Shown here: positions 1-57,525 of the stretch, piece after piece
Layout: each line of letters begins with the position of its first letter
How positions within the stretch are numbered: position 1 is the first letter of the stretch
Source of the DNA: Natrialba swarupiae
GTDB taxonomy: Archaea; Halobacteriota; Halobacteria; Halobacteriales; Natrialbaceae
Reading direction: 5' to 3'
NCBI RefSeq assembly: GCF_008245225.1
Contig: NZ_VTAW01000023.1
Coordinates: forward strand, 1-57,525
DNA length: 57,525 nucleotides
Position numbers and translations under genes: made by a program
Notes under the pieces: model-generated
Told to the model about the DNA's origin: nothing
What the model saw: only the letters and a program-made list of their open reading frames with translations
The model's database searches: none

Positions 1-111
1 AAGATGATCGTCGCCGGCTTCATCGAGCCGATCACGGAGGAGCTGCCCATCGAGTACGCGGTCGAACTGAATCGCTTGATCGAACTCGAGATGGAGGGAA
101 GCCTCGGCTAA
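1..111 (+). CDS. sufB: Fe-S cluster scaffold SufB, C-terminal end (partial)
   Basis: The window opens inside a gene; 36 residues and a TAA stop are visible. The tail, with [20 protein letters not shown] and an end in LEMEGSLG, matches the conserved C-terminus of SufB, a scaffold subunit of the SUF iron-sulfur assembly complex (SufBCD). SufD is the closest alternative because it belongs to the same family, but the [10 protein letters not shown]...MEGS ending is the SufB signature. No sufD follows on this side, so any sufC/sufD partners must lie upstream or elsewhere. The identification rests on a short tail only. Confidence 0.8.
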
Positions 112-224
112 GCGGTCGATATGAGTAAACGGAACTCACACCGTAGAAAGCGGCTGAACCGACGGTCGGATAGGAACTCCAGCGGGAAGTTGCTGGGAAC
201 ACGGATCTCGAGAGCGAGATACAC

Positions 225-629
225 ATGAAACACGGAACGGATACCGAATCGCCACGGCTTCGATGCTACGAGTGCGGATGCCAGTACGGGTATCTTGGAT
301 CGAATCCACACCCGGGTCGATGCCCGTCGTGCGACTCGAGGTGCGTGTCTCCAGCTGGCGAACTCGTCGTCATTAACGTCGAAAAATGGCAAAATGCCAC
401 CGGGCTCTCGAAGATCTGGGTCGAAACGATCGACGAACGGGACCGTCAGTTTCGATTCGAGATTGTAGCGGCTGGAAGTGAGGGCAAGGTGGTTACCGTC
501 ACTGTCGGGGATGCTGTCCTCGATCCGGCAATGGACCCTTCTCTGCAACGTCTTCCTCCAGTTATTTCGGAGCTGGTCGCACACATCGGTATCTCCGACC
601 TCGAACCGGGACGGACATCGCCCGCCTGA
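225..629 (+). CDS. Small zinc-ribbon protein of unknown function
   Basis: This gene encodes 134 residues. Near the N-terminus two Cys pairs (CYEC at about 14-17 and CPSC at about 33-36, plus a further Cys at 40) form a probable zinc ribbon of the kind common in small haloarchaeal proteins. The rest, with a hydrophobic C-terminal half, matches nothing I can name. The ATG at 225 follows a 113-base gap after sufB, so it is probably a separate transcription unit. A role in DNA, RNA or protein binding is only a guess from the zinc ribbon. Confidence 0.6.
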   Translation: MKHGTDTESPRLRCYECGCQYGYLGSNPHPGRCPSCDSRCVSPAGELVVINVEKWQNATGLSKIWVETIDERDRQFRFEIVAAGSEGKVVTVTVGDAVLDPAMDPSLQRLPPVISELVAHIGISDLEPGRTSPA

Positions 630-775
630 TGCGGATTGCTGTCGTTTGGTGCCGATGATCGGTCGGACGGGGCAGCGGCCGAACGACTCGCGATTTGAAC
701 TTGCTTTTTGTTGCGCTCGGCGTACTACTCCGGCCCGATGGACAGTCATTAGTCTGGGGCCGCGAACAATCGCGT

Positions 776-1972
776 ATGGAACTGGCAACGACTGACGCGT
801 TCGTTGGCCTCGAGTGCGTCGACTGCGACGCGACGTACGACGCCGACGAAACGAACCGGTGTCCGGACTGCGGGGGGATTCTCGAGCCGAGTTACGACTA
901 CGACGCGATCGACCTCGAGCGGGCGGATCTCGAGTCGCGGTCGTTCGACTCGATGTGGCGCTACGAGGAACTGCTCCCCTTCCTCAGGGAAACGGCCGTT
1001 ACGACCGACGAGGGGGCGACGCCGCTGGTCGAGTGTCCGACCCTCGCCGAGGAACTCGGCGTCGGCCGGCTGCTGATCAAAGACGAAGGGCGGAATCCAA
1101 CGGGAACGATCCGGGACCGCGGCCAGTCGGTGGCGGTCACGGCCGTCGCCGGACGCGGCGGGACCGACGTCGCACTCGCGTCGACGGGCGACGGCGGGCA
1201 GTCCGCGGCGGCCTACGCCGGCCGCGCGGGCCTCGAGTCCCACGTCTACCTCCCCTCGCGCTCTGGCTTCTCGAACAAGGCGATGGTGAACGTCCACGGC
1301 GGCGACATGAACGTCGTCGGCGGGCGCTACGACGACGCCGTCGGTGCCTTCGAGGAAGGCCTCGCGGAACACGACGAGTGGCGGTCACTGCAGGCGTTTT
1401 CGACGCCGTACCGCCACGAGGGTGAGAAGACGACGCTGTTCGAGATCGTCGAACAACTCGAGTGGGCGGTGCCCGACGCGGTCGTCTACCCGACCGGCGG
1501 CGGGGTCGCGCTGGTCGGCGGCGCCAAGGCGGCGACGGAGTTGCAGACGCTCGGACTGGTCGACGACCGGCCGTCGCTGTACGCCGCCCAGGCCGAGGGT
1601 TGTGCGCCGATCGTCGACGCGTTCGAGTCGGGGGCCGCCGATACGGAACCGGTCGAGACGCCCGACACGATCTGTGGCGGGATCGAGGTACCCGATCCTG
1701 TCGCCGGGGGGAGGGTACTCGAGGCAATCTCCGAGACCGGCGGCGGCGCGGTCGCGACCGACGACCAGGACGTCCTCGAGGCGGGCGTGACGGTGGCCCA
1801 ACACGAGGGTCTCGAGATGACCCCGAGCGCCGCGGCGGCGGCCGGCGGTGCGTGGGAACTCGCCGAGCGCGGCGAGTTCGACGGCGACGAGACGGTCGTC
1901 CTCGTCAACACCGCGACCGGGAACAAGGAGGCGGACGTGTTGCGCAGTTACCTGATGAGCCAGGGCGTCTAG
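776..1972 (+). CDS. Threonine synthase-like protein lacking the PLP lysine
   Basis: This 398-residue protein has the fold-type II PLP threonine synthase layout: an N-terminal zinc-ribbon-like segment (CVDC at 14-17, CPDC at 29-32) and then the catalytic domain. In true threonine synthases the motif NPTGTFKDRG carries the lysine that forms the Schiff base with PLP. Here it reads NPTGTIRDRG, so Arg113 replaces the lysine. The nearby TGN motif that binds the cofactor is TGD (Asp139). The glycine loop YPTGGGVALVGG and the C-terminal NTATGNKE remain. The start at 776 is chosen because family members begin close before the zinc ribbon; an in-frame start at 695 would add 27 unlikely residues. Haloarchaea often carry several threonine synthase paralogues, so this is probably a diverged, possibly non-catalytic, copy. 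Confidence 0.8.
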   Translation: MELATTDAFVGLECVDCDATYDADETNRCPDCGGILEPSYDYDAIDLERADLESRSFDSMWRYEELLPFLRETAVTTDEGATPLVECPTLAEELGVGRLLIKDEGRNPTGTIRDRGQSVAVTAVAGRGGTDVALASTGDGGQSAAAYAGRAGLESHVYLPSRSGFSNKAMVNVHGGDMNVVGGRYDDAVGAFEEGLAEHDEWRSLQAFSTPYRHEGEKTTLFEIVEQLEWAVPDAVVYPTGGGVALVGGAKAATELQTLGLVDDRPSLYAAQAEGCAPIVDAFESGAADTEPVETPDTICGGIEVPDPVAGGRVLEAISETGGGAVATDDQDVLEAGVTVAQHEGLEMTPSAAAAAGGAWELAERGEFDGDETVVLVNTATGNKEADVLRSYLMSQGV

Positions 1973-2117
1973 ACGATCCGGGACTCGAGTTCGACTGCGA
2001 TCGGAGCCCACATCCCGCCTCACGGGTGCTATCACCCCCGATTTCGCTCGTTGACGGGTCGGGTTCGAGTCACCTCCGATCTGGATTACATCTTCCTCGA
2101 GTCACGCCCCTCGAGGC

Positions 2118-2354
2118 TTATCCCCTTGCTACACCAGTCTCGGGGCCGACGTATTCGTTGACGTCCATCCCGGACTGGGGTCCCGTGACGATCCCACCAA
2201 TCAGGTCGTCGAGCGTCCTGGCATTCCTCGTATCGGCCTGCCGGAACCCCCATTCTGATTCGAATCCGCCGTTCTCGGGCAAAAACCTTCGGAAACTGAC
2301 CTTCGCGCTGTAACGCCGGGTGCACTCGTCGACGACCACGTCCTGAGTGATCAC
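2118..2354 (-). CDS. Possible small hypothetical protein or gene remnant
   Basis: A minus-strand frame encodes 78 residues from a GTG at 2354; no ATG is available before the upstream in-frame stop. The translation has natural-looking composition (VVVDECTRRYSAKVSFRRFL, then a DDLIGG segment) without the Arg/Ser/Pro bias of shadow frames, and it lies convergent to the threonine synthase-like gene. No family is recognised. The missing ATG and short length make a decayed gene as likely as a functional one. Confidence 0.35.
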   Translation of the reverse strand: MITQDVVVDECTRRYSAKVSFRRFLPENGGFESEWGFRQADTRNARTLDDLIGGIVTGPQSGMDVNEYVGPETGVARG

Positions 2355-2393
2355 CAGCCGTTCGTTCCCATCCGCCGGCGACAGATCAAGGAA

Positions 2394-2407
2394 TTAGACT
2401 AGTCTAA
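2394..2407. promoter_or_regulatory. Perfect 14-bp palindrome, candidate iron-box operator
   Basis: TTAGACTAGTCTAA is a perfect palindrome 54 bases before the ATG of the iron-type ABC importer, in an AT-rich patch that also holds a TATA-like stretch (about 2409-2416). DtxR-family metal regulators, including haloarchaeal Idr/SirR proteins, bind palindromes with TTAG...CTAA ends. Overlap with the presumed promoter suggests metal-dependent repression of the operon. The site is seen directly; the regulator is inferred. Confidence 0.5.
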
Positions 2408-2460
2408 ACTATAAATTAGCTTAGTAAAATACATTACGGTGCTCCGGAAAGGGGCGGGTG

Positions 2461-3651
2461 ATGAGTTCGAAATCGGATCGACGCGATTCATCGATCGTTT
2501 CACGACGAACCTTCGCTCGCCTCGGTGGGGGGACAGCGATCGGGGCGCTAGCAGGTTGTCTCAGTGATACCGGCGACGCCAGTACCGAAACCGACGGGAC
2601 GGACGACGCGTACGAAGTCTGTATGGAGCCCGCGAGCTGTGTCGAGTTCGACGAACCGCCCGCGGAGTTCGCGGTGTACCACCAGTCCTGGGTGGATATC
2701 GCAATCTCGCTGGGACAGGCCGACGGCGTGGCCGCGGCCGCTTTCCCCGGACGGTTCCCGGTCGGCTATCTCGAGCAGCTGCCGGGCGTCGAGTTCGACC
2801 GAGACGGGACGTTCGCTCTCCAGGAAGAGGGTGACGCCGACGTCGAGGTCTTCTACGAACTCGGCCTCGATCTACACCTGATCGATCCCTACACGGCGGA
2901 GAACTACTTCGCGCTCGACTGGGACGACGTCGACGAACTCGAAGCGAACGTCGCCCCATTTATCGGGAGCTGGATTCGCCGACCCCAGTTCACTGACGAC
3001 CACCCACACTACGATCTCTGGGAGGTCTACGACGAGGCGGCCCAAGTGTTTCAGGTCCAGGAGCGAGGTGAAGCGTTCCGGGATCTTCACGCGGAGATGC
3101 TCGAGGAGATTCGGGCCGAACTCCCACCCGTCGAAGAGCGTCCCACCGTGGGGTATCTGAACTTCGACGACTTCGACGCTGCCAGCGGTATCGACGTGTT
3201 CAACCCGGCGTTGCCGGGGACGCAGACGCAGACGTTGCGCGACCTCGGCGTACCCGACCACGACGCGTTCGCGGGCGTCTACCCCGACGACGACTACCGC
3301 CTCACGGCCGACCTCGAGTTGATGCTCGAGTACGACCCCGAGGTGATCGTCTACCACAACGGGCTCGACGGCGTCATCCGTCGGGAGGGGCGTGACTGGG
3401 GGGCCGATGTGATCGAACCGCTCGAGAGCGATCCCGTCGCGAGCGAGGTGACGGCCGTCCAGAACGGCCGCGTCTATCCGTGGCACGAGATGGAACAGGG
3501 CCCCATCCTCAACACGTTCCAGACCGAGGCGCTCGCGAAGAGCCTCTATCCCGACGTCTTCGGCGAGCCGACGGGGATGGAAGCGCCACCCGAGGACGAA
3601 CGGCTGTTCGACCGTCAGCGCGTCGCGGACATCATCAACGGGGAGTTCTAG
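2461..3651 (+). CDS. ABC importer substrate-binding lipoprotein, iron-siderophore/cobalamin type
   Basis: This 396-residue lipoprotein has a Tat-type signal (SRRTFARLGGG at about 15-25) and a lipobox ending in LAGC, after which a low-complexity acidic linker begins. The remainder resembles the helical-backbone binding proteins of the FepB/FhuD/BtuF family. It would capture a ferric siderophore, heme or corrinoid outside the membrane and deliver it to the permease encoded downstream. ATG at 2461 is used; the GTG just before it is also possible. The gene is followed by a FecCD permease (73-base gap) and an ATPase, so all three probably form one operon. The ligand cannot be read from sequence; the palindrome upstream favours iron. 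Confidence 0.85.
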   Translation: MSSKSDRRDSSIVSRRTFARLGGGTAIGALAGCLSDTGDASTETDGTDDAYEVCMEPASCVEFDEPPAEFAVYHQSWVDIAISLGQADGVAAAAFPGRFPVGYLEQLPGVEFDRDGTFALQEEGDADVEVFYELGLDLHLIDPYTAENYFALDWDDVDELEANVAPFIGSWIRRPQFTDDHPHYDLWEVYDEAAQVFQVQERGEAFRDLHAEMLEEIRAELPPVEERPTVGYLNFDDFDAASGIDVFNPALPGTQTQTLRDLGVPDHDAFAGVYPDDDYRLTADLELMLEYDPEVIVYHNGLDGVIRREGRDWGADVIEPLESDPVASEVTAVQNGRVYPWHEMEQGPILNTFQTEALAKSLYPDVFGEPTGMEAPPEDERLFDRQRVADIINGEF

Positions 3652-3724
3652 GAATGGGATTCGCTGGTTCCCCACCGACGGACATCTCTGTCGATGAGCT
3701 CGGCTTCGCCGCCGTGAATTTCTC

Positions 3725-4855
3725 GTGAGCGGCGACGAACCCGGCGTCGCTGGATCGGCAGCGACGGGACCGACCGCCGACATCCGCCGGCTCGGCTGGC
3801 TGTTCGACCCGGGGCTGGTGACGGTCGTGCTCGCGAGCACGCTCGTCGTCGTCCTTGGCGGGCTGGTTCAGGTGAGCTTTGGCGCGTACTCGATGACTCC
3901 CAGCGAGGCCTGGCGGGCGGTGTTGAATCCCGACGTGGTGTTCAACACGCAGGCGTGGAACGCCTTCCTGCTCGGAGGCGAGGTGCCCGACATGCACGAG
4001 CGGAGTCTCATCGCCTGGAACGTCCGCTTGCCCCGGGTGTTCGTCGCGGTCATCGTCGGAATGAACCTCGCGGTTTCGGGGGCGATCTTCCAGGCCGTGA
4101 CCAGAAACGAACTCGCGAGTCCGTTCATTCTCGGCGTCTCCTCCGGGGCGGGTCTGATGATTCTGCTCACGCTCGTGGTGTTCGGCAGTCTGACGGCGTT
4201 TCTACCGCTGATCGCCGCGACGGGCGGCGCGGTCGCCTTTCTAATCGTCTACGCGATCGCCTGGAAAGGCGGGACGAACCCGGTCCGGCTGGTGCTCGCG
4301 GGCGTCATCGTCGGAACGGTGTTGGGGTCGTTGCAGACCGCACTGTTTTTCTTCGCCGACGATGTCGGAATCGTCCAGTCTGCGATCGCGTGGACGACCG
4401 GCTCGCTCACCGGCACCGACTGGCAACAGGTCCGTCTCGCGTTGCCGTGGACAGTTGTCGCCGTGGGGCTGGCACTCGTCGGGTCGCGTCAGTGTAACGT
4501 CCTCTTGCTCGGCGAGGAGACGGCGAAGTCCCTCGGAATGTCGATCGAGAAAGTCCGCTTTGCGCTTTCCGGCGTCGCCGTCCTCGCAGCGGCGGCCAGC
4601 ATCGCAGTGGCGGGCATCGTCAGCTTCGTCGGGCTAATCGTTCCCCACATCGTCCGCAACGTGGTGGGAAGCGATTACAAGCAGCTGATCGTCGGCTGCG
4701 TGTTCGTCGGTCCGGCGCTGATGGTCGCCGCCGACGTCGGCGCACGACTCGCACTCAACCCCGTCCAGATCCCCGTCGGCATCGTCACCGGGCTCGTCGG
4801 CGGCACGTACTTCCTGTACCTGATGCGCAAGAAATCAAATCTCGGTGAGATATGA
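3725..4855 (+). CDS. FecCD-family ABC transporter permease
   Basis: This 376-residue multi-pass membrane protein belongs to the FecCD/BtuC family, which forms the homodimeric channel of siderophore, heme and vitamin B12 importers. Visible hallmarks are the R-LPR-F segment near residue 100 (NVRLPRVFVAVIVGMNLAVS), the NELASPFILGVSSGAG stretch, and the GLIVPHIVRNVVGSDYK coupling region near the C-terminus. A hydrophilic N-terminal extension of about 35 residues precedes the first membrane helix. The start is GTG at 3725. Its last codons overlap the ATG of the ATPase gene in an ATGA junction, implying translational coupling. Only one permease gene is present, as is usual for this family. Confidence 0.9.
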   Translation: MSGDEPGVAGSAATGPTADIRRLGWLFDPGLVTVVLASTLVVVLGGLVQVSFGAYSMTPSEAWRAVLNPDVVFNTQAWNAFLLGGEVPDMHERSLIAWNVRLPRVFVAVIVGMNLAVSGAIFQAVTRNELASPFILGVSSGAGLMILLTLVVFGSLTAFLPLIAATGGAVAFLIVYAIAWKGGTNPVRLVLAGVIVGTVLGSLQTALFFFADDVGIVQSAIAWTTGSLTGTDWQQVRLALPWTVVAVGLALVGSRQCNVLLLGEETAKSLGMSIEKVRFALSGVAVLAAAASIAVAGIVSFVGLIVPHIVRNVVGSDYKQLIVGCVFVGPALMVAADVGARLALNPVQIPVGIVTGLVGGTYFLYLMRKKSNLGEI

Positions 4856-5817
4856 CCGCGAACGAATCGACGAACGAATCCAGCGGAGCAACTCGAAAGA
4901 ACGACGCGGGTCAGGCTAGCCGAACGGCCGACACACGTCAGGCCGTCCGCGAGTCCGAGTCGAGTCACGCCGGCCGGGAGTCGGATACGAGTCGCGTTAC
5001 CCGGTCGTGTCCGCGGTCGGAGCCGATTCTCGTCGGTGAGGACCTCACGTTGGCGTACCCCGGGAGCGACGAGCCGGTGATCGGCGGCGAATCGCTCGCC
5101 GTCGAACTCGGGGTCGTGACGGCGCTCGTGGGGCCGAACGGGTCGGGAAAGAGCACGCTGTTGAAAGGGCTGGCCGATCAACTCGCTCCTCGAGACGGGA
5201 CGGTACTACTCGAGGGCCGAGATGTCCACGAACTAGGGACGAAAGAACTCGCCCGGCGGCTCGGCTTGCTTTCACAGGAGAGCACCTCTCCCGAGAGCAT
5301 CACCGTCGAGGAACTCGTCTATCACGGGCGATATCCTCATCGCGGGTTTTTCGATCACGTCACCGAGTCGGACCACCGGGCGGTCCACCGTGCGATCGAA
5401 CTCGCGGGGTGTGGTCATCTCCGCGAGCGCGAACTCGGGAGCTTGAGCGGGGGTCAGAAACAGCTTGCGTGGATTGCGATGGTCCTCGCCCAGGACACTG
5501 ACGTCTTGCTGTTGGACGAGCCGACGACGTTTCTCGACCTCCATCACCAACTCCAGGTGATGGAGATCGTCGAGACGTTGCGCGACGAGAGCGATATTAC
5601 GGTCGTCGTCGTACTCCACGACATCGAACAGGCCGCACGTCACGCCGACAGAATCGTCGCCCTCGACGACGGCGAGATCCACGGATACGGAACGCCAACC
5701 GAGATCGTCACCGAGGAGTTGCTCGCGACGGTTTTCGAAATCGAGGCAGCGGTCGATGTAGTCGATCAGGGCCCGCGGATCACGCCGCTTTGCCCCATTT
5801 CGTCTTCCGATTCGTAG
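4852..5817 (+). CDS. ABC transporter ATP-binding protein, FecE/BtuD type
   Basis: This 321-residue ATPase energises the adjacent FecCD importer. Walker A GPNGSGKST lies at about 94-102, the Q-loop at LLSQEST, the signature is LSGGQKQ, Walker B is DVLLLDEPT, followed by the D-loop and the switch His in VVLHD. The order is normal and complete. An unusual polar N-terminal extension of roughly 55 residues, rich in Ser, Arg, Glu and Thr, precedes the nucleotide-binding domain. The start codon overlaps the permease stop (ATGA). An internal start would remove the extension, but the ATGA overlap supports the long form. Confidence 0.9.
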   Translation: MTANESTNESSGATRKNDAGQASRTADTRQAVRESESSHAGRESDTSRVTRSCPRSEPILVGEDLTLAYPGSDEPVIGGESLAVELGVVTALVGPNGSGKSTLLKGLADQLAPRDGTVLLEGRDVHELGTKELARRLGLLSQESTSPESITVEELVYHGRYPHRGFFDHVTESDHRAVHRAIELAGCGHLRERELGSLSGGQKQLAWIAMVLAQDTDVLLLDEPTTFLDLHHQLQVMEIVETLRDESDITVVVVLHDIEQAARHADRIVALDDGEIHGYGTPTEIVTEELLATVFEIEAAVDVVDQGPRITPLCPISSSDS

Positions 5818-5924
5818 CCCTTTTCGACACGACTGGTCTCTCGTATTGTCGGCCGTCTACCGTTCACGTTTGGATGAGACGGACGGCCCACGTCTCGAGT
5901 CGGGCCACCCAGTAGCGGATCGAT

Positions 5925-5999
5925 GGGATTGTTGTAACGATTTACCGGTGAAACCACGATCCGCCTGTGGTTTCGCCGATAACGACTTACAACAGTCCC
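5925..5999. repeat. Palindromic intergenic repeat, divergent family A copy (A1)
   Basis: A 75-bp near-perfect palindrome. The inner arms GGTGAAACCAC and GTGGTTTCGCC enclose a nine-base loop. The outer arms GGGATTGTTGTAA and TTACAACAGTCCC extend the stem. The loop-stem architecture matches the other family A copies (for example 14110-14178), but the sequence of the outer arm differs, so it may be a related subfamily. It lies between the ABC ATPase gene and the RND gene. Confidence 0.55.
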
Positions 6000-6181
6000 T
6001 ATGAAGTGTAGTTGTCGAATATTGAACTGGTTTGGAGTGTGTCAGGTATGATGGGAGGACAATATTGGGCCACAATTAGTGTTCCAGGGACAGGAGTGTG
6101 TATCAGTAGTCGTGACGTTCACGATAATATAATACTGGAAACACGTATAAGCGGGCGTGTTTTTAGGATCGTAACAACAGC
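6000..6181. other. AT-richer intergenic stretch before the RND gene
   Basis: With the repeat before it, this completes a gap of over 300 bases without a confident gene. The composition is clearly lower in GC than the surroundings. TATA-like elements are visible at about 6122-6133 (ATAATATAAT) and 6145-6150 (GTATAA); the latter would place a transcription start shortly before the mini-ORF at 6182. No conserved coding frame is recognised on either strand. Foreign or decayed DNA is possible. Confidence 0.4.
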
Positions 6182-6229
6182 ATGGTCCTCGAAGCTGTCT
6201 ATCTCGAGTCGACGGAGGAGATCGAATGA
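6182..6229 (+). CDS. 15-codon leader ORF overlapping the RND gene start
   Basis: An ATG at 6182 opens a frame of 15 residues (MVLEAVYLESTEEIE). Its TGA stop overlaps the RND start codon as ATGA, the arrangement typical of translationally coupled genes. A purine-rich GGAGGAG lies inside the mini-ORF, 7 bases before the RND ATG, and could act as its Shine-Dalgarno site. It may be a leader peptide, the stump of a lost upstream gene, or chance. The peptide has no recognised relatives. Confidence 0.35.
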   Translation: MVLEAVYLESTEEIE

Positions 6230-9200
6230 GCGCGGCGGATCGGATCGCGAAGTTCGTCACCTCCAACGCGCGCATCGTTCTCGTTGTACTCTTGCTCACG
6301 ACGGCGCTGGTCGGCGCCGGCGCGTCGATGGTCGACGACGACTCTTCGCTCGAGCAGTTCGAGAGCGACTCTCCCGAGGGCGAAGCGATGGAAGCGATCG
6401 ACGAGAACTTCGGCGTCGACGACGAGGAGGAGACGACCAGCGTGCAGGTGATCACCCGCGGCGACGGCGAGAACGTTCTGACGCGGGAATCACTGCTCGA
6501 GTCCCTCGAGTTCCAGGAGGAGATCAGGGCGAACGAGTCGATAAACGAGACGCTCGTCGAGGACGACGCGATCACCGGCGTCGAGAACGTCATCGCGATG
6601 ACGGCGATCACCAACGAGCAGGTCGCCGAACTCGAGGAACTCGCCGACGACATCGAGGAACGCGAGACGGAGTTGAACGAGACGAGCGAGGAACTCGAGG
6701 AACGCGGCGAAGAACTCGAAGAACGTGGCGCCGAACTCGAAGAGCGTGGTGCGGAACTCGAGGAACGTGGTGTCGAACTCGAAGAGCGGGGCGCGGAACT
6801 CGAGGAACGCGAGTCGGAACTCGAGGAGACGAGCGAGCGACTCGAGGACGGTATCGACGCGTCGATCGGCATCCAGCGCGAGTACGAGCAGCTGGCCGCG
6901 GCCTACGACGAGACCGATCCGGAGTACCAGCTCGGCGCTTCAGAACTCGAGTCGGAGTTCGAGGAGACGATCGCGGAGGCGACCGTGGGCCTCGACGACG
7001 AGCAGGCTGCCGAGTACGAGGAGCTCGCCCAGCAGGCGCGCGCGATCGAGTCCGATCGGTTCGCGATCGAACAGACGACCGACGACCCCGAGGAGGTTCC
7101 CGAGTACGAGGAACACTCCGAGGCGCTCGAGGAAGTCTACCTCGGCGCGACGATGGGTATTCTCGAAGAAGAGTACGAACAACTCGAGGAGGCGGCCGAC
7201 GAACTCGAAGGGGAACGAGATCAACTCGAGGAAGACAGCGAACAACTCGAGGAAGACAGCGAGCAACTCGAGGAGGACTCCGCGGAACTCGAGGAAGATA
7301 GCGAGCAACTCGAGGAGGAGTACGAACGGCTCGGTGAGGACGCCGAGGAACTCGAGGAGATGCAAGACGACCTCGAGGACGACGACGGGCCGACGCTCGA
7401 CGAGCAGATCGAGGCACTCTCCGAGATCGACGACGACGAGTTCGAAGAGGCGCTCGAGGGCGCGCTGTCGGACGACGACGAGAACCAGGGAGCCGCCCTC
7501 GGGTTCATGCCCTCCGACTACGATCCGGGATCGACCGAGGCTGACGCGCGGATGACGTTCGTCACTCAGGAGATCGGCGACGCCGACGTCGAGACGGGTG
7601 CCGTCGACGAGGACGTCCTCGAGACCCAACTCGATCTCCAAGAACTTGCGGCCGGCCACGAACACGAGCAGATCGTCTTCGGCGTCGGCATCATCACCGA
7701 CGAGATCGACCGCTCGATGGGCGACAGTCTGGCGATCGTCGGACCGCTCGCGCTCGCGTTCGTCGTCGCCGCACTCCTGATCGCCTACCGTGACCCGCTC
7801 GACATCGTCCTCGGGGTCGTCGGCATCGTCACGGTCCTGGTCTGGACGTTCGGCTTCATGGGCTGGACGGGGATCGCGTTCAACCAGATGATGATCGCGA
7901 TTCCCGTTCTGCTGATCGGGCTCTCGATCGACTACGCGATTCACGTTTTCATGCGGTATCGAGAGCAACGCGAGACGCCACGGGTCTCGGACGAGCAAAC
8001 GGGGAGTGAACCGACCCGTGAGCAACGCGAGACGCCACGGGTCTCGGACGAGCGAACGGAGGATCCGGACGTCACCGACTCGAGCACCGTCCGCGGATCG
8101 ATGGCCGTCGCGCTCGCGGGAGTCGGTATCGCGCTCGTCTGGGTCACCGCGACGACCGCGATCGGATTTCTCGCGAACCTGATCAGTCCGATCGGCCCGA
8201 TCCAGGAGTTCGGCGTCGTGAGCGCGTTCGGTATCCTCGCGGCGCTGGTCGTCTTCGGCGGGCTGATTCCGGCGGCGAAAGTCGAGATCGACTCGGCGCT
8301 CGAGGCCCGGGGTTTCGACCGCCGCAAGCGCGCGTTCGGTACCGGGGGCGGACGGCTGGGTGACGTCCTCTCCGTGGGTGCAGTCGCGGCCAGGCGGGCA
8401 CCGCTCGTGTTGTTGCTCGTCGTCCTCCTCGTGACCGCCGGCGGCGTCTACGGCGCGAGCCAGGTCGACACCAGCTTCGACGAGGAGGATTTCCTCGCGG
8501 AGAGTCCGCCGGCGTGGACCGAGTCTCTTCCTGGCGGGATGGCACCTGGCGAGTACCAGGCCGCTGGCGATCTCGACTACGTCAACGAAAACTTCCAGCG
8601 CGACGACGTCCAGGCACAGATCCTCGTCGAAGGCGACGTGGCCGACGGGGACGTCCTGGAACGACTCGAGACTGCCCAGAACGACGCCGCGGACAGCGAC
8701 GTCGCGTACACGCTGGCGAGTGGCGAGGCCGACGTCCAGGGGCCGTTATCCGTGATGGAAGACACCGCTGCACGGAACGAATCGTTCAACGAATCGTTCG
8801 AGGCCGCCGATACGACGGGCGACGGCGTCCCCGACGAGAACGTCACGGAGCTGTACGACGAACTCTTCGAGATCGACGAGGACGAAGCGAGCCAGGTCCT
8901 CTACCGGAGCGACGACGGGACGTACGACGCCGCCCGCATGATCGTCGCCGTCGAGGGCGACGCGCCGTTCGACCAGACGACGGAAGAGATGCGCACCATC
9001 GCGGCGACGATCGACGACGCCGGCGTCGGCGACGACCGCGGACTCGAGGGTGGGGATGGAAGTGGCCAGGGCGACGATAGGGCGGACGGCGAGGGAGATG
9101 GGACCGACGAAGACGGCGAGACGGTGATCCTCGCCGATGGGGACGGCGTCAGTGCTATCGCGACCGGCGATCCGATCGTCAGCTACATCGTCGAACAAGA

Positions 9201-9903
9201 TCTGCTCGACACCGTTCTCCAGAGCCTGTTGATCACGCTCGTCGCGGTGTTTACGTTCCTCACGGTAGCCTACCGGTTGACTGGAAACAGCGCGACGCTC
9301 GGCGTCGTGACGTTGTTGCCAGTCGCGTTCGCCGTCAGCTGGATTCTCGGGACGATGTACCTCATCGGGATGCCCTTTAACGTCCTGACGGGGATGATCA
9401 CCAGCCTCACGATCGGCCTCGGGGTCGCATACAGCATTCACGTCAGCTCCCGGTACACCCTCGAACTCGAGCGCCAGGGCAACGTCTGGTCGGCCCTCGA
9501 GACGACGGTTACCGGCACCGGCGGCGCGCTCCTCGGAAGCGCGGCGACGACCGTCGGCGGCTTCGGCACACTCGCGTTCGCCATCCTCCCGGTGCTCGAG
9601 CAGTTCGGGATCATCACGGCGTTGACGATCACGTACGCGTTCCTCGCGAGCGTCATCGTCCTCCCGACGCTGTTGGTCCTCTGGACCCGGTACTTCGGTC
9701 CCGACGTGTCCTTCGACGTCCGGCCGCTGCGTCGGCCAACGCCGACGGCGAGTGATGGCGGGATGCCCGAAGACGTCGATCGCGACGGCGGTGAGGAGAA
9801 CCCTGCGGACGCGACCGAAACGAACGGAACCGACGGGGCGACGGCAGGCGGAGATGTCGACAGTGGGGGCCGGAGCCGCCCCGACGACGGAGGTGGAGAA
9901 TGA
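6226..9903 (+). CDS. RND/MMPL-family exporter with long coiled-coil extracytoplasmic domain
   Basis: This 1225-residue membrane protein has two RND halves. A first helix lies at about 15-38, then a very large hydrophilic loop, a block of helices at about 495-690, a helix near 725-745, a second loop and a final helix block at about 1000-1150. The first loop holds two long heptad arrays: about 140-210 (repeats of ELEERGA type) and about 315-385 (repeats of QLEEDSE type), strongly predicting an antiparallel coiled coil outside the cell. The proton-relay motif is GLSIDYAIHV in the first half, but GLGVAYSIHV, lacking the Asp, in the second. A 19-residue duplication (REQRETPRVSDE) follows the first motif. 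The TrmB-like gene downstream overlaps by ATGA and is a likely regulator. Substrate unknown; lipid, pigment or drug export is typical of the family. Confidence 0.9.
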   Translation: MSAADRIAKFVTSNARIVLVVLLLTTALVGAGASMVDDDSSLEQFESDSPEGEAMEAIDENFGVDDEEETTSVQVITRGDGENVLTRESLLESLEFQEEIRANESINETLVEDDAITGVENVIAMTAITNEQVAELEELADDIEERETELNETSEELEERGEELEERGAELEERGAELEERGVELEERGAELEERESELEETSERLEDGIDASIGIQREYEQLAAAYDETDPEYQLGASELESEFEETIAEATVGLDDEQAAEYEELAQQARAIESDRFAIEQTTDDPEEVPEYEEHSEALEEVYLGATMGILEEEYEQLEEAADELEGERDQLEEDSEQLEEDSEQLEEDSAELEEDSEQLEEEYERLGEDAEELEEMQDDLEDDDGPTLDEQIEALSEIDDDEFEEALEGALSDDDENQGAALGFMPSDYDPGSTEADARMTFVTQEIGDADVETGAVDEDVLETQLDLQELAAGHEHEQIVFGVGIITDEIDRSMGDSLAIVGPLALAFVVAALLIAYRDPLDIVLGVVGIVTVLVWTFGFMGWTGIAFNQMMIAIPVLLIGLSIDYAIHVFMRYREQRETPRVSDEQTGSEPTREQRETPRVSDERTEDPDVTDSSTVRGSMAVALAGVGIALVWVTATTAIGFLANLISPIGPIQEFGVVSAFGILAALVVFGGLIPAAKVEIDSALEARGFDRRKRAFGTGGGRLGDVLSVGAVAARRAPLVLLLVVLLVTAGGVYGASQVDTSFDEEDFLAESPPAWTESLPGGMAPGEYQAAGDLDYVNENFQRDDVQAQILVEGDVADGDVLERLETAQNDAADSDVAYTLASGEADVQGPLSVMEDTAARNESFNESFEAADTTGDGVPDENVTELYDELFEIDEDEASQVLYRSDDGTYDAARMIVAVEGDAPFDQTTEEMRTIAATIDDAGVGDDRGLEGGDGSGQGDDRADGEGDGTDEDGETVILADGDGVSAIATGDPIVSYIVEQDLLDTVLQSLLITLVAVFTFLTVAYRLTGNSATLGVVTLLPVAFAVSWILGTMYLIGMPFNVLTGMITSLTIGLGVAYSIHVSSRYTLELERQGNVWSALETTVTGTGGALLGSAATTVGGFGTLAFAILPVLEQFGIITALTITYAFLASVIVLPTLLVLWTRYFGPDVSFDVRPLRRPTPTASDGGMPEDVDRDGGEENPADATETNGTDGATAGGDVDSGGRSRPDDGGGE
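7963..8053 (+). repeat. In-frame direct repeat in the RND gene (period 57 bp)
   Basis: Two identical 34-base copies (7963-7996 and 8020-8053) start 57 bases apart and encode the doubled REQRETPRVSDE segment. The duplication lies in a predicted cytoplasmic loop after the DY-containing helix and keeps the frame (19 codons). Identity at the DNA level, including third positions, implies a recent event. Confidence 0.85.
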
Positions 9904-10652
9904 GCACGGACGAGACCGAAGCCGTCGACGCCTTCGAGCGCCTGGGGCTCACCAGCTACGAAGCGAAGGTGTTCATCGCGCTCCACCGCCTCGGCTCAGG
10001 CACCGCACGGGACGTCGCTCGGATCACCGACGTCCCTCGCTCACAGGTCTACAGCGTCGCCGAGAGCCTCGAGGAACGTGGCTTGCTCGAGGTCCAGCAA
10101 TCGAACCCGATCCGCTACCGGCCGGTCAGCGTCGAGGAAGCCCGAGAAACGCTCGAGAAACGGTTCGAGCACGAACGCGAACGTGCGTTCGACTACGTCG
10201 ATCGAGTGAGCGAGGAGTCGGTCGGTGAGGAGACCCAGGAGGACATCTGGACGGTCCGAGGCCGCGACCGAGTCGACGACCGGGTCGTCGATCTCCTCTC
10301 GAGCGCCGAGGACCGGATCGTCTTCGGGACCCGACTACCGGCGCTCGTCACCGACGAGATCGAGGCGACCCTCCGGAATCGAGCCACGGCGGGCGTTTCG
10401 GTTCTCGCCGTCAGCCGGACTGGCGCGGTCAGAGAACGGCTCGAATCGCTCGAGGGCGTCGAGTGTGAACTGCCGCCGGACCACCACGGCGACGACCAGC
10501 GGTCCGGTCGGATCGTTATCGTCGACGACGACGGAATCCTGCTCAGCGTCGTCGACGACGATGGCGGCGAGACGGCGATCTGGAGCTCCGGATCACGGTT
10601 TGCCTCCGTTCTGATCCAGCTCATCAGAGCTAGCACGCAGACGCCGGCGTGA
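9900..10652 (+). CDS. TrmB-family transcriptional regulator
   Basis: This 250-residue protein begins with a TrmB-type winged helix (about 8-75: AFERLGLTSYEAKVFIALHR, then TARDVARITDVPRSQVYSVAESLEERGLL), then a coiled segment and a C-terminal effector-like domain (about 115-245). TrmB proteins sense sugars or other small molecules and control nearby genes. The start overlaps the stop of the RND exporter by four bases, so the two are co-transcribed; autoregulation of the exporter operon is the simple inference. The C-terminal domain is shorter than in sugar-binding TrmB proteins, so the ligand is unknown. Confidence 0.85.
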   Translation: MSTDETEAVDAFERLGLTSYEAKVFIALHRLGSGTARDVARITDVPRSQVYSVAESLEERGLLEVQQSNPIRYRPVSVEEARETLEKRFEHERERAFDYVDRVSEESVGEETQEDIWTVRGRDRVDDRVVDLLSSAEDRIVFGTRLPALVTDEIEATLRNRATAGVSVLAVSRTGAVRERLESLEGVECELPPDHHGDDQRSGRIVIVDDDGILLSVVDDDGGETAIWSSGSRFASVLIQLIRASTQTPA

Positions 10653-10735
10653 GGAGGGGTCGCTCACTCGCTGGCGACGGGAGCGACCTGCTTTCGATCC
10701 GACCGCTTTAGACGACGGAACGCCTACGTCGTGGT

Positions 10736-11419
10736 ATGACGGCCGACCCGCCGCTGCTTCTCGACATCGACGGCACGTTGACCCGCCCCGACGCCTGGGG
10801 GATCGACCCCCGGATCTTCGATCCGCTGCGCGAGTGGGACGCCCCGGTCGTCGTCGCCACCGGGAAGGCGTTTCCGTACCCGATCGCGCTCTGTCACTTC
10901 GCCGCGATCCCCGAACTCGTCGTCGCCGAAAACGGCGGCGTCGTCTATACCGGCGACGACATCTTCGTCACCGCCGACCGCGAGGCGCCTCGAGCCGTCG
11001 CCGAGGCCTACCGCGCGGCGGGCTACTCGCTGGGCTGGGGCGAAGAGGACACCGTCAACCGCTGGCGTGAGACCGAAATCGCCGTCAACCGCGAACAGCC
11101 GCTCGAGCCGCTTCGCGAGATCGCCGCCGAGTTCGGCCTCGAGGTGATCGACACCGGCTACGCCTACCACGTCAAGGATACGACGCCGAACAAGGGCGAC
11201 GGTGTCGAGCGGATCGCCGACCACATCGGGTTCGACCTCGCCGACGCCGTCGCCGTCGGTGACTCGATCAACGATGTCCCGACGTTCCGGGTCGCCGGCC
11301 GAAGTTTTGCCGTCGCGAACGCCGACGAGGACGCGAAAGCGGCCGCCGACGAACTGCTCGAGGAGATCCACGCCGACGGTACGCTTTCGGTTCTCGAGCG
11401 GGTTCGTACCGGAGAGTGA
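10736..11419 (+). CDS. Phosphoglycolate phosphatase, archaeal HAD type
   Basis: This 227-residue HAD hydrolase matches the archaeal phosphoglycolate phosphatase group. Motif I is LLDIDGTLT (nucleophile Asp), motif II lies in VVVATGK, the Lys motif is in DTTPNKGDGV, and motif IV is VAVGDSINDVPTF. The insert between motifs II and III is a C2-type cap (NGGVVYTGDDIF onward). The enzyme would dephosphorylate 2-phosphoglycolate or a similar sugar phosphate. It is a single gene between the TrmB regulator and an anion permease. Confidence 0.85.
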   Translation: MTADPPLLLDIDGTLTRPDAWGIDPRIFDPLREWDAPVVVATGKAFPYPIALCHFAAIPELVVAENGGVVYTGDDIFVTADREAPRAVAEAYRAAGYSLGWGEEDTVNRWRETEIAVNREQPLEPLREIAAEFGLEVIDTGYAYHVKDTTPNKGDGVERIADHIGFDLADAVAVGDSINDVPTFRVAGRSFAVANADEDAKAAADELLEEIHADGTLSVLERVRTGE

Positions 11420-11558
11420 GCGTCGTTCGATCGACGGCCGGGGCGATCTTCGAGTGGCCCCCGACAAATCGTCGCTCGACGGGGGTCGAAGGACGGCGGC
11501 GTAGGCGACGCCGTGAGCAGTCAGTACAGCTATACGTGACGGCAACAGTGCATCGGTC

Positions 11559-12773
11559 GTGATCGAGTTCGGTGGCGGTCTCGTCGCGACGTTCGTCGTT
11601 CTCGCCACCTTCGCTTTGCTGTTCGTGAGACGAATCGGGCGCTACCCGCTCTCGCGGTCGGTGACCGCGGCCACCGGGACCGTGGTCTTGCTCGCCCTGG
11701 GGATCGTCACGCCAGCGCGGGCGCTCGAGGCGATGAGCGTCCAGACGCTGCTCCTGTTGTTCGGCATGCTGGTCCACGTCGTCGCGCTCGCCCGCTCGGG
11801 ATTCTACGAGTGGACGGCCACACGTCTGGTTGGGCTCGCGCGGACGCCTCGGCGGCTGACCCTCGGCGCGCTCGCCCTCTCGGCGGTACTCAGCGCGTTC
11901 GCGCTCAACGACGCGACGGTGTTGTTGCTCACCCCGATTCTCATCGTCGCGGCCGACAGGGGAGACGCGGACCCGGTCGCCCCCGTTCTGGCCGTCATCT
12001 TCGGCGCGAATATCGGCAGCGTCGCGACCCCGCTCGGAAACCCACAGAACGCGTTCATCCTGGCCGAGAGCGACCTCACGACGCTCGAGTTCGTCGTCGC
12101 ACTCGCCCCCGTCGCGGCCGTCTGCCTGGTCGTCGCCGCGCTGTTTCTCCTCCCGATCACGCCGAGCGACGGCGTGCTCGTCGTCCCCGACGCCGCCGAG
12201 TTCGACCGCGTCTGGGCCGGGACCAGCATCTGCTTCGTTGCCGGGACCTTTCTCGCGTTGCTCGTCTTCCCCGGCGTCGGCGCGGGAACGATCGCGGCCT
12301 CAACCGCCGTCGTCCACCTCGCGTGGCTCCAGGGCTTTCGCCGGGTCGCCGGCGACGAGATCTTCGCGGAGGTCGACTGGAGCGTGCTCGTCCTGTTCGC
12401 CGGGCTGTTCGCGCTCGTCGCCGGCCTCGACGGGACTGCCCTGCTCGAGGCAGTCGAGTCGATCGGCGGCGGAACACAGCTCGCCGCCGGTGCGTTCGTC
12501 CTCTCGAATCTGGTGAGCAACGTCCCTACCGTGGTCTTGCTCGCCGCCGGCCTCCCCGCCGAGGCGACCGCCGACTGGTTGTTGCTGGCCGCGGTGAGCA
12601 CGCTCGCCGGGAACGCGACGCCGATCGCCTCCGCCGCGACGCTACTGGCGCTCGAGGCGGCCTCCGACGAGAACGTCCGCGTCCCGGTTCGAACGCTGTT
12701 GCTCCTCGGGGTTCCGCTCTCGATCGTCACCTCGGCGCTCGCGGTCGGGGTCCTGTCGCTGACGCTCGGCTGA
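11559..12773 (+). CDS. SLC13/ArsB-type anion permease
   Basis: This 404-residue multi-pass membrane protein belongs to the ion transporter superfamily (ArsB/NhaD/DASS/CitM). The conserved hairpin motif with a Pro-Asn pair is visible as NIGSVATPLGNPQNAFILAE near residues 150-170. A matching motif in the second half is VSNVPTVVLLAAGLP, with GNATPIASAATLL after it. About ten hydrophobic segments are present in two pseudo-symmetric halves. Start is GTG at 11559. It ends six bases before the convergent alcohol dehydrogenase gene. The transported anion (arsenite, sulfate, dicarboxylate) cannot be told. Confidence 0.8.
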   Translation: MIEFGGGLVATFVVLATFALLFVRRIGRYPLSRSVTAATGTVVLLALGIVTPARALEAMSVQTLLLLFGMLVHVVALARSGFYEWTATRLVGLARTPRRLTLGALALSAVLSAFALNDATVLLLTPILIVAADRGDADPVAPVLAVIFGANIGSVATPLGNPQNAFILAESDLTTLEFVVALAPVAAVCLVVAALFLLPITPSDGVLVVPDAAEFDRVWAGTSICFVAGTFLALLVFPGVGAGTIAASTAVVHLAWLQGFRRVAGDEIFAEVDWSVLVLFAGLFALVAGLDGTALLEAVESIGGGTQLAAGAFVLSNLVSNVPTVVLLAAGLPAEATADWLLLAAVSTLAGNATPIASAATLLALEAASDENVRVPVRTLLLLGVPLSIVTSALAVGVLSLTLG

Positions 12774-12779
12774 TTGCCG

Positions 12780-13979
12780 TCAGTACGCCGTCTCGAAGAC
12801 GTCCACGATATCGTCTTTCGTCATCCGCCGCGGGTTCCGATCGACGTTGTGCCGGGAGTGTTCGAGTGCAATCTCCGCGAAGGCGTCGAACTGCGAGCGG
12901 TCGACGTCACCCCCCTCGACGTCGCGAATCCGGTTCGGGATCCCGACGTCGTCGTTGAGGTCGCAGACGGCGTCGACGCTTCGGCGGGCGCGCTCGAGGG
13001 TCGATTCGTCCGCACGCTCGGGAACCCCAAGCAGCGTCGCGATATCGGCGAAGCGGTCGGGTTCCGCGGGGACGTTGTACCGTATAACGTGGGGCAGGAG
13101 GACGCCGTTCGCGAGCCCGTGGCCGAGTCCGCACTCGGTTCCGAGCGGGTAGGTGAGCGCGTGGACGGCCCCGAGCCCGGAGTTGACGAACGCCTGCCCG
13201 GCGAGCATCGCGGCCAGGCTCATCCCGTAGCGGGCCTCGTCGTTGTGCTCGCCCTGATGGACCGCTTCCCGGAAGTTCTCGCCGATCAACTCGATCGCAC
13301 GACGGGCGAGTGCGTCGGTGTAGGGCGTCCGTAGCGTCGACGTGTAGGCCTCGACGGCGTGGGAGAGTGCGTCCATGCCGGTCGCAGCCGCGACCTGGGG
13401 CGGCAGCGAGCGGGTCAGTTCGGGGTCGACCAGCGCCAGGTCGGCGTAGAGGTGCTCGGAGTAGACGACCTTCTTGTTGCCGTCGTCCTCCCCGTCGGCG
13501 AAGACGCCGATGTGAGTCACCTCGCTACCGGTGCCGGCCGTCGTCGGAACCAGGACCGTCGGCAAGCCTGGGCCGGGAACGTTCCCCATGCCGAGCAGTT
13601 CGCGAACCGGCACGTCGTGGACGGCCAGCGCGGACGCCAGTTTCGCGGTGTCCATACTCGAGCCGCCGCCGACGCCGACCACGACGTCGGCGTCAGCCCG
13701 CGTCAGCTCGTCGGCAGCCGCTTCCGCGAGGTGCAGTTTCGGCTCCGGCTGGACGCCGTCGTAGGTCGTCACCTCGACACCAGCCGCCTCGAGCGCGTCG
13801 AAGACGGGATCGGCCGCACCAGCCTCGAGGACGCCCTCGTCGGTGACGACGAGCGCCGACTCGAGGTCCTCGTCGGTGACGTAGCCCTCGAGTTTCGCCG
13901 TCGCCCCCATCCCGTACTGGATCGCGTTCGGACTGCGAACTGCGTTGACGTCGCCGATCGAACCGATGCCATCGAACAT
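12780..13979 (-). CDS. Iron-containing alcohol dehydrogenase
   Basis: This 399-residue protein belongs to the Fe-ADH family (group III). The NAD-binding loop GGGSSMDTAKL and the following VPTTAGTGSEVT motif are intact. Metal ligands are expected in GMDALSHAVEAY and in the paired His segments AVHALTYPLG and CGLGHGLANGVLLPH, all present. The substrate is not identifiable; butanol, lactaldehyde or glycerol-type activities occur in the family. The promoter region upstream (about 13991-14039) contains two inverted repeats, suggesting tight control. It is convergent with the anion permease gene. Confidence 0.9.
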   Translation of the reverse strand: MFDGIGSIGDVNAVRSPNAIQYGMGATAKLEGYVTDEDLESALVVTDEGVLEAGAADPVFDALEAAGVEVTTYDGVQPEPKLHLAEAAADELTRADADVVVGVGGGSSMDTAKLASALAVHDVPVRELLGMGNVPGPGLPTVLVPTTAGTGSEVTHIGVFADGEDDGNKKVVYSEHLYADLALVDPELTRSLPPQVAAATGMDALSHAVEAYTSTLRTPYTDALARRAIELIGENFREAVHQGEHNDEARYGMSLAAMLAGQAFVNSGLGAVHALTYPLGTECGLGHGLANGVLLPHVIRYNVPAEPDRFADIATLLGVPERADESTLERARRSVDAVCDLNDDVGIPNRIRDVEGGDVDRSQFDAFAEIALEHSRHNVDRNPRRMTKDDIVDVFETAY

Positions 13980-14017
13980 GCTGGACTAGATCCCGATACG
14001 GGACAAAAGTATTTACT

Positions 14018-14039
14018 TTCGAACGATTGGTCGTTCGAA
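14018..14039. promoter_or_regulatory. Inverted-repeat operator upstream of the Fe-alcohol dehydrogenase
   Basis: TTCGAACGA and TCGTTCGAA form perfect 9-bp arms around a four-base spacer. The site lies about 40-60 bases before the dehydrogenase ATG, just upstream of an AT-rich box (14010-14016) that could be the TATA element. A second small palindrome, TCCCG-ATA-CGGGA (13991-14003), sits near the expected transcription start. Perfect arms placed this way are typical of dimeric regulator sites. The regulator is not encoded nearby. Confidence 0.5.
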
Positions 14040-14109
14040 GCGAGTGGTGACTGCCGTCGTCGGATCCGAATCGGACCGCCACTGGCGGAGCCCGCATACG
14101 ATCGCCTGG

Positions 14110-14178
14110 AATGATTTACCGCCGAACCCGTGACCTGTCTGCGGGTTCGTCGGTACCGACTGACGGTAAACCGTATCA
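14110..14178. repeat. Family A palindromic intergenic repeat (A2)
   Basis: The arms TACCGCCGAACCCG and CGGGTTCGTCGGTA enclose an 11-base loop. The right flank, ACTGACGGTAAACCGTATCA, is shared in near-identical form with the copies at 30984-31066 and 36844-36885. It lies in the divergent gap between the Fe-alcohol dehydrogenase and the small membrane protein. Unlike several other copies it is not at a gene 3' end. Confidence 0.7.
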
Positions 14179-14235
14179 CAGCGGGCGGGCGTCGGTCGCG
14201 GAACGCTTTTGTCGCGGTCGCCCCGATTCGCACGT

Positions 14236-14601
14236 ATGGTCGTGGAGTCGCCGGCGATCGTCGTTTTCGGGGCTGTCGCGACGGTTGCCGTCTTCGTCAT
14301 CGTCCGCTGGGACGCGATCCGAACGGGAATCTCGCGGCCGCAGGTGTGGGCCGCCGTCGCCGCGGTCCCTGTCCTGGTCGGCGTCTCGATGTCCCTGTTC
14401 GCGACGGTCCCGACGACGGGCATCATCATGACCGCGAACACGGGGCTGGTCCTCTACACGTTCGAGCGGGAGGTCGTCACCGAGGATGACGAGCCGGCCG
14501 AACCCGGACAGCTCCCACATCGCTCGGTCGACGGCACCCACAGCCCGGAGGCGCCGTCGCGCTCCGGATCGTCTCGAGGGGACGACGGCTCCGAGGAGTG
14601 A
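14236..14601 (+). CDS. Small haloarchaeal membrane protein
   Basis: This gene encodes 121 residues with three predicted membrane helices (about 5-25, 37-58 and 62-78) and a polar tail rich in Ser, Glu and Pro. ATG at 14236 is preferred because it directly precedes the first helix. No family is recognised. The stop at 14601 is 80 bases before taw1, so co-transcription is possible. Confidence 0.6.
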   Translation: MVVESPAIVVFGAVATVAVFVIVRWDAIRTGISRPQVWAAVAAVPVLVGVSMSLFATVPTTGIIMTANTGLVLYTFEREVVTEDDEPAEPGQLPHRSVDGTHSPEAPSRSGSSRGDDGSEE

Positions 14602-14681
14602 TCGAGCCGGCCGAGAGTCGGTCGGCCTTCGGAGCCGGACACCACACGGCTTTTGTCCGCCCCACTCGAACCGACGGTATC

Positions 14682-15716
14682 ATGAGCGACTCCGCCGACA
14701 CCGGCGACTCCCCGACAGGGGCGGGGACGGACGCCGACGGGGGCGACGACGGCGGCCCGGCCCAGGTCTCGAGTCCGGACTACCACAGCGAGAATCACAC
14801 GGCGGCCCAGACCTGCGGCTGGACCGCAAACGCCCTGCGCGGGGAGGGCAAGTGCTACAAGAACATCTACTACGGCATCGAGTCACACCGCTGCATCCAG
14901 ATGACGCCCGTGGTGCGGTGCAACGAGCGCTGTGTCTTCTGCTGGCGCGATCACAACGGTCACGCCTACGAGATGGACGACGTCGAGTGGGACGACCCCG
15001 AGGCCGTCGTCGACGCCTCGATTTCCCTCCAGAAGAAACTCCTCTCGGGCTTTGGCGGCAACGAGGAGGTCCCCCGCGAGGTCTTCGAGGAGTCGATGGA
15101 GCCACGCCACGTCGCCATCTCGCTCGACGGGGAGCCGACGCTCTACCCCTACCTTCCCGAACTGATCGAGGCCTTCCACGACCGGGGCATCACGACGTTT
15201 CTGGTCTCCAACGGTACCCGTCCGGAGGTGTTGCGCGAGTGCGATCCGACCCAGCTCTACGTCAGCGTCGACGCACCCGAACGACACACCTTCGATCAGG
15301 TCGTCAAGGCGATGGAGGACGATGCCTGGGATCGCCTGCTCGAGACGATGGACGTCCTCGCCGAGAAAGACGAGACCAGGACGGTTCTCCGAACCACGCT
15401 GGTCAAAGGCGAGAACATGCACCATCCCGACTGGTACGCCGGGTTCTACCAGCAGGCCGATCCCGACTTCGTCGAACTGAAAGCGTACATGCACGTCGGT
15501 CACTCCCGCGGGCGGCTGGATCGGTCGTCGATGCCCGACCACGACGAGGTCGTCGAGTTCGCGGAATCGATCCAGGAGTACATGCCAGAGTTTACCGAGT
15601 GCAAGGAGGTCCCCGCCTCTCGAGTCGCCTTGCTCTCGAAGACAGCCGATACGTGGGTCCCAAAGCTGAAAAAAGACAGCGAGTTCTGGGAACGCGAGGC
15701 CGTCACCGGCGACTGA
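14682..15716 (+). CDS. taw1: Radical SAM 4-demethylwyosine synthase Taw1 (TYW1)
   Basis: This 344-residue radical SAM enzyme makes the tricyclic ring of wyosine at G37 of tRNA-Phe by condensing N1-methylguanosine with pyruvate. The SAM [4Fe-4S] motif is CNERCVFC (CX3CX2C), followed by WRDHNGH. HVAISLDGEPTLYPYL and FLVSNGTRPE are further family hallmarks, and upstream Cys in CGWTANALRGEGKCYKNIYY may bind the second cluster. ATG at 14682 begins a short acidic Gly/Asp-rich extension usual in haloarchaea. The adjacent DICT-like gene starts 21 bases downstream. Confidence 0.92.
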   Translation: MSDSADTGDSPTGAGTDADGGDDGGPAQVSSPDYHSENHTAAQTCGWTANALRGEGKCYKNIYYGIESHRCIQMTPVVRCNERCVFCWRDHNGHAYEMDDVEWDDPEAVVDASISLQKKLLSGFGGNEEVPREVFEESMEPRHVAISLDGEPTLYPYLPELIEAFHDRGITTFLVSNGTRPEVLRECDPTQLYVSVDAPERHTFDQVVKAMEDDAWDRLLETMDVLAEKDETRTVLRTTLVKGENMHHPDWYAGFYQQADPDFVELKAYMHVGHSRGRLDRSSMPDHDEVVEFAESIQEYMPEFTECKEVPASRVALLSKTADTWVPKLKKDSEFWEREAVTGD

Positions 15717-15737
15717 TCGTCGACGGCGAGAACAGTT

Positions 15738-16652
15738 ATGCGTCGTGACGACCTACCGCCGAACGTGATCTTGCGTTCGCTGATCGACGAGGTCGGCAAC
15801 GCCGACCACACGATCGCGGTCGTCGGCGACGATACGGCGGGCCCGCTCACACCGTTGCTCGCTGATGCTTTCGACGACGCTGGCATCTCCGTCGAGACGA
15901 CCGACGACGCCTCGAACACCAGCGGCGCTGGCGACGGAACCGAATTCGACGTCGATGACCTCGCCGGAGGCGAACTCGACCCTACCGTCGCGACGGGCGT
16001 CGAGTCCGACGGGACGACGGCCGTGTTGCTCGAGGAGGGCGTACCGGTCGCGGCGTCGCCGATGATGGATCTCTACGAGTCGATTCTCGCGATCAACTCG
16101 GATCTGTTCGCGACCGGCGCACGCGGTCTCGGCGAGGTCGATCTACCCGATGTGTTGAGCGGTCTGGCGGATAGTCGACTCCGCTTGCGGGGGTATCCGC
16201 TCGCACACAGGGAGAAGCTCCTGTTGATCCTCATTTCACGGTACATCGAACAGGAAGCCTGGCAGGGCGACTCCGGGACGATCCGGTCGGCGTTCCAACA
16301 GCTCTCGCGAATCGACGACGAGATCGGGACCCGACGAGCCTACAGACGACTCGCGGAAACCGACGTCGACGTCCACATCTACGGCGTCGACGACGGCGAT
16401 CGACCGACCGTCGATTCGGCGACGGTCCACGCCGGGACTGGACCGGCCTATCGGGACTCGTGGTTCGTCGTGTATCGTCCGCCGGATGGTGCCAGCACGG
16501 ACGGGGCTGCACTGGTTTCGGTGGAGACCGAACCCAGGGTCTGGGACGGGTTTTTCACGTTCGATCCCGATCACGTCGCCCGCATCGACGACGCCATTAG
16601 CCGCGAGTTCGGAACCAGCGCCGACGAACCCGAGAGATCCGGGCACCGATGA
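15738..16652 (+). CDS. DICT-like sensory domain protein (uncertain)
   Basis: This gene encodes 304 residues. The central and C-terminal part, with [20 protein letters not shown], a Phe-Gln-Gln-Leu-Ser-Arg-Ile helix, then HIYGVDD and a conserved WFVVYRP strand, resembles haloarchaeal DICT-type sensory modules associated with histidine kinases and light or redox sensing. There is no visible kinase, DNA-binding or membrane domain. A low-complexity acidic insert occupies about 55-85. It lies 21 bases after taw1 and could be co-transcribed. Family assignment is by overall resemblance only. Confidence 0.5.
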
Positions 16653-16707
16653 CTTTTTCCCTCGATACTTCGATAGCCGAGATAGCTCGCCGGCCGAACC
16701 CCATCAC

Positions 16708-16742
16708 AAAATCGTTATCCATTCCATTTCCAATACGCTTTT
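16708..16742. promoter_or_regulatory. Imperfect inverted repeat upstream of rbkR
   Basis: AAAATCGTTAT and AATACGCTTTT are imperfect inverted arms separated by 13 bases, ending 25 bases before the rbkR ATG in an AT-rich patch. RbkR proteins in archaea bind operators upstream of their own riboflavin genes, so this is a candidate autoregulatory site. The match between arms is partial and the spacing is unproved. Confidence 0.3.
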
Positions 16743-16767
16743 GGGAGCTGATCTCAAACGGGTACGT

Positions 16768-17472
16768 ATGTCCGTGTCAACGGGGTCCGACGTCGGCTTC
16801 GACGAACTCGCCGTTCTCAAACTTCTTGCCCTCGAGGGTGCACTCGAGGGGGACGTCAAACTCTCGTGTTCCCATCTCGCTGACCGACTCGAGGCATCGA
16901 ACCAGACCGCCTCGCGTCGACTTCGGCGTCTCGAGAGCGCCGATCTCGTCGTTCGAGAGACGGTCAGCGACGGCCAGTGGGTAGAGATCACCGACGAGGG
17001 CGAACGCACACTCCACGCGGAGTACGAGGATTATCGACGACTGTTCGAGACCGACTCGACCGTCGACCTCGATGGATTCGTGACCAGCGGAATGGGGGAA
17101 GGACGCCACTACATCTCGCTTCCAGGGTACAAGCGCCAGTTCGCCGAGCGACTCGGCTACGAACCGTTCCCTGGTACACTCAACGTCGACCTCGACGAAG
17201 AGAGCGTTCGTCGGCGAGGAGCCGTCACCTCGCTCGAGCCGATTCCGATCGACGGCTGGGAAGACGACGAACGTACGTACGGCCCCGCGGTCTGTCGCCC
17301 GGCGACTGTCGAGACGGCCGACGGTGACGTCTACGAGACGGCACACGTCATCTCCCCCGAGCGAACCCACCACGACGACGACCAACTCGAGGTGATCGCA
17401 CCGGAGAAACTTCGTGAGACGCTCGAACTCGAGGATGGCGATCACGTCACGGTTTCACTTGGTGATCGGTGA
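16768..17472 (+). CDS. rbkR: Bifunctional regulator / CTP-dependent riboflavin kinase RbkR
   Basis: This 234-residue protein has two domains. Residues about 10-90 are a winged helix ([20 protein letters not shown]). Residues about 100-232 are the DUF120 riboflavin kinase fold, with [20 protein letters not shown] and PGTLNVDL as nucleotide and flavin binding hallmarks. Archaeal riboflavin kinase uses CTP to make FMN, and the two-domain form is known as RbkR, which also represses riboflavin genes. ATG at 16768 is chosen because it immediately precedes the winged helix. Its stop overlaps the ribB start, supporting a shared riboflavin operon. Confidence 0.9.
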
Positions 17473-18185
17473 TGACGGGCAACTGGACCGAACCGCGTCC
17501 GAACACGGACGGGCAGCCGGAGGTCTCGACATCGGTCGACAACAGCGCGTTCGAGGAGGCACTCGAGGCGCTTCGAGCGGGCGATCCCGTCCTCGTCCAC
17601 GACGCCGCAGACCGCGAGGGCGAGACGGACCTCATCTATCACGCGGACGCGGTCACACCCGATGCGGTCGCGCGGATGCGAAACGACGCCGGCGGGCTCA
17701 TCTGTGCGGCGCTCGACCACGAGACCGCCGAGGCGTTCGATCTCCCGTTTCTGACGGAGGAACTCGACCACCCTGCCGCGAGCGACCACGACCTCGGCTA
17801 CGACGAACGGTCGTCGTTCTCGCTGACGGTCAACCACCGTGATACGTACACAGGTGTCACGGACAAGGACCGTTCACGAACGATCCAAGCACTGGGGGAG
17901 GCCGCCACTTCTCCGACCGATGTCACGTTCGCCGAGGAGTTTCGCGTTCCTGGGCACGTCCATCTACTGAAGGCCGCACCCGAGTTGCTGGCCCAGCGGG
18001 AAGGTCACACCGAGCTCGGCATCGCGCTCGCGAAGGCAGCCGATCTCTCGCCCGCTGTCGTCGTCTGTGAGATGCTCGACGGTGAAACTGGCGAAGAACG
18101 CTCGCCCGTCGACGCTCGCGCGTACGCTCGCCGTCACGGGTTTACGTACCTCGAGGGCAAGGACGTGCTCGCGAACCTGTCGTGA
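17472..18185 (+). CDS. ribB: 3,4-dihydroxy-2-butanone 4-phosphate synthase RibB
   Basis: This 237-residue enzyme converts ribulose 5-phosphate into 3,4-dihydroxy-2-butanone 4-phosphate, the four-carbon riboflavin precursor. The active-site loop is DAADREGETDLIYHADAV, followed by NDAGGLICAAL. The C-terminal region contains HVHLLKA and GHTELGIALAKAADLSP, where the conserved His-Thr-Glu triad is visible. ATG at 17472 shares its A with the rbkR stop (TGATG); the overlapping GTG at 17469 is an alternative. Co-transcription with rbkR is very likely. Confidence 0.92.
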   Translation: MTGNWTEPRPNTDGQPEVSTSVDNSAFEEALEALRAGDPVLVHDAADREGETDLIYHADAVTPDAVARMRNDAGGLICAALDHETAEAFDLPFLTEELDHPAASDHDLGYDERSSFSLTVNHRDTYTGVTDKDRSRTIQALGEAATSPTDVTFAEEFRVPGHVHLLKAAPELLAQREGHTELGIALAKAADLSPAVVVCEMLDGETGEERSPVDARAYARRHGFTYLEGKDVLANLS

Positions 18186-18333
18186 TCGGTACGGCTGCTC
18201 TCCGTCAGTTTCGGGACCGGAGAATGGGTGTGGCCCCACCGATACCGACTCACAACAGACCGTATCGTACGGACCGCAGTGTGTCTGTCCCGGTCGATCG
18301 GGGACCGGCAATCAGTCATCGCAAACCGTATCA
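18186..18333. repeat. Family A intergenic repeat filling a convergent gap (A3)
   Basis: The whole gap between the ribB stop and the stop of the minus-strand membrane gene is repeat-like. The right end, CATCGCAAACCGTATCA, is the family terminus, and its TCA (TGA on the minus strand) is the stop of that gene. Internal inverted arms include CCGTA-TCG-TACGG and CCGGTC/GACCGG. The left part is more degenerate than in other copies. Confidence 0.6.
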
Positions 18334-18681
18334 GTCGCCGTCGGTCTCCATCGTGTTCCGTCCCGATCCGGGGCCGCTTCGGTAGACAGCATAGAGGATC
18401 AGAACGGCAATCGCGAAGTCGAGTCCGTGTTCGACGAGGTGATGGACGGTCATCGGGACGACACCGAACACCGTTCCGAGGCCGACGAACGAGCGAGCGG
18501 CGAGCAAGCCGAGAACGAGCGTGATCAGGAGATATCGCATCGATCCACGCCGGGCGTAGGCGACGACGCCGCAGGCAAACAGAATCGTCGTCCCGAGAGC
18601 CGCGAGGATGATCACGACGAGGAGGACGGGGGCGAGCTGTGGATCGAGCCACCCGATCTCGAACGGGCTCGTGTGGTTCAT
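18331..18681 (-). CDS. Small membrane protein of the copper locus
   Basis: This gene encodes 116 residues with three hydrophobic helices (about 18-42, 52-72 and 78-98) and a short polar tail. A start at 18681 puts Met directly before the soluble N-terminus; an in-frame ATG at 18729 would add 16 residues. It is divergent to the winged-helix regulator and adjacent to a CopC-CopD gene, an association I recognise from haloarchaeal metal loci, so a metal-related role is likely but unproved. Its TGA stop is formed by the end of repeat A3. Confidence 0.65.
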   Translation of the reverse strand: MNHTSPFEIGWLDPQLAPVLLVVIILAALGTTILFACGVVAYARRGSMRYLLITLVLGLLAARSFVGLGTVFGVVPMTVHHLVEHGLDFAIAVLILYAVYRSGPGSGRNTMETDGD

Positions 18682-18897
18682 CTCCGCTATGCTACGTCGG
18701 TTGGAGAGACATGTATGTGCTTCGGTCATCCCCAGTGCTGTGGCTCTCGGCCACTCTCACGGCAATGCTCGGGCTCCGGAAATGGACGGGTCATATGGCG
18801 GTTCTCAGTTCCCTGGAACGATCGAAACCCGTTATCGTCGTCTACCGACTAGATCAGAGTACGCCGCGACGATCAACGGAAAACGCGATCGATACCA

Positions 18898-19425
18898 ATG
18901 AACGAGACACGACGACAGATCGAAGCACACGTCCAGGAAAACGTCGGAATCCACTTCAACGAGCTCGTCCGCGAATCCGAGTTCGCGCCGGGTCAGATCC
19001 AGTATCACGTCCGGCGGCTGATCAAGGGCGATCACCTCGTCAGAGCCGAGTTCTACGGCCGAACGCACTACTATCCGCCCTCGTACGACGAGTGGGAGCG
19101 AGCGGCCCTCGCGTTGTTTCGTCGCGAGACGACCCGCGAAATCGTCGTCCACCTGATCGAACACGAGCCCGCAGATCCGGATTCGGTCGCCGACGCACTC
19201 GACATCGCCAGGAGTACCCTCGAGTACCACCTCTCCCGACTCGTCGAGCACGAGATCGTCGAGAAGCGCTACGACGACCGAAAACGAGTTACACTCCGGC
19301 TCGCGAACCCCGACCGGACCGGTCGACTGCTGTCGGTGGTCGAGCCGACGGTCCCCGACCGACTCGTCGACCGATTCACTCGACTCGTCGACAACCTGCT
19401 CGAGCCTCCGGCTAACTCGCCCTGA
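18898..19425 (+). CDS. Double winged-helix transcriptional regulator
   Basis: This 175-residue protein has two winged-helix modules in tandem. The first is at about 3-58 (GIHFNELVRESEFAPGQIQY, then a recognition-like HVRRLI helix). The second is at about 65-120 (DPDSVADALDIARSTLEYHL). Tandem helix-turn-helix proteins of this kind are common haloarchaeal regulators. It is divergent to the small membrane protein and convergent with the CopC-CopD gene, so it probably controls this metal locus. No metal-binding Cys cluster is visible in it. Confidence 0.8.
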   Translation: MNETRRQIEAHVQENVGIHFNELVRESEFAPGQIQYHVRRLIKGDHLVRAEFYGRTHYYPPSYDEWERAALALFRRETTREIVVHLIEHEPADPDSVADALDIARSTLEYHLSRLVEHEIVEKRYDDRKRVTLRLANPDRTGRLLSVVEPTVPDRLVDRFTRLVDNLLEPPANSP

Positions 19426-19482
19426 CGCCGCTGGGCGCGACCGGACAGGTTGTATCGGCCCGATCGCCCTCCCGTATCTCGG

Positions 19483-21519
19483 TCACTCTCGGTCGAACCG
19501 TCCTCCGCGGAGCCGTAACGACTCGAGCGTGATTGCGACGACTCCGCCGACCACCGTGACGACGGCACCGAACTGGAGGAGCGTCTGGAAAGCTGTCGCT
19601 TCCTCTGGGCCTCCGTGATCCGCGTGGTCTTTCGCGTGAGTGTCGTGACCCGCTGCGTGGTCGTCGTGACCACCACCGTCGGCGTCCGCGTGGGTGTCGT
19701 GGTCATGCTCGTCAGCTGGAACCACCTCCGCATCGATCCACTCGCTCACGTACGACCCGTCAGGCGCTCCCGTAATCCGAAACTCCCACCTGCCTTCGTC
19801 GGCGAGCGGTTGGACGACAGCGTACGTGCCGTCGTCGGTCTCCTCGAGTTCGACCTCGAACTCAGTTCCATCGTCGCTACTCGCGAGCAGACGGACCGGC
19901 TGGTCGGAGGCAACCGCCTCGCCACCGTCCTCGAGAAACGCCACCTTGAAGACGATCGGTTCGTCCGCCTCGAGGACGAGCGCGTCGCCCGCCGTCTCCT
20001 CGGTGGCGGGAAACGCCGACAGTTCGACGAGATGGTCGTCGTACTCGTACTCGATGGTCGACTCGACGAGGTCGTCGCCGCTGGCGACCGCGGCTGTCGG
20101 CGCGGACGTGAGCACGCCCGAGAGCACCACGACGACGACCAGCAGGGCGACCTCGAGGCGGATGGACCGGACGACCGTCGAGACCGACCGGTCACGACTC
20201 GAGCGCTCGGTGCCGCCGTCCGTACTCGCAGGTCGGAGGCCGTCGGCGGTTTCGGGGCCCTGGTCGGCCGCCAGCCGGGGGAGGAGTACGAACCGCGAGA
20301 GTCCGCCGAGCCCGAGAGCCAGAGCAGCGAGGACGAGTTTCGCCACGAGCGTGAGACCGTAGATCGTTCCCGTGAGACCGTCGGCGGTCGGGACGTGCCA
20401 CGATGCGAGGACGAATCCCGACGCGACCACGAGCGTGACGCCGACGAACGCGAGGATCGAAAACCGGCCGATCGTTCGCGCGAGCAGGTCCGCTCTGTCG
20501 TCCGATTCCGCGTTTCGAACCACGGGGACGACGACCAGTGCGAGGACGACGAGCCCTCCCGCCCAGAGGCCAGCGCCGAGCAGGTGGACGAAGTCGACGA
20601 CAGCTCCCTCGAGTTGGTCGATTGCCGTCGCTGAGTGACTCGTCCAGGCGATCGTCCCCGCGACGGCAAGTGCACCCCCGAACACGACGACGTGGACCGC
20701 TCGTTTCACGAGGGGTCCTCGAGCCGCCGCCGTGACGAGGCCCGCCAGGACGGCGGCGAGCGTGACCTGTACGATCCAGGCCTCACCGAGAGGCGTCTCG
20801 ACGAACTGAGAGATCGTCTCGAGCGAGAGTGGCCCGAGTGCTGTACTTCTGGTGAGTCCGAGGACGACCGCGCCCACGAGCGTGAGGCCGGCGGCTCCGG
20901 CGAGGAGCCGGCCAATCCGTTCGTCGACGGACGATCGGGCGGCGGCGTCCGCTCGAGCGAAGGCCGGTCGGACTGCGAGCATCGCGACCGCCGGGATGCC
21001 GAGCAGCCCGACGACGCCGACGAGCAACAGCGCTTTCGCCCCGGCTTCGATCGCTGGGATCGTCTCGTCGGTCTCGTCTTCCTCGTAGGCCTCGAGGACG
21101 GCGTCTCGATCGAGCGGTTCGTCGCCGACGGCGAAGAAGAACGAGCCGGCAGTGGTGTGGCCGTCGTCGGCGAGCACCTCCCACTCGACGGTGTACATTC
21201 CATCGTCACCGGCCGCGTCGTCGATCGGCACGCGAACGATTTGCGTGTCGTCGGGATCGATCTCCGACTCCTCGGAGACGACCTCGCCGTCGGGATTCTC
21301 GAGGGTGATATCGGCGTTGACGACGCCGTCACCGGAGAAGTAAAGCGTCAGTTCATCGGGCAATGGGTCGACGTGCTCGCCGTTTGCGGGGTCGCTCTCG
21401 CTCAGGTAAGCGTGAGCTGCGACCGGTGTCACGAGACTCGTCAGTAGCACCGACCCGACGATGAGGATAACTATGAGAAGCGTTGCGTTCGAACGGGTAT
21501 GTCGATCGCTGTCAGTCAT
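19483..21519 (-). CDS. CopC-CopD fusion, copper resistance/uptake membrane protein
   Basis: This 678-residue protein has a signal sequence followed by a CopC domain starting at AHAYLSESDPANGE, where the mature N-terminal His would be the first copper ligand, with DDGHTTAG further on. About eight to nine membrane helices of the CopD domain follow (about 155-460), including WTSHSA and LHLLGAGLW-like His motifs. A soluble domain then carries a His/Asp-rich loop (EHDHDTHADADGGGHDDHAA and continuing) and a final membrane helix. CopCD proteins import or handle periplasmic copper. The start at 21519 is chosen because it precedes the signal helix, 20 bases after the propeller gene, so the two form an operon. 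Confidence 0.85.
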   Translation of the reverse strand: MTDSDRHTRSNATLLIVILIVGSVLLTSLVTPVAAHAYLSESDPANGEHVDPLPDELTLYFSGDGVVNADITLENPDGEVVSEESEIDPDDTQIVRVPIDDAAGDDGMYTVEWEVLADDGHTTAGSFFFAVGDEPLDRDAVLEAYEEDETDETIPAIEAGAKALLLVGVVGLLGIPAVAMLAVRPAFARADAAARSSVDERIGRLLAGAAGLTLVGAVVLGLTRSTALGPLSLETISQFVETPLGEAWIVQVTLAAVLAGLVTAAARGPLVKRAVHVVVFGGALAVAGTIAWTSHSATAIDQLEGAVVDFVHLLGAGLWAGGLVVLALVVVPVVRNAESDDRADLLARTIGRFSILAFVGVTLVVASGFVLASWHVPTADGLTGTIYGLTLVAKLVLAALALGLGGLSRFVLLPRLAADQGPETADGLRPASTDGGTERSSRDRSVSTVVRSIRLEVALLVVVVVLSGVLTSAPTAAVASGDDLVESTIEYEYDDHLVELSAFPATEETAGDALVLEADEPIVFKVAFLEDGGEAVASDQPVRLLASSDDGTEFEVELEETDDGTYAVVQPLADEGRWEFRITGAPDGSYVSEWIDAEVVPADEHDHDTHADADGGGHDDHAAGHDTHAKDHADHGGPEEATAFQTLLQFGAVVTVVGGVVAITLESLRLRGGRFDRE

Positions 21520-21538
21520 CGGTATCCGCAACCGGCAG

Positions 21539-22762
21539 TCATCGGTACCGGCCTGTGTATCCAGTTCCGGAGTCGCCGACATACTGGAGCGTGTCGACGG
21601 AAACACCGACGTCGATCAGTTCGGCTTCCTGGGCAGCCATATCGACGACGGCGACCGACTCGTCGGCGTCAGCTGGCGTGATGAAGTACTCGTCTCCGAC
21701 GACAGCCATCCGATTCCGGCCGTCGAACTCACCCGCCTCGAGCCGGTCGATCTCTTCGAGTGTGGCGACGTCGATGACGGCGACATCGCCCGATTCGGCG
21801 TTCGCGACGAAGGCGGTCTCACCCTCGGGCCCGAAGCGGACCGTTGAGGGATCGCCGTCGATTGCGAGGCTCCCGAGCACGTCACTGTCTTCACTGGTCA
21901 CATCGACAATGTAGACCTCATCGTCGACGATCGCGAGTCGATCCTCCTCGGGTGAGAGGAACATGCCGCCGGTGAACTCGAGTTCGTCGACGATTTCGTC
22001 GGTCTCGGTGTTGACGACAGTCGTCCCGCCGCGGTACTCGACGTACGCGAGACCGTTTCGTGGGCCGTAGGCCTTGTAGTGGGTGCTGCCGCCCTCGCCG
22101 AACTCGACGAATCCCGTCCGCTCGTAGGTCTCGAGGTCGATCACCGGCACGCCGGGATCGTTGACGTTCGTTGCATAGCCAGTGTCGCCCATCGCCTCGT
22201 GATAGAGGAGTTTGCCGTGGCCTTCGCCCTCGAGGCCGGCCTCGACGATTTCGCTCACCTCGAGGGCGTCGACGTCGATCACGTAGAACGCCCCATCGTC
22301 GTCGGCGTGGACCCAGATTTCGTCGTCCACCGGGTGGTAGATGTGATTGACGCCCGGACCGACGTCGATCGCGGTCTCGTGCGTACGCGTTTCGGTGTCG
22401 ATGACGTGGACCTGACTGAGCGACTGCTCGACGACGAATAGCAGTCCGTAATCATGGGTGATCTGTGGGTCCGCCCACGCCTCGTCGTCGAACTCGTCGG
22501 TGATCTCGTCGACGACGTCACCGTCGGCGGGGTCAAGAATCGAGATGCGATCCGGCGCAAACGCGTAGACGAGTCCGTCGCTGCCGACGGCCTCGGGTTC
22601 GGATTCGCCTCCATCGCTGTCGCCGTTGCCGTCGTCGGCACTAGCATCGTCTGTGTCGTCTGCGGCTCCGTCCGTCCCATCGCCAAGACAGCCAGCGAGA
22701 GACGCGATTGCGAGTCCGCCGACAGCCCCGATAACCGACCGTCGTTTGACGGAGTGATCCAT
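21539..22762 (-). CDS. YncE-like beta-propeller lipoprotein
   Basis: This 407-residue lipoprotein has a twin-Arg signal (KRRSVIGAVGG) and a lipobox LAGC, then an acidic linker. The mature part is a beta-propeller of YVTN/YncE type with repeats such as VHVIDTETRTHETAIDVG and VAVIDVATLEEIDRLEAG. Conserved His occur in HIYHPVDD and GHGKLLYHE. Some propellers of this shape are metallochaperones (AztD-like), which would suit its operon with CopC-CopD. ATG at 22762 is preferred over 22864 because the Tat signal begins there. A diverged C-terminal copy of the gene lies just upstream at 22861-22950. Confidence 0.8.
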   Translation of the reverse strand: MDHSVKRRSVIGAVGGLAIASLAGCLGDGTDGAADDTDDASADDGNGDSDGGESEPEAVGSDGLVYAFAPDRISILDPADGDVVDEITDEFDDEAWADPQITHDYGLLFVVEQSLSQVHVIDTETRTHETAIDVGPGVNHIYHPVDDEIWVHADDDGAFYVIDVDALEVSEIVEAGLEGEGHGKLLYHEAMGDTGYATNVNDPGVPVIDLETYERTGFVEFGEGGSTHYKAYGPRNGLAYVEYRGGTTVVNTETDEIVDELEFTGGMFLSPEEDRLAIVDDEVYIVDVTSEDSDVLGSLAIDGDPSTVRFGPEGETAFVANAESGDVAVIDVATLEEIDRLEAGEFDGRNRMAVVGDEYFITPADADESVAVVDMAAQEAELIDVGVSVDTLQYVGDSGTGYTGRYR

Positions 22763-22860
22763 ATCTGCTCTTTCGATGCTGTGGGTTATTCCATTTTGGT
22801 ACAGCAGTCGAAAACGTCGTTCGTGTGTCCGGAATCGGAGTGTGCCACTCCGTCGATCCG

Positions 22861-22950
22861 TCACCTGAGTTTGCCGCTGTAGCCGACGCCGGAGTCGCCG
22901 ACGTACTGTACCGTGTCGACGCCTTCCTCGACCTCGACGTGATCGACGAC
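22861..22950 (-). pseudogene. C-terminal stump of a second propeller gene
   Basis: On the minus strand, ending with TGA at 22861, a frame reads VEEGVDTVQYVGDSGVGYSG and ends KLR. The neighbouring propeller ends VSVDTLQYVGDSGTGYTGRY then R. The shared pattern VDT-QYVGDSG-GY-G--R over the last 22 residues shows a former paralogue now reduced to its tail. Upstream the frame loses similarity and reaches a stop without a start codon. It lies in the gap before ilvE. Confidence 0.7.
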
Positions 22951-23058
22951 TCTGCGACGACTCGAGAACCGGGATTCGGTGATGACTCGGGCCTCGCCGA
23001 CTCGCGGCGTCGATACAATCGCGAACACTTAGTACAGTGGCTTTCGACAGACACGGGT

Positions 23059-23988
23059 ATGGGATTCGACGAGATGGACGTCGACACGATCTGGATGGAC
23101 GGGGAGTACGTCGACTGGGACGAGGCGCAGGTCCACGTCCTCACGCACGGACTCCACTACGGAAGCGGCGTCTTCGAGGGCGCACGCTGTTATGACACCG
23201 AGCAGGGGCCGGCCATCTTCCGCTGGGAGGAACACTTAGAACGACTCTTCCAGTCGGCAAAGCCCTACGAGATGGAGATCGACCACTCGATCGAGGAACT
23301 CACCGAGGCGACGATCGAACTCATCCAGCGCCAGGAACTGCCCTCCTGTTACATCCGCCCGATCGCCTTCTACGGCTACAACTCGCTGGGCGTCAGTCCC
23401 AAGGACTGTCCCACCCGCACCGCCATCGCCGTCTGGCCGTGGGGTGCCTACCTCGGCGAGGAAGCCTTAGAGAACGGCATCGACGTGATGATCTCCTCGT
23501 GGCGCAAACACGCCTCGAGCCAGATTCCGACGAATGCGAAGACGACGGGACTGTACGTCAACAGCATGCTCGCCGGTGAGGAAGCCCGTCGCAACGGCTA
23601 CGCCGAGGCGATCGTTCTGAACAAGGAGGGCAACGTCGCCGAAGGTCCCGGCGAGAACGTCTTTCTCGTTCGCGACGGCGAGATCTACACGCCCGGTCTC
23701 TCGGAGTCGATCTTGGACGGCATCACGCGCGAGACCGTGATCACCCTCGCGGAGGATCTCGGCTATACGGTCCACGACAACGTCTCGATCTCCCGAGGTG
23801 AACTCAACACGGCCGACGAACTGTTCTTTACTGGCTCGGCAGCCGAGGTTACGCCGATCCGCAAGGTCGACAACGTCGTCATCGGCGACGGCTCGCGCGG
23901 ACCCGTCACCGAGGACATCCAGTCGCGCTTTTTCGACGTCGTCGAGCGCAAGACAGACGAGTACGACGAGTGGTTCACGTACGTCTAA
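23059..23988 (+). CDS. ilvE: Branched-chain amino acid aminotransferase
   Basis: This 309-residue class IV PLP aminotransferase interconverts leucine, isoleucine and valine with their 2-oxo acids. The N-terminal VHVLTHGLHYGSGVFEG, the PLP lysine in IPTNAKTTGLYVNSMLA, the EGPGENVFLV stretch and the SITRE-like GITRETVITLAEDLGY are all present. Length is normal for IlvE. ATG at 23059 is chosen as the usual family start. It is a single gene flanked by the propeller remnant and an MFS gene on the opposite strand. Confidence 0.92.
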   Translation: MGFDEMDVDTIWMDGEYVDWDEAQVHVLTHGLHYGSGVFEGARCYDTEQGPAIFRWEEHLERLFQSAKPYEMEIDHSIEELTEATIELIQRQELPSCYIRPIAFYGYNSLGVSPKDCPTRTAIAVWPWGAYLGEEALENGIDVMISSWRKHASSQIPTNAKTTGLYVNSMLAGEEARRNGYAEAIVLNKEGNVAEGPGENVFLVRDGEIYTPGLSESILDGITRETVITLAEDLGYTVHDNVSISRGELNTADELFFTGSAAEVTPIRKVDNVVIGDGSRGPVTEDIQSRFFDVVERKTDEYDEWFTYV

Positions 23989-24104
23989 CCGACTCGAGCG
24001 GGTGCTGACGTCGCACCGAAACCGATTTCGCCTCTTCTCGTGCGGTTTGGGACGACTGACGGCCGAGAGATCGTACGAGGCGTACGCGATCTCGAGTCCC
24101 GTGC

Positions 24105-25460
24105 TCAGTCCGACCCTTCGGGGCCGCTCCGAAGGTCTGGGTCCGGTTCTGGCTCCGACGCCGGGGCGAAGACGCGATCCGAGTAGAGCAACGCGACGAA
24201 GACGGCCGCCAGTACCGTCCCGAACGAGACGACGAGATAGCCCGAACGCATCCCGAGATGCTCGAGCAGATACCCGATGAGGGTGGGAAATGCCGCGCCA
24301 GTCAGCGTTCCAGCCGTGAAGATGTAGCCAAACACTCGGCCTTCGAACTCGGGGGGCGTGAGATCGCTGATCAGCGCGTCTCGAGCCGGATTGACCCCGT
24401 AGAGGCCGCCGCCGAGGACGAACAGTACGGCGACGAGCGCCGCCGGGTGGAGGTCGAAGACGGCCAGCGCAACCATGCCGACGGTCGCGAGCAGCATACA
24501 ACCGATCAACACGAGCCGCGAGTCGTACTCGTCGGTTACTCCGCCCAGGTACAGCTGCATCGCGGCGCCGGCGAGCAACACGAGCGCGAAGTAGACGCTG
24601 GCAACCGACTCGGCGCCGACGTGGACGCCGACGGCCTCGAACGAGTGGGCGTACACCGCGACCAGAAACGCCGGGAGAAAGGCGGTGATGGCGTGGCTCG
24701 TGACGCTGCTCGAGACGAAGAAGAAGTAGATTACAGCCATCGGATAGAAGAAGGTTCGAGGCTCCGTTCGGGCTAACTCCGCCGTCGTTTCCGCGCCCGT
24801 ATCGTCGTCCGTTCGCTGCCCGGACGGGACGGTCTCGAACTCGTCGCTGCGCAACGCCAGAAAGAGCGCGATCCCGTAGAGGATCCCTACCACGCCGAAG
24901 ACGAGGATGATCTGCTCCCAGGACAAAAGGAGGATCAGCGCGGCGATGGTGGCAGGCGTCGCGGCGTCGCCGAGTTTCGACGAGGCGCCAAAAAAGCCGA
25001 GGACCTTCCCTTTGTTTCGGTCGTCGACGTTGTCCGTAATCATCGGGTAACCGGCCGGGTGGACGACGGCCAGTCCGACCCCGACGATCACCATCGCGAC
25101 GGCCATGACGAGAAATCCTCCCTCGAAGGTGGGTCCGAACACCGTCACGGCGGGGAGTGGCCCACCGAGCGTCGGCGCGAACGCGAAGAGAACGTACGCG
25201 CCACCGGCAACCGCGAGTCCGACCGGGAGGAGGTAGCGCCGATCGACCCGATCCGCGAGGACGCCAAGCGGCGCCTGGACGATACCCATGCCGATCGAGT
25301 ACAGTGTAATCAACAGCCCCAGTTGCCACAGCGGATACTCGAGTGCAACCGCGAGGACAGGGACGAGCGGTGGAAGCACCCGGTAGAAGACGTGCTGAAC
25401 GAAGTGTGACGAACTGATCAGAACTGCGAACTCGAGTTCGCGCCGAGAGAGACCATACAT
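24105..25460 (-). CDS. MFS transporter
   Basis: This 451-residue protein has twelve hydrophobic segments in two six-helix halves. The helix 2-3 loop motif is GVLADRVDRRYLLPVG, the classic MFS DRxGRR pattern. A cytoplasmic central loop lies after helix 6 (DEFETVPSGQRTDDD...). Several His/Asp residues near helices 1 and 7 give no clear substrate hint. ATG at 25460 is chosen because it precedes a short amphipathic N-terminus; a start at 25508 would add 16 Arg-rich residues. It is convergent with ilvE. Transported substrate unknown. Confidence 0.85.
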   Translation of the reverse strand: MYGLSRRELEFAVLISSSHFVQHVFYRVLPPLVPVLAVALEYPLWQLGLLITLYSIGMGIVQAPLGVLADRVDRRYLLPVGLAVAGGAYVLFAFAPTLGGPLPAVTVFGPTFEGGFLVMAVAMVIVGVGLAVVHPAGYPMITDNVDDRNKGKVLGFFGASSKLGDAATPATIAALILLLSWEQIILVFGVVGILYGIALFLALRSDEFETVPSGQRTDDDTGAETTAELARTEPRTFFYPMAVIYFFFVSSSVTSHAITAFLPAFLVAVYAHSFEAVGVHVGAESVASVYFALVLLAGAAMQLYLGGVTDEYDSRLVLIGCMLLATVGMVALAVFDLHPAALVAVLFVLGGGLYGVNPARDALISDLTPPEFEGRVFGYIFTAGTLTGAAFPTLIGYLLEHLGMRSGYLVVSFGTVLAAVFVALLYSDRVFAPASEPEPDPDLRSGPEGSD

Positions 25461-25580
25461 CGATCTGACGTCGCCCACCACGGCCCTTGACCGTCTGCGT
25501 CTCGGCAAAACAGGTCAGTTCTCACTGCGCGAACAGAATCGGAACCGAGTGGGATGGACCCCGCTGCCAGCAGTCTCTCT

Positions 25581-25683
25581 CGGACGAGTTACTCTCCGTC
25601 ACTGCCGGCCCACCCGCGACCTGTCTGCGGGTTCGCCGGGAGATCGGAACAGCAATCCGTCCCAGTCATCGCAAACCATATCA
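25581..25683. repeat. Family A palindromic intergenic repeat (A4)
   Basis: The core arms CCGGCCCACCCGC and GCGGGTTCGCCGG enclose a nine-base loop (GACCTGTCT), and the outer part reads GGAACAGCAATCCGTCCCAG. The right end, CATCGCAAACCATATCA, supplies the stop codon (TCA, read as TGA) of the minus-strand DUF502 gene. The repeat lies between two minus-strand genes, immediately 3' of DUF502 and upstream of the MFS gene. Confidence 0.75.
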
Positions 25684-26385
25684 ATCGTCGTCGGTCGCAT
25701 CCGCGTTCTTACTCGTGGTCGCCTCGTCGACGACGTCGATCGAGACGCCGGCGTCCATGCCGCGCTGACGGTCCGCATCGCCGAACCCGGCGCTCAAGAC
25801 CCGCGTGAGCGCATCCTCGACGTCCTCGTCTAGTTCCTCGATTCGGTCCGAGTGAACCTCGATGACGAATCCCGTGGTAATGTTCGGCGACGTCGGCAGA
25901 AACAGTACTTCCCTCCCGTCTTCAGTCACTTTCCCCGTCTTGAACGCTGTCATCCGGAGCCCCTCCCAGACCTCGAGTTTGACCGGGGTCTGAAGGGATT
26001 CCTGCTCGCCGAAGGCGGTTTCCGCCGCCATCTTCGAGGCGTTGTAGACGACGCGCATGACGGGGACGCGGTTCGCGACGTTGTCGACGAGACGTTCGAC
26101 GAGCCCGCCGACGGTCGTCCGCATGAGATACCCCACCGAGAGCGTGAGAATAACGAAGACGGTTAACGTGACGAGGACCCGGAGAAACTGGGCGAGCTGT
26201 CGTCGGGTCTGGGCGGCCTGGTCGCTCTCGCCCGGAATGAGGGGCTCGAGGGCATCCGGTCGGAGAATGAGTTCAGGAGAGAACCCGGCGACGAGCCCGT
26301 AGATCCAGTAGATAACGTAGAGAGTGATGAGAATTGGGCCGAGGACGATCAGCCCGCTCGCAAAGTCCCGCTTCCACGAAGCCAT
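25681..26385 (-). CDS. DUF502 family membrane protein
   Basis: This 234-residue protein matches the DUF502 family: a first membrane helix FASGLIVLGPILITLYVIYW at about 8-27, a second helix block at about 85-110, and a conserved soluble segment with NRVPVMRVVYNASKMAAETA, then VFLPTSPNITTGFVIEV-like residues. The function of the family is unknown. Start at 26385 (ATG followed by ASWKRDFASG) matches family members; an upstream ATG at 26397 adds four residues. The last residues are Asp-rich and the stop is formed by repeat A4. Confidence 0.85.
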   Translation of the reverse strand: MASWKRDFASGLIVLGPILITLYVIYWIYGLVAGFSPELILRPDALEPLIPGESDQAAQTRRQLAQFLRVLVTLTVFVILTLSVGYLMRTTVGGLVERLVDNVANRVPVMRVVYNASKMAAETAFGEQESLQTPVKLEVWEGLRMTAFKTGKVTEDGREVLFLPTSPNITTGFVIEVHSDRIEELDEDVEDALTRVLSAGFGDADRQRGMDAGVSIDVVDEATTSKNADATDDD

Positions 26386-26647
26386 GGTGTGAACCACTCA
26401 CCAGGGACTAATGAGCCCTTCCCTTTAGCGCCCGAGGATCGCCCGGAGGGCGAATCGTCGGTTTTCATTCCGTTCCAGCACTCGGCGTAGAAGTGCGAAT
26501 TCCGCCGATCGCCGTCGGGGTCTACAGATGAGCAAGGCGAGTGCCTCGAGGTCAAGTCCCGAGGCAGTTCACTGATATAGATTATCGTCGACGTGCAGCG
26601 AGTCGAAAACCCGGTCCTTCTTAGCCTCGCCGCGGTAACCGTTGTAC

Positions 26648-28180
26648 ATGGACCGTCGCACACCACCGCAGACCGAAGAGGGCTGGTACGTGCTCCACGA
26701 CTTCCGGTCGATCGACTGGGATGCCTGGCGCGACGCACCCGAGCGCCGACGTTCACAGGCGATCGACGAAGGAATCGAATATCTCGCCGCGGCCGAACGA
26801 CTCGAGGACGCCGACGCGGGCGACTCGGCGACGTTCTCCGTGCTCGGCCACAAGGCCGACCTGCTGATCCTCCACCTCCGGCCGACGCTCGCGGATATCG
26901 ACGCCTTAGAGCGCCAGTTCGAACACACCGCATTCGCCGAGTTCACCGAGCGCGCCGACTCGTACGTCTCCGTGACCGAAGTGTCGGGGTATCTGTCCCA
27001 GGAGTACTTCGAAGAGGACAGCGAAGTCGAGGAGACGGGTATCAAGCGCTACATCGAGTCCCGCCTCGAGCCCGAGATTCCGGACGCCGAGTTCTGTAGC
27101 TTCTACCCGATGGACAAGCGCCGCGGCCCGGATCACAACTGGTACGAACTCCCGTTCGACGAGCGTGCCGAGTTCCTCTCGAATCACGGCGAGATCGGCA
27201 AAGAGTACGCCGGACGAGTCACCCAGATCATCTCCGGGAGCATCGGCCTCGACGACTTCGAGTGGGGCGTAACGCTGTTCAGCGACGATCCGACCGACGT
27301 CAAGGAACTGCTCTACGAGATGCGTTTCGACCCCTCGAGTTCGCGTTTCGCCGAGTTCGGCCGGTTCCTCTCCGCTCGCCGGTTCCCCGCCGAGAACCTC
27401 GGTGCGTACCTCGCGGGCGAACCGGTTCCCCAGAACGGGGCAGCCGACGCGCACGGTCACCCACACGGCAGGTCGGAGGGGGGCCAGGGCCACGGCTCGA
27501 GTGGCCACTCACACGGGGACGGAGACTCCCACGGCTCCGACGGCGACTCCGACGGCGGCCCGCATAGTGGCGATTCGGACGTCCGGAGCGAACTCGAGGA
27601 GGCGGGCATCTACGCGGGCAAGCCCCACGGTGAGGACGTCCACGCGGTCGTCCTCTACTCGGCGGCCGATCCCGACGAGCTGTTCGAGGAGGTAGAGGGC
27701 CTCCGGGCGAACTTCGACCACTACGATACGCACGTCAAGACCGCAGTGTACGAACCGAGCGAGGCGGGCTCGAGCGGGGGCGACGGCGAAACCGGGGTCG
27801 TCAGCCTCTGGGAGACCGACCGCGCGGCGAATACGGCCGCCGGCTTCCTCGCGGATCTGCCGGAGGTCGTACGCCAGGCCGGAGACGATACCGAGGATTC
27901 CTGGGGGACGATGGGGATGTTCTACACCGTCAAATCCGAGCACAGAGACGACTTCACGGACACGTTCGGCGACGTCGCCGCGTTGCTCGCCGACATGGAC
28001 GGCCACCGGAAGACCGACCTGCTGGTCAACCGCGAGAACGAAGACGACATGTTCATCGCCAGCCGCTGGGACTCCCGTGGCGACGCGATGGAGTTCTTCC
28101 GGAGCGACGCGTTCTCCGAGACCGTCGAGTTCGGCCGTGACGTCCTCGCCGATCGACCGCGACACGTCTTCCTGGCCTGA
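26648..28180 (+). CDS. pitA: PitA: HemQ/chlorite dismutase-like domain fused to an ABM domain
   Basis: This 510-residue two-domain protein matches haloarchaeal PitA. Residues about 10-250 form a chlorite-dismutase/HemQ-like heme fold, with SFYPMDKRRGPDHNWYELPF and a likely axial His180 in SNHGEIGKEYAG. HemQ proteins decarboxylate coproheme to heme in the coproporphyrin pathway. Residues about 320-505 form a ferredoxin-like antibiotic biosynthesis monooxygenase (ABM) domain. A His/Gly/Ser-rich linker of about 50 residues (HGHPHGRSEGGQGHG and continuing) joins them and may bind metal. The fusion is a known haloarchaeal arrangement; heme biosynthesis is the favoured role but the ABM contribution is unknown. 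Confidence 0.9.
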   Translation: MDRRTPPQTEEGWYVLHDFRSIDWDAWRDAPERRRSQAIDEGIEYLAAAERLEDADAGDSATFSVLGHKADLLILHLRPTLADIDALERQFEHTAFAEFTERADSYVSVTEVSGYLSQEYFEEDSEVEETGIKRYIESRLEPEIPDAEFCSFYPMDKRRGPDHNWYELPFDERAEFLSNHGEIGKEYAGRVTQIISGSIGLDDFEWGVTLFSDDPTDVKELLYEMRFDPSSSRFAEFGRFLSARRFPAENLGAYLAGEPVPQNGAADAHGHPHGRSEGGQGHGSSGHSHGDGDSHGSDGDSDGGPHSGDSDVRSELEEAGIYAGKPHGEDVHAVVLYSAADPDELFEEVEGLRANFDHYDTHVKTAVYEPSEAGSSGGDGETGVVSLWETDRAANTAAGFLADLPEVVRQAGDDTEDSWGTMGMFYTVKSEHRDDFTDTFGDVAALLADMDGHRKTDLLVNRENEDDMFIASRWDSRGDAMEFFRSDAFSETVEFGRDVLADRPRHVFLA

Positions 28181-28249
28181 CCGCCGCGATCGGCGTTCGA
28201 TTCGTTCGGTCCTCGATTCGGAAACCGACCGCAGTCTGCGGACGACGAT

Positions 28250-30007
28250 GTGTCGATGACGTCACCTGCACTCGCTACCGTACAGTTGCTCGGCGCAGTG
28301 GTCGCGATCGCACTCGCGAGCTACGCCTATCGGCACCGTGATCGGCCGGGCGTCATCTGGCTCGTCGCGGTTCTGTTCGGAAACACGGTCTGGATGGTCG
28401 CGGCAGGTATCAACTACGCGACTGGGTCAACCACGGTCTCGACGGCGATGTTGCAGGTGCGCTACGTCGGGATCACCGTCATCCCCGTCGCGCTGTTGTT
28501 CTTCGCCCTGTCGTACACCGGCACCGACGAGTGGCTGGGGCGGCGACGGCAGCTCCTGATCGCGTCGCCGGCCGCCGGAGCGCTCGCCCTCGCGCTCACC
28601 GACCACGTCCACGGGCTGTTCTACGCGGGCGTCACCCCGGCGTCGAACCCCCAACAGATCGCCTACGAGTACGGAATGGTCGCGGTGCCGTGGATCGCCT
28701 ACGCGTTCGTGCTCGTGGTGGCCGCCGCGGCCGTCTTCGTTCGGTACGCGACGATCACCGACGGTGTCTACCGCTGGCAGGCGCTCGCGCTGGCCGGCGT
28801 CGTGTTAATGGGGACCGCCGCCGACGTGCTGTACTTCCTGCCGGTTCCGCCGACCGGGTTCGCGATTACCCCCCTGGCTATCCTCCTCTCGAGTGCGATC
28901 GCCGTCGGCCTCGTCGTCCGGTACGACTTCGTCCGTCTCGTCCCTGCGACTCGCGAACTCGGGCGGCGGGAACTCATCGAGCGGATGGAGCTGGGTATGG
29001 TGGTACTGGATGCCGACGGCAGGGTCATCGACGTCAATCCCGCCGCGGCCAAACTCCTGGAGTGTGACCTCGAGGCGGTGATCGGCGAGCAGGCACCGGA
29101 CTCGCTTCCCGGTCCGAACGGCCCCGCTATCGCCGAACGTACGTTCAACGTCGACGGTATCGACCGCGACGTCGAGATTCGGACTCACCGGGTCGACGTC
29201 GGCTCGGGGATCACGTTGCTTACCCTCCGGCAACTCGACGATCTAACGGACGTCGTCTCCCACGACCTGCAGGGCCCGCTCATGGAGATCCGCGGGAGCG
29301 CAGACATGGCGATCGCGACGGGCGACATCACCCACGTCGATCGCGTCCTCGCCGCCGCCAACCGGATCGACGACCTCGCGACCGACCTGTTAGAGCTCGC
29401 ACACACGGGCCGAGGACTCGAGGCGCGTGAGTCAGTCGAGCTTGCCGAAATCGCCGAAACGGCGTGGAGACATCTCTGGACGCCGGAAACCGAACTCGTC
29501 GTCGAGACTGACCGGTCGGTCATCGGCGACCCAGATCGGATCCAGCAGCTGTTCGAAAACCTCCTTCGGAACAGCGTCGAACACGCCTCGAGCGACCACG
29601 AACGAGGTGATGACGGTATCGACACGATCGCGTACAGCGAAGCGACGGGAGACGACGTCACCCAGGCACAGCGGACGACTCGTAAGTCCACTCGAGAATC
29701 GAACTTCGATCCGGTCGACGAGCGCGAGACCGCTCCCGCAGACGGGGGTCGTATCGTCGTCGGCTCGCTTCCCACCGGATTTTACCTCGAGGACGACGGA
29801 CCGGGTATCCCGCCCGAGAAGCGAGAGCGAATCTTCGAGAAGGGGTACACCACGTCACAGACCGGAACCGGACTCGGACTGAGCATCGTCGGCCGGATCG
29901 TCGCTGCCCACGGCTGGTCCGTCCGCGCGACCGAGGGTTCGCTCGGGGGAGCGCGAATCGAGATCACTGACGTCGATTTCGTCGACGAGTCCGAGCGGAC
30001 GGGGTGA
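28250..30007 (+). CDS. Histidine kinase with N-terminal 7TM sensor and PAS domain
   Basis: This 585-residue sensor kinase has seven membrane helices (about 8-228) of the histidine kinase 7TM type, a PAS domain (about 240-325, starting MELGMVVLDADGRVIDVNPA), a HisKA-like helix with phospho-acceptor His338 in VVSHDLQGPL, and a HATPase domain (about 430-580). The ATPase boxes are intact: N-box LFENLLRNSVEHAS, G1 DDGPGIP and G2 TGTGLGLSIVG. An insert of about 60 polar residues splits the N and G1 boxes. GTG at 28250 is used; ATG at 28256 is equally possible. Its partner receiver may be one of the two proteins at 31-33 kb. Confidence 0.88.
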   Translation: MSMTSPALATVQLLGAVVAIALASYAYRHRDRPGVIWLVAVLFGNTVWMVAAGINYATGSTTVSTAMLQVRYVGITVIPVALLFFALSYTGTDEWLGRRRQLLIASPAAGALALALTDHVHGLFYAGVTPASNPQQIAYEYGMVAVPWIAYAFVLVVAAAAVFVRYATITDGVYRWQALALAGVVLMGTAADVLYFLPVPPTGFAITPLAILLSSAIAVGLVVRYDFVRLVPATRELGRRELIERMELGMVVLDADGRVIDVNPAAAKLLECDLEAVIGEQAPDSLPGPNGPAIAERTFNVDGIDRDVEIRTHRVDVGSGITLLTLRQLDDLTDVVSHDLQGPLMEIRGSADMAIATGDITHVDRVLAAANRIDDLATDLLELAHTGRGLEARESVELAEIAETAWRHLWTPETELVVETDRSVIGDPDRIQQLFENLLRNSVEHASSDHERGDDGIDTIAYSEATGDDVTQAQRTTRKSTRESNFDPVDERETAPADGGRIVVGSLPTGFYLEDDGPGIPPEKRERIFEKGYTTSQTGTGLGLSIVGRIVAAHGWSVRATEGSLGGARIEITDVDFVDESERTG

Positions 30008-30178
30008 CGGTGTGATCGGATCCGCCCGTCGGTCGGTCAGATCCGCCGGCTTCGCCATCTGAGCGATCGCCTCGGAGTTCGAGGCGGATCCGCTCTCGGT
30101 TCGATCGGCTCCGAGACAAATCTGCTCTCGGTTCGGCTGGTCCCGGTTACGTCGCGGTAGGTCTCCGGTGAGTTCCTG

Positions 30179-30188
30179 GTTAGCTAAC
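30179..30188. promoter_or_regulatory. Short palindrome before the lipoprotein gene
   Basis: GTTAGCTAAC is a perfect 10-bp palindrome about 30 bases upstream of the lipoprotein ATG, followed by a second TAA-containing half site (ACTAAC). Position and composition suit a promoter or operator. The preceding 170 bases hold only imperfect GCTCTCGGTTCG direct repeats and small stem-loops. Confidence 0.3.
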
Positions 30189-30218
30189 GTACTAACGGGT
30201 CATGGACAGACGTGTGGC

Positions 30219-30983
30219 ATGCACGTTTCGACGGGGCGACGCCGATTGCTCGCCTCCTGTGGGGCCGGAGTCGCGTTCGCGTTCGCCGGATGTATCGAAA
30301 CCACGATCGACGACTCGAGTTCCGAAGCGATCGGTGACGACGCTGGAGACGGAACGACGGCTGGAGCCGACGGCGACGATCCCGCGGCGTCGTCCGACGG
30401 CGGGCACAATCCCGAGACAGATACCGAAAACGCCCAATCCGAGGACGGGGAGGACGCGCTTTCCGTGGATGGTGCCGAGTACGAGTCGATCGACGGCGGG
30501 CCGCCGATCGGAGAGCTCGTCGAGTGGGCTGACTCCTACGTCATCGACATCGAGATGCGCAGAGCCAGTGCGGGGGATTTCGAGGGGACCGGCAGGCAGG
30601 TCGTTCACCAGGGGGAGTTTCACTACGAACTCTCGATGGACGACGGAAAACTCGAGATCTATCAGTTCGATTCGACCGAGTACTACGTCTTCGGCGGCCA
30701 CTGTCGCGAACGGGAGCCGACCGAGCCCGACCTCCACGTGCTCGAGCCCGAGAGACGACCCGGTGAGGTGTTTCCGGAGACGGAGCCGATCGCGAGGACG
30801 ACGATCGACGGCTCGGACGTCTACGTCTACGAGATGCCGGCGTCACCCGAGAACGAGTACTGGTATCTCAGCACGTCGACGGGCTATCCGGTTCGGTTCA
30901 GATCCCAGCGAGTCACCGCAGAGTTTCGCTCCTGGGACGAGACTGAGTCGATTTCGCCGCCGGAGATGGAGTGTGAGAGCTGA
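30219..30983 (+). CDS. Lipoprotein of unknown function
   Basis: This 254-residue protein has an Arg-rich Tat-like signal (TGRRRLLASCGAGVAFAF) and a lipobox FAGC at about 25-28. A long acidic, low-complexity linker follows (to about 95). The folded part has strands and conserved aromatic residues, including YHYELSMDD-like and YQFDSTEYYVFGGHCRE, and resembles haloarchaeal outer-surface lipoproteins with LolA-like shape. No precise family is recognised. The ATG at 30219 directly precedes the signal. The TGA stop abuts repeat A5, which separates it from the convergent receiver-kinase gene. Confidence 0.7.
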   Translation: MHVSTGRRRLLASCGAGVAFAFAGCIETTIDDSSSEAIGDDAGDGTTAGADGDDPAASSDGGHNPETDTENAQSEDGEDALSVDGAEYESIDGGPPIGELVEWADSYVIDIEMRRASAGDFEGTGRQVVHQGEFHYELSMDDGKLEIYQFDSTEYYVFGGHCREREPTEPDLHVLEPERRPGEVFPETEPIARTTIDGSDVYVYEMPASPENEYWYLSTSTGYPVRFRSQRVTAEFRSWDETESISPPEMECES

Positions 30984-31066
30984 GACGGATTGCCGTCCCG
31001 ATATACCGGTGCAACCGCCACACGGGTCGCGGGTGCGCCGGAACTGACTGACAGGAAACCGTATCA
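30984..31066. repeat. Family A repeat spanning an entire convergent intergenic gap (A5)
   Basis: The repeat begins at the base after the lipoprotein TGA and ends in the TCA that is the stop of the opposite gene, so nothing else lies between the two genes. The outer arms are GACGGATTGCCGTCCC and GACAGGAAACCGTATCA (imperfect), and the inner arms are CCGGTGCAACCGC and GCGGGTGCGCCGG. It is the clearest complete copy of the family. Confidence 0.8.
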
Positions 31067-32182
31067 GTCGTCGCGATAGACGCCGACTCGGTCGAGACCG
31101 ACGGTGACGACGGTTCCCCGTGGCCGGTTGTCCTCGACGCGAAACTCGGCGTCGATGCTCTCGAGGACGGTCGCAACGAAGTACAGTCCCGCGCCGATTC
31201 CGGCACGCCGATCCGCGTCGTCGCCGACGTTCGTGAGGCGACGTTTCTGCGCGTCGGGGATGCCGACGCCGTCGTCGGCGATCGAAACGATGACTCGCTC
31301 GTCGGTCACCTCGAGGTCCACCTCGACGGTCGATCGGTCGCGGTCGGTGTGGGTTATCGCGTTCGTGAGCAGTTGTTCGAAGACGGCCCCGAGCGTCGGC
31401 GTTCCCACGACCGAAAGCGGCTCGTCGTCCGCCGTCGCCCAGTCGACGGTGAGGTCGACGTCGGTCTCGCGCCGACAGCGCTCGAGTTCCGCGGAGAGAA
31501 TCGCACGGAGGTCGCAGGGTTCGGATTCCGTTACTCGTTCCTCGGAAAGGACGTCGATCAGTTTGGCGGCGGTGTCGGTGAGTTCGAGGGCGTGTTGGCT
31601 CGCCTCGAGTATCGACTCGACGGACTCCCGGTCGTCCGGACCGACCCGGTCTCGAAGCTGATCGCCCCAGCCGACGATCATACTGACGTCGTTTCGGAGA
31701 TCGGTCCGAAGAATCTCGTTAACCAGCGCGAGTCGATGGTTTCGGTCGCGGAGTTCGCGCGTGATGCGGACGCGCTCGATCGCGTACTGGATCGTCCGAA
31801 CGAGAATGTCGACGCTGATCCGGCCTTTGACGAGATAATCCTGTGCGCCCCGTCGGATCGCTTCGACCCCGACGCCGCTTTGGCCCGTCAGCACGACCAC
31901 CGGAACGGAGGGTGCGCGCTCGACCATCGCGTCGACCGTCTCGAGGCCGTTGCTGTCCGGAAGACCGAGATCGAGAAGGACGATGTCGATGCGATCGTCG
32001 GTAACCCGTTCGAGTCCGTCCCCGAGCCGTTCGACGTGCTCGATCTCGGTGACCTCGACCGATCGATCCTCGCCCTGTGTCCCACGTTCACTTCCGTGTT
32101 CGACGAGCAACCGCTCGACGAACTGCGCGTCGTTGGGATTATCCTCGACGAGCAGAAGAGTCGTTCCCTCTGACGAGTCCAT
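31064..32182 (-). CDS. Receiver-HATPase hybrid lacking the phospho-acceptor histidine
   Basis: This 372-residue protein starts with a receiver domain (about 5-125; LLVEDNPNDAQFVERLL, phospho-acceptor Asp71 in VLLDLGLPD, Lys119 in YLVKG). A HisKA-like helical region and a HATPase domain follow (about 145-370), with AVFEQLLTNAITHTD, DDGVGIP and AGIGAGLYFV. In haloarchaeal kinases the dimerisation helix reads LRHDLRND; here it reads LRTDLRND, so Thr160 replaces the His. It may be a phosphorelay sink, an allosteric partner or a decayed kinase. It is divergent to the winged-helix/receiver gene, and its stop codon comes from repeat A5. Confidence 0.85.
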   Translation of the reverse strand: MDSSEGTTLLLVEDNPNDAQFVERLLVEHGSERGTQGEDRSVEVTEIEHVERLGDGLERVTDDRIDIVLLDLGLPDSNGLETVDAMVERAPSVPVVVLTGQSGVGVEAIRRGAQDYLVKGRISVDILVRTIQYAIERVRITRELRDRNHRLALVNEILRTDLRNDVSMIVGWGDQLRDRVGPDDRESVESILEASQHALELTDTAAKLIDVLSEERVTESEPCDLRAILSAELERCRRETDVDLTVDWATADDEPLSVVGTPTLGAVFEQLLTNAITHTDRDRSTVEVDLEVTDERVIVSIADDGVGIPDAQKRRLTNVGDDADRRAGIGAGLYFVATVLESIDAEFRVEDNRPRGTVVTVGLDRVGVYRDD

Positions 32183-32284
32183 ACGCGTCTCTGTGCACAG
32201 TCCCTCCTAACCGTTACGTTCACTCGATTCGTCATCGGCTTCGGAGGACAAAACGAATATGGCGGTCCACTCGGTACTGGACCC

Positions 32285-33106
32285 ATGACCTATCGTGACG
32301 CTGATATCCCGGCGGAAAATCATCGAGCGCTCGAGGCGTTGACGCTGCTCTCGAAGAAGTGGTCGCCGATCATCCTGCTCATGTTACAACATCACGGCTC
32401 GCAGGGCTTTAACGAGCTTCTCGAGGGAGTCCCGGACATCTCGTCGAAGGTGCTCTCGGATACGCTCGATACGCTTCAGGAGGCGGGACTGATCGAGCGA
32501 CGAGTGGTCAGCGAGTCGCCGCTTCGCGTCGAATACGACCTGACCGAGGCCGGACGGGACATGGAGCCCATCTTCGAATCGTTGGCCGACTGGGTCGAGG
32601 CACATCTCGAGACGACGACACGAACGGTCTTGCTCGCCGACGGCGACCGACGGATCACGGAGATGTACCGACAGTGGCTGTCGGACCGGTACACCGTCGT
32701 CCGGGCACACGATAGTAAGGAGTTCTACGAGCGGTTCGACGATCGAATCGACGTCGTCCTCCTCGACGCCGGCCTACCCGGAATCGATCCACGACGCTTC
32801 GTCGACGACGCGAAAGAGCTCTGTCGAACGGCCCTCATCGTCGGTGACCGACCAGATCCCGAACTGCTGTCCGTCGACTGCGACGATATCTTGCGAAAGC
32901 CGTTCGTCCGTGAAACGGCCCTCAAAACGGTCGCCGATCAGCTCTCGCGTCTCGAGGAGTCCGAAGACCAGCGCGCCCGGACGGCGCTCGAGGCAAAGCG
33001 ATCGCTGTTCGAGTCGATCTATTCGACCGAACAACTCGAGGAGGAACAAGCCTATCGAGACGCGCTCGCGCGTCTCACCGAGCTCGAGCGACAGGAGTCG
33101 GAGTGA
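32285..33106 (+). CDS. HxlR-type winged helix fused to receiver and HalX-like domain
   Basis: This 273-residue protein joins three modules. Residues about 10-105 form an HxlR/PadR-type winged helix (LLSKKWSPIILLMLQHHGSQ). Residues about 115-220 are a receiver-like domain (LLADGD acidic pair, Asp in VVLLDAGLPG, Lys in ILRKPF). Residues about 225-270 are a HalX-like helical tail (EAKRSLFESIYSTEQLEEEQ). DNA binding precedes the receiver, the reverse of most response regulators. The conserved Thr/Ser of the receiver appears to be Gly (ALIVGD). It is divergent to the receiver-kinase hybrid and the two probably work together. Confidence 0.8.
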   Translation: MTYRDADIPAENHRALEALTLLSKKWSPIILLMLQHHGSQGFNELLEGVPDISSKVLSDTLDTLQEAGLIERRVVSESPLRVEYDLTEAGRDMEPIFESLADWVEAHLETTTRTVLLADGDRRITEMYRQWLSDRYTVVRAHDSKEFYERFDDRIDVVLLDAGLPGIDPRRFVDDAKELCRTALIVGDRPDPELLSVDCDDILRKPFVRETALKTVADQLSRLEESEDQRARTALEAKRSLFESIYSTEQLEEEQAYRDALARLTELERQESE

Positions 33107-33132
33107 GCTCGAGAAACGGAAATCGGAGCAAG

Positions 33133-33167
33133 GCGACCGCGAGTCATACGGATCGCAGACCGTATCA
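33133..33167. repeat. Short family A remnant (A6)
   Basis: Only the terminal part is present: GTCATACGGATCGCAGACCG then TATCA. ATACGG and CCGTAT form a small stem. The TCA at 33165-33167 is the stop codon of the minus-strand 62-residue gene. It lies in the convergent gap after the winged-helix/receiver gene. Confidence 0.6.
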
Positions 33168-33353
33168 AATGTTGCCGTCGGAACTCGTTTCGTCGTAGAA
33201 AAAGTAGGCAGCGACGCCAGCGAGGCCCAACGCGAGGGTGACGTACGGCCAACGTCCGGCGTTCCGTTCAGTAAACGATGCGTGTGCCGCGACGAAAATC
33301 GCAAAGCCAACGTGGGCGAGCGCCGTCGCGAGCAGAAACGAGGCCAGATCCAT
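33165..33353 (-). CDS. Small two-helix membrane protein
   Basis: This gene encodes 62 residues with two hydrophobic helices (about 5-26 and 37-53) and a short acidic tail (DETSSDGNI). No family is recognised, but the ordered helices and ATG at 33353 support a real gene. Its stop is provided by repeat remnant A6. It is followed, after about 175 bases without a visible gene, by the DUF5611 gene on the same strand. Confidence 0.6.
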   Translation of the reverse strand: MDLASFLLATALAHVGFAIFVAAHASFTERNAGRWPYVTLALGLAGVAAYFFYDETSSDGNI

Positions 33354-33528
33354 CGTATCCGACGTTTCTATTTCGTATCGATAGCCGTTTCGAACTCGAC
33401 CGATCCGCTCGAGGTGAAGCCACGAGCAGCCGCGATTTCACCGCTGGCCGACGAGAGACCCGACCATACGTGAGGAGTCGTATCACTCCATACGGAATTC
33501 AGCCCGACAGATCGGGCGTAAAACGCGA

Positions 33529-33912
33529 CTATAAGTCGTGATCCGGATCGTCCTCGACTGTGCGTTTCATCGAGTCCCGGCGCGATTTGGCGTCACGGCC
33601 GGTCGCCTCGAGCAGGAAATCGTTTTTCGCGTCGACGGCATCACCGGCGGCCTCGAGTTCGTCCGGTCCGAGTTCCGTCGGGTCGCGCTCGTGGAACTCG
33701 ACGCCGAGTTTGTCCTTCTTGCCGGAGTATTCGACTGCACCGACGATGATCTTCTCGAAGACGGGGTTGTCGGGTTCTCCGACGACGTGGAGGTCGCTTC
33801 CCTTGTACTCCTCGGTGGTGGTTATCGGGCCGAAATAGTCCTCGACCGTCGACTCCATATCGGGAATTCGTTCCTCGAGATATTCACCGCGACGCATCTT
33901 GTACTCCTTCAT
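33529..33912 (-). CDS. DUF5611 family protein
   Basis: This 127-residue protein begins MKEYKMRRGEYLEERIPDME, which is the family start in haloarchaea, and continues with a conserved GSDLHVVGEPDNPVFEKIIV segment. The product is probably a small alpha/beta protein of unknown function. An upstream in-frame ATG at 33951 would add 13 residues and is not preferred. The gene is 142 bases downstream of the DUF7093-like zinc-ribbon gene, both on the minus strand. Confidence 0.8.
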   Translation of the reverse strand: MKEYKMRRGEYLEERIPDMESTVEDYFGPITTTEEYKGSDLHVVGEPDNPVFEKIIVGAVEYSGKKDKLGVEFHERDPTELGPDELEAAGDAVDAKNDFLLEATGRDAKSRRDSMKRTVEDDPDHDL

Positions 33913-34054
33913 GGATTGGAGATACACGGCGGGGTGTTTACCTCTTTTCATAGGGGATGTTTTGGATAGCCAACAAAATTCGGCGGCCACCCGCCCAGCG
34001 TTCGAAGACGCGGTCTCGGCGAACAATCCGAGAACGAACTGCAACCGGCGGGCG

Positions 34055-35080
34055 TTACTGGACGGGGCGTTCCCCGAGATACCCCTTTCGACACTCGGGG
34101 CAGATGTCGCCGGCGCGCAACGAACCGCGGTCGTCGACGTCGACGTAGTCACAGCGTGGACAGTAAAACTCCGTCGGGACGTCCTCTGACTGCCGATCGG
34201 GCGTATCGCCCGGGTTCGGAGCGGGTTCGGCCCGTTGGATACCCGATCCGGAGTCAGTAGCCGGATCGGTATCGACGTCGGCGGCGTCGAGGATCTCCGA
34301 CTCTGTCGCGATCGCTTCGGCACCGCTCGAGGAGTCGACCGTCGACTCGTCGTGTTCGAGGACGATCGCGTCGTCTTCGATCGGTTCGTCCTCGAGGCTG
34401 GTCTCGGACGACGATTCCGGCTCGTCGTCTGCCCGTTCGGGCCAGGACGTGGCGTCGTCAGGCTCCGCGTCGACCGGCGGGCCAACGTCGTCCGACTCCG
34501 GCCACTCGCCGCGCTCGCGGTCGTCGGCCGGCCGATTGGCTGCCTCTTCGTCGAGGATCTCGCCGTCGTCCGTGATCGGCTCGCCGCTCTCGTCGGTCGG
34601 GACGTCGAGATCGTCCGATACCTCGCGTTCGTCAGTATCGCTCGAAGCGGGCGCGGGATCGGCGTCAGCCGGTTCGTCGGTCGACACGTCCTCGTCGATT
34701 TCGGCGTCAGCCGGTTCGTCGGTCGACACGTCCTCGTCGGCTTCGGCGTCGACGATAACCGCGTCGGAGGTCGTTTCATCCGGCGGGGGTGCCGTCTCGG
34801 CCACGTCCGGCTCCCCGTCAGCAGTTTCCGTGACGTCTGCGTCGGGAGTGGGGCGTTGAGCGGTCGGTTCTGGCTCGGAATCAGTGGGCGAACGATCGTT
34901 CGAGTCGGCGGCGAGACTCGTCACTTCGGTGTTCTCACTGATGACGTTGCGCTCGCCACAGCGGACACACTCTTCGAACTCCTGTACGGTGACGACGACC
35001 TCACTGCCCCGTTCTTCGCGCTCGCGTTGAACTTCCGGCTCACCGTAGGCATGCCCGAGCAGCGAACATCGCAGGACCAT
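34055..35080 (-). CDS. Protein with terminal zinc ribbons and long acidic linker (DUF7093-like)
   Basis: This 341-residue protein has a short N-terminal module with one Cys pair (ECVRCGERN near 35-43; the first pair is replaced by CSLLGH). About 230 residues of Asp/Glu/Ser/Pro-rich low-complexity sequence follow. A C-terminal zinc ribbon has CPRC and CPEC pairs. Two tandem copies of a 14-residue unit (DEDVSTDEPADAEI) lie in the linker. The linker is almost certainly disordered. Function is unknown. ATG at 35080, before VLRCSLLGHAYGEPE, is preferred to 35176. It is divergent to the small DUF6432-like gene. Confidence 0.7.
   Translation of the reverse strand: MVLRCSLLGHAYGEPEVQREREERGSEVVVTVQEFEECVRCGERNVISENTEVTSLAADSNDRSPTDSEPEPTAQRPTPDADVTETADGEPDVAETAPPPDETTSDAVIVDAEADEDVSTDEPADAEIDEDVSTDEPADADPAPASSDTDEREVSDDLDVPTDESGEPITDDGEILDEEAANRPADDRERGEWPESDDVGPPVDAEPDDATSWPERADDEPESSSETSLEDEPIEDDAIVLEHDESTVDSSSGAEAIATESEILDAADVDTDPATDSGSGIQRAEPAPNPGDTPDRQSEDVPTEFYCPRCDYVDVDDRGSLRAGDICPECRKGYLGERPVQ
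34659..34742 (-). repeat. 42-bp tandem duplication in the acidic linker gene
   Basis: Two almost identical 42-bp units (34659-34700 and 34701-34742) encode the repeated DEDVSTDEPADAE segment. The copies differ only in the last bases, indicating recent in-frame slippage. Confidence 0.85.
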
Positions 35081-35210
35081 TGTCCCATCGTACCGATCGA
35101 GGGCATAAAAAACGTACTGGCTACGTCGGACGCTCACCTGGTGGCGACTTTCACGTGTGCGATCCGGGAACGACAAACGTCAAATCCCGGGTGGTCGAAT
35201 ACGGTACTGG

Positions 35211-35510
35211 ATGAGAGTCAAGCGGGAGTACCGAGACCGTGCGGGGACCGAGGTGGCGGTACTCGACGCCCTCGTCGACCGCGCGGACGACGGGATGACC
35301 GTCTTCGAGCTTCGAGCCGCCGTCGAAGCCGAGATCGACGACCTTGAGGAGGCGCTCTCGACGCTCAAAGCCGACGGGTTGATCGTCGTCGACTCCGACG
35401 GAAGCGAGACGGTTATCAAACCGGACGATCAAGTCGTTCCCGACGAACCGCTCGACGTCGACGACGAGGAGACGATCGGCGACTGGATCCGCGACCGATT
35501 CCCGTTTTGA
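35211..35510 (+). CDS. Small winged-helix-like haloarchaeal protein (DUF6432-like)
   Basis: This gene encodes 99 residues. The order of helices and strands (AVLDALVDRADDGMTVFELR, then DDLEEALSTLKADGLIVVDS) suggests a small winged helix, followed by an acidic tail. I believe this is the DUF6432 family, whose function is unknown. ATG at 35211 is 130 bases from the divergent linker gene and 82 bases before ygfZ, with which it may be co-transcribed. Confidence 0.7.
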   Translation: MRVKREYRDRAGTEVAVLDALVDRADDGMTVFELRAAVEAEIDDLEEALSTLKADGLIVVDSDGSETVIKPDDQVVPDEPLDVDDEETIGDWIRDRFPF

Positions 35511-35592
35511 CACCGACACGGTTCGTCGCCCTCGAGTAGACTCGAGCGACCGAATCGAAACCCCTGAGAGGCCCACGCCCCTCTGGATAGAC

Positions 35593-36720
35593 ATGACCGT
35601 CATCGAGTCCGTCCACGCGGACCACGGGGCGACCTTCGGCGAGCGCGGCGGCCGGAAAATCGTCGAGCACTTCGGCCGACCCGAACGAGCACACCGCGCG
35701 GTTCGAAACGGCGTTGGCCTCATCGAGGCCGTCTACGGCGTGATCGTCGTCGAAGGCGACGACCGCCGCGAGTACGTTGACAACGTCGTTTCCAACCGCG
35801 TGCCAGCCGAGGACGGCCAGGGCTGTTATGCGCTCGTGTTAGGCCCACAGGGAGGGATCGAGGTCGAACTCTACATCTACAACGCCGGCGAGCGACTTCT
35901 ATTGTTCGTCCCGCCCGAGACGGCCCAACCGCTCGCCGAAGACTGGTCCGAGAAGGTGTTCATCCAGGACGTCGAGATCACCGTCGCGACCGACGAGTAC
36001 GCGATCTTCGGCGTTCACGGCCCCAAGGCAACGGAGAAGATCGCGAGCGTCTTAAACGGAGCCGCCTCCCCCGACGAGCGGCTCTCGTTCGTCCGCGGGA
36101 CGATGGGCGACGCCGGCGTCAGCGTCGTCCGCACGGACGCGATCACCGGCGAGGAGAGCTACGAGGTGATCTGTGGCGTCGACGAAGCCACGGACGTCTA
36201 CGACGTCCTCCTGAATCAGGGACTGAACGCCGCTCCGTTCGGCTATCGCACCCTCGAGAGCCTCGCACTCGAGGCTGGCTCGCCGCTTTTCGACACCGAA
36301 CTCGAGGGACGGATTCCGAACGTGCTCGGACTCCGAACCGCACTTGACTTCGAGAAGGGCTGTTACGTCGGCCAGGAGGTGGTCTCCCGCGTCGAGAACC
36401 GCGGCCGTCCGAGCAAACGACTCGTCGGGCTCACGCTCGACACCGACGCGACGCTCGAAGCCAGTGAGAGACCGACGGACCAACCGGTTCCGGAGGCGGG
36501 TGCGGCCGTCTTCGACGGCGACTCGAGCGTCGGCGAGGTCACGCGAGCGGGGGTAAGCGAACTGCTCGAGGTGCCGGTCGCGCTCGCCGTGGTCGCCTAC
36601 GACGTAGAGAACGATCAGTTGTCGGTTCGCGTCGACGGCGAGGAACTCCCGGCGGTCCGAACGGACCTGCCGTTCGTCGACGGCTCGGATCGGTCCGGTC
36701 GGCTCCCGACTTACGAGTGA
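35593..36720 (+). CDS. ygfZ: YgfZ/GcvT-like folate-binding Fe-S maintenance protein
   Basis: This 375-residue protein resembles aminomethyltransferase GcvT but carries the KGCYVGQEVVSR signature of YgfZ/IBA57 proteins, which use folate to support iron-sulfur enzymes. The N-terminal tetrahydrofolate fold (GLIEAVYGVIVVEGDDR and following) and C-terminal barrel are complete. True glycine cleavage T proteins lack the Cys motif, which favours YgfZ. ATG at 35593 is the only well placed start. The TGA stop is immediately followed by repeat A7. Confidence 0.85.
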   Translation: MTVIESVHADHGATFGERGGRKIVEHFGRPERAHRAVRNGVGLIEAVYGVIVVEGDDRREYVDNVVSNRVPAEDGQGCYALVLGPQGGIEVELYIYNAGERLLLFVPPETAQPLAEDWSEKVFIQDVEITVATDEYAIFGVHGPKATEKIASVLNGAASPDERLSFVRGTMGDAGVSVVRTDAITGEESYEVICGVDEATDVYDVLLNQGLNAAPFGYRTLESLALEAGSPLFDTELEGRIPNVLGLRTALDFEKGCYVGQEVVSRVENRGRPSKRLVGLTLDTDATLEASERPTDQPVPEAGAAVFDGDSSVGEVTRAGVSELLEVPVALAVVAYDVENDQLSVRVDGEELPAVRTDLPFVDGSDRSGRLPTYE

Positions 36721-36885
36721 GCCGGGTTGCTGTCCCGATCTCCCGGCGCAATCGCCCTAGTGGTTTGGCAAGCCTGCACTGCAGGGTCGACTCGAACCAC
36801 ACCACCGAATTCGACCCTGCGGTCGACGCTTGTCGGAGTACTAGGGGTCGCAGGTGCGCTGGAACTGACTGACAGTAAACCGTAC
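36721..36885. repeat. Family A repeat interrupted by a family B element (A7)
   Basis: The left half, GGGTTGCTGTCCCGATCTCC then CGGCGCAATCGCC, begins right after the ygfZ stop. The right half is GGGGTCGCAGGTGCGC, then GGAACTGACTGACAGTAAAC and CGTAC. Joined, they match copy A5. The 86-bp element B1 separates them at the position of the loop. About 95 bases of unassigned sequence follow before the CorC-type gene. Confidence 0.75.
36758..36843. mobile_element. Family B element, MITE-like (B1)
   Basis: An 86-bp element with imperfect terminal inverted repeats: TAGTGGTTTGGCAAGC at the left, and GCTTGTCGGAGTACTA (reverse complement TAGTACTCCGACAAGC) at the right. The centre, CTCGAACCACACCACCGAAT followed by TCGACCCT, is shared with B2 and B3. 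It is bordered on both sides by CTAG, a possible 4-bp target duplication, and lies in the loop of repeat A7. It has no coding capacity. Confidence 0.7.
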
Positions 36886-36980
36886 GAGACGGTCCGGTGT
36901 CCGTCAGTTTGAGCGCGACAGTGCAAAACGGCGTCCCAGAACGGTGGGACGAAAGGTGTCCCGATGCGATCGGAGCACGG

Positions 36981-38369
36981 TCACTCGACGCCGTCGTCGG
37001 TCGCGTCGTCGTCCACGTCGGATTCGTCCTCCGACGGTACCTCGAACTTGTGGAGACGGGCCTTCATGATTCGCGTGTTCTCGACGCTCTCGACGGTGAT
37101 TCGGACGCCATCGTAGGTAATCTCCTCGCCTTCCTCTACGAGGCGGCCGGCGCGGTTGAAGATGAAGCCGGCGATCGTCTCGAACTCCTCGCCCTCGGGG
37201 AGGTCGATCTCGAGGGCCTCGTTGACGTCCTCGATGTTGACCTCGCCGCGGACGAGGACGGTCCGCTCGTCGAGTTCCTCGACGGGCTCGTCCTCGCCGG
37301 TTTTCAGGATCTCGCCGACGATCTCCTCGATCATGTCCTCGACGGTCACCAGCCCCTCGGTCGTGCCGAACTCGTCGATGACGATCGCCATGTGCATTCG
37401 ATTCTCCCGCATCTCGGTCAGCAGTTCGTCGATGTTCTTCGACTCGGGGACGTGCAGCGTCGGCTGGATGAGGTCGGCGAGTTCGAGGTCTTCGGTTTCT
37501 GTCTCGCCATAGTTCAGATCGCGAACGAGATCCCGGATGTGGACGACGCCCTGGACGTTGTCGAGACTCCCCTCGTACACCGGGATCCGGGCGTGGCCGC
37601 TCTGGATACAGGTCTCGATGGCTTCGTCGATCCCCGCGTCTTTCGGCACCGCCGTCATATCGAGTCGGGGCGTCATCACCTCCTTGACGATGGTGTTGTT
37701 GAAACGGAAGATGCGGGTCAGCATCTCGTGTTCTTCCTCCTCGAGAACGCCCTCGCGCTCGCCGGATTCGATCATCTCCTGGATCTCGTCTCGGGTGACG
37801 TACGGCGACTCGATCGCGCCCGTCGAGCCGGTGAGTTTGTTCACCTGGCGGGTGAGGTAGTCGAAGAGGACGATCAGCGGGAACAGCAGGTACTCGGTGC
37901 CTTTCAGCGGCTTCGAGATGCGGATCGCCCACGACTCGGTGTTCTCGACCGCGTAGGACTTCGGGACGCTCTCGCCGAACAGCAGGACGATCGCGGTGAT
38001 GCCGAACGTCGCGAGGATCACCCCGAGCAGGCCGCCGAAGTGAATCGAGAGGACGGCGGTCGCGATCGAGGACATCGCGATGTTGACGATGTTGTTTCCG
38101 ACGAGAATCGTCACGAGCAGCCGGTGTGGGTCGTCTTTCAACTTCTTTACGAGTTCAGCGCCCGCGATATCGTCCTCGACCATCCCCTCGAGGCGGTGTT
38201 TCGGGAGGTTGAACATGGCGATCTCCGAAGAGGAGAAAAAGCCGGAGAGCGCGATGAGGACGGCGACTGCGACCGCGCCGAAAATCGTCACCGTCGACTC
38301 GGCGACCTCGAGTCCGACGACGGGGACCTCGTAGACGAGCACGATCTCGAGCGGGAGAGAGAACGCCAT
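36981..38369 (-). CDS. CorC/HlyC-type membrane protein (DUF21-CBS-CorC_HlyC)
   Basis: This 462-residue protein follows the CNNM/CorC order. A DUF21 membrane domain covers about 20-200 (SGFFSSSEIAMFNLPKHRLE, GNNIVNIAMSS, GESVPKSYAVEN). Two CBS motifs follow at about 215-340 (EVMTPRLDMTAVPKDA; DEFGTTEGLVTVEDMIEEIV), and a C-terminal CorC_HlyC domain at about 350-445. These proteins export Mg/Co or affect magnesium balance. The last 20 residues are Asp-rich, as usual in haloarchaea. ATG at 38369 is the only suitable start. It is divergent to the glutaredoxin gene. Confidence 0.88.
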   Translation of the reverse strand: MAFSLPLEIVLVYEVPVVGLEVAESTVTIFGAVAVAVLIALSGFFSSSEIAMFNLPKHRLEGMVEDDIAGAELVKKLKDDPHRLLVTILVGNNIVNIAMSSIATAVLSIHFGGLLGVILATFGITAIVLLFGESVPKSYAVENTESWAIRISKPLKGTEYLLFPLIVLFDYLTRQVNKLTGSTGAIESPYVTRDEIQEMIESGEREGVLEEEEHEMLTRIFRFNNTIVKEVMTPRLDMTAVPKDAGIDEAIETCIQSGHARIPVYEGSLDNVQGVVHIRDLVRDLNYGETETEDLELADLIQPTLHVPESKNIDELLTEMRENRMHMAIVIDEFGTTEGLVTVEDMIEEIVGEILKTGEDEPVEELDERTVLVRGEVNIEDVNEALEIDLPEGEEFETIAGFIFNRAGRLVEEGEEITYDGVRITVESVENTRIMKARLHKFEVPSEDESDVDDDATDDGVE

Positions 38370-38471
38370 CGATGGTGGGGCTTGTCGCCGAATCGGTTAA
38401 CCGTTTACCATTCTTTCGTCCGCTCGATCGTCGACGATACGTTTACCGGGCTGTTTCCCCAACGAGCGTGT

Positions 38472-38765
38472 ATGAGCGACCGCACCGACGTGCCGATCAC
38501 GTTCTACCGGCTCCAGGGCTGTCCGTACTGCGAGCGTGTCACTCGCCTCCTGCAGGCGTACGATCTCGACTACCGCTCGCGGTTCGTCGAACCGATGCAC
38601 TCCGACCGGGACGTCGTCAAACGCGTCGCCGGCGTCCGGACCGTCCCGGTCATCGTCGACGAACGAACCGGCGTAACCATGGCCGAGAGCGCAAACATCG
38701 TCGACTATCTCGAGTCGACCTACGGCGACGAGAGCGCGAGTGGCGAGATCGGAGGTGTCGCCTGA
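38472..38765 (+). CDS. Glutaredoxin / GST N-terminal domain protein
   Basis: This 97-residue thioredoxin-fold protein has the active site CPYC in RLQGCPYCERVTRLL at about 14-28, cis-Pro in GVRTVPVIVD and the glutathione-site-like MAESANIVDYLE. Haloarchaea mostly use gamma-glutamylcysteine rather than glutathione. It probably reduces disulfides or passes electrons to the peroxiredoxin-like partner. ATG at 38472. The stop overlaps the next start as TGATG, implying coupling of the two thiol-fold genes. Confidence 0.88.
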   Translation: MSDRTDVPITFYRLQGCPYCERVTRLLQAYDLDYRSRFVEPMHSDRDVVKRVAGVRTVPVIVDERTGVTMAESANIVDYLESTYGDESASGEIGGVA

Positions 38766-39304
38766 TGCCCGAGTTCGACGTCGTCGACCTCGAGCCGACG
38801 GACCACCCCGAACCCGGCGAGTGGGGTCCCGACTTCACTCGGCCGCTGGTCAACCACGAGTACTGGGAGGATCGATCGCTGTCGGAACTCGTCGACGCCG
38901 GCGATACCGAAAGCGAATCCGGCGGTGCGGAACCGACGATCGTCGTCTTCACGCCGATGGTCGGCTCGTTTCTCGCCACGTACGTCTGGGACGAGCTCGC
39001 GGAGCGGGAGTGGGACGAGCGAGCCGGTCGCGTCGTCGGGATCACGGCCGCGAACCCCTACGCAGTCAAGCGCTTCCTCGAGGAGAACGACCTCCCGTTT
39101 TCCCTCTTTGCCGATCCGGCCAACGGCGTCGCAAAATCGTACGACGTCGTCCACGATCTGGACGGAATGGCCGGCATCACCGAGCCGAGGCTCGCTTTCC
39201 TCGCGCTCGAGTCGGACCTGTCCGTCGCCGACGCCTGGGTCGCCACCGAGTGGCCGGAGTTTCCCGACTACGACGCCCTCGAGGAACGGTTCGGCCTCGA
39301 GTAG
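38765..39304 (+). CDS. Peroxiredoxin-fold protein without any cysteine
   Basis: This 179-residue protein has the thioredoxin/AhpC-TSA arrangement: a strand before IVVFTPMVGSFLATYVWDEL, a RVVGITAANPYAVKRFLEEN helix and strand, LPFSLFADPANGVAKSYDVV, and a final ITEPRLAFLALES. In peroxiredoxins the catalytic Cys sits in the FTPVC-type loop; here it is FTPMVGS and the protein contains no Cys at all. It may have lost peroxidase activity or act by a different mechanism. It is translationally coupled to the upstream glutaredoxin. Start ATG at 38765 overlaps that gene's stop. Confidence 0.8.
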   Translation: MPEFDVVDLEPTDHPEPGEWGPDFTRPLVNHEYWEDRSLSELVDAGDTESESGGAEPTIVVFTPMVGSFLATYVWDELAEREWDERAGRVVGITAANPYAVKRFLEENDLPFSLFADPANGVAKSYDVVHDLDGMAGITEPRLAFLALESDLSVADAWVATEWPEFPDYDALEERFGLE

Positions 39305-39335
39305 TCGACGGGCCCGAGTCCTCGGAGTAGTCGAA

Positions 39336-39923
39336 TCAGAAGCCGCCGACTGGCTCGAACGTTCCGTCTGAGTCGAACGTCTCGGTGCTGTCCTGGCCGT
39401 TCGTGAACGTCACGCGAACCGCCTCGGGTTCCCACGCCGAGTCGACGCGAACCAGCCGCGGCTGGGGTGCCCAGTCGTCGGTCATCCCCCGCCTGCGGAT
39501 ACAGATGTAGCAGTGGGCCCGGTCGTCCTCGCGGACGACGTGCGTGACGCGTGCGTCGGTCGACTGCCCCGACGAACCGACGACGATCCCGACGACGAAC
39601 GCCTCGTCGAAGTCCGTCTCCGCGAGAAACGTGCGGTCCTCGTCGGCTAGCTCGGCGTCGGTTTCGGCGGCGAACTCCGACGGCGGCTCGAACCGTTCGA
39701 CGTGGTCCGGCCGCGTCGCCAGCGCGGCGTCTTCCTGTTGGACCCACCTGCTGATCGAGCGAAGCCGCTGTGTCTCGAACTCGAGACGGTCGGCGCGAAA
39801 CGACGGCCGCGAACACACCGTGGGGAGGCCCGTGGTACAGCCGGCGAGCGTCGTCGTTCCGACCGCCGCGAGGAGCGTACGACGGCGGACCGTAGCCGTC
39901 GAGGGGAGGGCAGGACGGCGCAT
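39336..39923 (-). CDS. Tat-type lipoprotein of unknown function
   Basis: This 195-residue protein starts with a twin-Arg signal (VRRRTLLAAVGTTTLAGC) whose Cys at 29 is the lipidation site. The rest contains a few strands and conserved aromatics (SRWVQQEDAALATRPDHVER, then AHCYICIRRRGMTDDWAPQP). No family is recognised. It is convergent with the peroxiredoxin-fold gene and divergent to the YrdC gene, with 31 and 75 bases between. Confidence 0.65.
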   Translation of the reverse strand: MRRPALPSTATVRRRTLLAAVGTTTLAGCTTGLPTVCSRPSFRADRLEFETQRLRSISRWVQQEDAALATRPDHVERFEPPSEFAAETDAELADEDRTFLAETDFDEAFVVGIVVGSSGQSTDARVTHVVREDDRAHCYICIRRRGMTDDWAPQPRLVRVDSAWEPEAVRVTFTNGQDSTETFDSDGTFEPVGGF

Positions 39924-39998
39924 AGTGGTGACGTAGCCCCGGACTGGTAAGTAGCTTGTCTCGGTACGTTTTTGCCTGCCACGACGAGACGCGTGAGT

Positions 39999-40592
39999 AT
40001 GGATTCGAAGGACCTCGAGCGCGCCGCACGGACGATTCGCGAGGGCGGACTCGTCGTCTACCCGACCGAGACGGTCTACGGCCTCGGCGCGGACGCGCTC
40101 GATTCCGACGCCGTCGACCGCGTCTTCGCCGTCAAGGGCCGCGACCGGTCGAAACCGATCTCGCTCGGCGTCCCGCGATTCGGGACCGCACTCGAGGAGG
40201 GGTACGTCGAGGCGAACGAGCGCGAGCGGCGCTTCGCGGAGGCGTTTCTCCCCGGTCCCGTCACGCTCCTCTGTCGGCGCGGCGACGTCGTCCCCGACGC
40301 CCTCACCGCGGGCCGGGACCGCGTCGGGATCAGAGTGCCCGACTGCGAGCCCGCGCTGGCGTTGCTCGAGCGCGCCGAGCGCCCGATCACGGCGACCAGC
40401 GCGAACCTAAGCGGGGAGCCGAGCGCCCGTCGCGTCGAGGACGTCGCCCGGCAGGTTCGCGACGAGGCGGTCGTTCTCGACGGTGGTGAGACGCCGGGAG
40501 CCGAGAGCACCGTCGTCGACCTCTCGACCGGGACGATCCACCGCCGGGGCGCGCTCGCCTCGAAGATCGACGCGTGGCTGGTGGAAAACTGA
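39999..40592 (+). CDS. L-threonylcarbamoyladenylate synthase, YrdC type
   Basis: This 197-residue YrdC-domain enzyme makes threonylcarbamoyl-AMP from threonine, bicarbonate and ATP for the t6A37 modification of ANN-decoding tRNAs. GLVVYPTETVYGLGADAL, the KGRDRSKPISL motif, and TATSANLSGEPS with its Ser/Asn are the family landmarks. The C-terminal Sua5 domain of longer archaeal enzymes is absent. ATG at 39999 is used. It is followed by a flavodoxin gene 61 bases downstream. Confidence 0.88.
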   Translation: MDSKDLERAARTIREGGLVVYPTETVYGLGADALDSDAVDRVFAVKGRDRSKPISLGVPRFGTALEEGYVEANERERRFAEAFLPGPVTLLCRRGDVVPDALTAGRDRVGIRVPDCEPALALLERAERPITATSANLSGEPSARRVEDVARQVRDEAVVLDGGETPGAESTVVDLSTGTIHRRGALASKIDAWLVEN

Positions 40593-40653
40593 CCCGCGAC
40601 CGCCGGCGTGCTCACGGTTCCGTTTGATATTGGCGCGCGTAGAACCGTCGGCA

Positions 40654-41211
40654 ATGACGGCTCGAACTCTCGTCTGTTACGGCTCGAGCGAGGGCCAGAC
40701 CGCGTCGATCGCCGAGCGGATAGGTGACGCCCTCGAAGCCGACGGATACGACGCGACGCTCGTCCACCTGAAACACCCGCCCGCCGATCTCGACCTCGAG
40801 GCGTACGACGGCGTGATCGTCGGCGCGTCGATCCACATGGGTCACCACCAGCAGTACGTGACCGCGTTCGTCCGCGATAACGTCGAAGCGTTGAATCGGC
40901 TCCCGTCGGCGTTTTTCTCCGTGAGTCTGACGGCGGCGGGCAACGACACCGACTCGCAGGAGACGGCTCGAGAGCTGCTCGCCGAGCTACCGACGGAGAC
41001 GGGCTGGGAGCCCGACCGGACGCTTACCGTTGCGGGCGCGCTCAAGTACCGGCAGTACGGCCTCCTCAAACGGTTCGCGATGCGCGGAATCGCCGGCAGA
41101 GCCGGCGGGGATACCGACACGTCCCGGAACCACGAGTACACCGACTGGGACGACGTCGAGTCGTTCGCCCTCGAGTTCGCCGACGAACTGGTCGCACTTC
41201 AGGAGGGATAG
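40654..41211 (+). CDS. HemG-like flavodoxin domain protein
   Basis: This 185-residue flavodoxin-fold protein has the FMN phosphate loop YGSSEGQTASIAER and a second site GVIVGASIHMGHHQ. This HemG-like pattern is found in menaquinone-dependent protoporphyrinogen IX dehydrogenases. Haloarchaeal homologues are annotated this way, but another flavin reductase role is possible. A TATA-like TTGATATT lies about 26 bases before the ATG at 40654. It is in the same orientation as the YrdC gene. Confidence 0.75.
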   Translation: MTARTLVCYGSSEGQTASIAERIGDALEADGYDATLVHLKHPPADLDLEAYDGVIVGASIHMGHHQQYVTAFVRDNVEALNRLPSAFFSVSLTAAGNDTDSQETARELLAELPTETGWEPDRTLTVAGALKYRQYGLLKRFAMRGIAGRAGGDTDTSRNHEYTDWDDVESFALEFADELVALQEG

Positions 41212-41232
41212 CGCGACGGCGCTCGCGGCGTA

Positions 41233-42642
41233 CTACAGCCCGACGGCAGCCGCCAGGAGCACCAGCAGGAACACCGCCACGAGAACGCTTCCGACCGCGA
41301 GCGGGACGTTCTCCATCGCCTTTTCGTGAAACGCCATCGACTCGTACTCCTCGCGGAACGCCTCGAGGTTCTCCTCGTCGTAGAAGTACTTCCGGCTCAG
41401 CGCGAAGCGTTCGGTGACCGCACAGCCCGTACAGACCGGTTCGTCCTCGAGTCGTTCCGTCCGAACGTGGTCGTCACAGTTGATGCTCCCACAGTTCGAA
41501 CAGTAGGTGACGGGTCCGTCGCCTCGAGCGCCGCCAGTGTCACAGTGAACACACCGGTGTAAGTCGTTCGTCGTCTCCGTCCACGAGGGGCCGGCGGCGT
41601 AGTACTCGTAACGGTAGTTATACTCGCCGAGTGAGAGCCGAGAGCGGACGCACGGGAGGTAAACCGGCTCGATCGACTGGATCGAGACGTCCGACTGGGT
41701 GGGCGTACAGGTCTTCTCGTAGTCGACGTTGTTGTCGCCGGTGTAGTGGACCGTCGTCGTGTGGATCGCCTGGAACTTGTCGATCGCCCACTCCTTGTAC
41801 CCCGTCTCGGTCCGGCCAAAGCGCGACTGCTCGAGGTCGTCGAACCCGTTCTCGAGGTTTCGCTCGTACTCGTCGAGATCGTCGAACCCGTTCTCGAGGT
41901 TTCGCTCGTACTCGTCGAGATCGATCCGAGGTGCGGTTCGACCGGCCACGAGCGACCGGAGTTTCGACCGGACGACTCGCGGCGGTTCGCGATCGGCGCG
42001 GATCACGAGGTCGGTCGTCTCGTCCAGGCTGTGGACGACGCCGACGGATGTCTCGAAGGTGGCGCTCGTCCTGCCCGAGACCCGGACCGTCGGCTCGAGT
42101 TCGAGCGTCGTCTCCGGGTCGGGAACCGACGCGGACTCGAGGTTCTCGATCGCGTCGACGACCTCCAGAAGCGGCGCGTAATCCCCCGCAGTCGGGTGGG
42201 TGGGCCACAGGGCCACCTCACAAAGGATCTCGATACGGCCGTTGTAGAGATCCATCCCGATCTCCTCGCCGATCTCTCGGAGATCCGCCCCGTCGAGCAG
42301 TTCGACGCTGCCGTCACCGTCGCCGAGTTCGTGTGCGTACTCCCTCGCGGGGCCGGTGAACCGGCCGGTCGTGGCAACCATCCCGCGTCTCGGCCCGTCG
42401 TACTCGTACGTCGCGACCGCCGAGTGGAGCTTCTGGACGACGGGGCGGCTGACGGTATCCGTGTGCTTGCACTCGACGACCACTGCGCGCCGCCGGCCGT
42501 CGACGACCTCCTCCATCAGCACGTCCCGACCCTCGTCGGCCGTCCGCGCCGACTGGCGGACGTTCTCGTAGCCGAGGTGACGGAAGACGTCCACCATCAG
42601 ATCCTCAAACTCGTAGCCCGAGAGTTCGTCGAGTAGCGCCAT
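41233..42642 (-). CDS. Membrane-anchored Mrr-like restriction endonuclease
   Basis: This 469-residue protein begins with an Mrr-type nuclease core (about 5-125): GYEFEDLMVDVFRHLGYENV, Asp in EGRDVLM, and the Glu-Cys-Lys pair in VVVECKHTD, which together supply the PD-(D/E)XK catalytic residues. A central unassigned region follows (about 130-340) with a perfect doubled DLDEYERNLENGFD. A zinc-finger block lies at about 358-407 (CVHC, CSNC, CTGC). A predicted membrane helix at the C-terminus (VPLAVGSVLVAVFLLVLLAA) would anchor it. The start at 42642 is chosen; 42651 adds three residues. No methylase is nearby. Confidence 0.85.
   Translation of the reverse strand: MALLDELSGYEFEDLMVDVFRHLGYENVRQSARTADEGRDVLMEEVVDGRRRAVVVECKHTDTVSRPVVQKLHSAVATYEYDGPRRGMVATTGRFTGPAREYAHELGDGDGSVELLDGADLREIGEEIGMDLYNGRIEILCEVALWPTHPTAGDYAPLLEVVDAIENLESASVPDPETTLELEPTVRVSGRTSATFETSVGVVHSLDETTDLVIRADREPPRVVRSKLRSLVAGRTAPRIDLDEYERNLENGFDDLDEYERNLENGFDDLEQSRFGRTETGYKEWAIDKFQAIHTTTVHYTGDNNVDYEKTCTPTQSDVSIQSIEPVYLPCVRSRLSLGEYNYRYEYYAAGPSWTETTNDLHRCVHCDTGGARGDGPVTYCSNCGSINCDDHVRTERLEDEPVCTGCAVTERFALSRKYFYDEENLEAFREEYESMAFHEKAMENVPLAVGSVLVAVFLLVLLAAAVGL
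41839..41922 (-). repeat. Exact 42-bp tandem duplication in the Mrr-like gene
   Basis: Units 41839-41880 and 41881-41922 are identical and duplicate 14 residues (DLDEYERNLENGFD) in frame. Complete identity, including third positions, indicates a very recent event. Confidence 0.9.
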
Positions 42643-42787
42643 CGCGTTCACCGGGTCTTACCTGTCGGGAAGACGATAATCTTTCGGCCTCGCTCAAGCG
42701 GCACTGCGTCCTTCGAGTCACCTGTGGCCCCCGAACCGGCCGACAGTAAGGGGCACGTTTTTCCACGCCGGTCGACAAGAGCCGTCA

Positions 42788-43486
42788 ATGAGTTCGTTCG
42801 AGACCCCACACGAGACCGAGCGCGGATTCGGTCTCTCGAGTCGCGAGGTCCAGGTGATCGGCGGCGCGAGCGCGTTGATGACGATCACCGTTGCCCTGAT
42901 GTACGTCTTCGCGATGACGCCCCTCGCGGTCGTCAACGACTACCTGTTCGCGGCTCCGATCCTCGGCGTCATCGTCTACGGGGCGGCGATCATGGGCGGC
43001 GAGCTGATCGCCGAACGCGGCGTCAAAGGCGGCGACATGGGCATCGCGTTCATCGGCATGGTCGTCTTGCAACTCGCGTTCGGCATCTTCGGAGCGGGCA
43101 TCATCTCCTTTGCGCCCGCCGACGCCCGCGTGACGATCCTCGGGATCACCGCCGTCGTAACCGCAATCGTGACCGCGATCATCACGGGCTACGTCTACGC
43201 CCGCTCGAGCACGTTCGAACACTGGGGTCGGTTCGCTAACTTCGCCTTTCTCGGCGGCGTCGTCGTCATCGCCATCGGGACGTTCGTTCTACCGGTGTTG
43301 TTGCTCGTCGGCTTCGTCTTCATCTTCCTCGGCTTTCTGCTCCGACTCGGATACGAGATCTGGCAGGTCCGAGATAAACGTGACGCGTCGACCGCACTCC
43401 AGACGATCGGCGTCTACATCGCCGTCGCCGGTGTCTTCGTCCACGTCCTCCAGCTCGTAATGCGGTACGTTCTCTCACAGGAGTGA
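42788..43486 (+). CDS. Seven-helix membrane protein, possibly BI-1/TMBIM-like
   Basis: This 232-residue membrane protein has about seven helices, the first at about 23-43 and the last at about 205-225, separated by very short loops. The first helix follows a conserved-looking FGLSSREVQVIGGA. The late YEIWQVRDKRDASTALQTIG then YIAVAGVFVHVLQL resembles the C-terminal end of Bax inhibitor-1 family proteins. The similarity is general rather than exact. It is flanked by a minus-strand nuclease gene and convergent with the DHH gene, 49 bases apart. Confidence 0.6.
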   Translation: MSSFETPHETERGFGLSSREVQVIGGASALMTITVALMYVFAMTPLAVVNDYLFAAPILGVIVYGAAIMGGELIAERGVKGGDMGIAFIGMVVLQLAFGIFGAGIISFAPADARVTILGITAVVTAIVTAIITGYVYARSSTFEHWGRFANFAFLGGVVVIAIGTFVLPVLLLVGFVFIFLGFLLRLGYEIWQVRDKRDASTALQTIGVYIAVAGVFVHVLQLVMRYVLSQE

Positions 43487-43514
43487 GGAGATAACTCCTC
43501 GAGTCTAACTCGAG
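43485..43514. other. Two overlapping stem-loops between convergent genes
   Basis: GAGGAG-ATAA-CTCCTC (43485-43500) and CTCGAGT-CTA-ACTCGAG (43498-43514) are perfect hairpins sharing three bases, so only one can form at a time. They lie right at the stop of the membrane gene, before the convergent DHH gene. A bidirectional 3'-end structure is a possibility; no T-run terminator accompanies them. Confidence 0.4.
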
Positions 43515-43535
43515 TAGGCTCCACGTCGCCGTCGC

Positions 43536-44765
43536 TTACGCGTCCGATTCGCCGTCGGTTTCGTTTTCCTCGGGCGCTTCCGCGACGACCTCTTTGAACG
43601 CCTCGAGGATGACCTGTTTGGTCACCGCGCCACGGGAGGTCCAGTGGTGGGCATAGTCGAGCATGTCGTCGTAGATGTCGGGCTTGCAGCCCGCCGCCTT
43701 GGGGTGGCCGCCGCCGTTGACTCGCCCCGCGACCTCGTGGCAGCGGTCGAACGCATCGGTCCCGCGGATCGACGCCGAGCCGGCGGGTTTGACGATCACC
43801 GAGGCGTCGGCACCCTGCTCGCGCATCGCCTCCGCGACCTCGTTTTGCGAACAGCGCCCGTAGGTGATCCCCACCGTGTAGCCGCCGATCTCGCTTAGCT
43901 CCGAACGGCCGACCGCGCGGTCGATCAGCGCCTCCTTCTCGACGCGACGCTCGGTGATGAACTCCTGGACCCACTCGGGGAGATCGACGCCGTACTCGCG
44001 GACGACCTCGACGTACTCCGCGGGCTCGGTCCAGTAGGCGTAATCCGCCAGGTCGTCGCTTCGAGAGTCCTCCCGGAGCCAGAGGTCGTGATCGCGCGTC
44101 ACGGCGGCGAGTTCCTCGTACACCGGGTTGAACTCGTACTCGAGCGAGCGGAAGACGACGTCGGCGCTACACTCCTCCTCGGAGTCGCCGACGACCAGAT
44201 CGGCTCCCGCCTCACGGACGGCTTCGGCGACCTCGTCGTCCCACTGGTGATGGTCGTACCACGCGACGCGCTCGGCCGTCTCGAGGGCGGCGTCGAGTTC
44301 CGCCTCGACGTACTCGTAGCGATCCGGCGCGAGATCGCAGACGTAGAGATCGATCCCGTCGTCGGCGTGTTCGGCCACTCGAGCCAGCGCGTCCTCGACG
44401 TCGTGGGGACTGGCCGGGACGAGCGCGACGGAGTGGGGCGTCGGCTCGGGTGTCTCGAGCGGATCCTCGTCGGCACCGAGAACGGCCGCGTCGCTCCCGG
44501 TTTCGTCGGCCGAATCGTCGGAACCGGCGTCGGGGTCGGGGACGTTTCTGACGTCGCCGTAGGCCTCCCGGATCAGCGCGACGCAGGCCAGCCCGTCGGC
44601 GTCGGGGTCGGCGACGACGGCGACATCCGCGCCCTCGAGCGCGGCCTCGGTTCGTTCCGCCTCTAAATCGTCCTCGAGCGTGTCGGGGAGAAAAAAGCCG
44701 GTACCCGGCAAGACGGATTTGCGGGCGATCGACAAGTCGCTGCTGTCGATGAGATCGTCGTACAT
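43536..44765 (-). CDS. DHH-family phosphoesterase
   Basis: This 409-residue DHH protein has motif I in VVADPDADGLACVALIREA, motif III DHH in WYDHHQWDDE, and a C-terminal DHHA1 domain with VNGGGHPKAAGC. An acidic stretch (about 80-115) interrupts the N-terminal domain. Related archaeal proteins include RecJ-like nucleases and small oligonucleotide or c-di-AMP phosphodiesterases, and the exact substrate cannot be told. A terminal acidic tail (EENETDGESDA) is typical of the halophile. The start at 44765 is the first ATG. Confidence 0.85.
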   Translation of the reverse strand: MYDDLIDSSDLSIARKSVLPGTGFFLPDTLEDDLEAERTEAALEGADVAVVADPDADGLACVALIREAYGDVRNVPDPDAGSDDSADETGSDAAVLGADEDPLETPEPTPHSVALVPASPHDVEDALARVAEHADDGIDLYVCDLAPDRYEYVEAELDAALETAERVAWYDHHQWDDEVAEAVREAGADLVVGDSEEECSADVVFRSLEYEFNPVYEELAAVTRDHDLWLREDSRSDDLADYAYWTEPAEYVEVVREYGVDLPEWVQEFITERRVEKEALIDRAVGRSELSEIGGYTVGITYGRCSQNEVAEAMREQGADASVIVKPAGSASIRGTDAFDRCHEVAGRVNGGGHPKAAGCKPDIYDDMLDYAHHWTSRGAVTKQVILEAFKEVVAEAPEENETDGESDA

Positions 44766-44809
44766 ACCCCCGAATGCGGGCCGACGGCGGAAGTACCCCC
44801 CGGTCCCGG

Positions 44810-45262
44810 TTACGCGCTCGCGCTCGCGTCGTCGTCGGCCGTCTCGAGTTGGCGAACGGTGAGGATGGGAACCGGCGAGACTCGGACGATCCGTTCGGCG
44901 ACGCTCCCGAGCAGGAGTCGGTTCTCGCCGTGACGGCCGCGGGTCCCCGTCGCGATCAGGTCGGCGTCGATCTCGCGAGCGTACTCACAGATTTCGGCAC
45001 CCGGACGCCCCTCGCGAACGGCGGTCGTCACCGCTCTGTTGGCCCGGTTTTCGACGGTCGCGAGCGCGGCGTCGGCGTGGGTCTCGAGAGCGGTTCGCAG
45101 TTCCTCCCGGAGCTGTTCGGGAGAGGCGTCGACCTCTCCGGCGTCGACGACGGAGAGTGCGTGGACGTCGGCGTCGAACCGATCGGCGAGGTCGAGTGCG
45201 ACGTCGACCGCGCGCTCGACGCTGTCGGAGCCGTCCGTAGCGACAACGACCGTATCGAACAT
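44810..45262 (-). CDS. Universal stress protein, UspA type
   Basis: This 150-residue single UspA domain starts MFDTVVVATDGSDSVERAVD. ATP-binding residues are present in IATGTRGRHGENRLLLGSVA followed by VRVSPVPILTVR (G-2X-G-9X-G-S/T). It probably binds ATP and helps stress survival. It is divergent to the next UspA gene, 109 bases away, sharing a promoter region. Confidence 0.9.
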   Translation of the reverse strand: MFDTVVVATDGSDSVERAVDVALDLADRFDADVHALSVVDAGEVDASPEQLREELRTALETHADAALATVENRANRAVTTAVREGRPGAEICEYAREIDADLIATGTRGRHGENRLLLGSVAERIVRVSPVPILTVRQLETADDDASASA

Positions 45263-45371
45263 GGACGGGGATTTCTTCCGGAGCGGCTTAAATACCCCCG
45301 GTACCGCCGTCGAACCCCCGCAATTCGCCGACGGGGGAGCATTTTTTGTACCGGGCAACAGACTGGCGGGT

Positions 45372-45833
45372 ATGGACGATAGCGAGCAGTTTTCGGTCGA
45401 CACGGTTCTCGCGCCGGTCGACGGGAGCGACGAGTCCGCCACCGCCGTCGAGTACGCCATCGCAATCGCCGATCGGTACGATGCCTCCGTCCACTCACTG
45501 TACGTTCTCGGCCACGGAGTCGTTCGCGGGATAGACGTCGGAACCGTCGAGGAGACGGTCGTCGCGGAGAACACCCAAGGGTTTTTCGACGACATCAGCA
45601 GCGTCGCCGAGAACGCAGGCGTCCCGCTGTCGACGTCGGTCGACGACGGCTTCTCACAGAGTCGAAAAACCCGCCACCCCGGCAACGTCGTCCTCGATAC
45701 CGCCGACGAGATCGATGCCGATTTCATCGTCCTTCCACGCGAGCCGGTAACCGACGCCGCCTCGGCAGAGGTTCTCGAGAAGGTCGCCGAATACGTCCTC
45801 TCGTACGCGAGCCAGCCCGTCCTTTCGGTCTAG
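45372..45833 (+). CDS. Universal stress protein, non-canonical
   Basis: This 153-residue UspA-fold protein starts MDDSEQFSVDTVLAPVDGSD. The C-terminal ATP-binding glycine motif is degraded (ADFIVLPREPVTDAASAEVL, with no G-2X-G), so it may not bind ATP. The TAG stop is also the first three bases of element B2, directly joined to the coding frame. It is the divergent neighbour of the ATP-binding-type UspA gene. Confidence 0.8.
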   Translation: MDDSEQFSVDTVLAPVDGSDESATAVEYAIAIADRYDASVHSLYVLGHGVVRGIDVGTVEETVVAENTQGFFDDISSVAENAGVPLSTSVDDGFSQSRKTRHPGNVVLDTADEIDADFIVLPREPVTDAASAEVLEKVAEYVLSYASQPVLSV

Positions 45834-45916
45834 TACTTCGACAAGCGTCGACTGCAGAGTCGACTCGAACCACACCACCGAATTCGACCCTCCAGTGCAG
45901 GCTTGCCGAAGCACTG
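45831..45916. mobile_element. Family B element, MITE-like (B2)
   Basis: An 86-bp element with the imperfect inverted termini TAGTACTTCGACAAGC and GCTTGCCGAAGCACTG. The shared centre CTCGAACCACACCACCGAAT is in the same orientation as in B1. Its first TAG is the stop of the stress-protein gene. A family A copy (A8) follows 34 bases downstream. Confidence 0.7.
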
Positions 45917-45950
45917 GTGGCGTCCCGGACCAGCTACGGATTGTTTCGGC

Positions 45951-46032
45951 CCGATACGGTTTCCTGTCCGTCAGTGCCGGCGCAGCCGCGACCCCCATGG
46001 CGGGTGGACCGGGAGGCCGGGACAGCAATCCG
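45951..46032. repeat. Family A palindromic repeat (A8)
   Basis: Reads CCGATACGGTTTCCTGTCCG, then TCAGTGCCGGCGCAGCCGCG, a loop, and CGGGTGGACCGGG, ending GGGACAGCAATCCG. Inner arms CCGGCGCAGCCGC and GCGGGTGGACCGG pair with two mismatches. Position: after B2, before the convergent acetyltransferase gene. Confidence 0.75.
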
Positions 46033-46069
46033 TTCGAGTCGATGAAAACGCCTTGCAACGGGGATCGGT

Positions 46070-46663
46070 TCAGCTGTTACTATCGCCCTCCAGTCGAATC
46101 GCCATCTCCTGTTCGAAGCTCTGTGAGCCGGTCGTCTCGAAGCCGACGCGTTCGTAGAGGGCGATCGCCGGGTGATTCCAGCGCTCGACGGTCAGCCACA
46201 CCCACTCGATACCGAGGTCGATCGCCCGCCCGAGTAGATGCTCGAGAAGCATCGTCCCGATCCCGGCCCGCTGATAGTCTTGAACGACGAATATCGCGAG
46301 TTCCCACTCTCCCCCGGCTGGATCGGCGATTCCCTCGTGCTCGCCGTCAGGATCGTCGATGTCGGGAACGAGCATCGCGTGTCCAACGACGTCGCCGTCG
46401 TGGGTCGCGACCACGTTGACGCTTTCCTCACCGATCCCCTCGAGCCAGCTTCGGATCCGTTCCTCGCCGGTCGGCGGGATGCCCTGTGCCCGGTCGGCCG
46501 GATCGAACCGAACGTACATCTCGACGACGTCCGCGAGCAGGTCACCGGAGAGCGCGCCGGCCGCCTCGAGCGTAATCTCTCGATCGTCACGATCCGGCAC
46601 AGTCGTCGGTGGCGACGGGAACGAACCGGCCGGCTCGTCCGGATACATTTTCGTTTCTGGCAT
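46070..46663 (-). CDS. GNAT-family N-acetyltransferase
   Basis: This 197-residue acetyltransferase has the acetyl-CoA loop in VQDYQRAGIGTMLLEHLL (R/Q-x-x-G-x-G/A) and a preceding AIFV strand, followed by VWLTVERWNHPAIALYERVG, the typical final GNAT helix. About 30 N-terminal residues are polar and probably unstructured; ATG at 46648 would trim five residues. Substrate unknown. It starts two bases before the stop of the small stress-protein gene, in an operon-like pair. Confidence 0.85.
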   Translation of the reverse strand: MPETKMYPDEPAGSFPSPPTTVPDRDDREITLEAAGALSGDLLADVVEMYVRFDPADRAQGIPPTGEERIRSWLEGIGEESVNVVATHDGDVVGHAMLVPDIDDPDGEHEGIADPAGGEWELAIFVVQDYQRAGIGTMLLEHLLGRAIDLGIEWVWLTVERWNHPAIALYERVGFETTGSQSFEQEMAIRLEGDSNS

Positions 46664-46665
46664 CG

Positions 46666-47034
46666 TTATCGGACCAGCTTGACGGTCGTCGGTGCGTTCA
46701 ACAGCACGAACTCGGTGATCGGCCCGAGTTGTATCTTCCCCATCGGACTCAACGTTCCGCCGCCGATCACCAGCTGATCGTACTCACCCTGTTCGGCGTA
46801 GTCGACGAGCGAACTCCCCGGATCCCCCTCGAGCCTGACGATCTCGCTGTCGACGCCGGCGTCATCGAGTAGTTTCGCGGTGTCGTCGTACATCTCGTCT
46901 TGGGATCGCGGTGACTCGGGTTTATCGAGGACGGCGACGGTCAGATCGTCGCCAACCTCCTGGGTGCGTTCGATCGTCCGTCGGAGCGTCTTTATCGATT
47001 CGTCGCTTCCTCCGAGGCCGACTAAGACGTTCAT
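46666..47034 (-). CDS. Universal stress protein, short
   Basis: This 122-residue UspA-like protein starts MNVLVGLGGSDESIKTLRRT and ends with VIGGGTLSPMGKIQLGPITE then VLLNAPTTVKLVR, a recognisable form of the ATP-binding glycine region. It is shorter than the usual 140-150 residues because the middle is compact. ATG at 47034 is chosen; longer upstream frames are not family-like. The gene is divergent to the AAA ATPase. Confidence 0.8.
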   Translation of the reverse strand: MNVLVGLGGSDESIKTLRRTIERTQEVGDDLTVAVLDKPESPRSQDEMYDDTAKLLDDAGVDSEIVRLEGDPGSSLVDYAEQGEYDQLVIGGGTLSPMGKIQLGPITEFVLLNAPTTVKLVR

Positions 47035-47160
47035 ATCACCGATTGCGAGATGGGGGACGAAAGTCGTTGTGCCGTGGCCCACGGCGGAGTTCCTGGGTAC
47101 GTCTCGCACACCTTCCCCAGGACGACGCCGTTAAGAGCGTGTGGACGGTACGATTATCGA

Positions 47161-48561
47161 ATGAGTGATGCGGCGCTCGATGTCGTCGAGTTTCTGCTCA
47201 CGACGAGCGTGTATTCCGACGACAGGACGTTAGACGAGAACGACTTGCCCCCATCGTTTCGCCGGGTGTTCTGGACCGGCGGAGCCGACGGGGACGACGG
47301 TGACGGCGAGCGAGGACGGACGGGTATCAGCCGCCCGCTCTCCGCGACAAACGGGACCACGCGCGAGGCGACCGGGGTCGACCAGCCCTGGGATGCCGTC
47401 TCGGAGCTGATGTTCACCGAGCGCGACGAGTTCTCCGGTACCGTCACTCTCGCCGAACAGGAGATGGCCGAACGCTGGTTCGCCGAGCGAGTCGACGACG
47501 ATCGACTTCGCGAGAACCCGACGCTCGCGAAACGGTTCGAAGACGACGGGGAGTTCGACGTCACCCACGAGGAGGCTCGCGACGCAAACCGGCCGATCCA
47601 GGCCGACCGCGTCTGGATCGACGGTCTGCTCGAGGAGTACTTCGACGACGAGGACGACGAGGAGATGCTCGATCTGGTCGACGTCCGCGCGCCGGAGGAG
47701 GTCGACATCACGCTCGACGATCTCGTTCTGACGGAGGGTCAGGAAGCCGAGATCGACAAGATTGCGAAGGCGATCGAACACCGCGATTACCTCGCCAACA
47801 TCGGGCTGCGCGAGATCGGTAAGCTGCTGTTCGTCGGGCCCCCCGGAACCGGGAAGACATCGACCGCACAGGCGCTTGCTCGCGATATGGACCTGCCGTT
47901 CGTCGAGGTAAAACTCTCGATGATCACCTCCCAGTATCTGGGCGAGACGGCCAAAAACGTCGACAAGACCTTCGAGGTCGCAAAGCGACTCTCACCGTGT
48001 ATCCTCTTTATCGACGAGTTCGACTTCGTCGCAAAGACCCGTCGCAGCGACGAACACGCCGCGCTGAAACGCGCCGTCAACACCCTGCTCAAGGCCGTCG
48101 ACAACATCTCGCTCATCGACGACGACGTCCTGCTGATCGGCGCGACGAACCACCCCGACCAGCTCGACAACGCCGCCTGGCGGCGCTTCGACGAGATCAT
48201 CAACTTCCCAAAACCCGACTACGGGATGCGCGCAGACATCCTCCGAGTCATCACCCGGACGATGGATATCGAGGAGTTCGATCCCCAGCTGATCGCCGAG
48301 ATCACCGAGGGACTGACCGGCAGCGACCTGCGGATGGTGCTTCGCGAGGCCGTCCTCGAGGCGCTGACCAAGGATCGGACGACGCTGACCCAGGAGGACC
48401 TGCTGAACGCCGTCGAGGAGTTCGAGGAGCGTGACAGCCTGAAGAACATGGACATGATCGAGGGCGATCACGACGCGCTCGTCGCCGGCGGAGACATCGG
48501 CAAGGCGGGTGACGGCGGTCACGATCACGACGGTCACGACCACAGCCACGACCACGAGTAA
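47161..48561 (+). CDS. AAA ATPase, CDC48/proteasomal type, with His-rich tail
   Basis: This 466-residue AAA protein has a specialised N-terminal half (about 1-200) rich in acidic residues, then one AAA module (about 205-440): Walker A VGPPGTGKTSTAQAL, Walker B CILFIDEFDF, sensor 1 in LLIGATNHPDQLDNAAWRRF, and a C-terminal helical lid with GSDLRMVLREAVLEAL. The final 25 residues include HDHDGHDHSHDHE, a possible metal site. Such proteins unfold or remodel substrates; single-AAA haloarchaeal forms have no assigned job. ATG at 47161 is chosen on frame and context. Confidence 0.85.
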   Translation: MSDAALDVVEFLLTTSVYSDDRTLDENDLPPSFRRVFWTGGADGDDGDGERGRTGISRPLSATNGTTREATGVDQPWDAVSELMFTERDEFSGTVTLAEQEMAERWFAERVDDDRLRENPTLAKRFEDDGEFDVTHEEARDANRPIQADRVWIDGLLEEYFDDEDDEEMLDLVDVRAPEEVDITLDDLVLTEGQEAEIDKIAKAIEHRDYLANIGLREIGKLLFVGPPGTGKTSTAQALARDMDLPFVEVKLSMITSQYLGETAKNVDKTFEVAKRLSPCILFIDEFDFVAKTRRSDEHAALKRAVNTLLKAVDNISLIDDDVLLIGATNHPDQLDNAAWRRFDEIINFPKPDYGMRADILRVITRTMDIEEFDPQLIAEITEGLTGSDLRMVLREAVLEALTKDRTTLTQEDLLNAVEEFEERDSLKNMDMIEGDHDALVAGGDIGKAGDGGHDHDGHDHSHDHE

Positions 48562-48636
48562 ACGGTTCACCGGTGCTGATTCTCGCGATCACGACGAGTT
48601 GAGCGGCCACAATCTCGACTGGGAGGTGCCCTCGAG

Positions 48637-48734
48637 TGATACGGTCTGCGATGACTGATACGGTTTCCTGTCCGTCAGTGCCGCCACAGCCGCGACCCGT
48701 AGCGGGTGCGCCGAGATATCGGGACGGCAATCCG
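48637..48734. repeat. Family A palindromic repeat, longest copy (A9)
   Basis: Starts TGATACGGTCTGCGATGACT and then GATACGGTTTCCTGTCCGTC, so the terminal motif is doubled. The core arms GCCGCCACAGCCGC and GCGGGTGCGCCG flank a short loop, and the right end is GGGACGGCAATCCG. It lies in the convergent gap between the AAA gene and the membrane gene at 48741-49556. Confidence 0.78.
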
Positions 48735-48740
48735 CATGAA

Positions 48741-49556
48741 TCACTCGAGTACGCCCTGGACGTAGAGATGACAGAACACCGCCGCGGAAACGGCCGAGGA
48801 GAGATACGTCAGGGCGGTGCTCCCGCCGAAGACGACAGTCGCCGTCATCTCGGCACCGACGATGGGGTACGGCTCGAGTGTGGCGCTGATCTCGGTCATC
48901 GCGAACGCCGTGGCGATCGCGACCACCATACTGACGAGCACGATGGTGGTCCGGCGTCGAAAGGAGACGAGTCCCCAGCTCACACGGAGAGCGGCGATCG
49001 GACCGTAACCGCCCACGACGACGGCCTCCGCCGCGAGAATGAACTTGACGAGTACGACGATGAGGAGGACGAACAACACGAGGAGCGCGACGATCCCGGC
49101 CCCGGTCAGGAGCGCGCTGTCGCTCAGAACAACGACGATCCCGAGGATCGTGCCGACGAAGACCAGTCCCATCGTCGCGACACCCACAAACACCATCGTC
49201 GCGATCACCGCGGGCGTGCGACGGAGCGCGTGTCCGGCTGCACGCCTCGGCGTGTATCGGTGCCCGGTTAGTTCTCCCGAGACGATCGTCACCGCGTATC
49301 CCCGAGCCAGGGGAGCGGCGAAAAACACGAGACCGGAGGTAGCGAGTTCCAGGCCAAGCGGCCCGACGTATCCGGCGAACTGGACGACGCCGAGTGCGAG
49401 AAACACAAGCGGGATAGACGGACGATCGCGGAGGAAACCGACGGACCAGAGAAGGACGTCACCGATACCACGTCGCGTCGCGATCGACCGAACACCTCGA
49501 CACTCGAGGCATGCACAGCCGTCGACGTCGTCTCCGTGTTTGACCCGTTCGACCAT
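48741..49556 (-). CDS. Multi-pass membrane protein with Cys-rich N-terminus
   Basis: This 271-residue protein begins with a CACLECRG motif near residues 14-21 that could bind metal, then about six membrane helices between about 45 and 265. No family is recognised; the fold resembles haloarchaeal DUF-type integral membrane proteins. An AT-rich TATATTT sits just upstream of the start, near 49565-49572. It lies 57 bases downstream of the ArsR-like regulator on the same strand, so the regulator may control it. Confidence 0.65.
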   Translation of the reverse strand: MVERVKHGDDVDGCACLECRGVRSIATRRGIGDVLLWSVGFLRDRPSIPLVFLALGVVQFAGYVGPLGLELATSGLVFFAAPLARGYAVTIVSGELTGHRYTPRRAAGHALRRTPAVIATMVFVGVATMGLVFVGTILGIVVVLSDSALLTGAGIVALLVLFVLLIVVLVKFILAAEAVVVGGYGPIAALRVSWGLVSFRRRTTIVLVSMVVAIATAFAMTEISATLEPYPIVGAEMTATVVFGGSTALTYLSSAVSAAVFCHLYVQGVLE

Positions 49557-49613
49557 TCATTCGAAATATATCCGCCAACTGGCATAAATTCAGCTATCCG
49601 ACCGTAGCTCCCG

Positions 49614-50075
49614 TTACGCCGCGTCGGAGGCGCCGACGTATCGGGCCAGCGTCTCCCAGACGGCGATGAGAATCGACACCGGACCGACGGCGACGGCGAG
49701 GTTCTTGAACGCCACTCGGAGCCTTGGCTGGTCGTCCTCGGTACCGAGAAAGAGGACCAGCGGTTCGTCGGAGACCGCGTAGACGTCCATCTCGCGTCCC
49801 TTCTCGGAGTAGCAGGTGTCGGCGACGTCGATGAGACCTGTCTCCGAGAGGTTCTCGAGGTGGTAGCTCACGCTCTGGATGGACATATCCAGTCTGTCGG
49901 CGAGCGCCGCGGCGGTCAGTGGCCGCTCGTTCAGTTCTCGGAAGATGTCGCGGGCGGTTTCCGAAGAGAGCGCCGCGAGGACCTCACTCGTTCGGTCGTC
50001 GTCGATACACAGGAGAGACGGATCGCCCGTCCGCTCCGTCGAGGCGTTCGTCGTCGTCGGGAGGAGCCGTGACAT
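49614..50075 (-). CDS. ArsR-type winged-helix regulator with membrane tail
   Basis: This 153-residue protein has a winged helix at about 25-85 (VLAALSSETARDIFRELNER, then ADRLDMSIQSVSYHLENL). A soluble stretch and a hydrophobic helix near the C-terminus follow (LAVAVGPVSILIAVW, about 125-143). Membrane-tethered ArsR-like regulators are known in haloarchaea. The visible N-terminal 25 residues are Thr/Asp-rich. Its probable target is the adjacent membrane gene. Confidence 0.8.
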   Translation of the reverse strand: MSRLLPTTTNASTERTGDPSLLCIDDDRTSEVLAALSSETARDIFRELNERPLTAAALADRLDMSIQSVSYHLENLSETGLIDVADTCYSEKGREMDVYAVSDEPLVLFLGTEDDQPRLRVAFKNLAVAVGPVSILIAVWETLARYVGASDAA

Positions 50076-50285
50076 GGATCGATATCGGGCGGTGATTGTG
50101 ACCGTTCGGGCGGACAGTACCTAACTACTTCCATAACTCAAAATCGGTTTTGACTCATCGCACGTGCCGCAATCGTTTCCGTCACGTCGCGATCGAGCGG
50201 TGATCGGGAGGTGCCGCGCCGAGAATGCGTATTCCACTGACGGCACGGGGAACACCCTTATGTACTGCCTTCGAATGAGGGGGCG

Positions 50286-50336
50286 ATGAGCGACGAATCG
50301 CCACACGAGATCGCTGTCGGTGAGGATCTCGAATAG
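50286..50336 (+). CDS. 16-codon leader ORF before the MBL-fold gene
   Basis: ATG at 50286 opens the frame MSDESPHEIAVGEDLE, ending TAG two bases before the next gene's ATG. A TATA-like CTTATGTA (50257-50264) is centred about 25 bases upstream, which would place a leaderless transcript start at the mini-ORF ATG itself. The peptide is acidic and has no recognised relatives. It may be a regulatory leader or chance. Confidence 0.35.
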   Translation: MSDESPHEIAVGEDLE

Positions 50337-50338
50337 CG

Positions 50339-51163
50339 ATGCGTGTGACACTGCTCGGAACCGGCGATACGACCGGGACGCCGACCGTCGGCTGTGACTG
50401 TGAAACCTGCGAACTCGCGCGCAAACGAGACCTCGAGCGCACGCGGTTCTCGGTCCACGTGGAGAACGAACGGGTCGGAACGTCCCTGCTGGTCGATTTC
50501 AGCCCCGACTTCCGGAGGCAGTTTCTCCGCGAGGAGGTCCCGCTCCCGGACGCCGCCGTCGTCACACACATTCACTTCGACCACCTCGACGGGCTCGGCA
50601 ACACCTTTCGACTGTTGGACTCGCTGTCGGTGTACGCGGCAGACGAGACCGACCCGATGACCGGCGAAAGCGTCGCCGAGACGGTCGCCTCGAAGTACGA
50701 CTATCTCGGATTGCTCTCGGTGGAGCCGACGACGCCGTTCGAGCCGGTTCGGATCTGTGGCCTCGAGGTGACACTGGTCCCGGTCGAACATCCGCCTCAG
50801 GTCTGTTACGGGCTCGCGATCGAAGATCCCGAAACCGGTGCGAAGCTGTCGATCACGGGAGATACGAACTACGCGATTTCTGAGCGCTCGCGTGAGGTCC
50901 TCACCGACCCCGACCTGTTGCTCGCCGACGCCATCGTTCCAGCACACCTCTGTGAGTACCACCCCGCCGGGGGAAAACACGACGATCCCGACGGCGTCCC
51001 CCGGACGTTCGGCGGGAAACACATGACGCGTGAGGGAGCGATCGCACTCGCGGACGAGCTGAACGCGGACCGAACGCGGCTCGTCCACGTCGCCCACTAC
51101 TATCCGGCCGACGAGGCCTTCGAAGAGCCGCTGGCGGTCGACGGCGAGACGTACACGATATAG
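50339..51163 (+). CDS. PhnP-like MBL-fold hydrolase
   Basis: This 274-residue metallo-beta-lactamase-fold protein has the metal motif THIHFDHLDG, a Cys-rich N-terminal GCDCETCELARK that marks PhnP-type structural zinc sites, ITGDTNY, and a late HVAHYY. PhnP-family enzymes hydrolyse cyclic nucleotide or ribose phosphates. The start ATG at 50339 follows the mini-ORF by two bases. It is convergent with the DUF5787 gene, with family B element B3 between them. Confidence 0.82.
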   Translation: MRVTLLGTGDTTGTPTVGCDCETCELARKRDLERTRFSVHVENERVGTSLLVDFSPDFRRQFLREEVPLPDAAVVTHIHFDHLDGLGNTFRLLDSLSVYAADETDPMTGESVAETVASKYDYLGLLSVEPTTPFEPVRICGLEVTLVPVEHPPQVCYGLAIEDPETGAKLSITGDTNYAISERSREVLTDPDLLLADAIVPAHLCEYHPAGGKHDDPDGVPRTFGGKHMTREGAIALADELNADRTRLVHVAHYYPADEAFEEPLAVDGETYTI

Positions 51164-51184
51164 TAGCCTCCCACGCGTCGATTA

Positions 51185-51265
51185 CAGGGTCGAACTCGGT
51201 GGCATGGGTCGAATTCGGTGGTGTGGTCCGAGTCGACTCTGCAGTCGACGCTTGTCGAAGTACGA
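51185..51265. mobile_element. Family B element, reversed and truncated (B3)
   Basis: On the minus strand it reads TCGTACTTCGACAAGCGTCG, then ACTGCAGAGTCGACTCGGAC and CACACCACCGAATTCGACCC, matching B2 from its left terminus. The other terminus is replaced by a second, diverged copy of the CACCGA-TTCGACCC motif. It lies between convergent genes, 21 bases after the PhnP-like stop. Confidence 0.65.
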
Positions 51266-51309
51266 GCCAGTCCCGACGAATCCACTGATCAGGTCCAGTT
51301 TCGGTATCG

Positions 51310-52317
51310 CTATCCAAACCGATCCAGTCCGGACTGACGTCTCCGGCGACCGTCCGGGTTCGCCTGCCACGGCGTCCGTCGGTCGCGCTCGGCCTCGAGG
51401 TCGACGGTCGGCGCGTCGGCGGGGTCGTAGCCCGGGCACGCGGGACCGCACTCGGCGGCCACGTCGACGATCCGGTCGTTCCAGTCACAGTGTGGGAGCG
51501 TCGCGCCCCGGTCGTCGACGTCGGTCGGAAAGCAGGCCGCACAAGCAGGAAATTCGTACGTTCGCCATCCCTTTCCGTAGGCTCGTTCGGCGAGACGACG
51601 CCGAGTGCGGGCCTTCTTTGCGGGGGAGACGACGGCAACCTCGGTTCGGCCGGGGTGGGACTCGAGCGGTTCGATCCCCGGCTCGTCGACGGGAAGCGGC
51701 GTCGGCTCGCGGACGACCTCGATTCGGATCGCGGATTCGTCGTCCGGATCGGCGCTTCCCTCGTGGTGGACCCGCCAGATGCCGACCTCCTTCGGAATAC
51801 GATTCAGGTGTGCGCGGGTGACGTAGCTCTCGGTCGCGAGAATCGCCTCGTCGACCAGCGCGAGGCAGACGTCCGTCCGGAGCTGAGACTCGAGGTTGCC
51901 GGGTCGGCCGAGGTCGGGTTTGTTCTCGATGCCGACGATGCGATCGACCCACTCCGGGTAGCGGGCGACCTGCCGGACGTACTCGCGGCCGTTTCGACGT
52001 TCGGACTCGAAAAAACCGATCTCGCAGGCCCGCTCGGTCGCCCGACGGGCGTGGTCCGGGTGACAGTCGTCGCCGAACGCCTCCTTCCAGTAGCGCGTCC
52101 GGCCCGTGCCGACGTCGGACTCGATTGCCGCATCCGGGATGGCCTCGCACGTGATCGCCGCCCGCTCCTCGAAACTCGAGGTTGGCTCGATCCGGACGAC
52201 GTCGAGAATGCGCCCGCCGGGATCCGCGACGCTCGCGCCGAGTTGGCGGGCGAGGATCCCCTCGTTGCGGGACTCGAGGTGCGCACAGAGCTCGAGTTCG
52301 AACGCGAACTCGGACAC
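51310..52317 (-). CDS. DUF5787 family protein, PD-(D/E)XK-like
   Basis: This 335-residue protein matches the haloarchaeal DUF5787 family. The N-terminal half holds EFAFELELCAHLESR, LDVVRIEP and later IVGIENKPDLGRPG, an order of Glu, Asp and Glu-x-Lys that resembles PD-(D/E)XK nucleases. A Cys-rich segment follows near 280-315 (CAACFP, HCDW, CGPACPG). GTG at 52317 is chosen because it precedes the conserved VSEFAFELEL; upstream codons are low-complexity and unlikely. It is divergent to a small hypothetical gene, and the two starts are 52 bases apart. Confidence 0.75.
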   Translation of the reverse strand: MSEFAFELELCAHLESRNEGILARQLGASVADPGGRILDVVRIEPTSSFEERAAITCEAIPDAAIESDVGTGRTRYWKEAFGDDCHPDHARRATERACEIGFFESERRNGREYVRQVARYPEWVDRIVGIENKPDLGRPGNLESQLRTDVCLALVDEAILATESYVTRAHLNRIPKEVGIWRVHHEGSADPDDESAIRIEVVREPTPLPVDEPGIEPLESHPGRTEVAVVSPAKKARTRRRLAERAYGKGWRTYEFPACAACFPTDVDDRGATLPHCDWNDRIVDVAAECGPACPGYDPADAPTVDLEAERDRRTPWQANPDGRRRRQSGLDRFG

Positions 52318-52369
52318 GGTTCGACGAAGGAAGGGTGGCGACAAAAGACGACCGGTTACCGCGTCGAGG

Positions 52370-52603
52370 ATGCTACCGCGCGAGAACGAAACCGTCACCG
52401 GTCTAGCCACCGTCGACGGCGACTGTCTCGTGGCGACCGACCGTGGTACGGGGTTCGTACAACGAGTGGACGGCTGGGAGAAAGCGAGCGAATTCCCCGT
52501 CCGAGGTCCCCTCACGGGACGGTATACGCCGATCGCGCTCGCGGATTACCCCGTCGGATCGAGGGACACAGACACACGATTCGGACGCCGTATCGGACGT
52601 TGA
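52370..52603 (+). CDS. Small hypothetical protein
   Basis: This gene encodes 77 residues from ATG at 52370. The sequence (TVTGLATVDGDCLVATDRGT, FVQRVDGWEKASEFPV) shows even strands like a small beta protein. No family is known to me. It lies in the divergent gap before eif2g, 69 bases from that start. Confidence 0.5.
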   Translation: MLPRENETVTGLATVDGDCLVATDRGTGFVQRVDGWEKASEFPVRGPLTGRYTPIALADYPVGSRDTDTRFGRRIGR

Positions 52604-52672
52604 GCGTCGAGATAGCTCGCAACCTTTATCAAGCGCACGGCGGAACTCCTATCTAAGATTACTCACCGTCTT

Positions 52673-53905
52673 ATGGCAGGAAATCAACAACCGGAGGTGA
52701 ACATCGGGCTCGTCGGTCACGTCGACCACGGCAAGACGACGCTGGTACAGGCGTTGAGCGGGTCGTGGACTGACCAGCACAGCGAAGAGATGAAACGCGG
52801 CATCTCCATCCGGCTGGGCTACGCCGACGCGACGTTCCGTCACTGTCCAGACGTGGACGAACCCGAGTGTTACACCGTAACAGAGGAGTGTCCGGACGGC
52901 TCGGAGAGCGAGCCACTTCGGACCGTGTCGTTCGTCGACGCCCCGGGTCACGAGACCCTGATGGCGACGATGCTTTCTGGTGCGTCGCTGATGGACGGAG
53001 CGGTGTTGGTAATCAGCGCCAGCGAGCCGGTTCCCCAGCCCCAGACCGAAGAACACCTGATGGCACTCGACATCATCGGGATCGACAACATCGTCATCGC
53101 CCAGAACAAGGTCGACCTCGTGAGCTCCGACCAGGCCCGACAGAACTACGAGGAGATCCAGGAGTTCGTCGAGGGGACCGTCGCCGAAGACGCGCCCGTC
53201 GTCCCCGTCTCCGCGGGCCAGGAGGTCAACATGGATCTGCTGATCCAGGCGATCGAAGCGGAGATCCCGACGCCGGATCGCGACCCTGACACCGATCCCC
53301 GGATGCACGTCGCCCGCAGTTTCGACATCAACAAACCCGGGACGAGCGCCGCCGACCTCACCGGCGGCGTTCTCGGTGGAAGCCTGATCCGAGGCGAACT
53401 CGCGGTCGACGACGAGATCGAGATCCGCCCCGGCCGCGAGGTCGAGGAAGGCGGTCAGTCGGAGTACGTTCCAATCGAGACGACCGTCCGGTCGCTGCAG
53501 GCCGGCGGCGAAACCGTCGACACGGTCACGCCCGGCGGGTTGCTCGGCGTCGGCACGGGACTCGATCCGTCGCTGACGAAAGGCGATGCGCTTGCGGGCC
53601 GGATCGCCGGTCCGCCGGGGTCGCTTCCGCCTACCTGGGACAGCTTTACGATGGACGTCGATCTGTTAGAGCGCGTCGTCGGACTCGACGGCGGCGAAGC
53701 CGTCGACGAGATCAGCACCGGCGAACCCCTGATGATGACCGTCGGGACGGCGACGACCGTCGGTGCGGTCACGAGCGCCCGCGAAGGAGAGTGTGAGGTC
53801 AACCTCAAACGTCCCGTCGCGGCCGAGCCCGGTGCGAAGATCGCGATCAACCGCCGGATCGGCGCACGATGGCGGCTGATCGGCCTCGGAACGTTGCAAG
53901 GCTAG
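52673..53905 (+). CDS. eif2g: Translation initiation factor aIF2 subunit gamma
   Basis: This 410-residue GTPase delivers initiator Met-tRNA to the ribosome as part of aIF2. The order is P-loop GHVDHGKTT, a zinc-knuckle-like insert ([20 protein letters not shown]), DAPGHETLM (G3) and AQNKVDL (G4), with the two beta-barrel domains complete to LIGLGTLQG. It heads a conserved archaeal operon with a PIN protein, Rpo7, Spt4 and dephospho-CoA kinase. The start is the ATG at 52673. The region just upstream is AT-rich. Confidence 0.95.
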
Positions 53906-53928
53906 ATCGGATATCCGAGAAGACTGAA

Positions 53929-54315
53929 ATGAGTACGCGGGTCGCCCTCGATACGAGCGCGTTGATGATGCCGGTCGAACTCGACGTTCGGCTGTTCGAC
54001 GAACTCGAGCGACTCCTCGAGGGGTTCGAACTCACGACGCCGCAGTCGGTTATCGAGGAGCTTCGGCGGCTGTCGGAGAAAGGAGGAACGGAGGGGACGG
54101 CGGCGAACGTCGGCCACGATCTGGCGACCGAGCGCTGTCTCGTCGTCGATACCGAAGCATCGTACGCCGACGACGCGCTCGTCGAACTCGCCCGCGAGGG
54201 AAACGTCGACTACGTCGTCACGAACGACCGCCCGCTTCGCGACCGGATCCTCGAGACAGGTGTACCGGTAATTGCATTACGCGGGAGAAACAAGCTAGCG
54301 ATCACTCGACCATAG
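53929..54315 (+). CDS. PIN-domain ribonuclease-like protein
   Basis: This 128-residue PIN protein starts MSTRVALDTSALMMPVELDV with the first catalytic Asp. Further acidic residues lie in VIEELRRL (Glu) and YVVTNDRPLRDRIL (Asp). PIN proteins next to aIF2-gamma are conserved in archaea and may act in rRNA or tRNA processing like FAF1/Utp24 relatives. The ATG at 53929 is 24 bases after eif2g, and the stop is directly followed by rpoE1. Confidence 0.88.
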   Translation: MSTRVALDTSALMMPVELDVRLFDELERLLEGFELTTPQSVIEELRRLSEKGGTEGTAANVGHDLATERCLVVDTEASYADDALVELAREGNVDYVVTNDRPLRDRILETGVPVIALRGRNKLAITRP

Positions 54316-54885
54316 ATGTACAAACGGGTCAGATTGAAGGATACGGTGGAAGTACCGCCCGAGGAGCTCGGTGACGTCTCGCCGAACCTCGTGAAGCGAC
54401 TGCTACAGGACAAACTCGAAGGCCGCATGGACGAGGAGGTGGGAAGCGTCGTCTCCGTCACCGAGGTACACGACATCGGCGAGGGGACGGTCCTGCCGAA
54501 CCACCCGGGGGTCTACTACGAGGCCGACTTCGACGCCGTCACGTTCGACCCCCAGATGCAGGAGGTCGTCGACGGCACCGTCGTCGAGGTCGTCGAGTTC
54601 GGTGCCTTCGTCGGGATCGGTCCCGTCGACGGCTTGCTCCACGTCTCCCAGATCTCGGACGAGTATCTGGCGTTCGACAGGGAGAACCAACAGCTCGCAT
54701 CGAACGAATCGAACCGCACGCTCGGCGTCGAAGACGCCGTCAGAGCTCGGATCGTCACCAAGAGCATCGACGAGCGCAACCCGCGTGACTCGAAGATCGG
54801 CCTGACGGCGAAACAACCGGGGCTGGGCAAACACGGCTGGCTCGAGGAAGAACACGAAAAGCAAGAAGCGGCCGCAGGTGAGTAA
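54316..54885 (+). CDS. rpoE1: RNA polymerase subunit Rpo7 (RpoE')
   Basis: This 189-residue protein is the archaeal counterpart of Rpb7 and forms the polymerase stalk with Rpo4. Residues about 1-80 give the ribonucleoprotein-like tip domain (MYKRVRLKDTVEVPPEELG); residues about 82-180 an S1/OB domain (GTVVEVVEFGAFVGIGPVDG). It begins at the base following the PIN stop. The C-terminal HEKQEAAAGE tail is acidic. Confidence 0.95.
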   Translation: MYKRVRLKDTVEVPPEELGDVSPNLVKRLLQDKLEGRMDEEVGSVVSVTEVHDIGEGTVLPNHPGVYYEADFDAVTFDPQMQEVVDGTVVEVVEFGAFVGIGPVDGLLHVSQISDEYLAFDRENQQLASNESNRTLGVEDAVRARIVTKSIDERNPRDSKIGLTAKQPGLGKHGWLEEEHEKQEAAAGE

Positions 54886-54887
54886 CC

Positions 54888-55085
54888 ATGGCGTCGAACC
54901 GTCTCGTCTGTCGTGAGTGTCACCGGGTCAACGACCCGGATAACGAGACCTGTGACGCCTGTAACTCGTCGTCGCTGACCGAAGACTGGGCCGGCTACGT
55001 CGTCATCGCCCACCCCGAGGAGAGCCAGATCGCGACGGAGATGCAGGTCACCGAACCCGGCGCGTACGCGCTCAAAGTCCGATAG
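54888..55085 (+). CDS. spt4: Transcription elongation factor Spt4 (RpoE'')
   Basis: This 65-residue zinc-ribbon protein has paired Cys motifs CREC and CDAC. Spt4 binds Spt5 to increase RNA polymerase processivity. It starts two bases after rpoE1, in the usual archaeal rpoE1-spt4 order. Confidence 0.95.
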   Translation: MASNRLVCRECHRVNDPDNETCDACNSSSLTEDWAGYVVIAHPEESQIATEMQVTEPGAYALKVR

Positions 55086-55087
55086 CC

Positions 55088-55705
55088 GTGGCCCGCGAGG
55101 ACCGGCCGCCGTCGAACGGTCGCGATTCGACGGACGACAGCGACCCCAACGGAGAGTACGAGTCACTTCTGTTCCTTCCCGACGAGCTTCGTGACGAGTT
55201 CAAAGAGCCGATGGGGCCAGTCGAAACCGACGCTGCAACCCTTCTCGAGTCGGTCGACGGGACGCTGATCGCCGTCGGCGACGTCGTCACCGACCACCTT
55301 CTGCGCGCCGGCCGCGACCCGGACGTCGCGCTCGTCGACGAACGCACCAAGCGACGCGACGTCGACGAGGCGATCCGCGAGCGCGTCGCCGCGGACCCGG
55401 ACCTCGAGGCGACGAACCCACCCGCCGAGATCTCCGCGGACGCCGTCCGGACGCTGCTCGAGGCGCTCGCACGCGAGGAGCCGACGACGGTGCTCGTCGA
55501 CGGCGAGGAGGACCTCCTCGCGCTCCCCGCGATCGTCGCCGCGCCCGAAGGTGCGAGCGTCGTCTACGGCCAGCCCGACGAGGGGATGGTCCACGTCCGC
55601 GTTACGGCGGAGGCAAAAGCGGAGATGCGAACGTTACTCGATCGATTCGACGGCGACACCGAGCGGTTCTGGCGATTACTCGAGGGGACATCGGGATCCG
55701 ACTGA
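55088..55705 (+). CDS. GTP-dependent dephospho-CoA kinase (DUF359)
   Basis: This 205-residue enzyme phosphorylates dephospho-CoA with GTP, the last step of archaeal CoA biosynthesis. The conserved segments TLIAVGDVVTDHLLRAG, ALVDERTKR, TVLVDGEEDLLALPAIV and VVYGQPDEGMV match DUF359 enzymes. The start is GTG at 55088, two bases after spt4, so the five-gene block is probably one transcript. The stop at 55705 is followed by repeat remnant A10 and the IS island. Confidence 0.9.
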   Translation: MAREDRPPSNGRDSTDDSDPNGEYESLLFLPDELRDEFKEPMGPVETDAATLLESVDGTLIAVGDVVTDHLLRAGRDPDVALVDERTKRRDVDEAIRERVAADPDLEATNPPAEISADAVRTLLEALAREEPTTVLVDGEEDLLALPAIVAAPEGASVVYGQPDEGMVHVRVTAEAKAEMRTLLDRFDGDTERFWRLLEGTSGSD

Positions 55706-55740
55706 GGCGGGAAAGCGACGGCGGACTCGGTCTGAAAAAC

Positions 55741-55763
55741 GAGTCATACGGTTTGTGATGACC
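55741..55763. repeat. Short family A remnant next to the IS (A10)
   Basis: GAGTCATACGGTTTGTGATG then ACC carries the family terminal motif. The IS5-type remnant begins about 17 bases later, so the element may have inserted in or beside a repeat copy. Confidence 0.45.
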
Positions 55764-55779
55764 GATCGCCGACCGTTCT

Positions 55780-56704
55780 GCTCTGTTGAAGAGCGACCTA
55801 ATCGGCTGATACCGTGGGTTAGAAAGACTACGTCGTCGAAACCGAGGTTTGGATGGAGATCGATATCCTCGACTTCGTTGAGCAGTGTCGAGACCGAGCC
55901 AACCAAGCGTTGGGGAAGCACGCGGGCGAGCCCGCCAACGGCGGGTTCGCCCGCTGGGTAGACGTCGTTTTTCACTGTTTTTGGATTTAAGAGGGCCATA
56001 GCTACCGTGAAACGCCGAACCGGCTGAAGTACCAGTCTGAGGTTCGTGATGTACTTGGTCTCGGTCGAGACGAGTTGCCGGATTACATCACGATCTACAA
56101 GCCGTTCGAGCGGCTCAAAATGTGGGTATAGCGGGCGTTACTGCGCGTTTCAGCGCAGCAACACCCTCAGTCTGGGCACGTCGTTCTCGACAGTACGTTC
56201 TTCGACCGACGCGCTGCTTCGTCGTACTACCGGCAGCGATCCGGGAATATCGTGCAGACGTTGCAAGTGGCGACACTGACCGATATAGAGTCTCTTGCAG
56301 TTCTTGACGTCCATATCTCGGCCCGGTGGAAATACGATACGAAGACAGGACCGCAGGTCGTCCGCGTTCGACGGACGACCTGCGTTCCGTCGCTGCTGAC
56401 AACGCCTTCCACCACTGGTACACCACATACGAGTTCTATGCCCTCAGTGTCGAACCACTGATCTTACAGCGGGGACCGAGACCACTCACGGAGGGGAACA
56501 ACGCGGGTATCCGGGCAAAAGGCTACGCTCAGCGCTGGATGGCCGAAACGTCGTACTCGACGACGAAGCGCTAGCTCGGCGATACCGTGCGAGCGCTCGG
56601 CTGGTATCGCCAGTTCCGTGAAATTATCCTCATGTTCGCCATCTCGAACATAGAACCACTCTGTGATCTTCTGTAATCGTGACTCAGCATCTATTCAACA
56701 CGGC
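55780..56704 (+). mobile_element. Remnant of an IS5-family element
   Basis: GCTCTGTTGAA (55780-55790) and TTCAACACGGC (56694-56704) are imperfect terminal inverted repeats about 925 bases apart, and the transposase pseudogene fills the interior. Size and protein type suit a haloarchaeal IS5-family element. No target duplication is obvious. Several stops show it is dead. Confidence 0.75.
55853..56676 (+). pseudogene. IS5-family transposase, degenerate
   Basis: Fragments of one transposase are readable in order. The first starts MEIDILDFVEQCRDRANQAL, then VDVVFHCFWI ends at an in-frame stop. EGHSYRETPNRLKYQSEV and LPDYITIYKPFERLKMWV end at another stop. HVVLDSTFFDRRAASSYYRQ carries the first DDE aspartate, and VLDVHISARWKYDTKTGPQV follows. 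A frameshift then precedes TDDLRSVAADNAFHHWY, AKGYAQRWMAETSYSTTKR (third stop) and LGWYRQFREIILMFAISNIE. At least three stops and one frameshift make it nonfunctional. The start is approximate. Confidence 0.85.
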
Positions 56705-56778
56705 ACATTCAGGTGGAATTCAACAAAGGATTTGAACCTGACGTGAAACATACGGAGGATACCTCTAGCGGTAGAAAC

Positions 56779-56788
56779 ATATATATAT
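56779..56788 (+). promoter_or_regulatory. TATA-like promoter element
   Basis: ATATATATAT lies about 26 bases before ATG 56810 and GTG 56812. This position suits a leaderless archaeal promoter for the gene that follows. Confidence 0.45.
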
Positions 56789-56811
56789 GATTTGTACGTC
56801 GTGGTGTTTAT

Positions 56812-57243
56812 GTGTCAGGTATCGAGACGACCAGGGGGGTCATAAGCGTGGATCGTCGGAGTTTTCTCTCCATCGTTGTGGTTGGTGGTTCGGGCATTAT
56901 TATCGTCGTTGTCGGATTTCTGGCCGATCAAGGTATGATTGATCTGCCGGGAGATCAGGCGATTTCCAAAGAATTCCGCAACAATCCAGGTTCACTTTCG
57001 TTCGATGCGGACGCTGGCGCAGATATAATGATCCGGGTCGACCCCGAATCGGAAGGCAATCGACGAGGAGAAATGACACTCAGTGACCCGAATGGAACGG
57101 AGGTAATCGACACGCGCTTTGATAGCGCTGGTAATACGCACGAGTCCCACACCGCCGAGCAGAGTGGTTCATATCAGCTCTCTGTTGATCCACATGGTGG
57201 AACGTATCGCGTCACTGTGAGCGTCAATGACCCAGAGGAGTGA
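56812..57243 (+). CDS. Secreted or anchored small protein of unknown function
   Basis: This 143-residue protein (GTG at 56812; an alternative GTG at 56848 would give 131 residues) has a twin-Arg-like signal or anchor, DRRSFLSIVVVGGSGIIIVV, near 14-33. A small beta-sandwich-like domain follows that ends SGSYQLSVDPHGGTYRVTVS, the shape of GOLD or pre-peptidase C-terminal type domains. Codon use is less GC-rich than the rest of the window. An ATG mini-frame of 11 codons (56810-56845) overlaps the first start. It lies between two transposase remnants and was probably acquired with them. Confidence 0.55.
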   Translation: MSGIETTRGVISVDRRSFLSIVVVGGSGIIIVVVGFLADQGMIDLPGDQAISKEFRNNPGSLSFDADAGADIMIRVDPESEGNRRGEMTLSDPNGTEVIDTRFDSAGNTHESHTAEQSGSYQLSVDPHGGTYRVTVSVNDPEE

Positions 57244-57374
57244 CTCGGTAAACTTCCAGTTGGTGACTTTTCGAGAGGAATATTGACATAGCTGTGGAAA
57301 GTCGTCTGCAGGGCAATGTCTAGATGAGGGTTTGAGGAACGAGCAGGTGGTGGCGAAAAGTGTTCATGCAACTC

Positions 57375-57525
57375 GCCAACCTGCTCAGAGAGATCGTAGA
57401 CGTGGGTTGTGATGAGGTTTGGGAGAACGAGCGCACCCCGACACCCGCTCCGCATCCGGGTAGTCGTCGGCAATCGCTTGCATACAGCCGATCCATTCAC
57501 TGGTTCGCCGTCGTTCCGTCACATG
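57375..57525 (-). pseudogene. IS630-family transposase remnant
   Basis: On the minus strand one frame reads HVTERRRTSEWIGCMQAIAD then DYPDAERV. After a frameshift another gives ALVLPNLITTHVYDLSEQVG. Intact IS630 transposases have this order, with the second aspartate in VLDNLNTH. Here the Asp is Pro and the His context is altered, so it is dead. The remnant runs off the window end. The 130 bases before it (57244-57374) show nothing recognisable. Confidence 0.55.

Follow-up and report, generated by a model that had tools for sequence, protein, structure and literature searches.

The window, a 57,525-nucleotide stretch corresponding to contig NZ_VTAW01000023.1 (C30) of Natrialba swarupiae, contains multiple copies of two palindromic repeat families that have a TACGG end in common. 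Family A is an approximately 80-bp palindrome of the form TACGG...CCGTA, both ends of which constitute terminal inverted repeats (TACGG[AT]TT.CTGT). The sister palindrome, family B (TACGGTYTGCGATGAC...; TACGGTYTGCGATGACTGATTGCCGGTCGATCG...GCGGTCCGTA), has TGA triplets of its own that coincide with stop codons; copies lie at 18265-18333, 25665-25683, 48637-48655 and about 55744. The copies in the window are as follows:

5920-6004, degenerate family A copy, off stop codons
14094-14178, family A copy between divergent genes
18265-18333 (minus strand), family B copy of 63 bp plus the triplets TGA and CGA (decayed), the TGA being the stop of gene 18331-18681
25580-25664, family A copy adjoining the family B copy at 25665-25683 and probably nested within it
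25665-25683 (minus strand), family B end (TGATATGGTTTGCGATGAC), the TGA being the stop of gene 25681-26385
30981-31066, family A copy with terminal triplets, the terminal TGAs being the stops of convergent genes 30219-30983 (plus) and 31064-32182 (minus)
33144-33167 (minus strand), 18-bp deleted remnant (TACGGTCTGCGATCCGTA) with direct TGA...TGA flanks, the first TGA being the stop of gene 33165-33353
36718-36887, family A copy interrupted by a different repeat (about 36752-36847), the left TGA being the stop of gene 35593-36720 (plus)
45952-46037, family A copy, off stop codons
48637-48739, family A copy (48656-48739) inserted where a family B end (48637-48655) has its internal TGA, off stop codons, with the nearest stop 4 bp away

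An earlier note on this DNA had reported that the TCA triplets (plus strand) at 18331-18333, 25681-25683, 31064-31066 and 33165-33167 represent TGA stops of ORFs on the minus strand, and these coordinates proved exact. The note assigned a family A end to all four; this holds for 31064, whereas the ends at 18331, 25681 and 33165 belong to family B. As it also stated, the repeat at 30984-31066 is bounded by stops on both sides. The left one, TGA 30981-30983 of the plus-strand gene 30219-30983, and TGA 36718-36720 of the plus-strand gene 35593-36720 are two cases beyond the original four.

Other repeats were seen as well. Members of a third family (about 61-96 nt, CTAGT...CGACAAGCGTCGACTGCAG...) occur at 36752-36847, 45825-45920 and 51206-51266, the first of them within the family A copy at 36718-36887. 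Six tandem 19-bp units resembling a family B end (ACGGTCTGGGACGACT) are present at G000:C34:16564-16674. The plus-strand ORF 6226-9903 (1225 aa) contains two arrays of an in-frame 21-bp repeat (6629-7380), with ELEE-rich segments that probably form a coiled coil.

The analysis covered 1.64 Mb of the host genome (39% of 4.2 Mb, in 99 contigs), in which an iterated nucleotide HMM identified 144 family A copies. Judged by one protein of the window, the nearest named relatives are Natronoglomus, Natrarchaeobius and Natronobiforma, which places the host in Natrialbaceae. A simple, home-made ORF caller based on codon usage predicted 1494 genes, with 83% of the sequence coding. For every element end faced by the 3′ end of a gene, we measured the offset from the first base of the stop codon to the terminal T of the element. 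This tally, which the earlier note had proposed, is clearly non-random: the offset is exactly 0 at 59 of the 146 gene-facing ends, and any other offset occurs three times at most. The same exact coincidence is found in two congeners, at 14 of 21 ends in G003 and 12 of 41 in G001. Seven annotated stops also coincide with an element boundary on NCBI-annotated plasmids from six other Natrialbaceae species. The genes concerned encode an archease (Natrinema thermotolerans), a cellulase-family protein and a PHP-domain protein (Halomontanus rarus), a glycosyltransferase (Natronorubrum daqingense), VOC proteins (Natribaculum luteum and Natronorubrum aibiense) and a FAD oxidoreductase (Natrialba magadii). 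The N. thermotolerans copy (plasmid CP031304.1; L210:1501-1586) lies in the archease stop just upstream of an intein-containing rtcB.

The simplicity of the ORF caller and the prevalence of TGA, the commonest stop (845 of the 1494 called genes), might suggest that the matches reflect coincidence or faulty gene calling. We attach practically no weight to this explanation, as the matches are concentrated at a single base offset, NCBI annotation in other genera gives an equal pattern and the orthologues are conserved. The original observation is confirmed, and was in fact understated; chance is excluded as its cause.

Examination of the element boundaries revealed a target-site duplication. The two flanking triplets are identical in 62 of 105 full copies, compared to 7 at most in any shifted register. 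Read on the plus strand, they are TGA/TGA in 27 copies, TCA/TCA in 29 and inverted (TGA/TCA) in 3. These terminal triplets lie outside the element and are a 3-bp duplication of T(G/C)A; the non-identical triplets in the other 43 copies are attributed to decay. Independent proof comes from family A copies nested in the internal TGA of family B (C72:704, C72:123054 and C60:3313), where the TGA is duplicated and family B resumes beyond the insert. An empty family B copy at C4:136009 matches the host copy at C72:704, variable centre included. The nested copies thus provide exact empty and filled sites. A TA duplication of the IS630/Tc1 type, considered on account of ends reading TA...TA, was rejected, since the nested sites duplicate TGA and the TA belongs to the insert.

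Many copies have TGA on the stop side and CGA on the far side. The simplest reading of this asymmetry is that selection maintains the triplet used as the stop while the spare one decays. The pattern is clearest in G003, where most full copies on contig C1 (L158-L184) have TGA on one side and CGA on the other, with GACGG, rather than TACGG, following the TGA. We read this pattern, too, as decay of the spare triplet, which leaves its consistency unaccounted for.

Direct duplication implies that the TGA next to the gene was in frame before insertion. Orthologue comparison confirms this order of events. Reciprocal best pairs with G003 and G001, both different species, number 245; in 27 of them the stop is directly followed by [TG]ACGG in only one genome (a set that includes a few chance KACGG matches other than elements, e.g., C37_254291), and the median difference at the C-terminus is 0. 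Where the occupied stop is TGA, the unoccupied partner uses TGA as often (18/26) as the background (168/245). Within the window, the G003 orthologue of gene 35593-36720 stops at the same codon and that of gene 33165-33353 five codons earlier, both without the element, and the orthologue of the minus-strand gene 31064-32182 ends at essentially the same residue. Comparison of loci lacking the repeat, which the earlier note had called for, indicates that insertion mostly left the stop unchanged. The stop codons preceded the element.

Either end of the element can carry a TGA, and one could imagine that insertions inside genes supplied new, earlier stops. The copy at 30981-31066 may be such a case: both of its ends serve as stops, yet its terminal triplets are inverted, so one of the two stops was probably acquired after insertion, possibly TGA 30981-30983. 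The gene ending there (30219-30983, plus strand) has no orthologue among the sequences compared. As a general explanation, truncation or stop capture is contradicted by orthologue C-termini of equal length and by stop usage at background level, and direct duplication demands a TGA already in frame; we consider it barely tenable.

Together with its terminal inverted repeats and target-site duplication, the short, non-coding and multicopy nature of family A identifies it as a non-autonomous mobile element of the MITE (miniature inverted-repeat transposable element) kind, present in high copy number. The element enters TGA, with a preference for GAC-TGA-GACG, and generates the 3-bp duplication. 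At a TGA stop, the gene-proximal triplet is the pre-existing stop, still in its own frame; the protein remains unchanged and a spare TGA is left beyond the element. Movement would depend on a DDE transposase acting in trans. To this explanation as a whole, namely insertion into TGA with duplication, pre-existing stops, a transposase in trans and survival of insertions at harmless sites, we assign a probability of roughly 90%. The earlier note had offered insertion at TGA stop codons as one of two possibilities, and the duplicated TGA, the nested empty and filled sites and the position of orthologue stops bear it out.

Stops account for 11% of noncoding TSA sites and for 43% of full-length insertions, an over-occupation of about four times. 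The preferred insertion context has GAC before the TGA and GACG after it, and part of the excess stems from this sequence preference combined with the frequency of genes ending in GAC-TGA. GAC-TGA sites are hotspots in either setting, being occupied in 15 of 97 cases at stops and in 13 of 154 at noncoding non-stop positions. With another C-ending triplet before the TGA, the figures are 19/269 and 11/1514, respectively, and in the remaining triplet contexts 11/467 and 17/4704. Non-GAC TGA stops are thus occupied 6.5 to 9.7 times more than other noncoding TGAs, and weighting by context predicts only about 20% of insertions at stops versus the 43% observed. These figures could indicate active targeting of gene 3′ ends or stop codons by the machinery, over and above its preference for the local sequence. 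We find this doubtful: in the GAC-TGA context the stop to non-stop ratio is only 1.8, which is not significant, and the same excess can arise if insertions in promoters and spacers are selected against. The idea that the family's machinery selects TGA stops, in their 3′-end context, as a safe harbour, with duplication regenerating the stop during spread through Natrialbaceae, seems to us similarly unlikely. We favour the view that the residual excess arises mainly from the survival of harmless insertions, as those in coding sequences and promoters are removed: element density drops from about 1.2 per kb in convergent spacers to 0.24 per kb in divergent ones. Duplication of the stop leaves the gene with one, so such an insertion does little harm, and this may account for the abundance of the element.

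The earlier note's second possibility was a conserved role in 3′-end formation. The palindrome might be a functional signal (a terminator, an RNA stabiliser or a processing hairpin) selected next to stops. It folds into a strong hairpin whose inner stem pairing is kept through many double substitutions across copies, and element density peaks in convergent spacers. A signal of this kind does not readily account for the direct duplication of TGA or for the 21 of 144 copies that lie between divergent genes. Furthermore, orthologues usually lack the element, insertions are mostly unshared by congeners, many genera within Natrialbaceae are devoid of it and the window yielded no Rfam match above gathering score. 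These findings go against a conserved role, and we judge selection as a 3′ signal very improbable. Compensation in the inner stem is consistent with the hairpin being required for mobility, or with repair between the arms. The hairpin could still act as RNA, and individual copies may later have been co-opted in ways that affect 3′ ends.

The distribution of the element was surveyed with a 17-nt end pattern (one mismatch at most). Of 61 related genomes, 25 gave matches. The host's family accounts for 23 of these (37 genomes surveyed), several of them having about 65-260 matches; the other two are among 24 genomes outside the family but within the same order, with one or two matches each. Plasmids of Halococcus, Halapricum and others carry further, weaker copies, and viral contigs gave no match to the strict end pattern. 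The stop-following motif is present in both members of only 4 of 31 congener pairs. Most stop insertions are thus unshared between congeners, which indicates that the element has been recently active on this scale.

An autonomous partner with TACGG ends was not found in 2.4 Mb plus 77 loci, the majority of which lie at transposase genes. When TACGG ends with matching triplets were paired over distances of 130-3500 bp, the pairs merely linked adjacent MITEs, and a looser end-pairing scan returned noise. At the loci sampled in this and five related genomes, the ends near DDE_Tnp_1, Y1 and DDE_Tnp_1_2 transposases did not match.

Like known MITEs, the element is short, non-coding, mainly intergenic and present in high copy number, with terminal inverted repeats and a target-site duplication. 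It differs from them in being palindromic over almost its entire length, in having a large share of copies exactly in stops and in that no parent transposon was found. IS5-family elements (IS1031-like) duplicate 3 bp of target, with the sequence TNA. The duplication described here is of this type, but no transposase with TACGG ends was present among the loci sampled. The REP/BIME palindromes moved by RAYT are likewise abundant extragenic palindromes near gene ends. REPs are not known to make a target duplication. They are 20-40 bp long (PMC3733652) and bear a GTAG or CGTC tag, whereas the present element measures 80 bp and has TACGG ends and a 3-bp duplication.

Closer in host are the short mobile repeats of the haloarchaeon Haloquadratum walsbyi, its SMRs and MITEs, which measure 80-110 bp and have inverted ends; the SMRs, too, are without known transposase. 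SMRs insert without duplicating the target, for the most part at IS605-type elements and PATEs (PMC3119063); here, a duplication is present and the targets are TGA triplets in spacers and stops. Mycobacterial MIRUs insert at start codons and are translationally coupled at a spacing of -4 nt (2025 review, PMC12548453). They, too, are small mobile repeats at a translation signal that affect the gene little. Sequence and host are different, however, and the MIRU ORF is coupled to the downstream gene, whereas the copies described here occupy isolated stops, and a coupled ORF would not obviously fit into the non-coding palindrome of about 80 bp. Stop codons go unmentioned in a 2024 review of prokaryotic MITEs (PMC10969869). 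No earlier description was found in the searchable papers on archaeal MITEs or stop-codon insertion, a search to which ISfinder and subscription journals were external.

The large hairpins found at gene ends in these archaea are explained by these insertions, and reading them as terminators needs evidence. More generally, a mobile element can spread in a gene-dense genome by targeting the commonest stop and duplicating it, so that both protein and termination remain unchanged.

Follow-up and report, generated by a model that had tools for sequence, protein, structure and literature searches.

The window analysed here is the whole stretch of 57,525 nucleotides that makes up one contig (C30) of the Natrialba swarupiae assembly (4.2 Mb in 99 contigs). 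An open reading frame at 35593-36720 ends in the stop codon TGA (36718-36720), and directly after it, at 36721, begins a short repeat of family A that is interrupted by a palindromic element of family B. The first-pass annotation had described positions 36758-36843 as an 86-bp MITE-like element nested in the loop of a family A repeat, and our analysis confirms that this nested element is real. The 86 bp comprise TA, an 82-bp core and a second TA, with CTAG at both edges. The features in the window relevant to this arrangement are as follows.

25589..25660, minus strand: family A copy, diverged
30981..31064, plus strand: uninterrupted family A copy, used for the empty-site comparison
36721..36884, plus strand: host repeat of family A (80 bp when the insert is removed), interrupted by the family B element; CGA follows at 36885-36887
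36757..36760, no strand: left-edge CTAG, with TA at 36758-36759
36760..36841, plus strand: family B element, 82-bp core, with the L-type end on the left (36760-36779), the R-type end on the right (36822-36841) and the central loop inverted
36841..36844, no strand: right-edge CTAG, with TA at 36842-36843
45833..45914, minus strand: second family B element, loop in the common state, with CTAG at 45830 on one side and CTGG on the other
45954..46033, minus strand: family A copy; the second family B element lies 37 bp away
48658..48737, minus strand: family A copy
51206..51263, minus strand: damaged family B copy, R-end part, 96.6% to the consensus over 58 bp
57446..57525, minus strand: partial gene for a related IS630 transposase, cut off by the end of the contig; 79% to IS positions 771-850

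Removing the insert restores a family A repeat, although not at the exact length first proposed. When 84 bp are excised and one TA is kept, the remainder aligns without gaps over 81 bp with the family A copy at 30984 (84%, 88.7 bits), whereas excision of all 86 bp gives a gapped match of 81.5 bits, indicating that one TA belongs to family A. The proposal of a nested, formerly mobile, MITE-like element is supported, as an 82-bp palindrome sitting in the loop of an 80-bp repeat. The imperfect terminal inverted repeats of about 16 bp that had been described are part of a larger structure: almost the whole 82 bp is palindromic, and the core folds as one near-complete hairpin whose arms are about 35 nt long (-45 kcal/mol when folded as RNA). 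The further copies reported at 45831-45916 (core 45833-45914) and, in damaged form, near 51185-51265 (right part 51206-51263) are real as well. Searching the same genome with the family B sequence returned at least 65 matching stretches (many places matched on both strands; best E 4e-39; 40 of the 64 first-look candidates scored), a copy number far beyond chance, and a D-type query representing a subfamily with another loop returned 28.

Family A, an 80-bp core with TACGG...CCGTA ends, has at least 47 matches in this genome (40 of 177 candidates scored). The three-mers flanking its copies are equal in 32 of 50 cases, compared with 15.4 by permutation, and are mostly TGA or TCA. Given these ends and this agreement, the host of the nested insertion is MITE-like itself, with a TNA duplication. 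Its termini bound none of the 12 PF01609 loci or of three IS630 loci, and a parent element was not found among them. Family A copies often begin right at a stop codon TGA. The gene that lies downstream of the insertion in the window has an orthologue in L080 (genome G016); on its 3' side is a family A copy without family B, and the neighbour there is a different one. A preference of family B for family A loops was ruled out, since only one of 112 joined flanks crosses a family A repeat.

An IS630 element with matching ends

At 82 bp, the family B core is too short to encode a transposase. A search for full-length insertion sequences with such termini, as the first-pass annotation had suggested, succeeded in relatives, where IS copies of about 1215 bp have ends matching those of family B; in N. 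swarupiae itself it recovered pieces at contig ends only. The IS copies of relatives end in TACCGTCCCAACCGTGGAC and TA[GC]CTTCCCAAGCGTCGAG. The R end of the MITE, TACCGTCCCAAGCGTCGAC or TACTTCGACAAGCGTCGAC, is a close match to the IS end, and the L ends match in part (CCTGCAC in the MITE, CCGTGGAC in the IS). The reading frame of the IS is split into two ORFs of 150 and 210 aa in different frames, the second of which matches the NCBIfam IS630 model NF033545 (132.8 bits, cut-off 100) and Pfam DDE_3 (PF13358, 96.9 bits); plasmid records name relatives "IS630 family transposase".

The N. swarupiae genome has four DDE_3 loci. Contigs C34, C36 and C74 each finish with a left end of the IS, stopping at IS base 85, and contigs C31, C47 and C95 start with a right end, inside the right part of the IS. 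This amounts to at least three broken copies, and the simplest reading is that the assembly failed to resolve at least three near-identical IS copies. As contigs C30, C31, C34, C36, C47, C74 and C95 end at shared IS630 positions, the element is a cause of assembly breaks, including the one at the 3' end of the window. The DDE_3 locus on C95 ends in a TAGTACCTTCCCAAGCGTCGA-type repeat, followed directly by a short B-type element sharing the TA. A different IS630 transposase is encoded at L048 and L074 (G000:C18), where an intact 394-codon frame (ORF 922-2055 of L074) lies about 100 bp from a B element, with a D element after it.

Matches to the IS DNA occur in 38 of 149 genomes, and the MITE is found in 36 of 149 haloarchaeal genomes, covering 17 of the 59 genera searched. 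In one genome (G024), the MITE has 19 matches, while neither the DNA nor the protein of the IS has any. The single-contig genome G016 yielded 143 first-look MITE candidates, possibly a recent burst. Spread by viruses or plasmids was considered and rejected: we found no phage record, one plasmid record, and no viral contigs for one 27-base pattern.

The length of the element is close to invariant. Pairing L- and R-type ends over all loci within a length window of 76-86 gave 112 rows, 110 of them L/R, and 104 of these 110 are 82 bp long. In an earlier scan, with a length window of 70-90, 90 of 102 cases had this length, and among the others were true deletions as well as some spurious pairings. 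For 13 further genomes the length window was 60-110, which yielded 68 rows; after five RR or LL rows, mostly alternative pairings, had been dropped, 61 of the 63 L/R elements are exactly 82 bp. Since the loci were picked for their similarity to full-length queries, complete copies are favoured among them. The inner sequences of the 82-bp elements differ widely, indicating that length is conserved and not merely inherited with the sequence.

Target sites, neighbours and empty sites

The view of CTAG as the target held up: it borders both edges in most of the 110 TA-flanked 82-bp copies that lack a family C neighbour. In twelve MITE rows both edges carry T(N)A, with N identical in 11 of these (CTGAG/CTGAG and similar). 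The IS uses the same CTAG or CTNAG targets. Three of its copies (L097, L098, L252) are flanked by CTCAG/CTCAG and others by CTAG, with mixed edges in L099 and L103, and CTGAG lies next to the IS right end on C47 of N. swarupiae.

How much of the target is duplicated is less straightforward. Six copies have matching four-mers other than CTAG (GTAC three times, GTAG twice, CTAT once; permutation mean 0.6), which favours a four-base duplication. The outer right base departs from G while the inner G is intact in 16 of 110 copies (in one of them the base is N) and the reverse occurs in 2, and this imbalance favours duplication of TA, weakening the strict four-base CTAG duplication that we had favoured at first. 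We conclude that T(N)A is duplicated and that the evidence on the outer C and G is split. IS630 elements normally duplicate TA only. Tenzen and Ohtsubo reportedly described in 1991 a preference of IS630 for CTAG with duplication of TA.

The original assignment to the IS5 group, with a four-base duplication of the YTAR type, did not survive. An IS5-group origin would account for CTAG at both edges and for the six matching non-CTAG four-mers, and the Pseudomonas element MITEPsy1, filed as "IS5?", duplicates CTAG or YTAA. However, GTAC does not fit YTAR and CTNAG is no four-base site; the autonomous elements with matching termini encode an IS630 (DDE_3) transposase; and none of the 12 DDE_Tnp_1 (PF01609) loci in the genome is bounded by these termini, with one isolated two-mismatch match in L294. 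We regard this assignment as very improbable. Family B is very probably a non-autonomous MITE of an IS630-family transposon, most likely moved by that transposon's transposase, judging from the shared ends, the shared unusual target and the presence of the IS in the same genome.

Copies often have close neighbours, with 27 of 112 abutting another repeat or an IS. There is a third palindromic family, family C, of about 84 bp with CTATAGTAGCCACTG... ends, whose members often adjoin B elements with a TA in common. It was seen in L043, L056, L059, L064, L008 and L003 and is very abundant in some relatives (G020, G068, G084). In L176 (G019:C1:3113404), the left arm of a B-type element apparently has another palindromic element (TACTATCGGACGTAACTG...) nested in it.

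We searched for empty sites by comparing the joined flanks of eleven insertions (from G019, G020 and G067) with six genomes. This gave one clean orthologous empty site, in another genus, where a single CTAG in G067 corresponds to an element in G019 (CTGG...CTAG), at 96% over 191 bp. In a second case, L179 of G020 against G068 (76%), the insert is absent from the alignment and the junction is diverged. One insertion (L172, L126) is common to G019 and G067. The annotation had also proposed looking for an empty site at 36758 in related strains. A clean empty counterpart of the window site was not found: G001, of the same genus, and G003 have neither A nor B, with unrelated DNA after the upstream gene, which answers that proposal in weak form only. 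Two further loci bear on hot spots. L176 in G019 and L168 in G067 share their right flank and have opposite loops, and we considered but rejected a loop inversion at one and the same site, as the left arms differ enough that one hot spot may have received two insertions. L162 in G001 and L193 in G000 share a right flank and belong to different subfamilies, again suggesting a hot spot.

Covariation and loop inversion in the hairpin

Mirrored positions of the hairpin pair in 70% of cells across 101 unique elements, compared with 18-28% in shifted registers; in 13 other genomes, the values are 71% and 20-30%. Positions 23-33 show double changes, for instance C-G in 53 and A-T in 29 elements at 23/60, and A-T in 43 and T-A in 41 at 24/59. 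Two mismatches are fixed: C-C at 15/68 (97 of 101; 44 of 45 in the other genomes) and G-G at 17/66 (96 of 101; 41 of 45). Such strong covariation in a stable fold could indicate a structured RNA or regulatory hairpin under selection on pairing, with mobility ancient and incidental. Against this, the element shows insertion polymorphism and duplications and shares its ends with an IS; the fixed mismatches fit differences between L and R ends, not a maximised stem; and there are no Rfam matches in 30000-52000. We give this explanation hardly any weight. A palindrome of the REP or IS200/IS605 type, which has no duplication and no terminal inverted repeats, was rejected, as family B has both.

The centre of the hairpin is inverted in many copies. 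Comparing unique elements in 10,585 pairs, we found 270 pairs whose 18-nt loop centres match only when one of them is reverse-complemented; reverse-only and complement-only controls gave no pairs. The arms of all 270 pairs match better in the given orientation. The loop of the window copy is identical, when inverted, to that of L004_1483, with 4 arm differences in 56. Inverted and common loops occur side by side in one genome. Misjoining of palindromes in draft assemblies could in principle produce such copies, but inverted loops are also found in genomes of few contigs (G019, four contigs; G062, one contig). We picked eight groups of inverted copies by hand from the copies compared, and each is nearer to an uninverted relative (0-2 differences of 22; 5 for L066) than to the inverted copies of other groups (at least 4). 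The inversions are therefore best read from these distances as separate events, at least eight in number.

The likely best explanation is polymerase template switching, whose described outcome at inverted repeats is homogenisation of the arms together with inversion of the spacer (PMC8604942; see also PMC8794818). Alternatively, the loops could have been inverted by recombination between copies in opposite orientation or by a transposase acting on the hairpin. With copies many and palindromic, either route could invert a loop, and the coexistence of both loop states in one genome would fit. In L190 and L191, however, the outer mismatches keep to their own arm while the loop inverts, which places the exchange within a perfect repeat of about 10 bp, short for homologous recombination, and the combination of arm homogenisation and spacer inversion is the signature of template switching (PMC8604942). 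We therefore consider these routes unlikely for the loop, and template switching the probable one, with less confidence than we give to the MITE reading. It is a still fainter prospect that the hairpin takes part in movement, with an IS630 transposase of flexible T(N)A target acting on an extruded or single-stranded hairpin. If true, this would explain the 82-bp length, the fixed L/R mismatches and the inverted loops, and inversion would be a by-product of transposition, not a replication error.

Proposed mobilisation and comparison with known systems

We propose that the IS630 transposase, supplied in trans by full-length IS copies in the same cell, would bind the slightly different L and R ends and cut out the 82-bp element, which would then be inserted by cut-and-paste at a T(N)A within CTAG or CTNAG, with T(N)A duplicated. 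Because the element starts with G and ends with C, insertion into CTAG would leave CTAG at both edges, allowing later MITEs and IS copies to land beside it. The copy at 36758 would have been inserted at a CTAG within the loop of an older family A repeat, itself carrying TNA duplications.

Three attributes go beyond an ordinary MITE: the fixed length, the CTAG or CTNAG target with N duplicated, and the arm covariation with frequent loop inversion. Many haloarchaeal genera thus carry an IS630-type MITE of fixed length and CTAG/CTNAG target that keeps a natural record of loop inversion at one palindrome, and the many matched copies with inverted loops should make the rate and mechanism of archaeal template switching measurable. 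CTAG is described as underrepresented in haloarchaeal genomes and as probably recognised by a conserved orphan methyltransferase (PMC6471742), so these elements would target a site that is rare and probably methylated and at the same time add to its number. Our search of open PubMed Central papers yielded no description of a haloarchaeal MITE related to IS630, or of family B itself.

Among known systems, the IS630 family (Tc1/mariner/IS630; IS630, ISY100) is similar in its DDE_3 transposase with an N-terminal helix-turn-helix, its T..A target with a preference for CTAG recorded for IS630, and its imperfect terminal repeats. It differs from the elements described here in that some of the latter occupy CTNAG sites with N duplicated, six have matching non-CTAG four-mers, and the IS frame lies in two ORFs. 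For ISY100 in vitro, a normal TA duplication is given for 34 of 39 insertions (PMC2170065).

The MITEs of Haloquadratum walsbyi and Halobacterium (HqIRS, MITEHsal1/2) likewise lack a transposase and have the termini and duplication type of a full transposon (PMC3119063, PMC10264941). The accessible portions of these two papers name no IS630-derived family, and IS630 is absent from the main text of PMC3119063; family B is 82 bp long and palindromic throughout. SMR-A of H. walsbyi, about 110 bp with inverted ends, resembles family B in inserting inside the palindromes of other repeats, but is described as having no target duplication and no likeness to a transposon (PMC3119063), whereas family B has both; moreover, only 1 of 112 family B copies lies inside family A. 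Template switching in yeast likewise leaves homogenised arms and an inverted spacer. The spacer inversions there altered 2-5 bp in coding genes (PMC8604942), and those described here involve at least eight groups of a mobile element with loops of about 20 nt.
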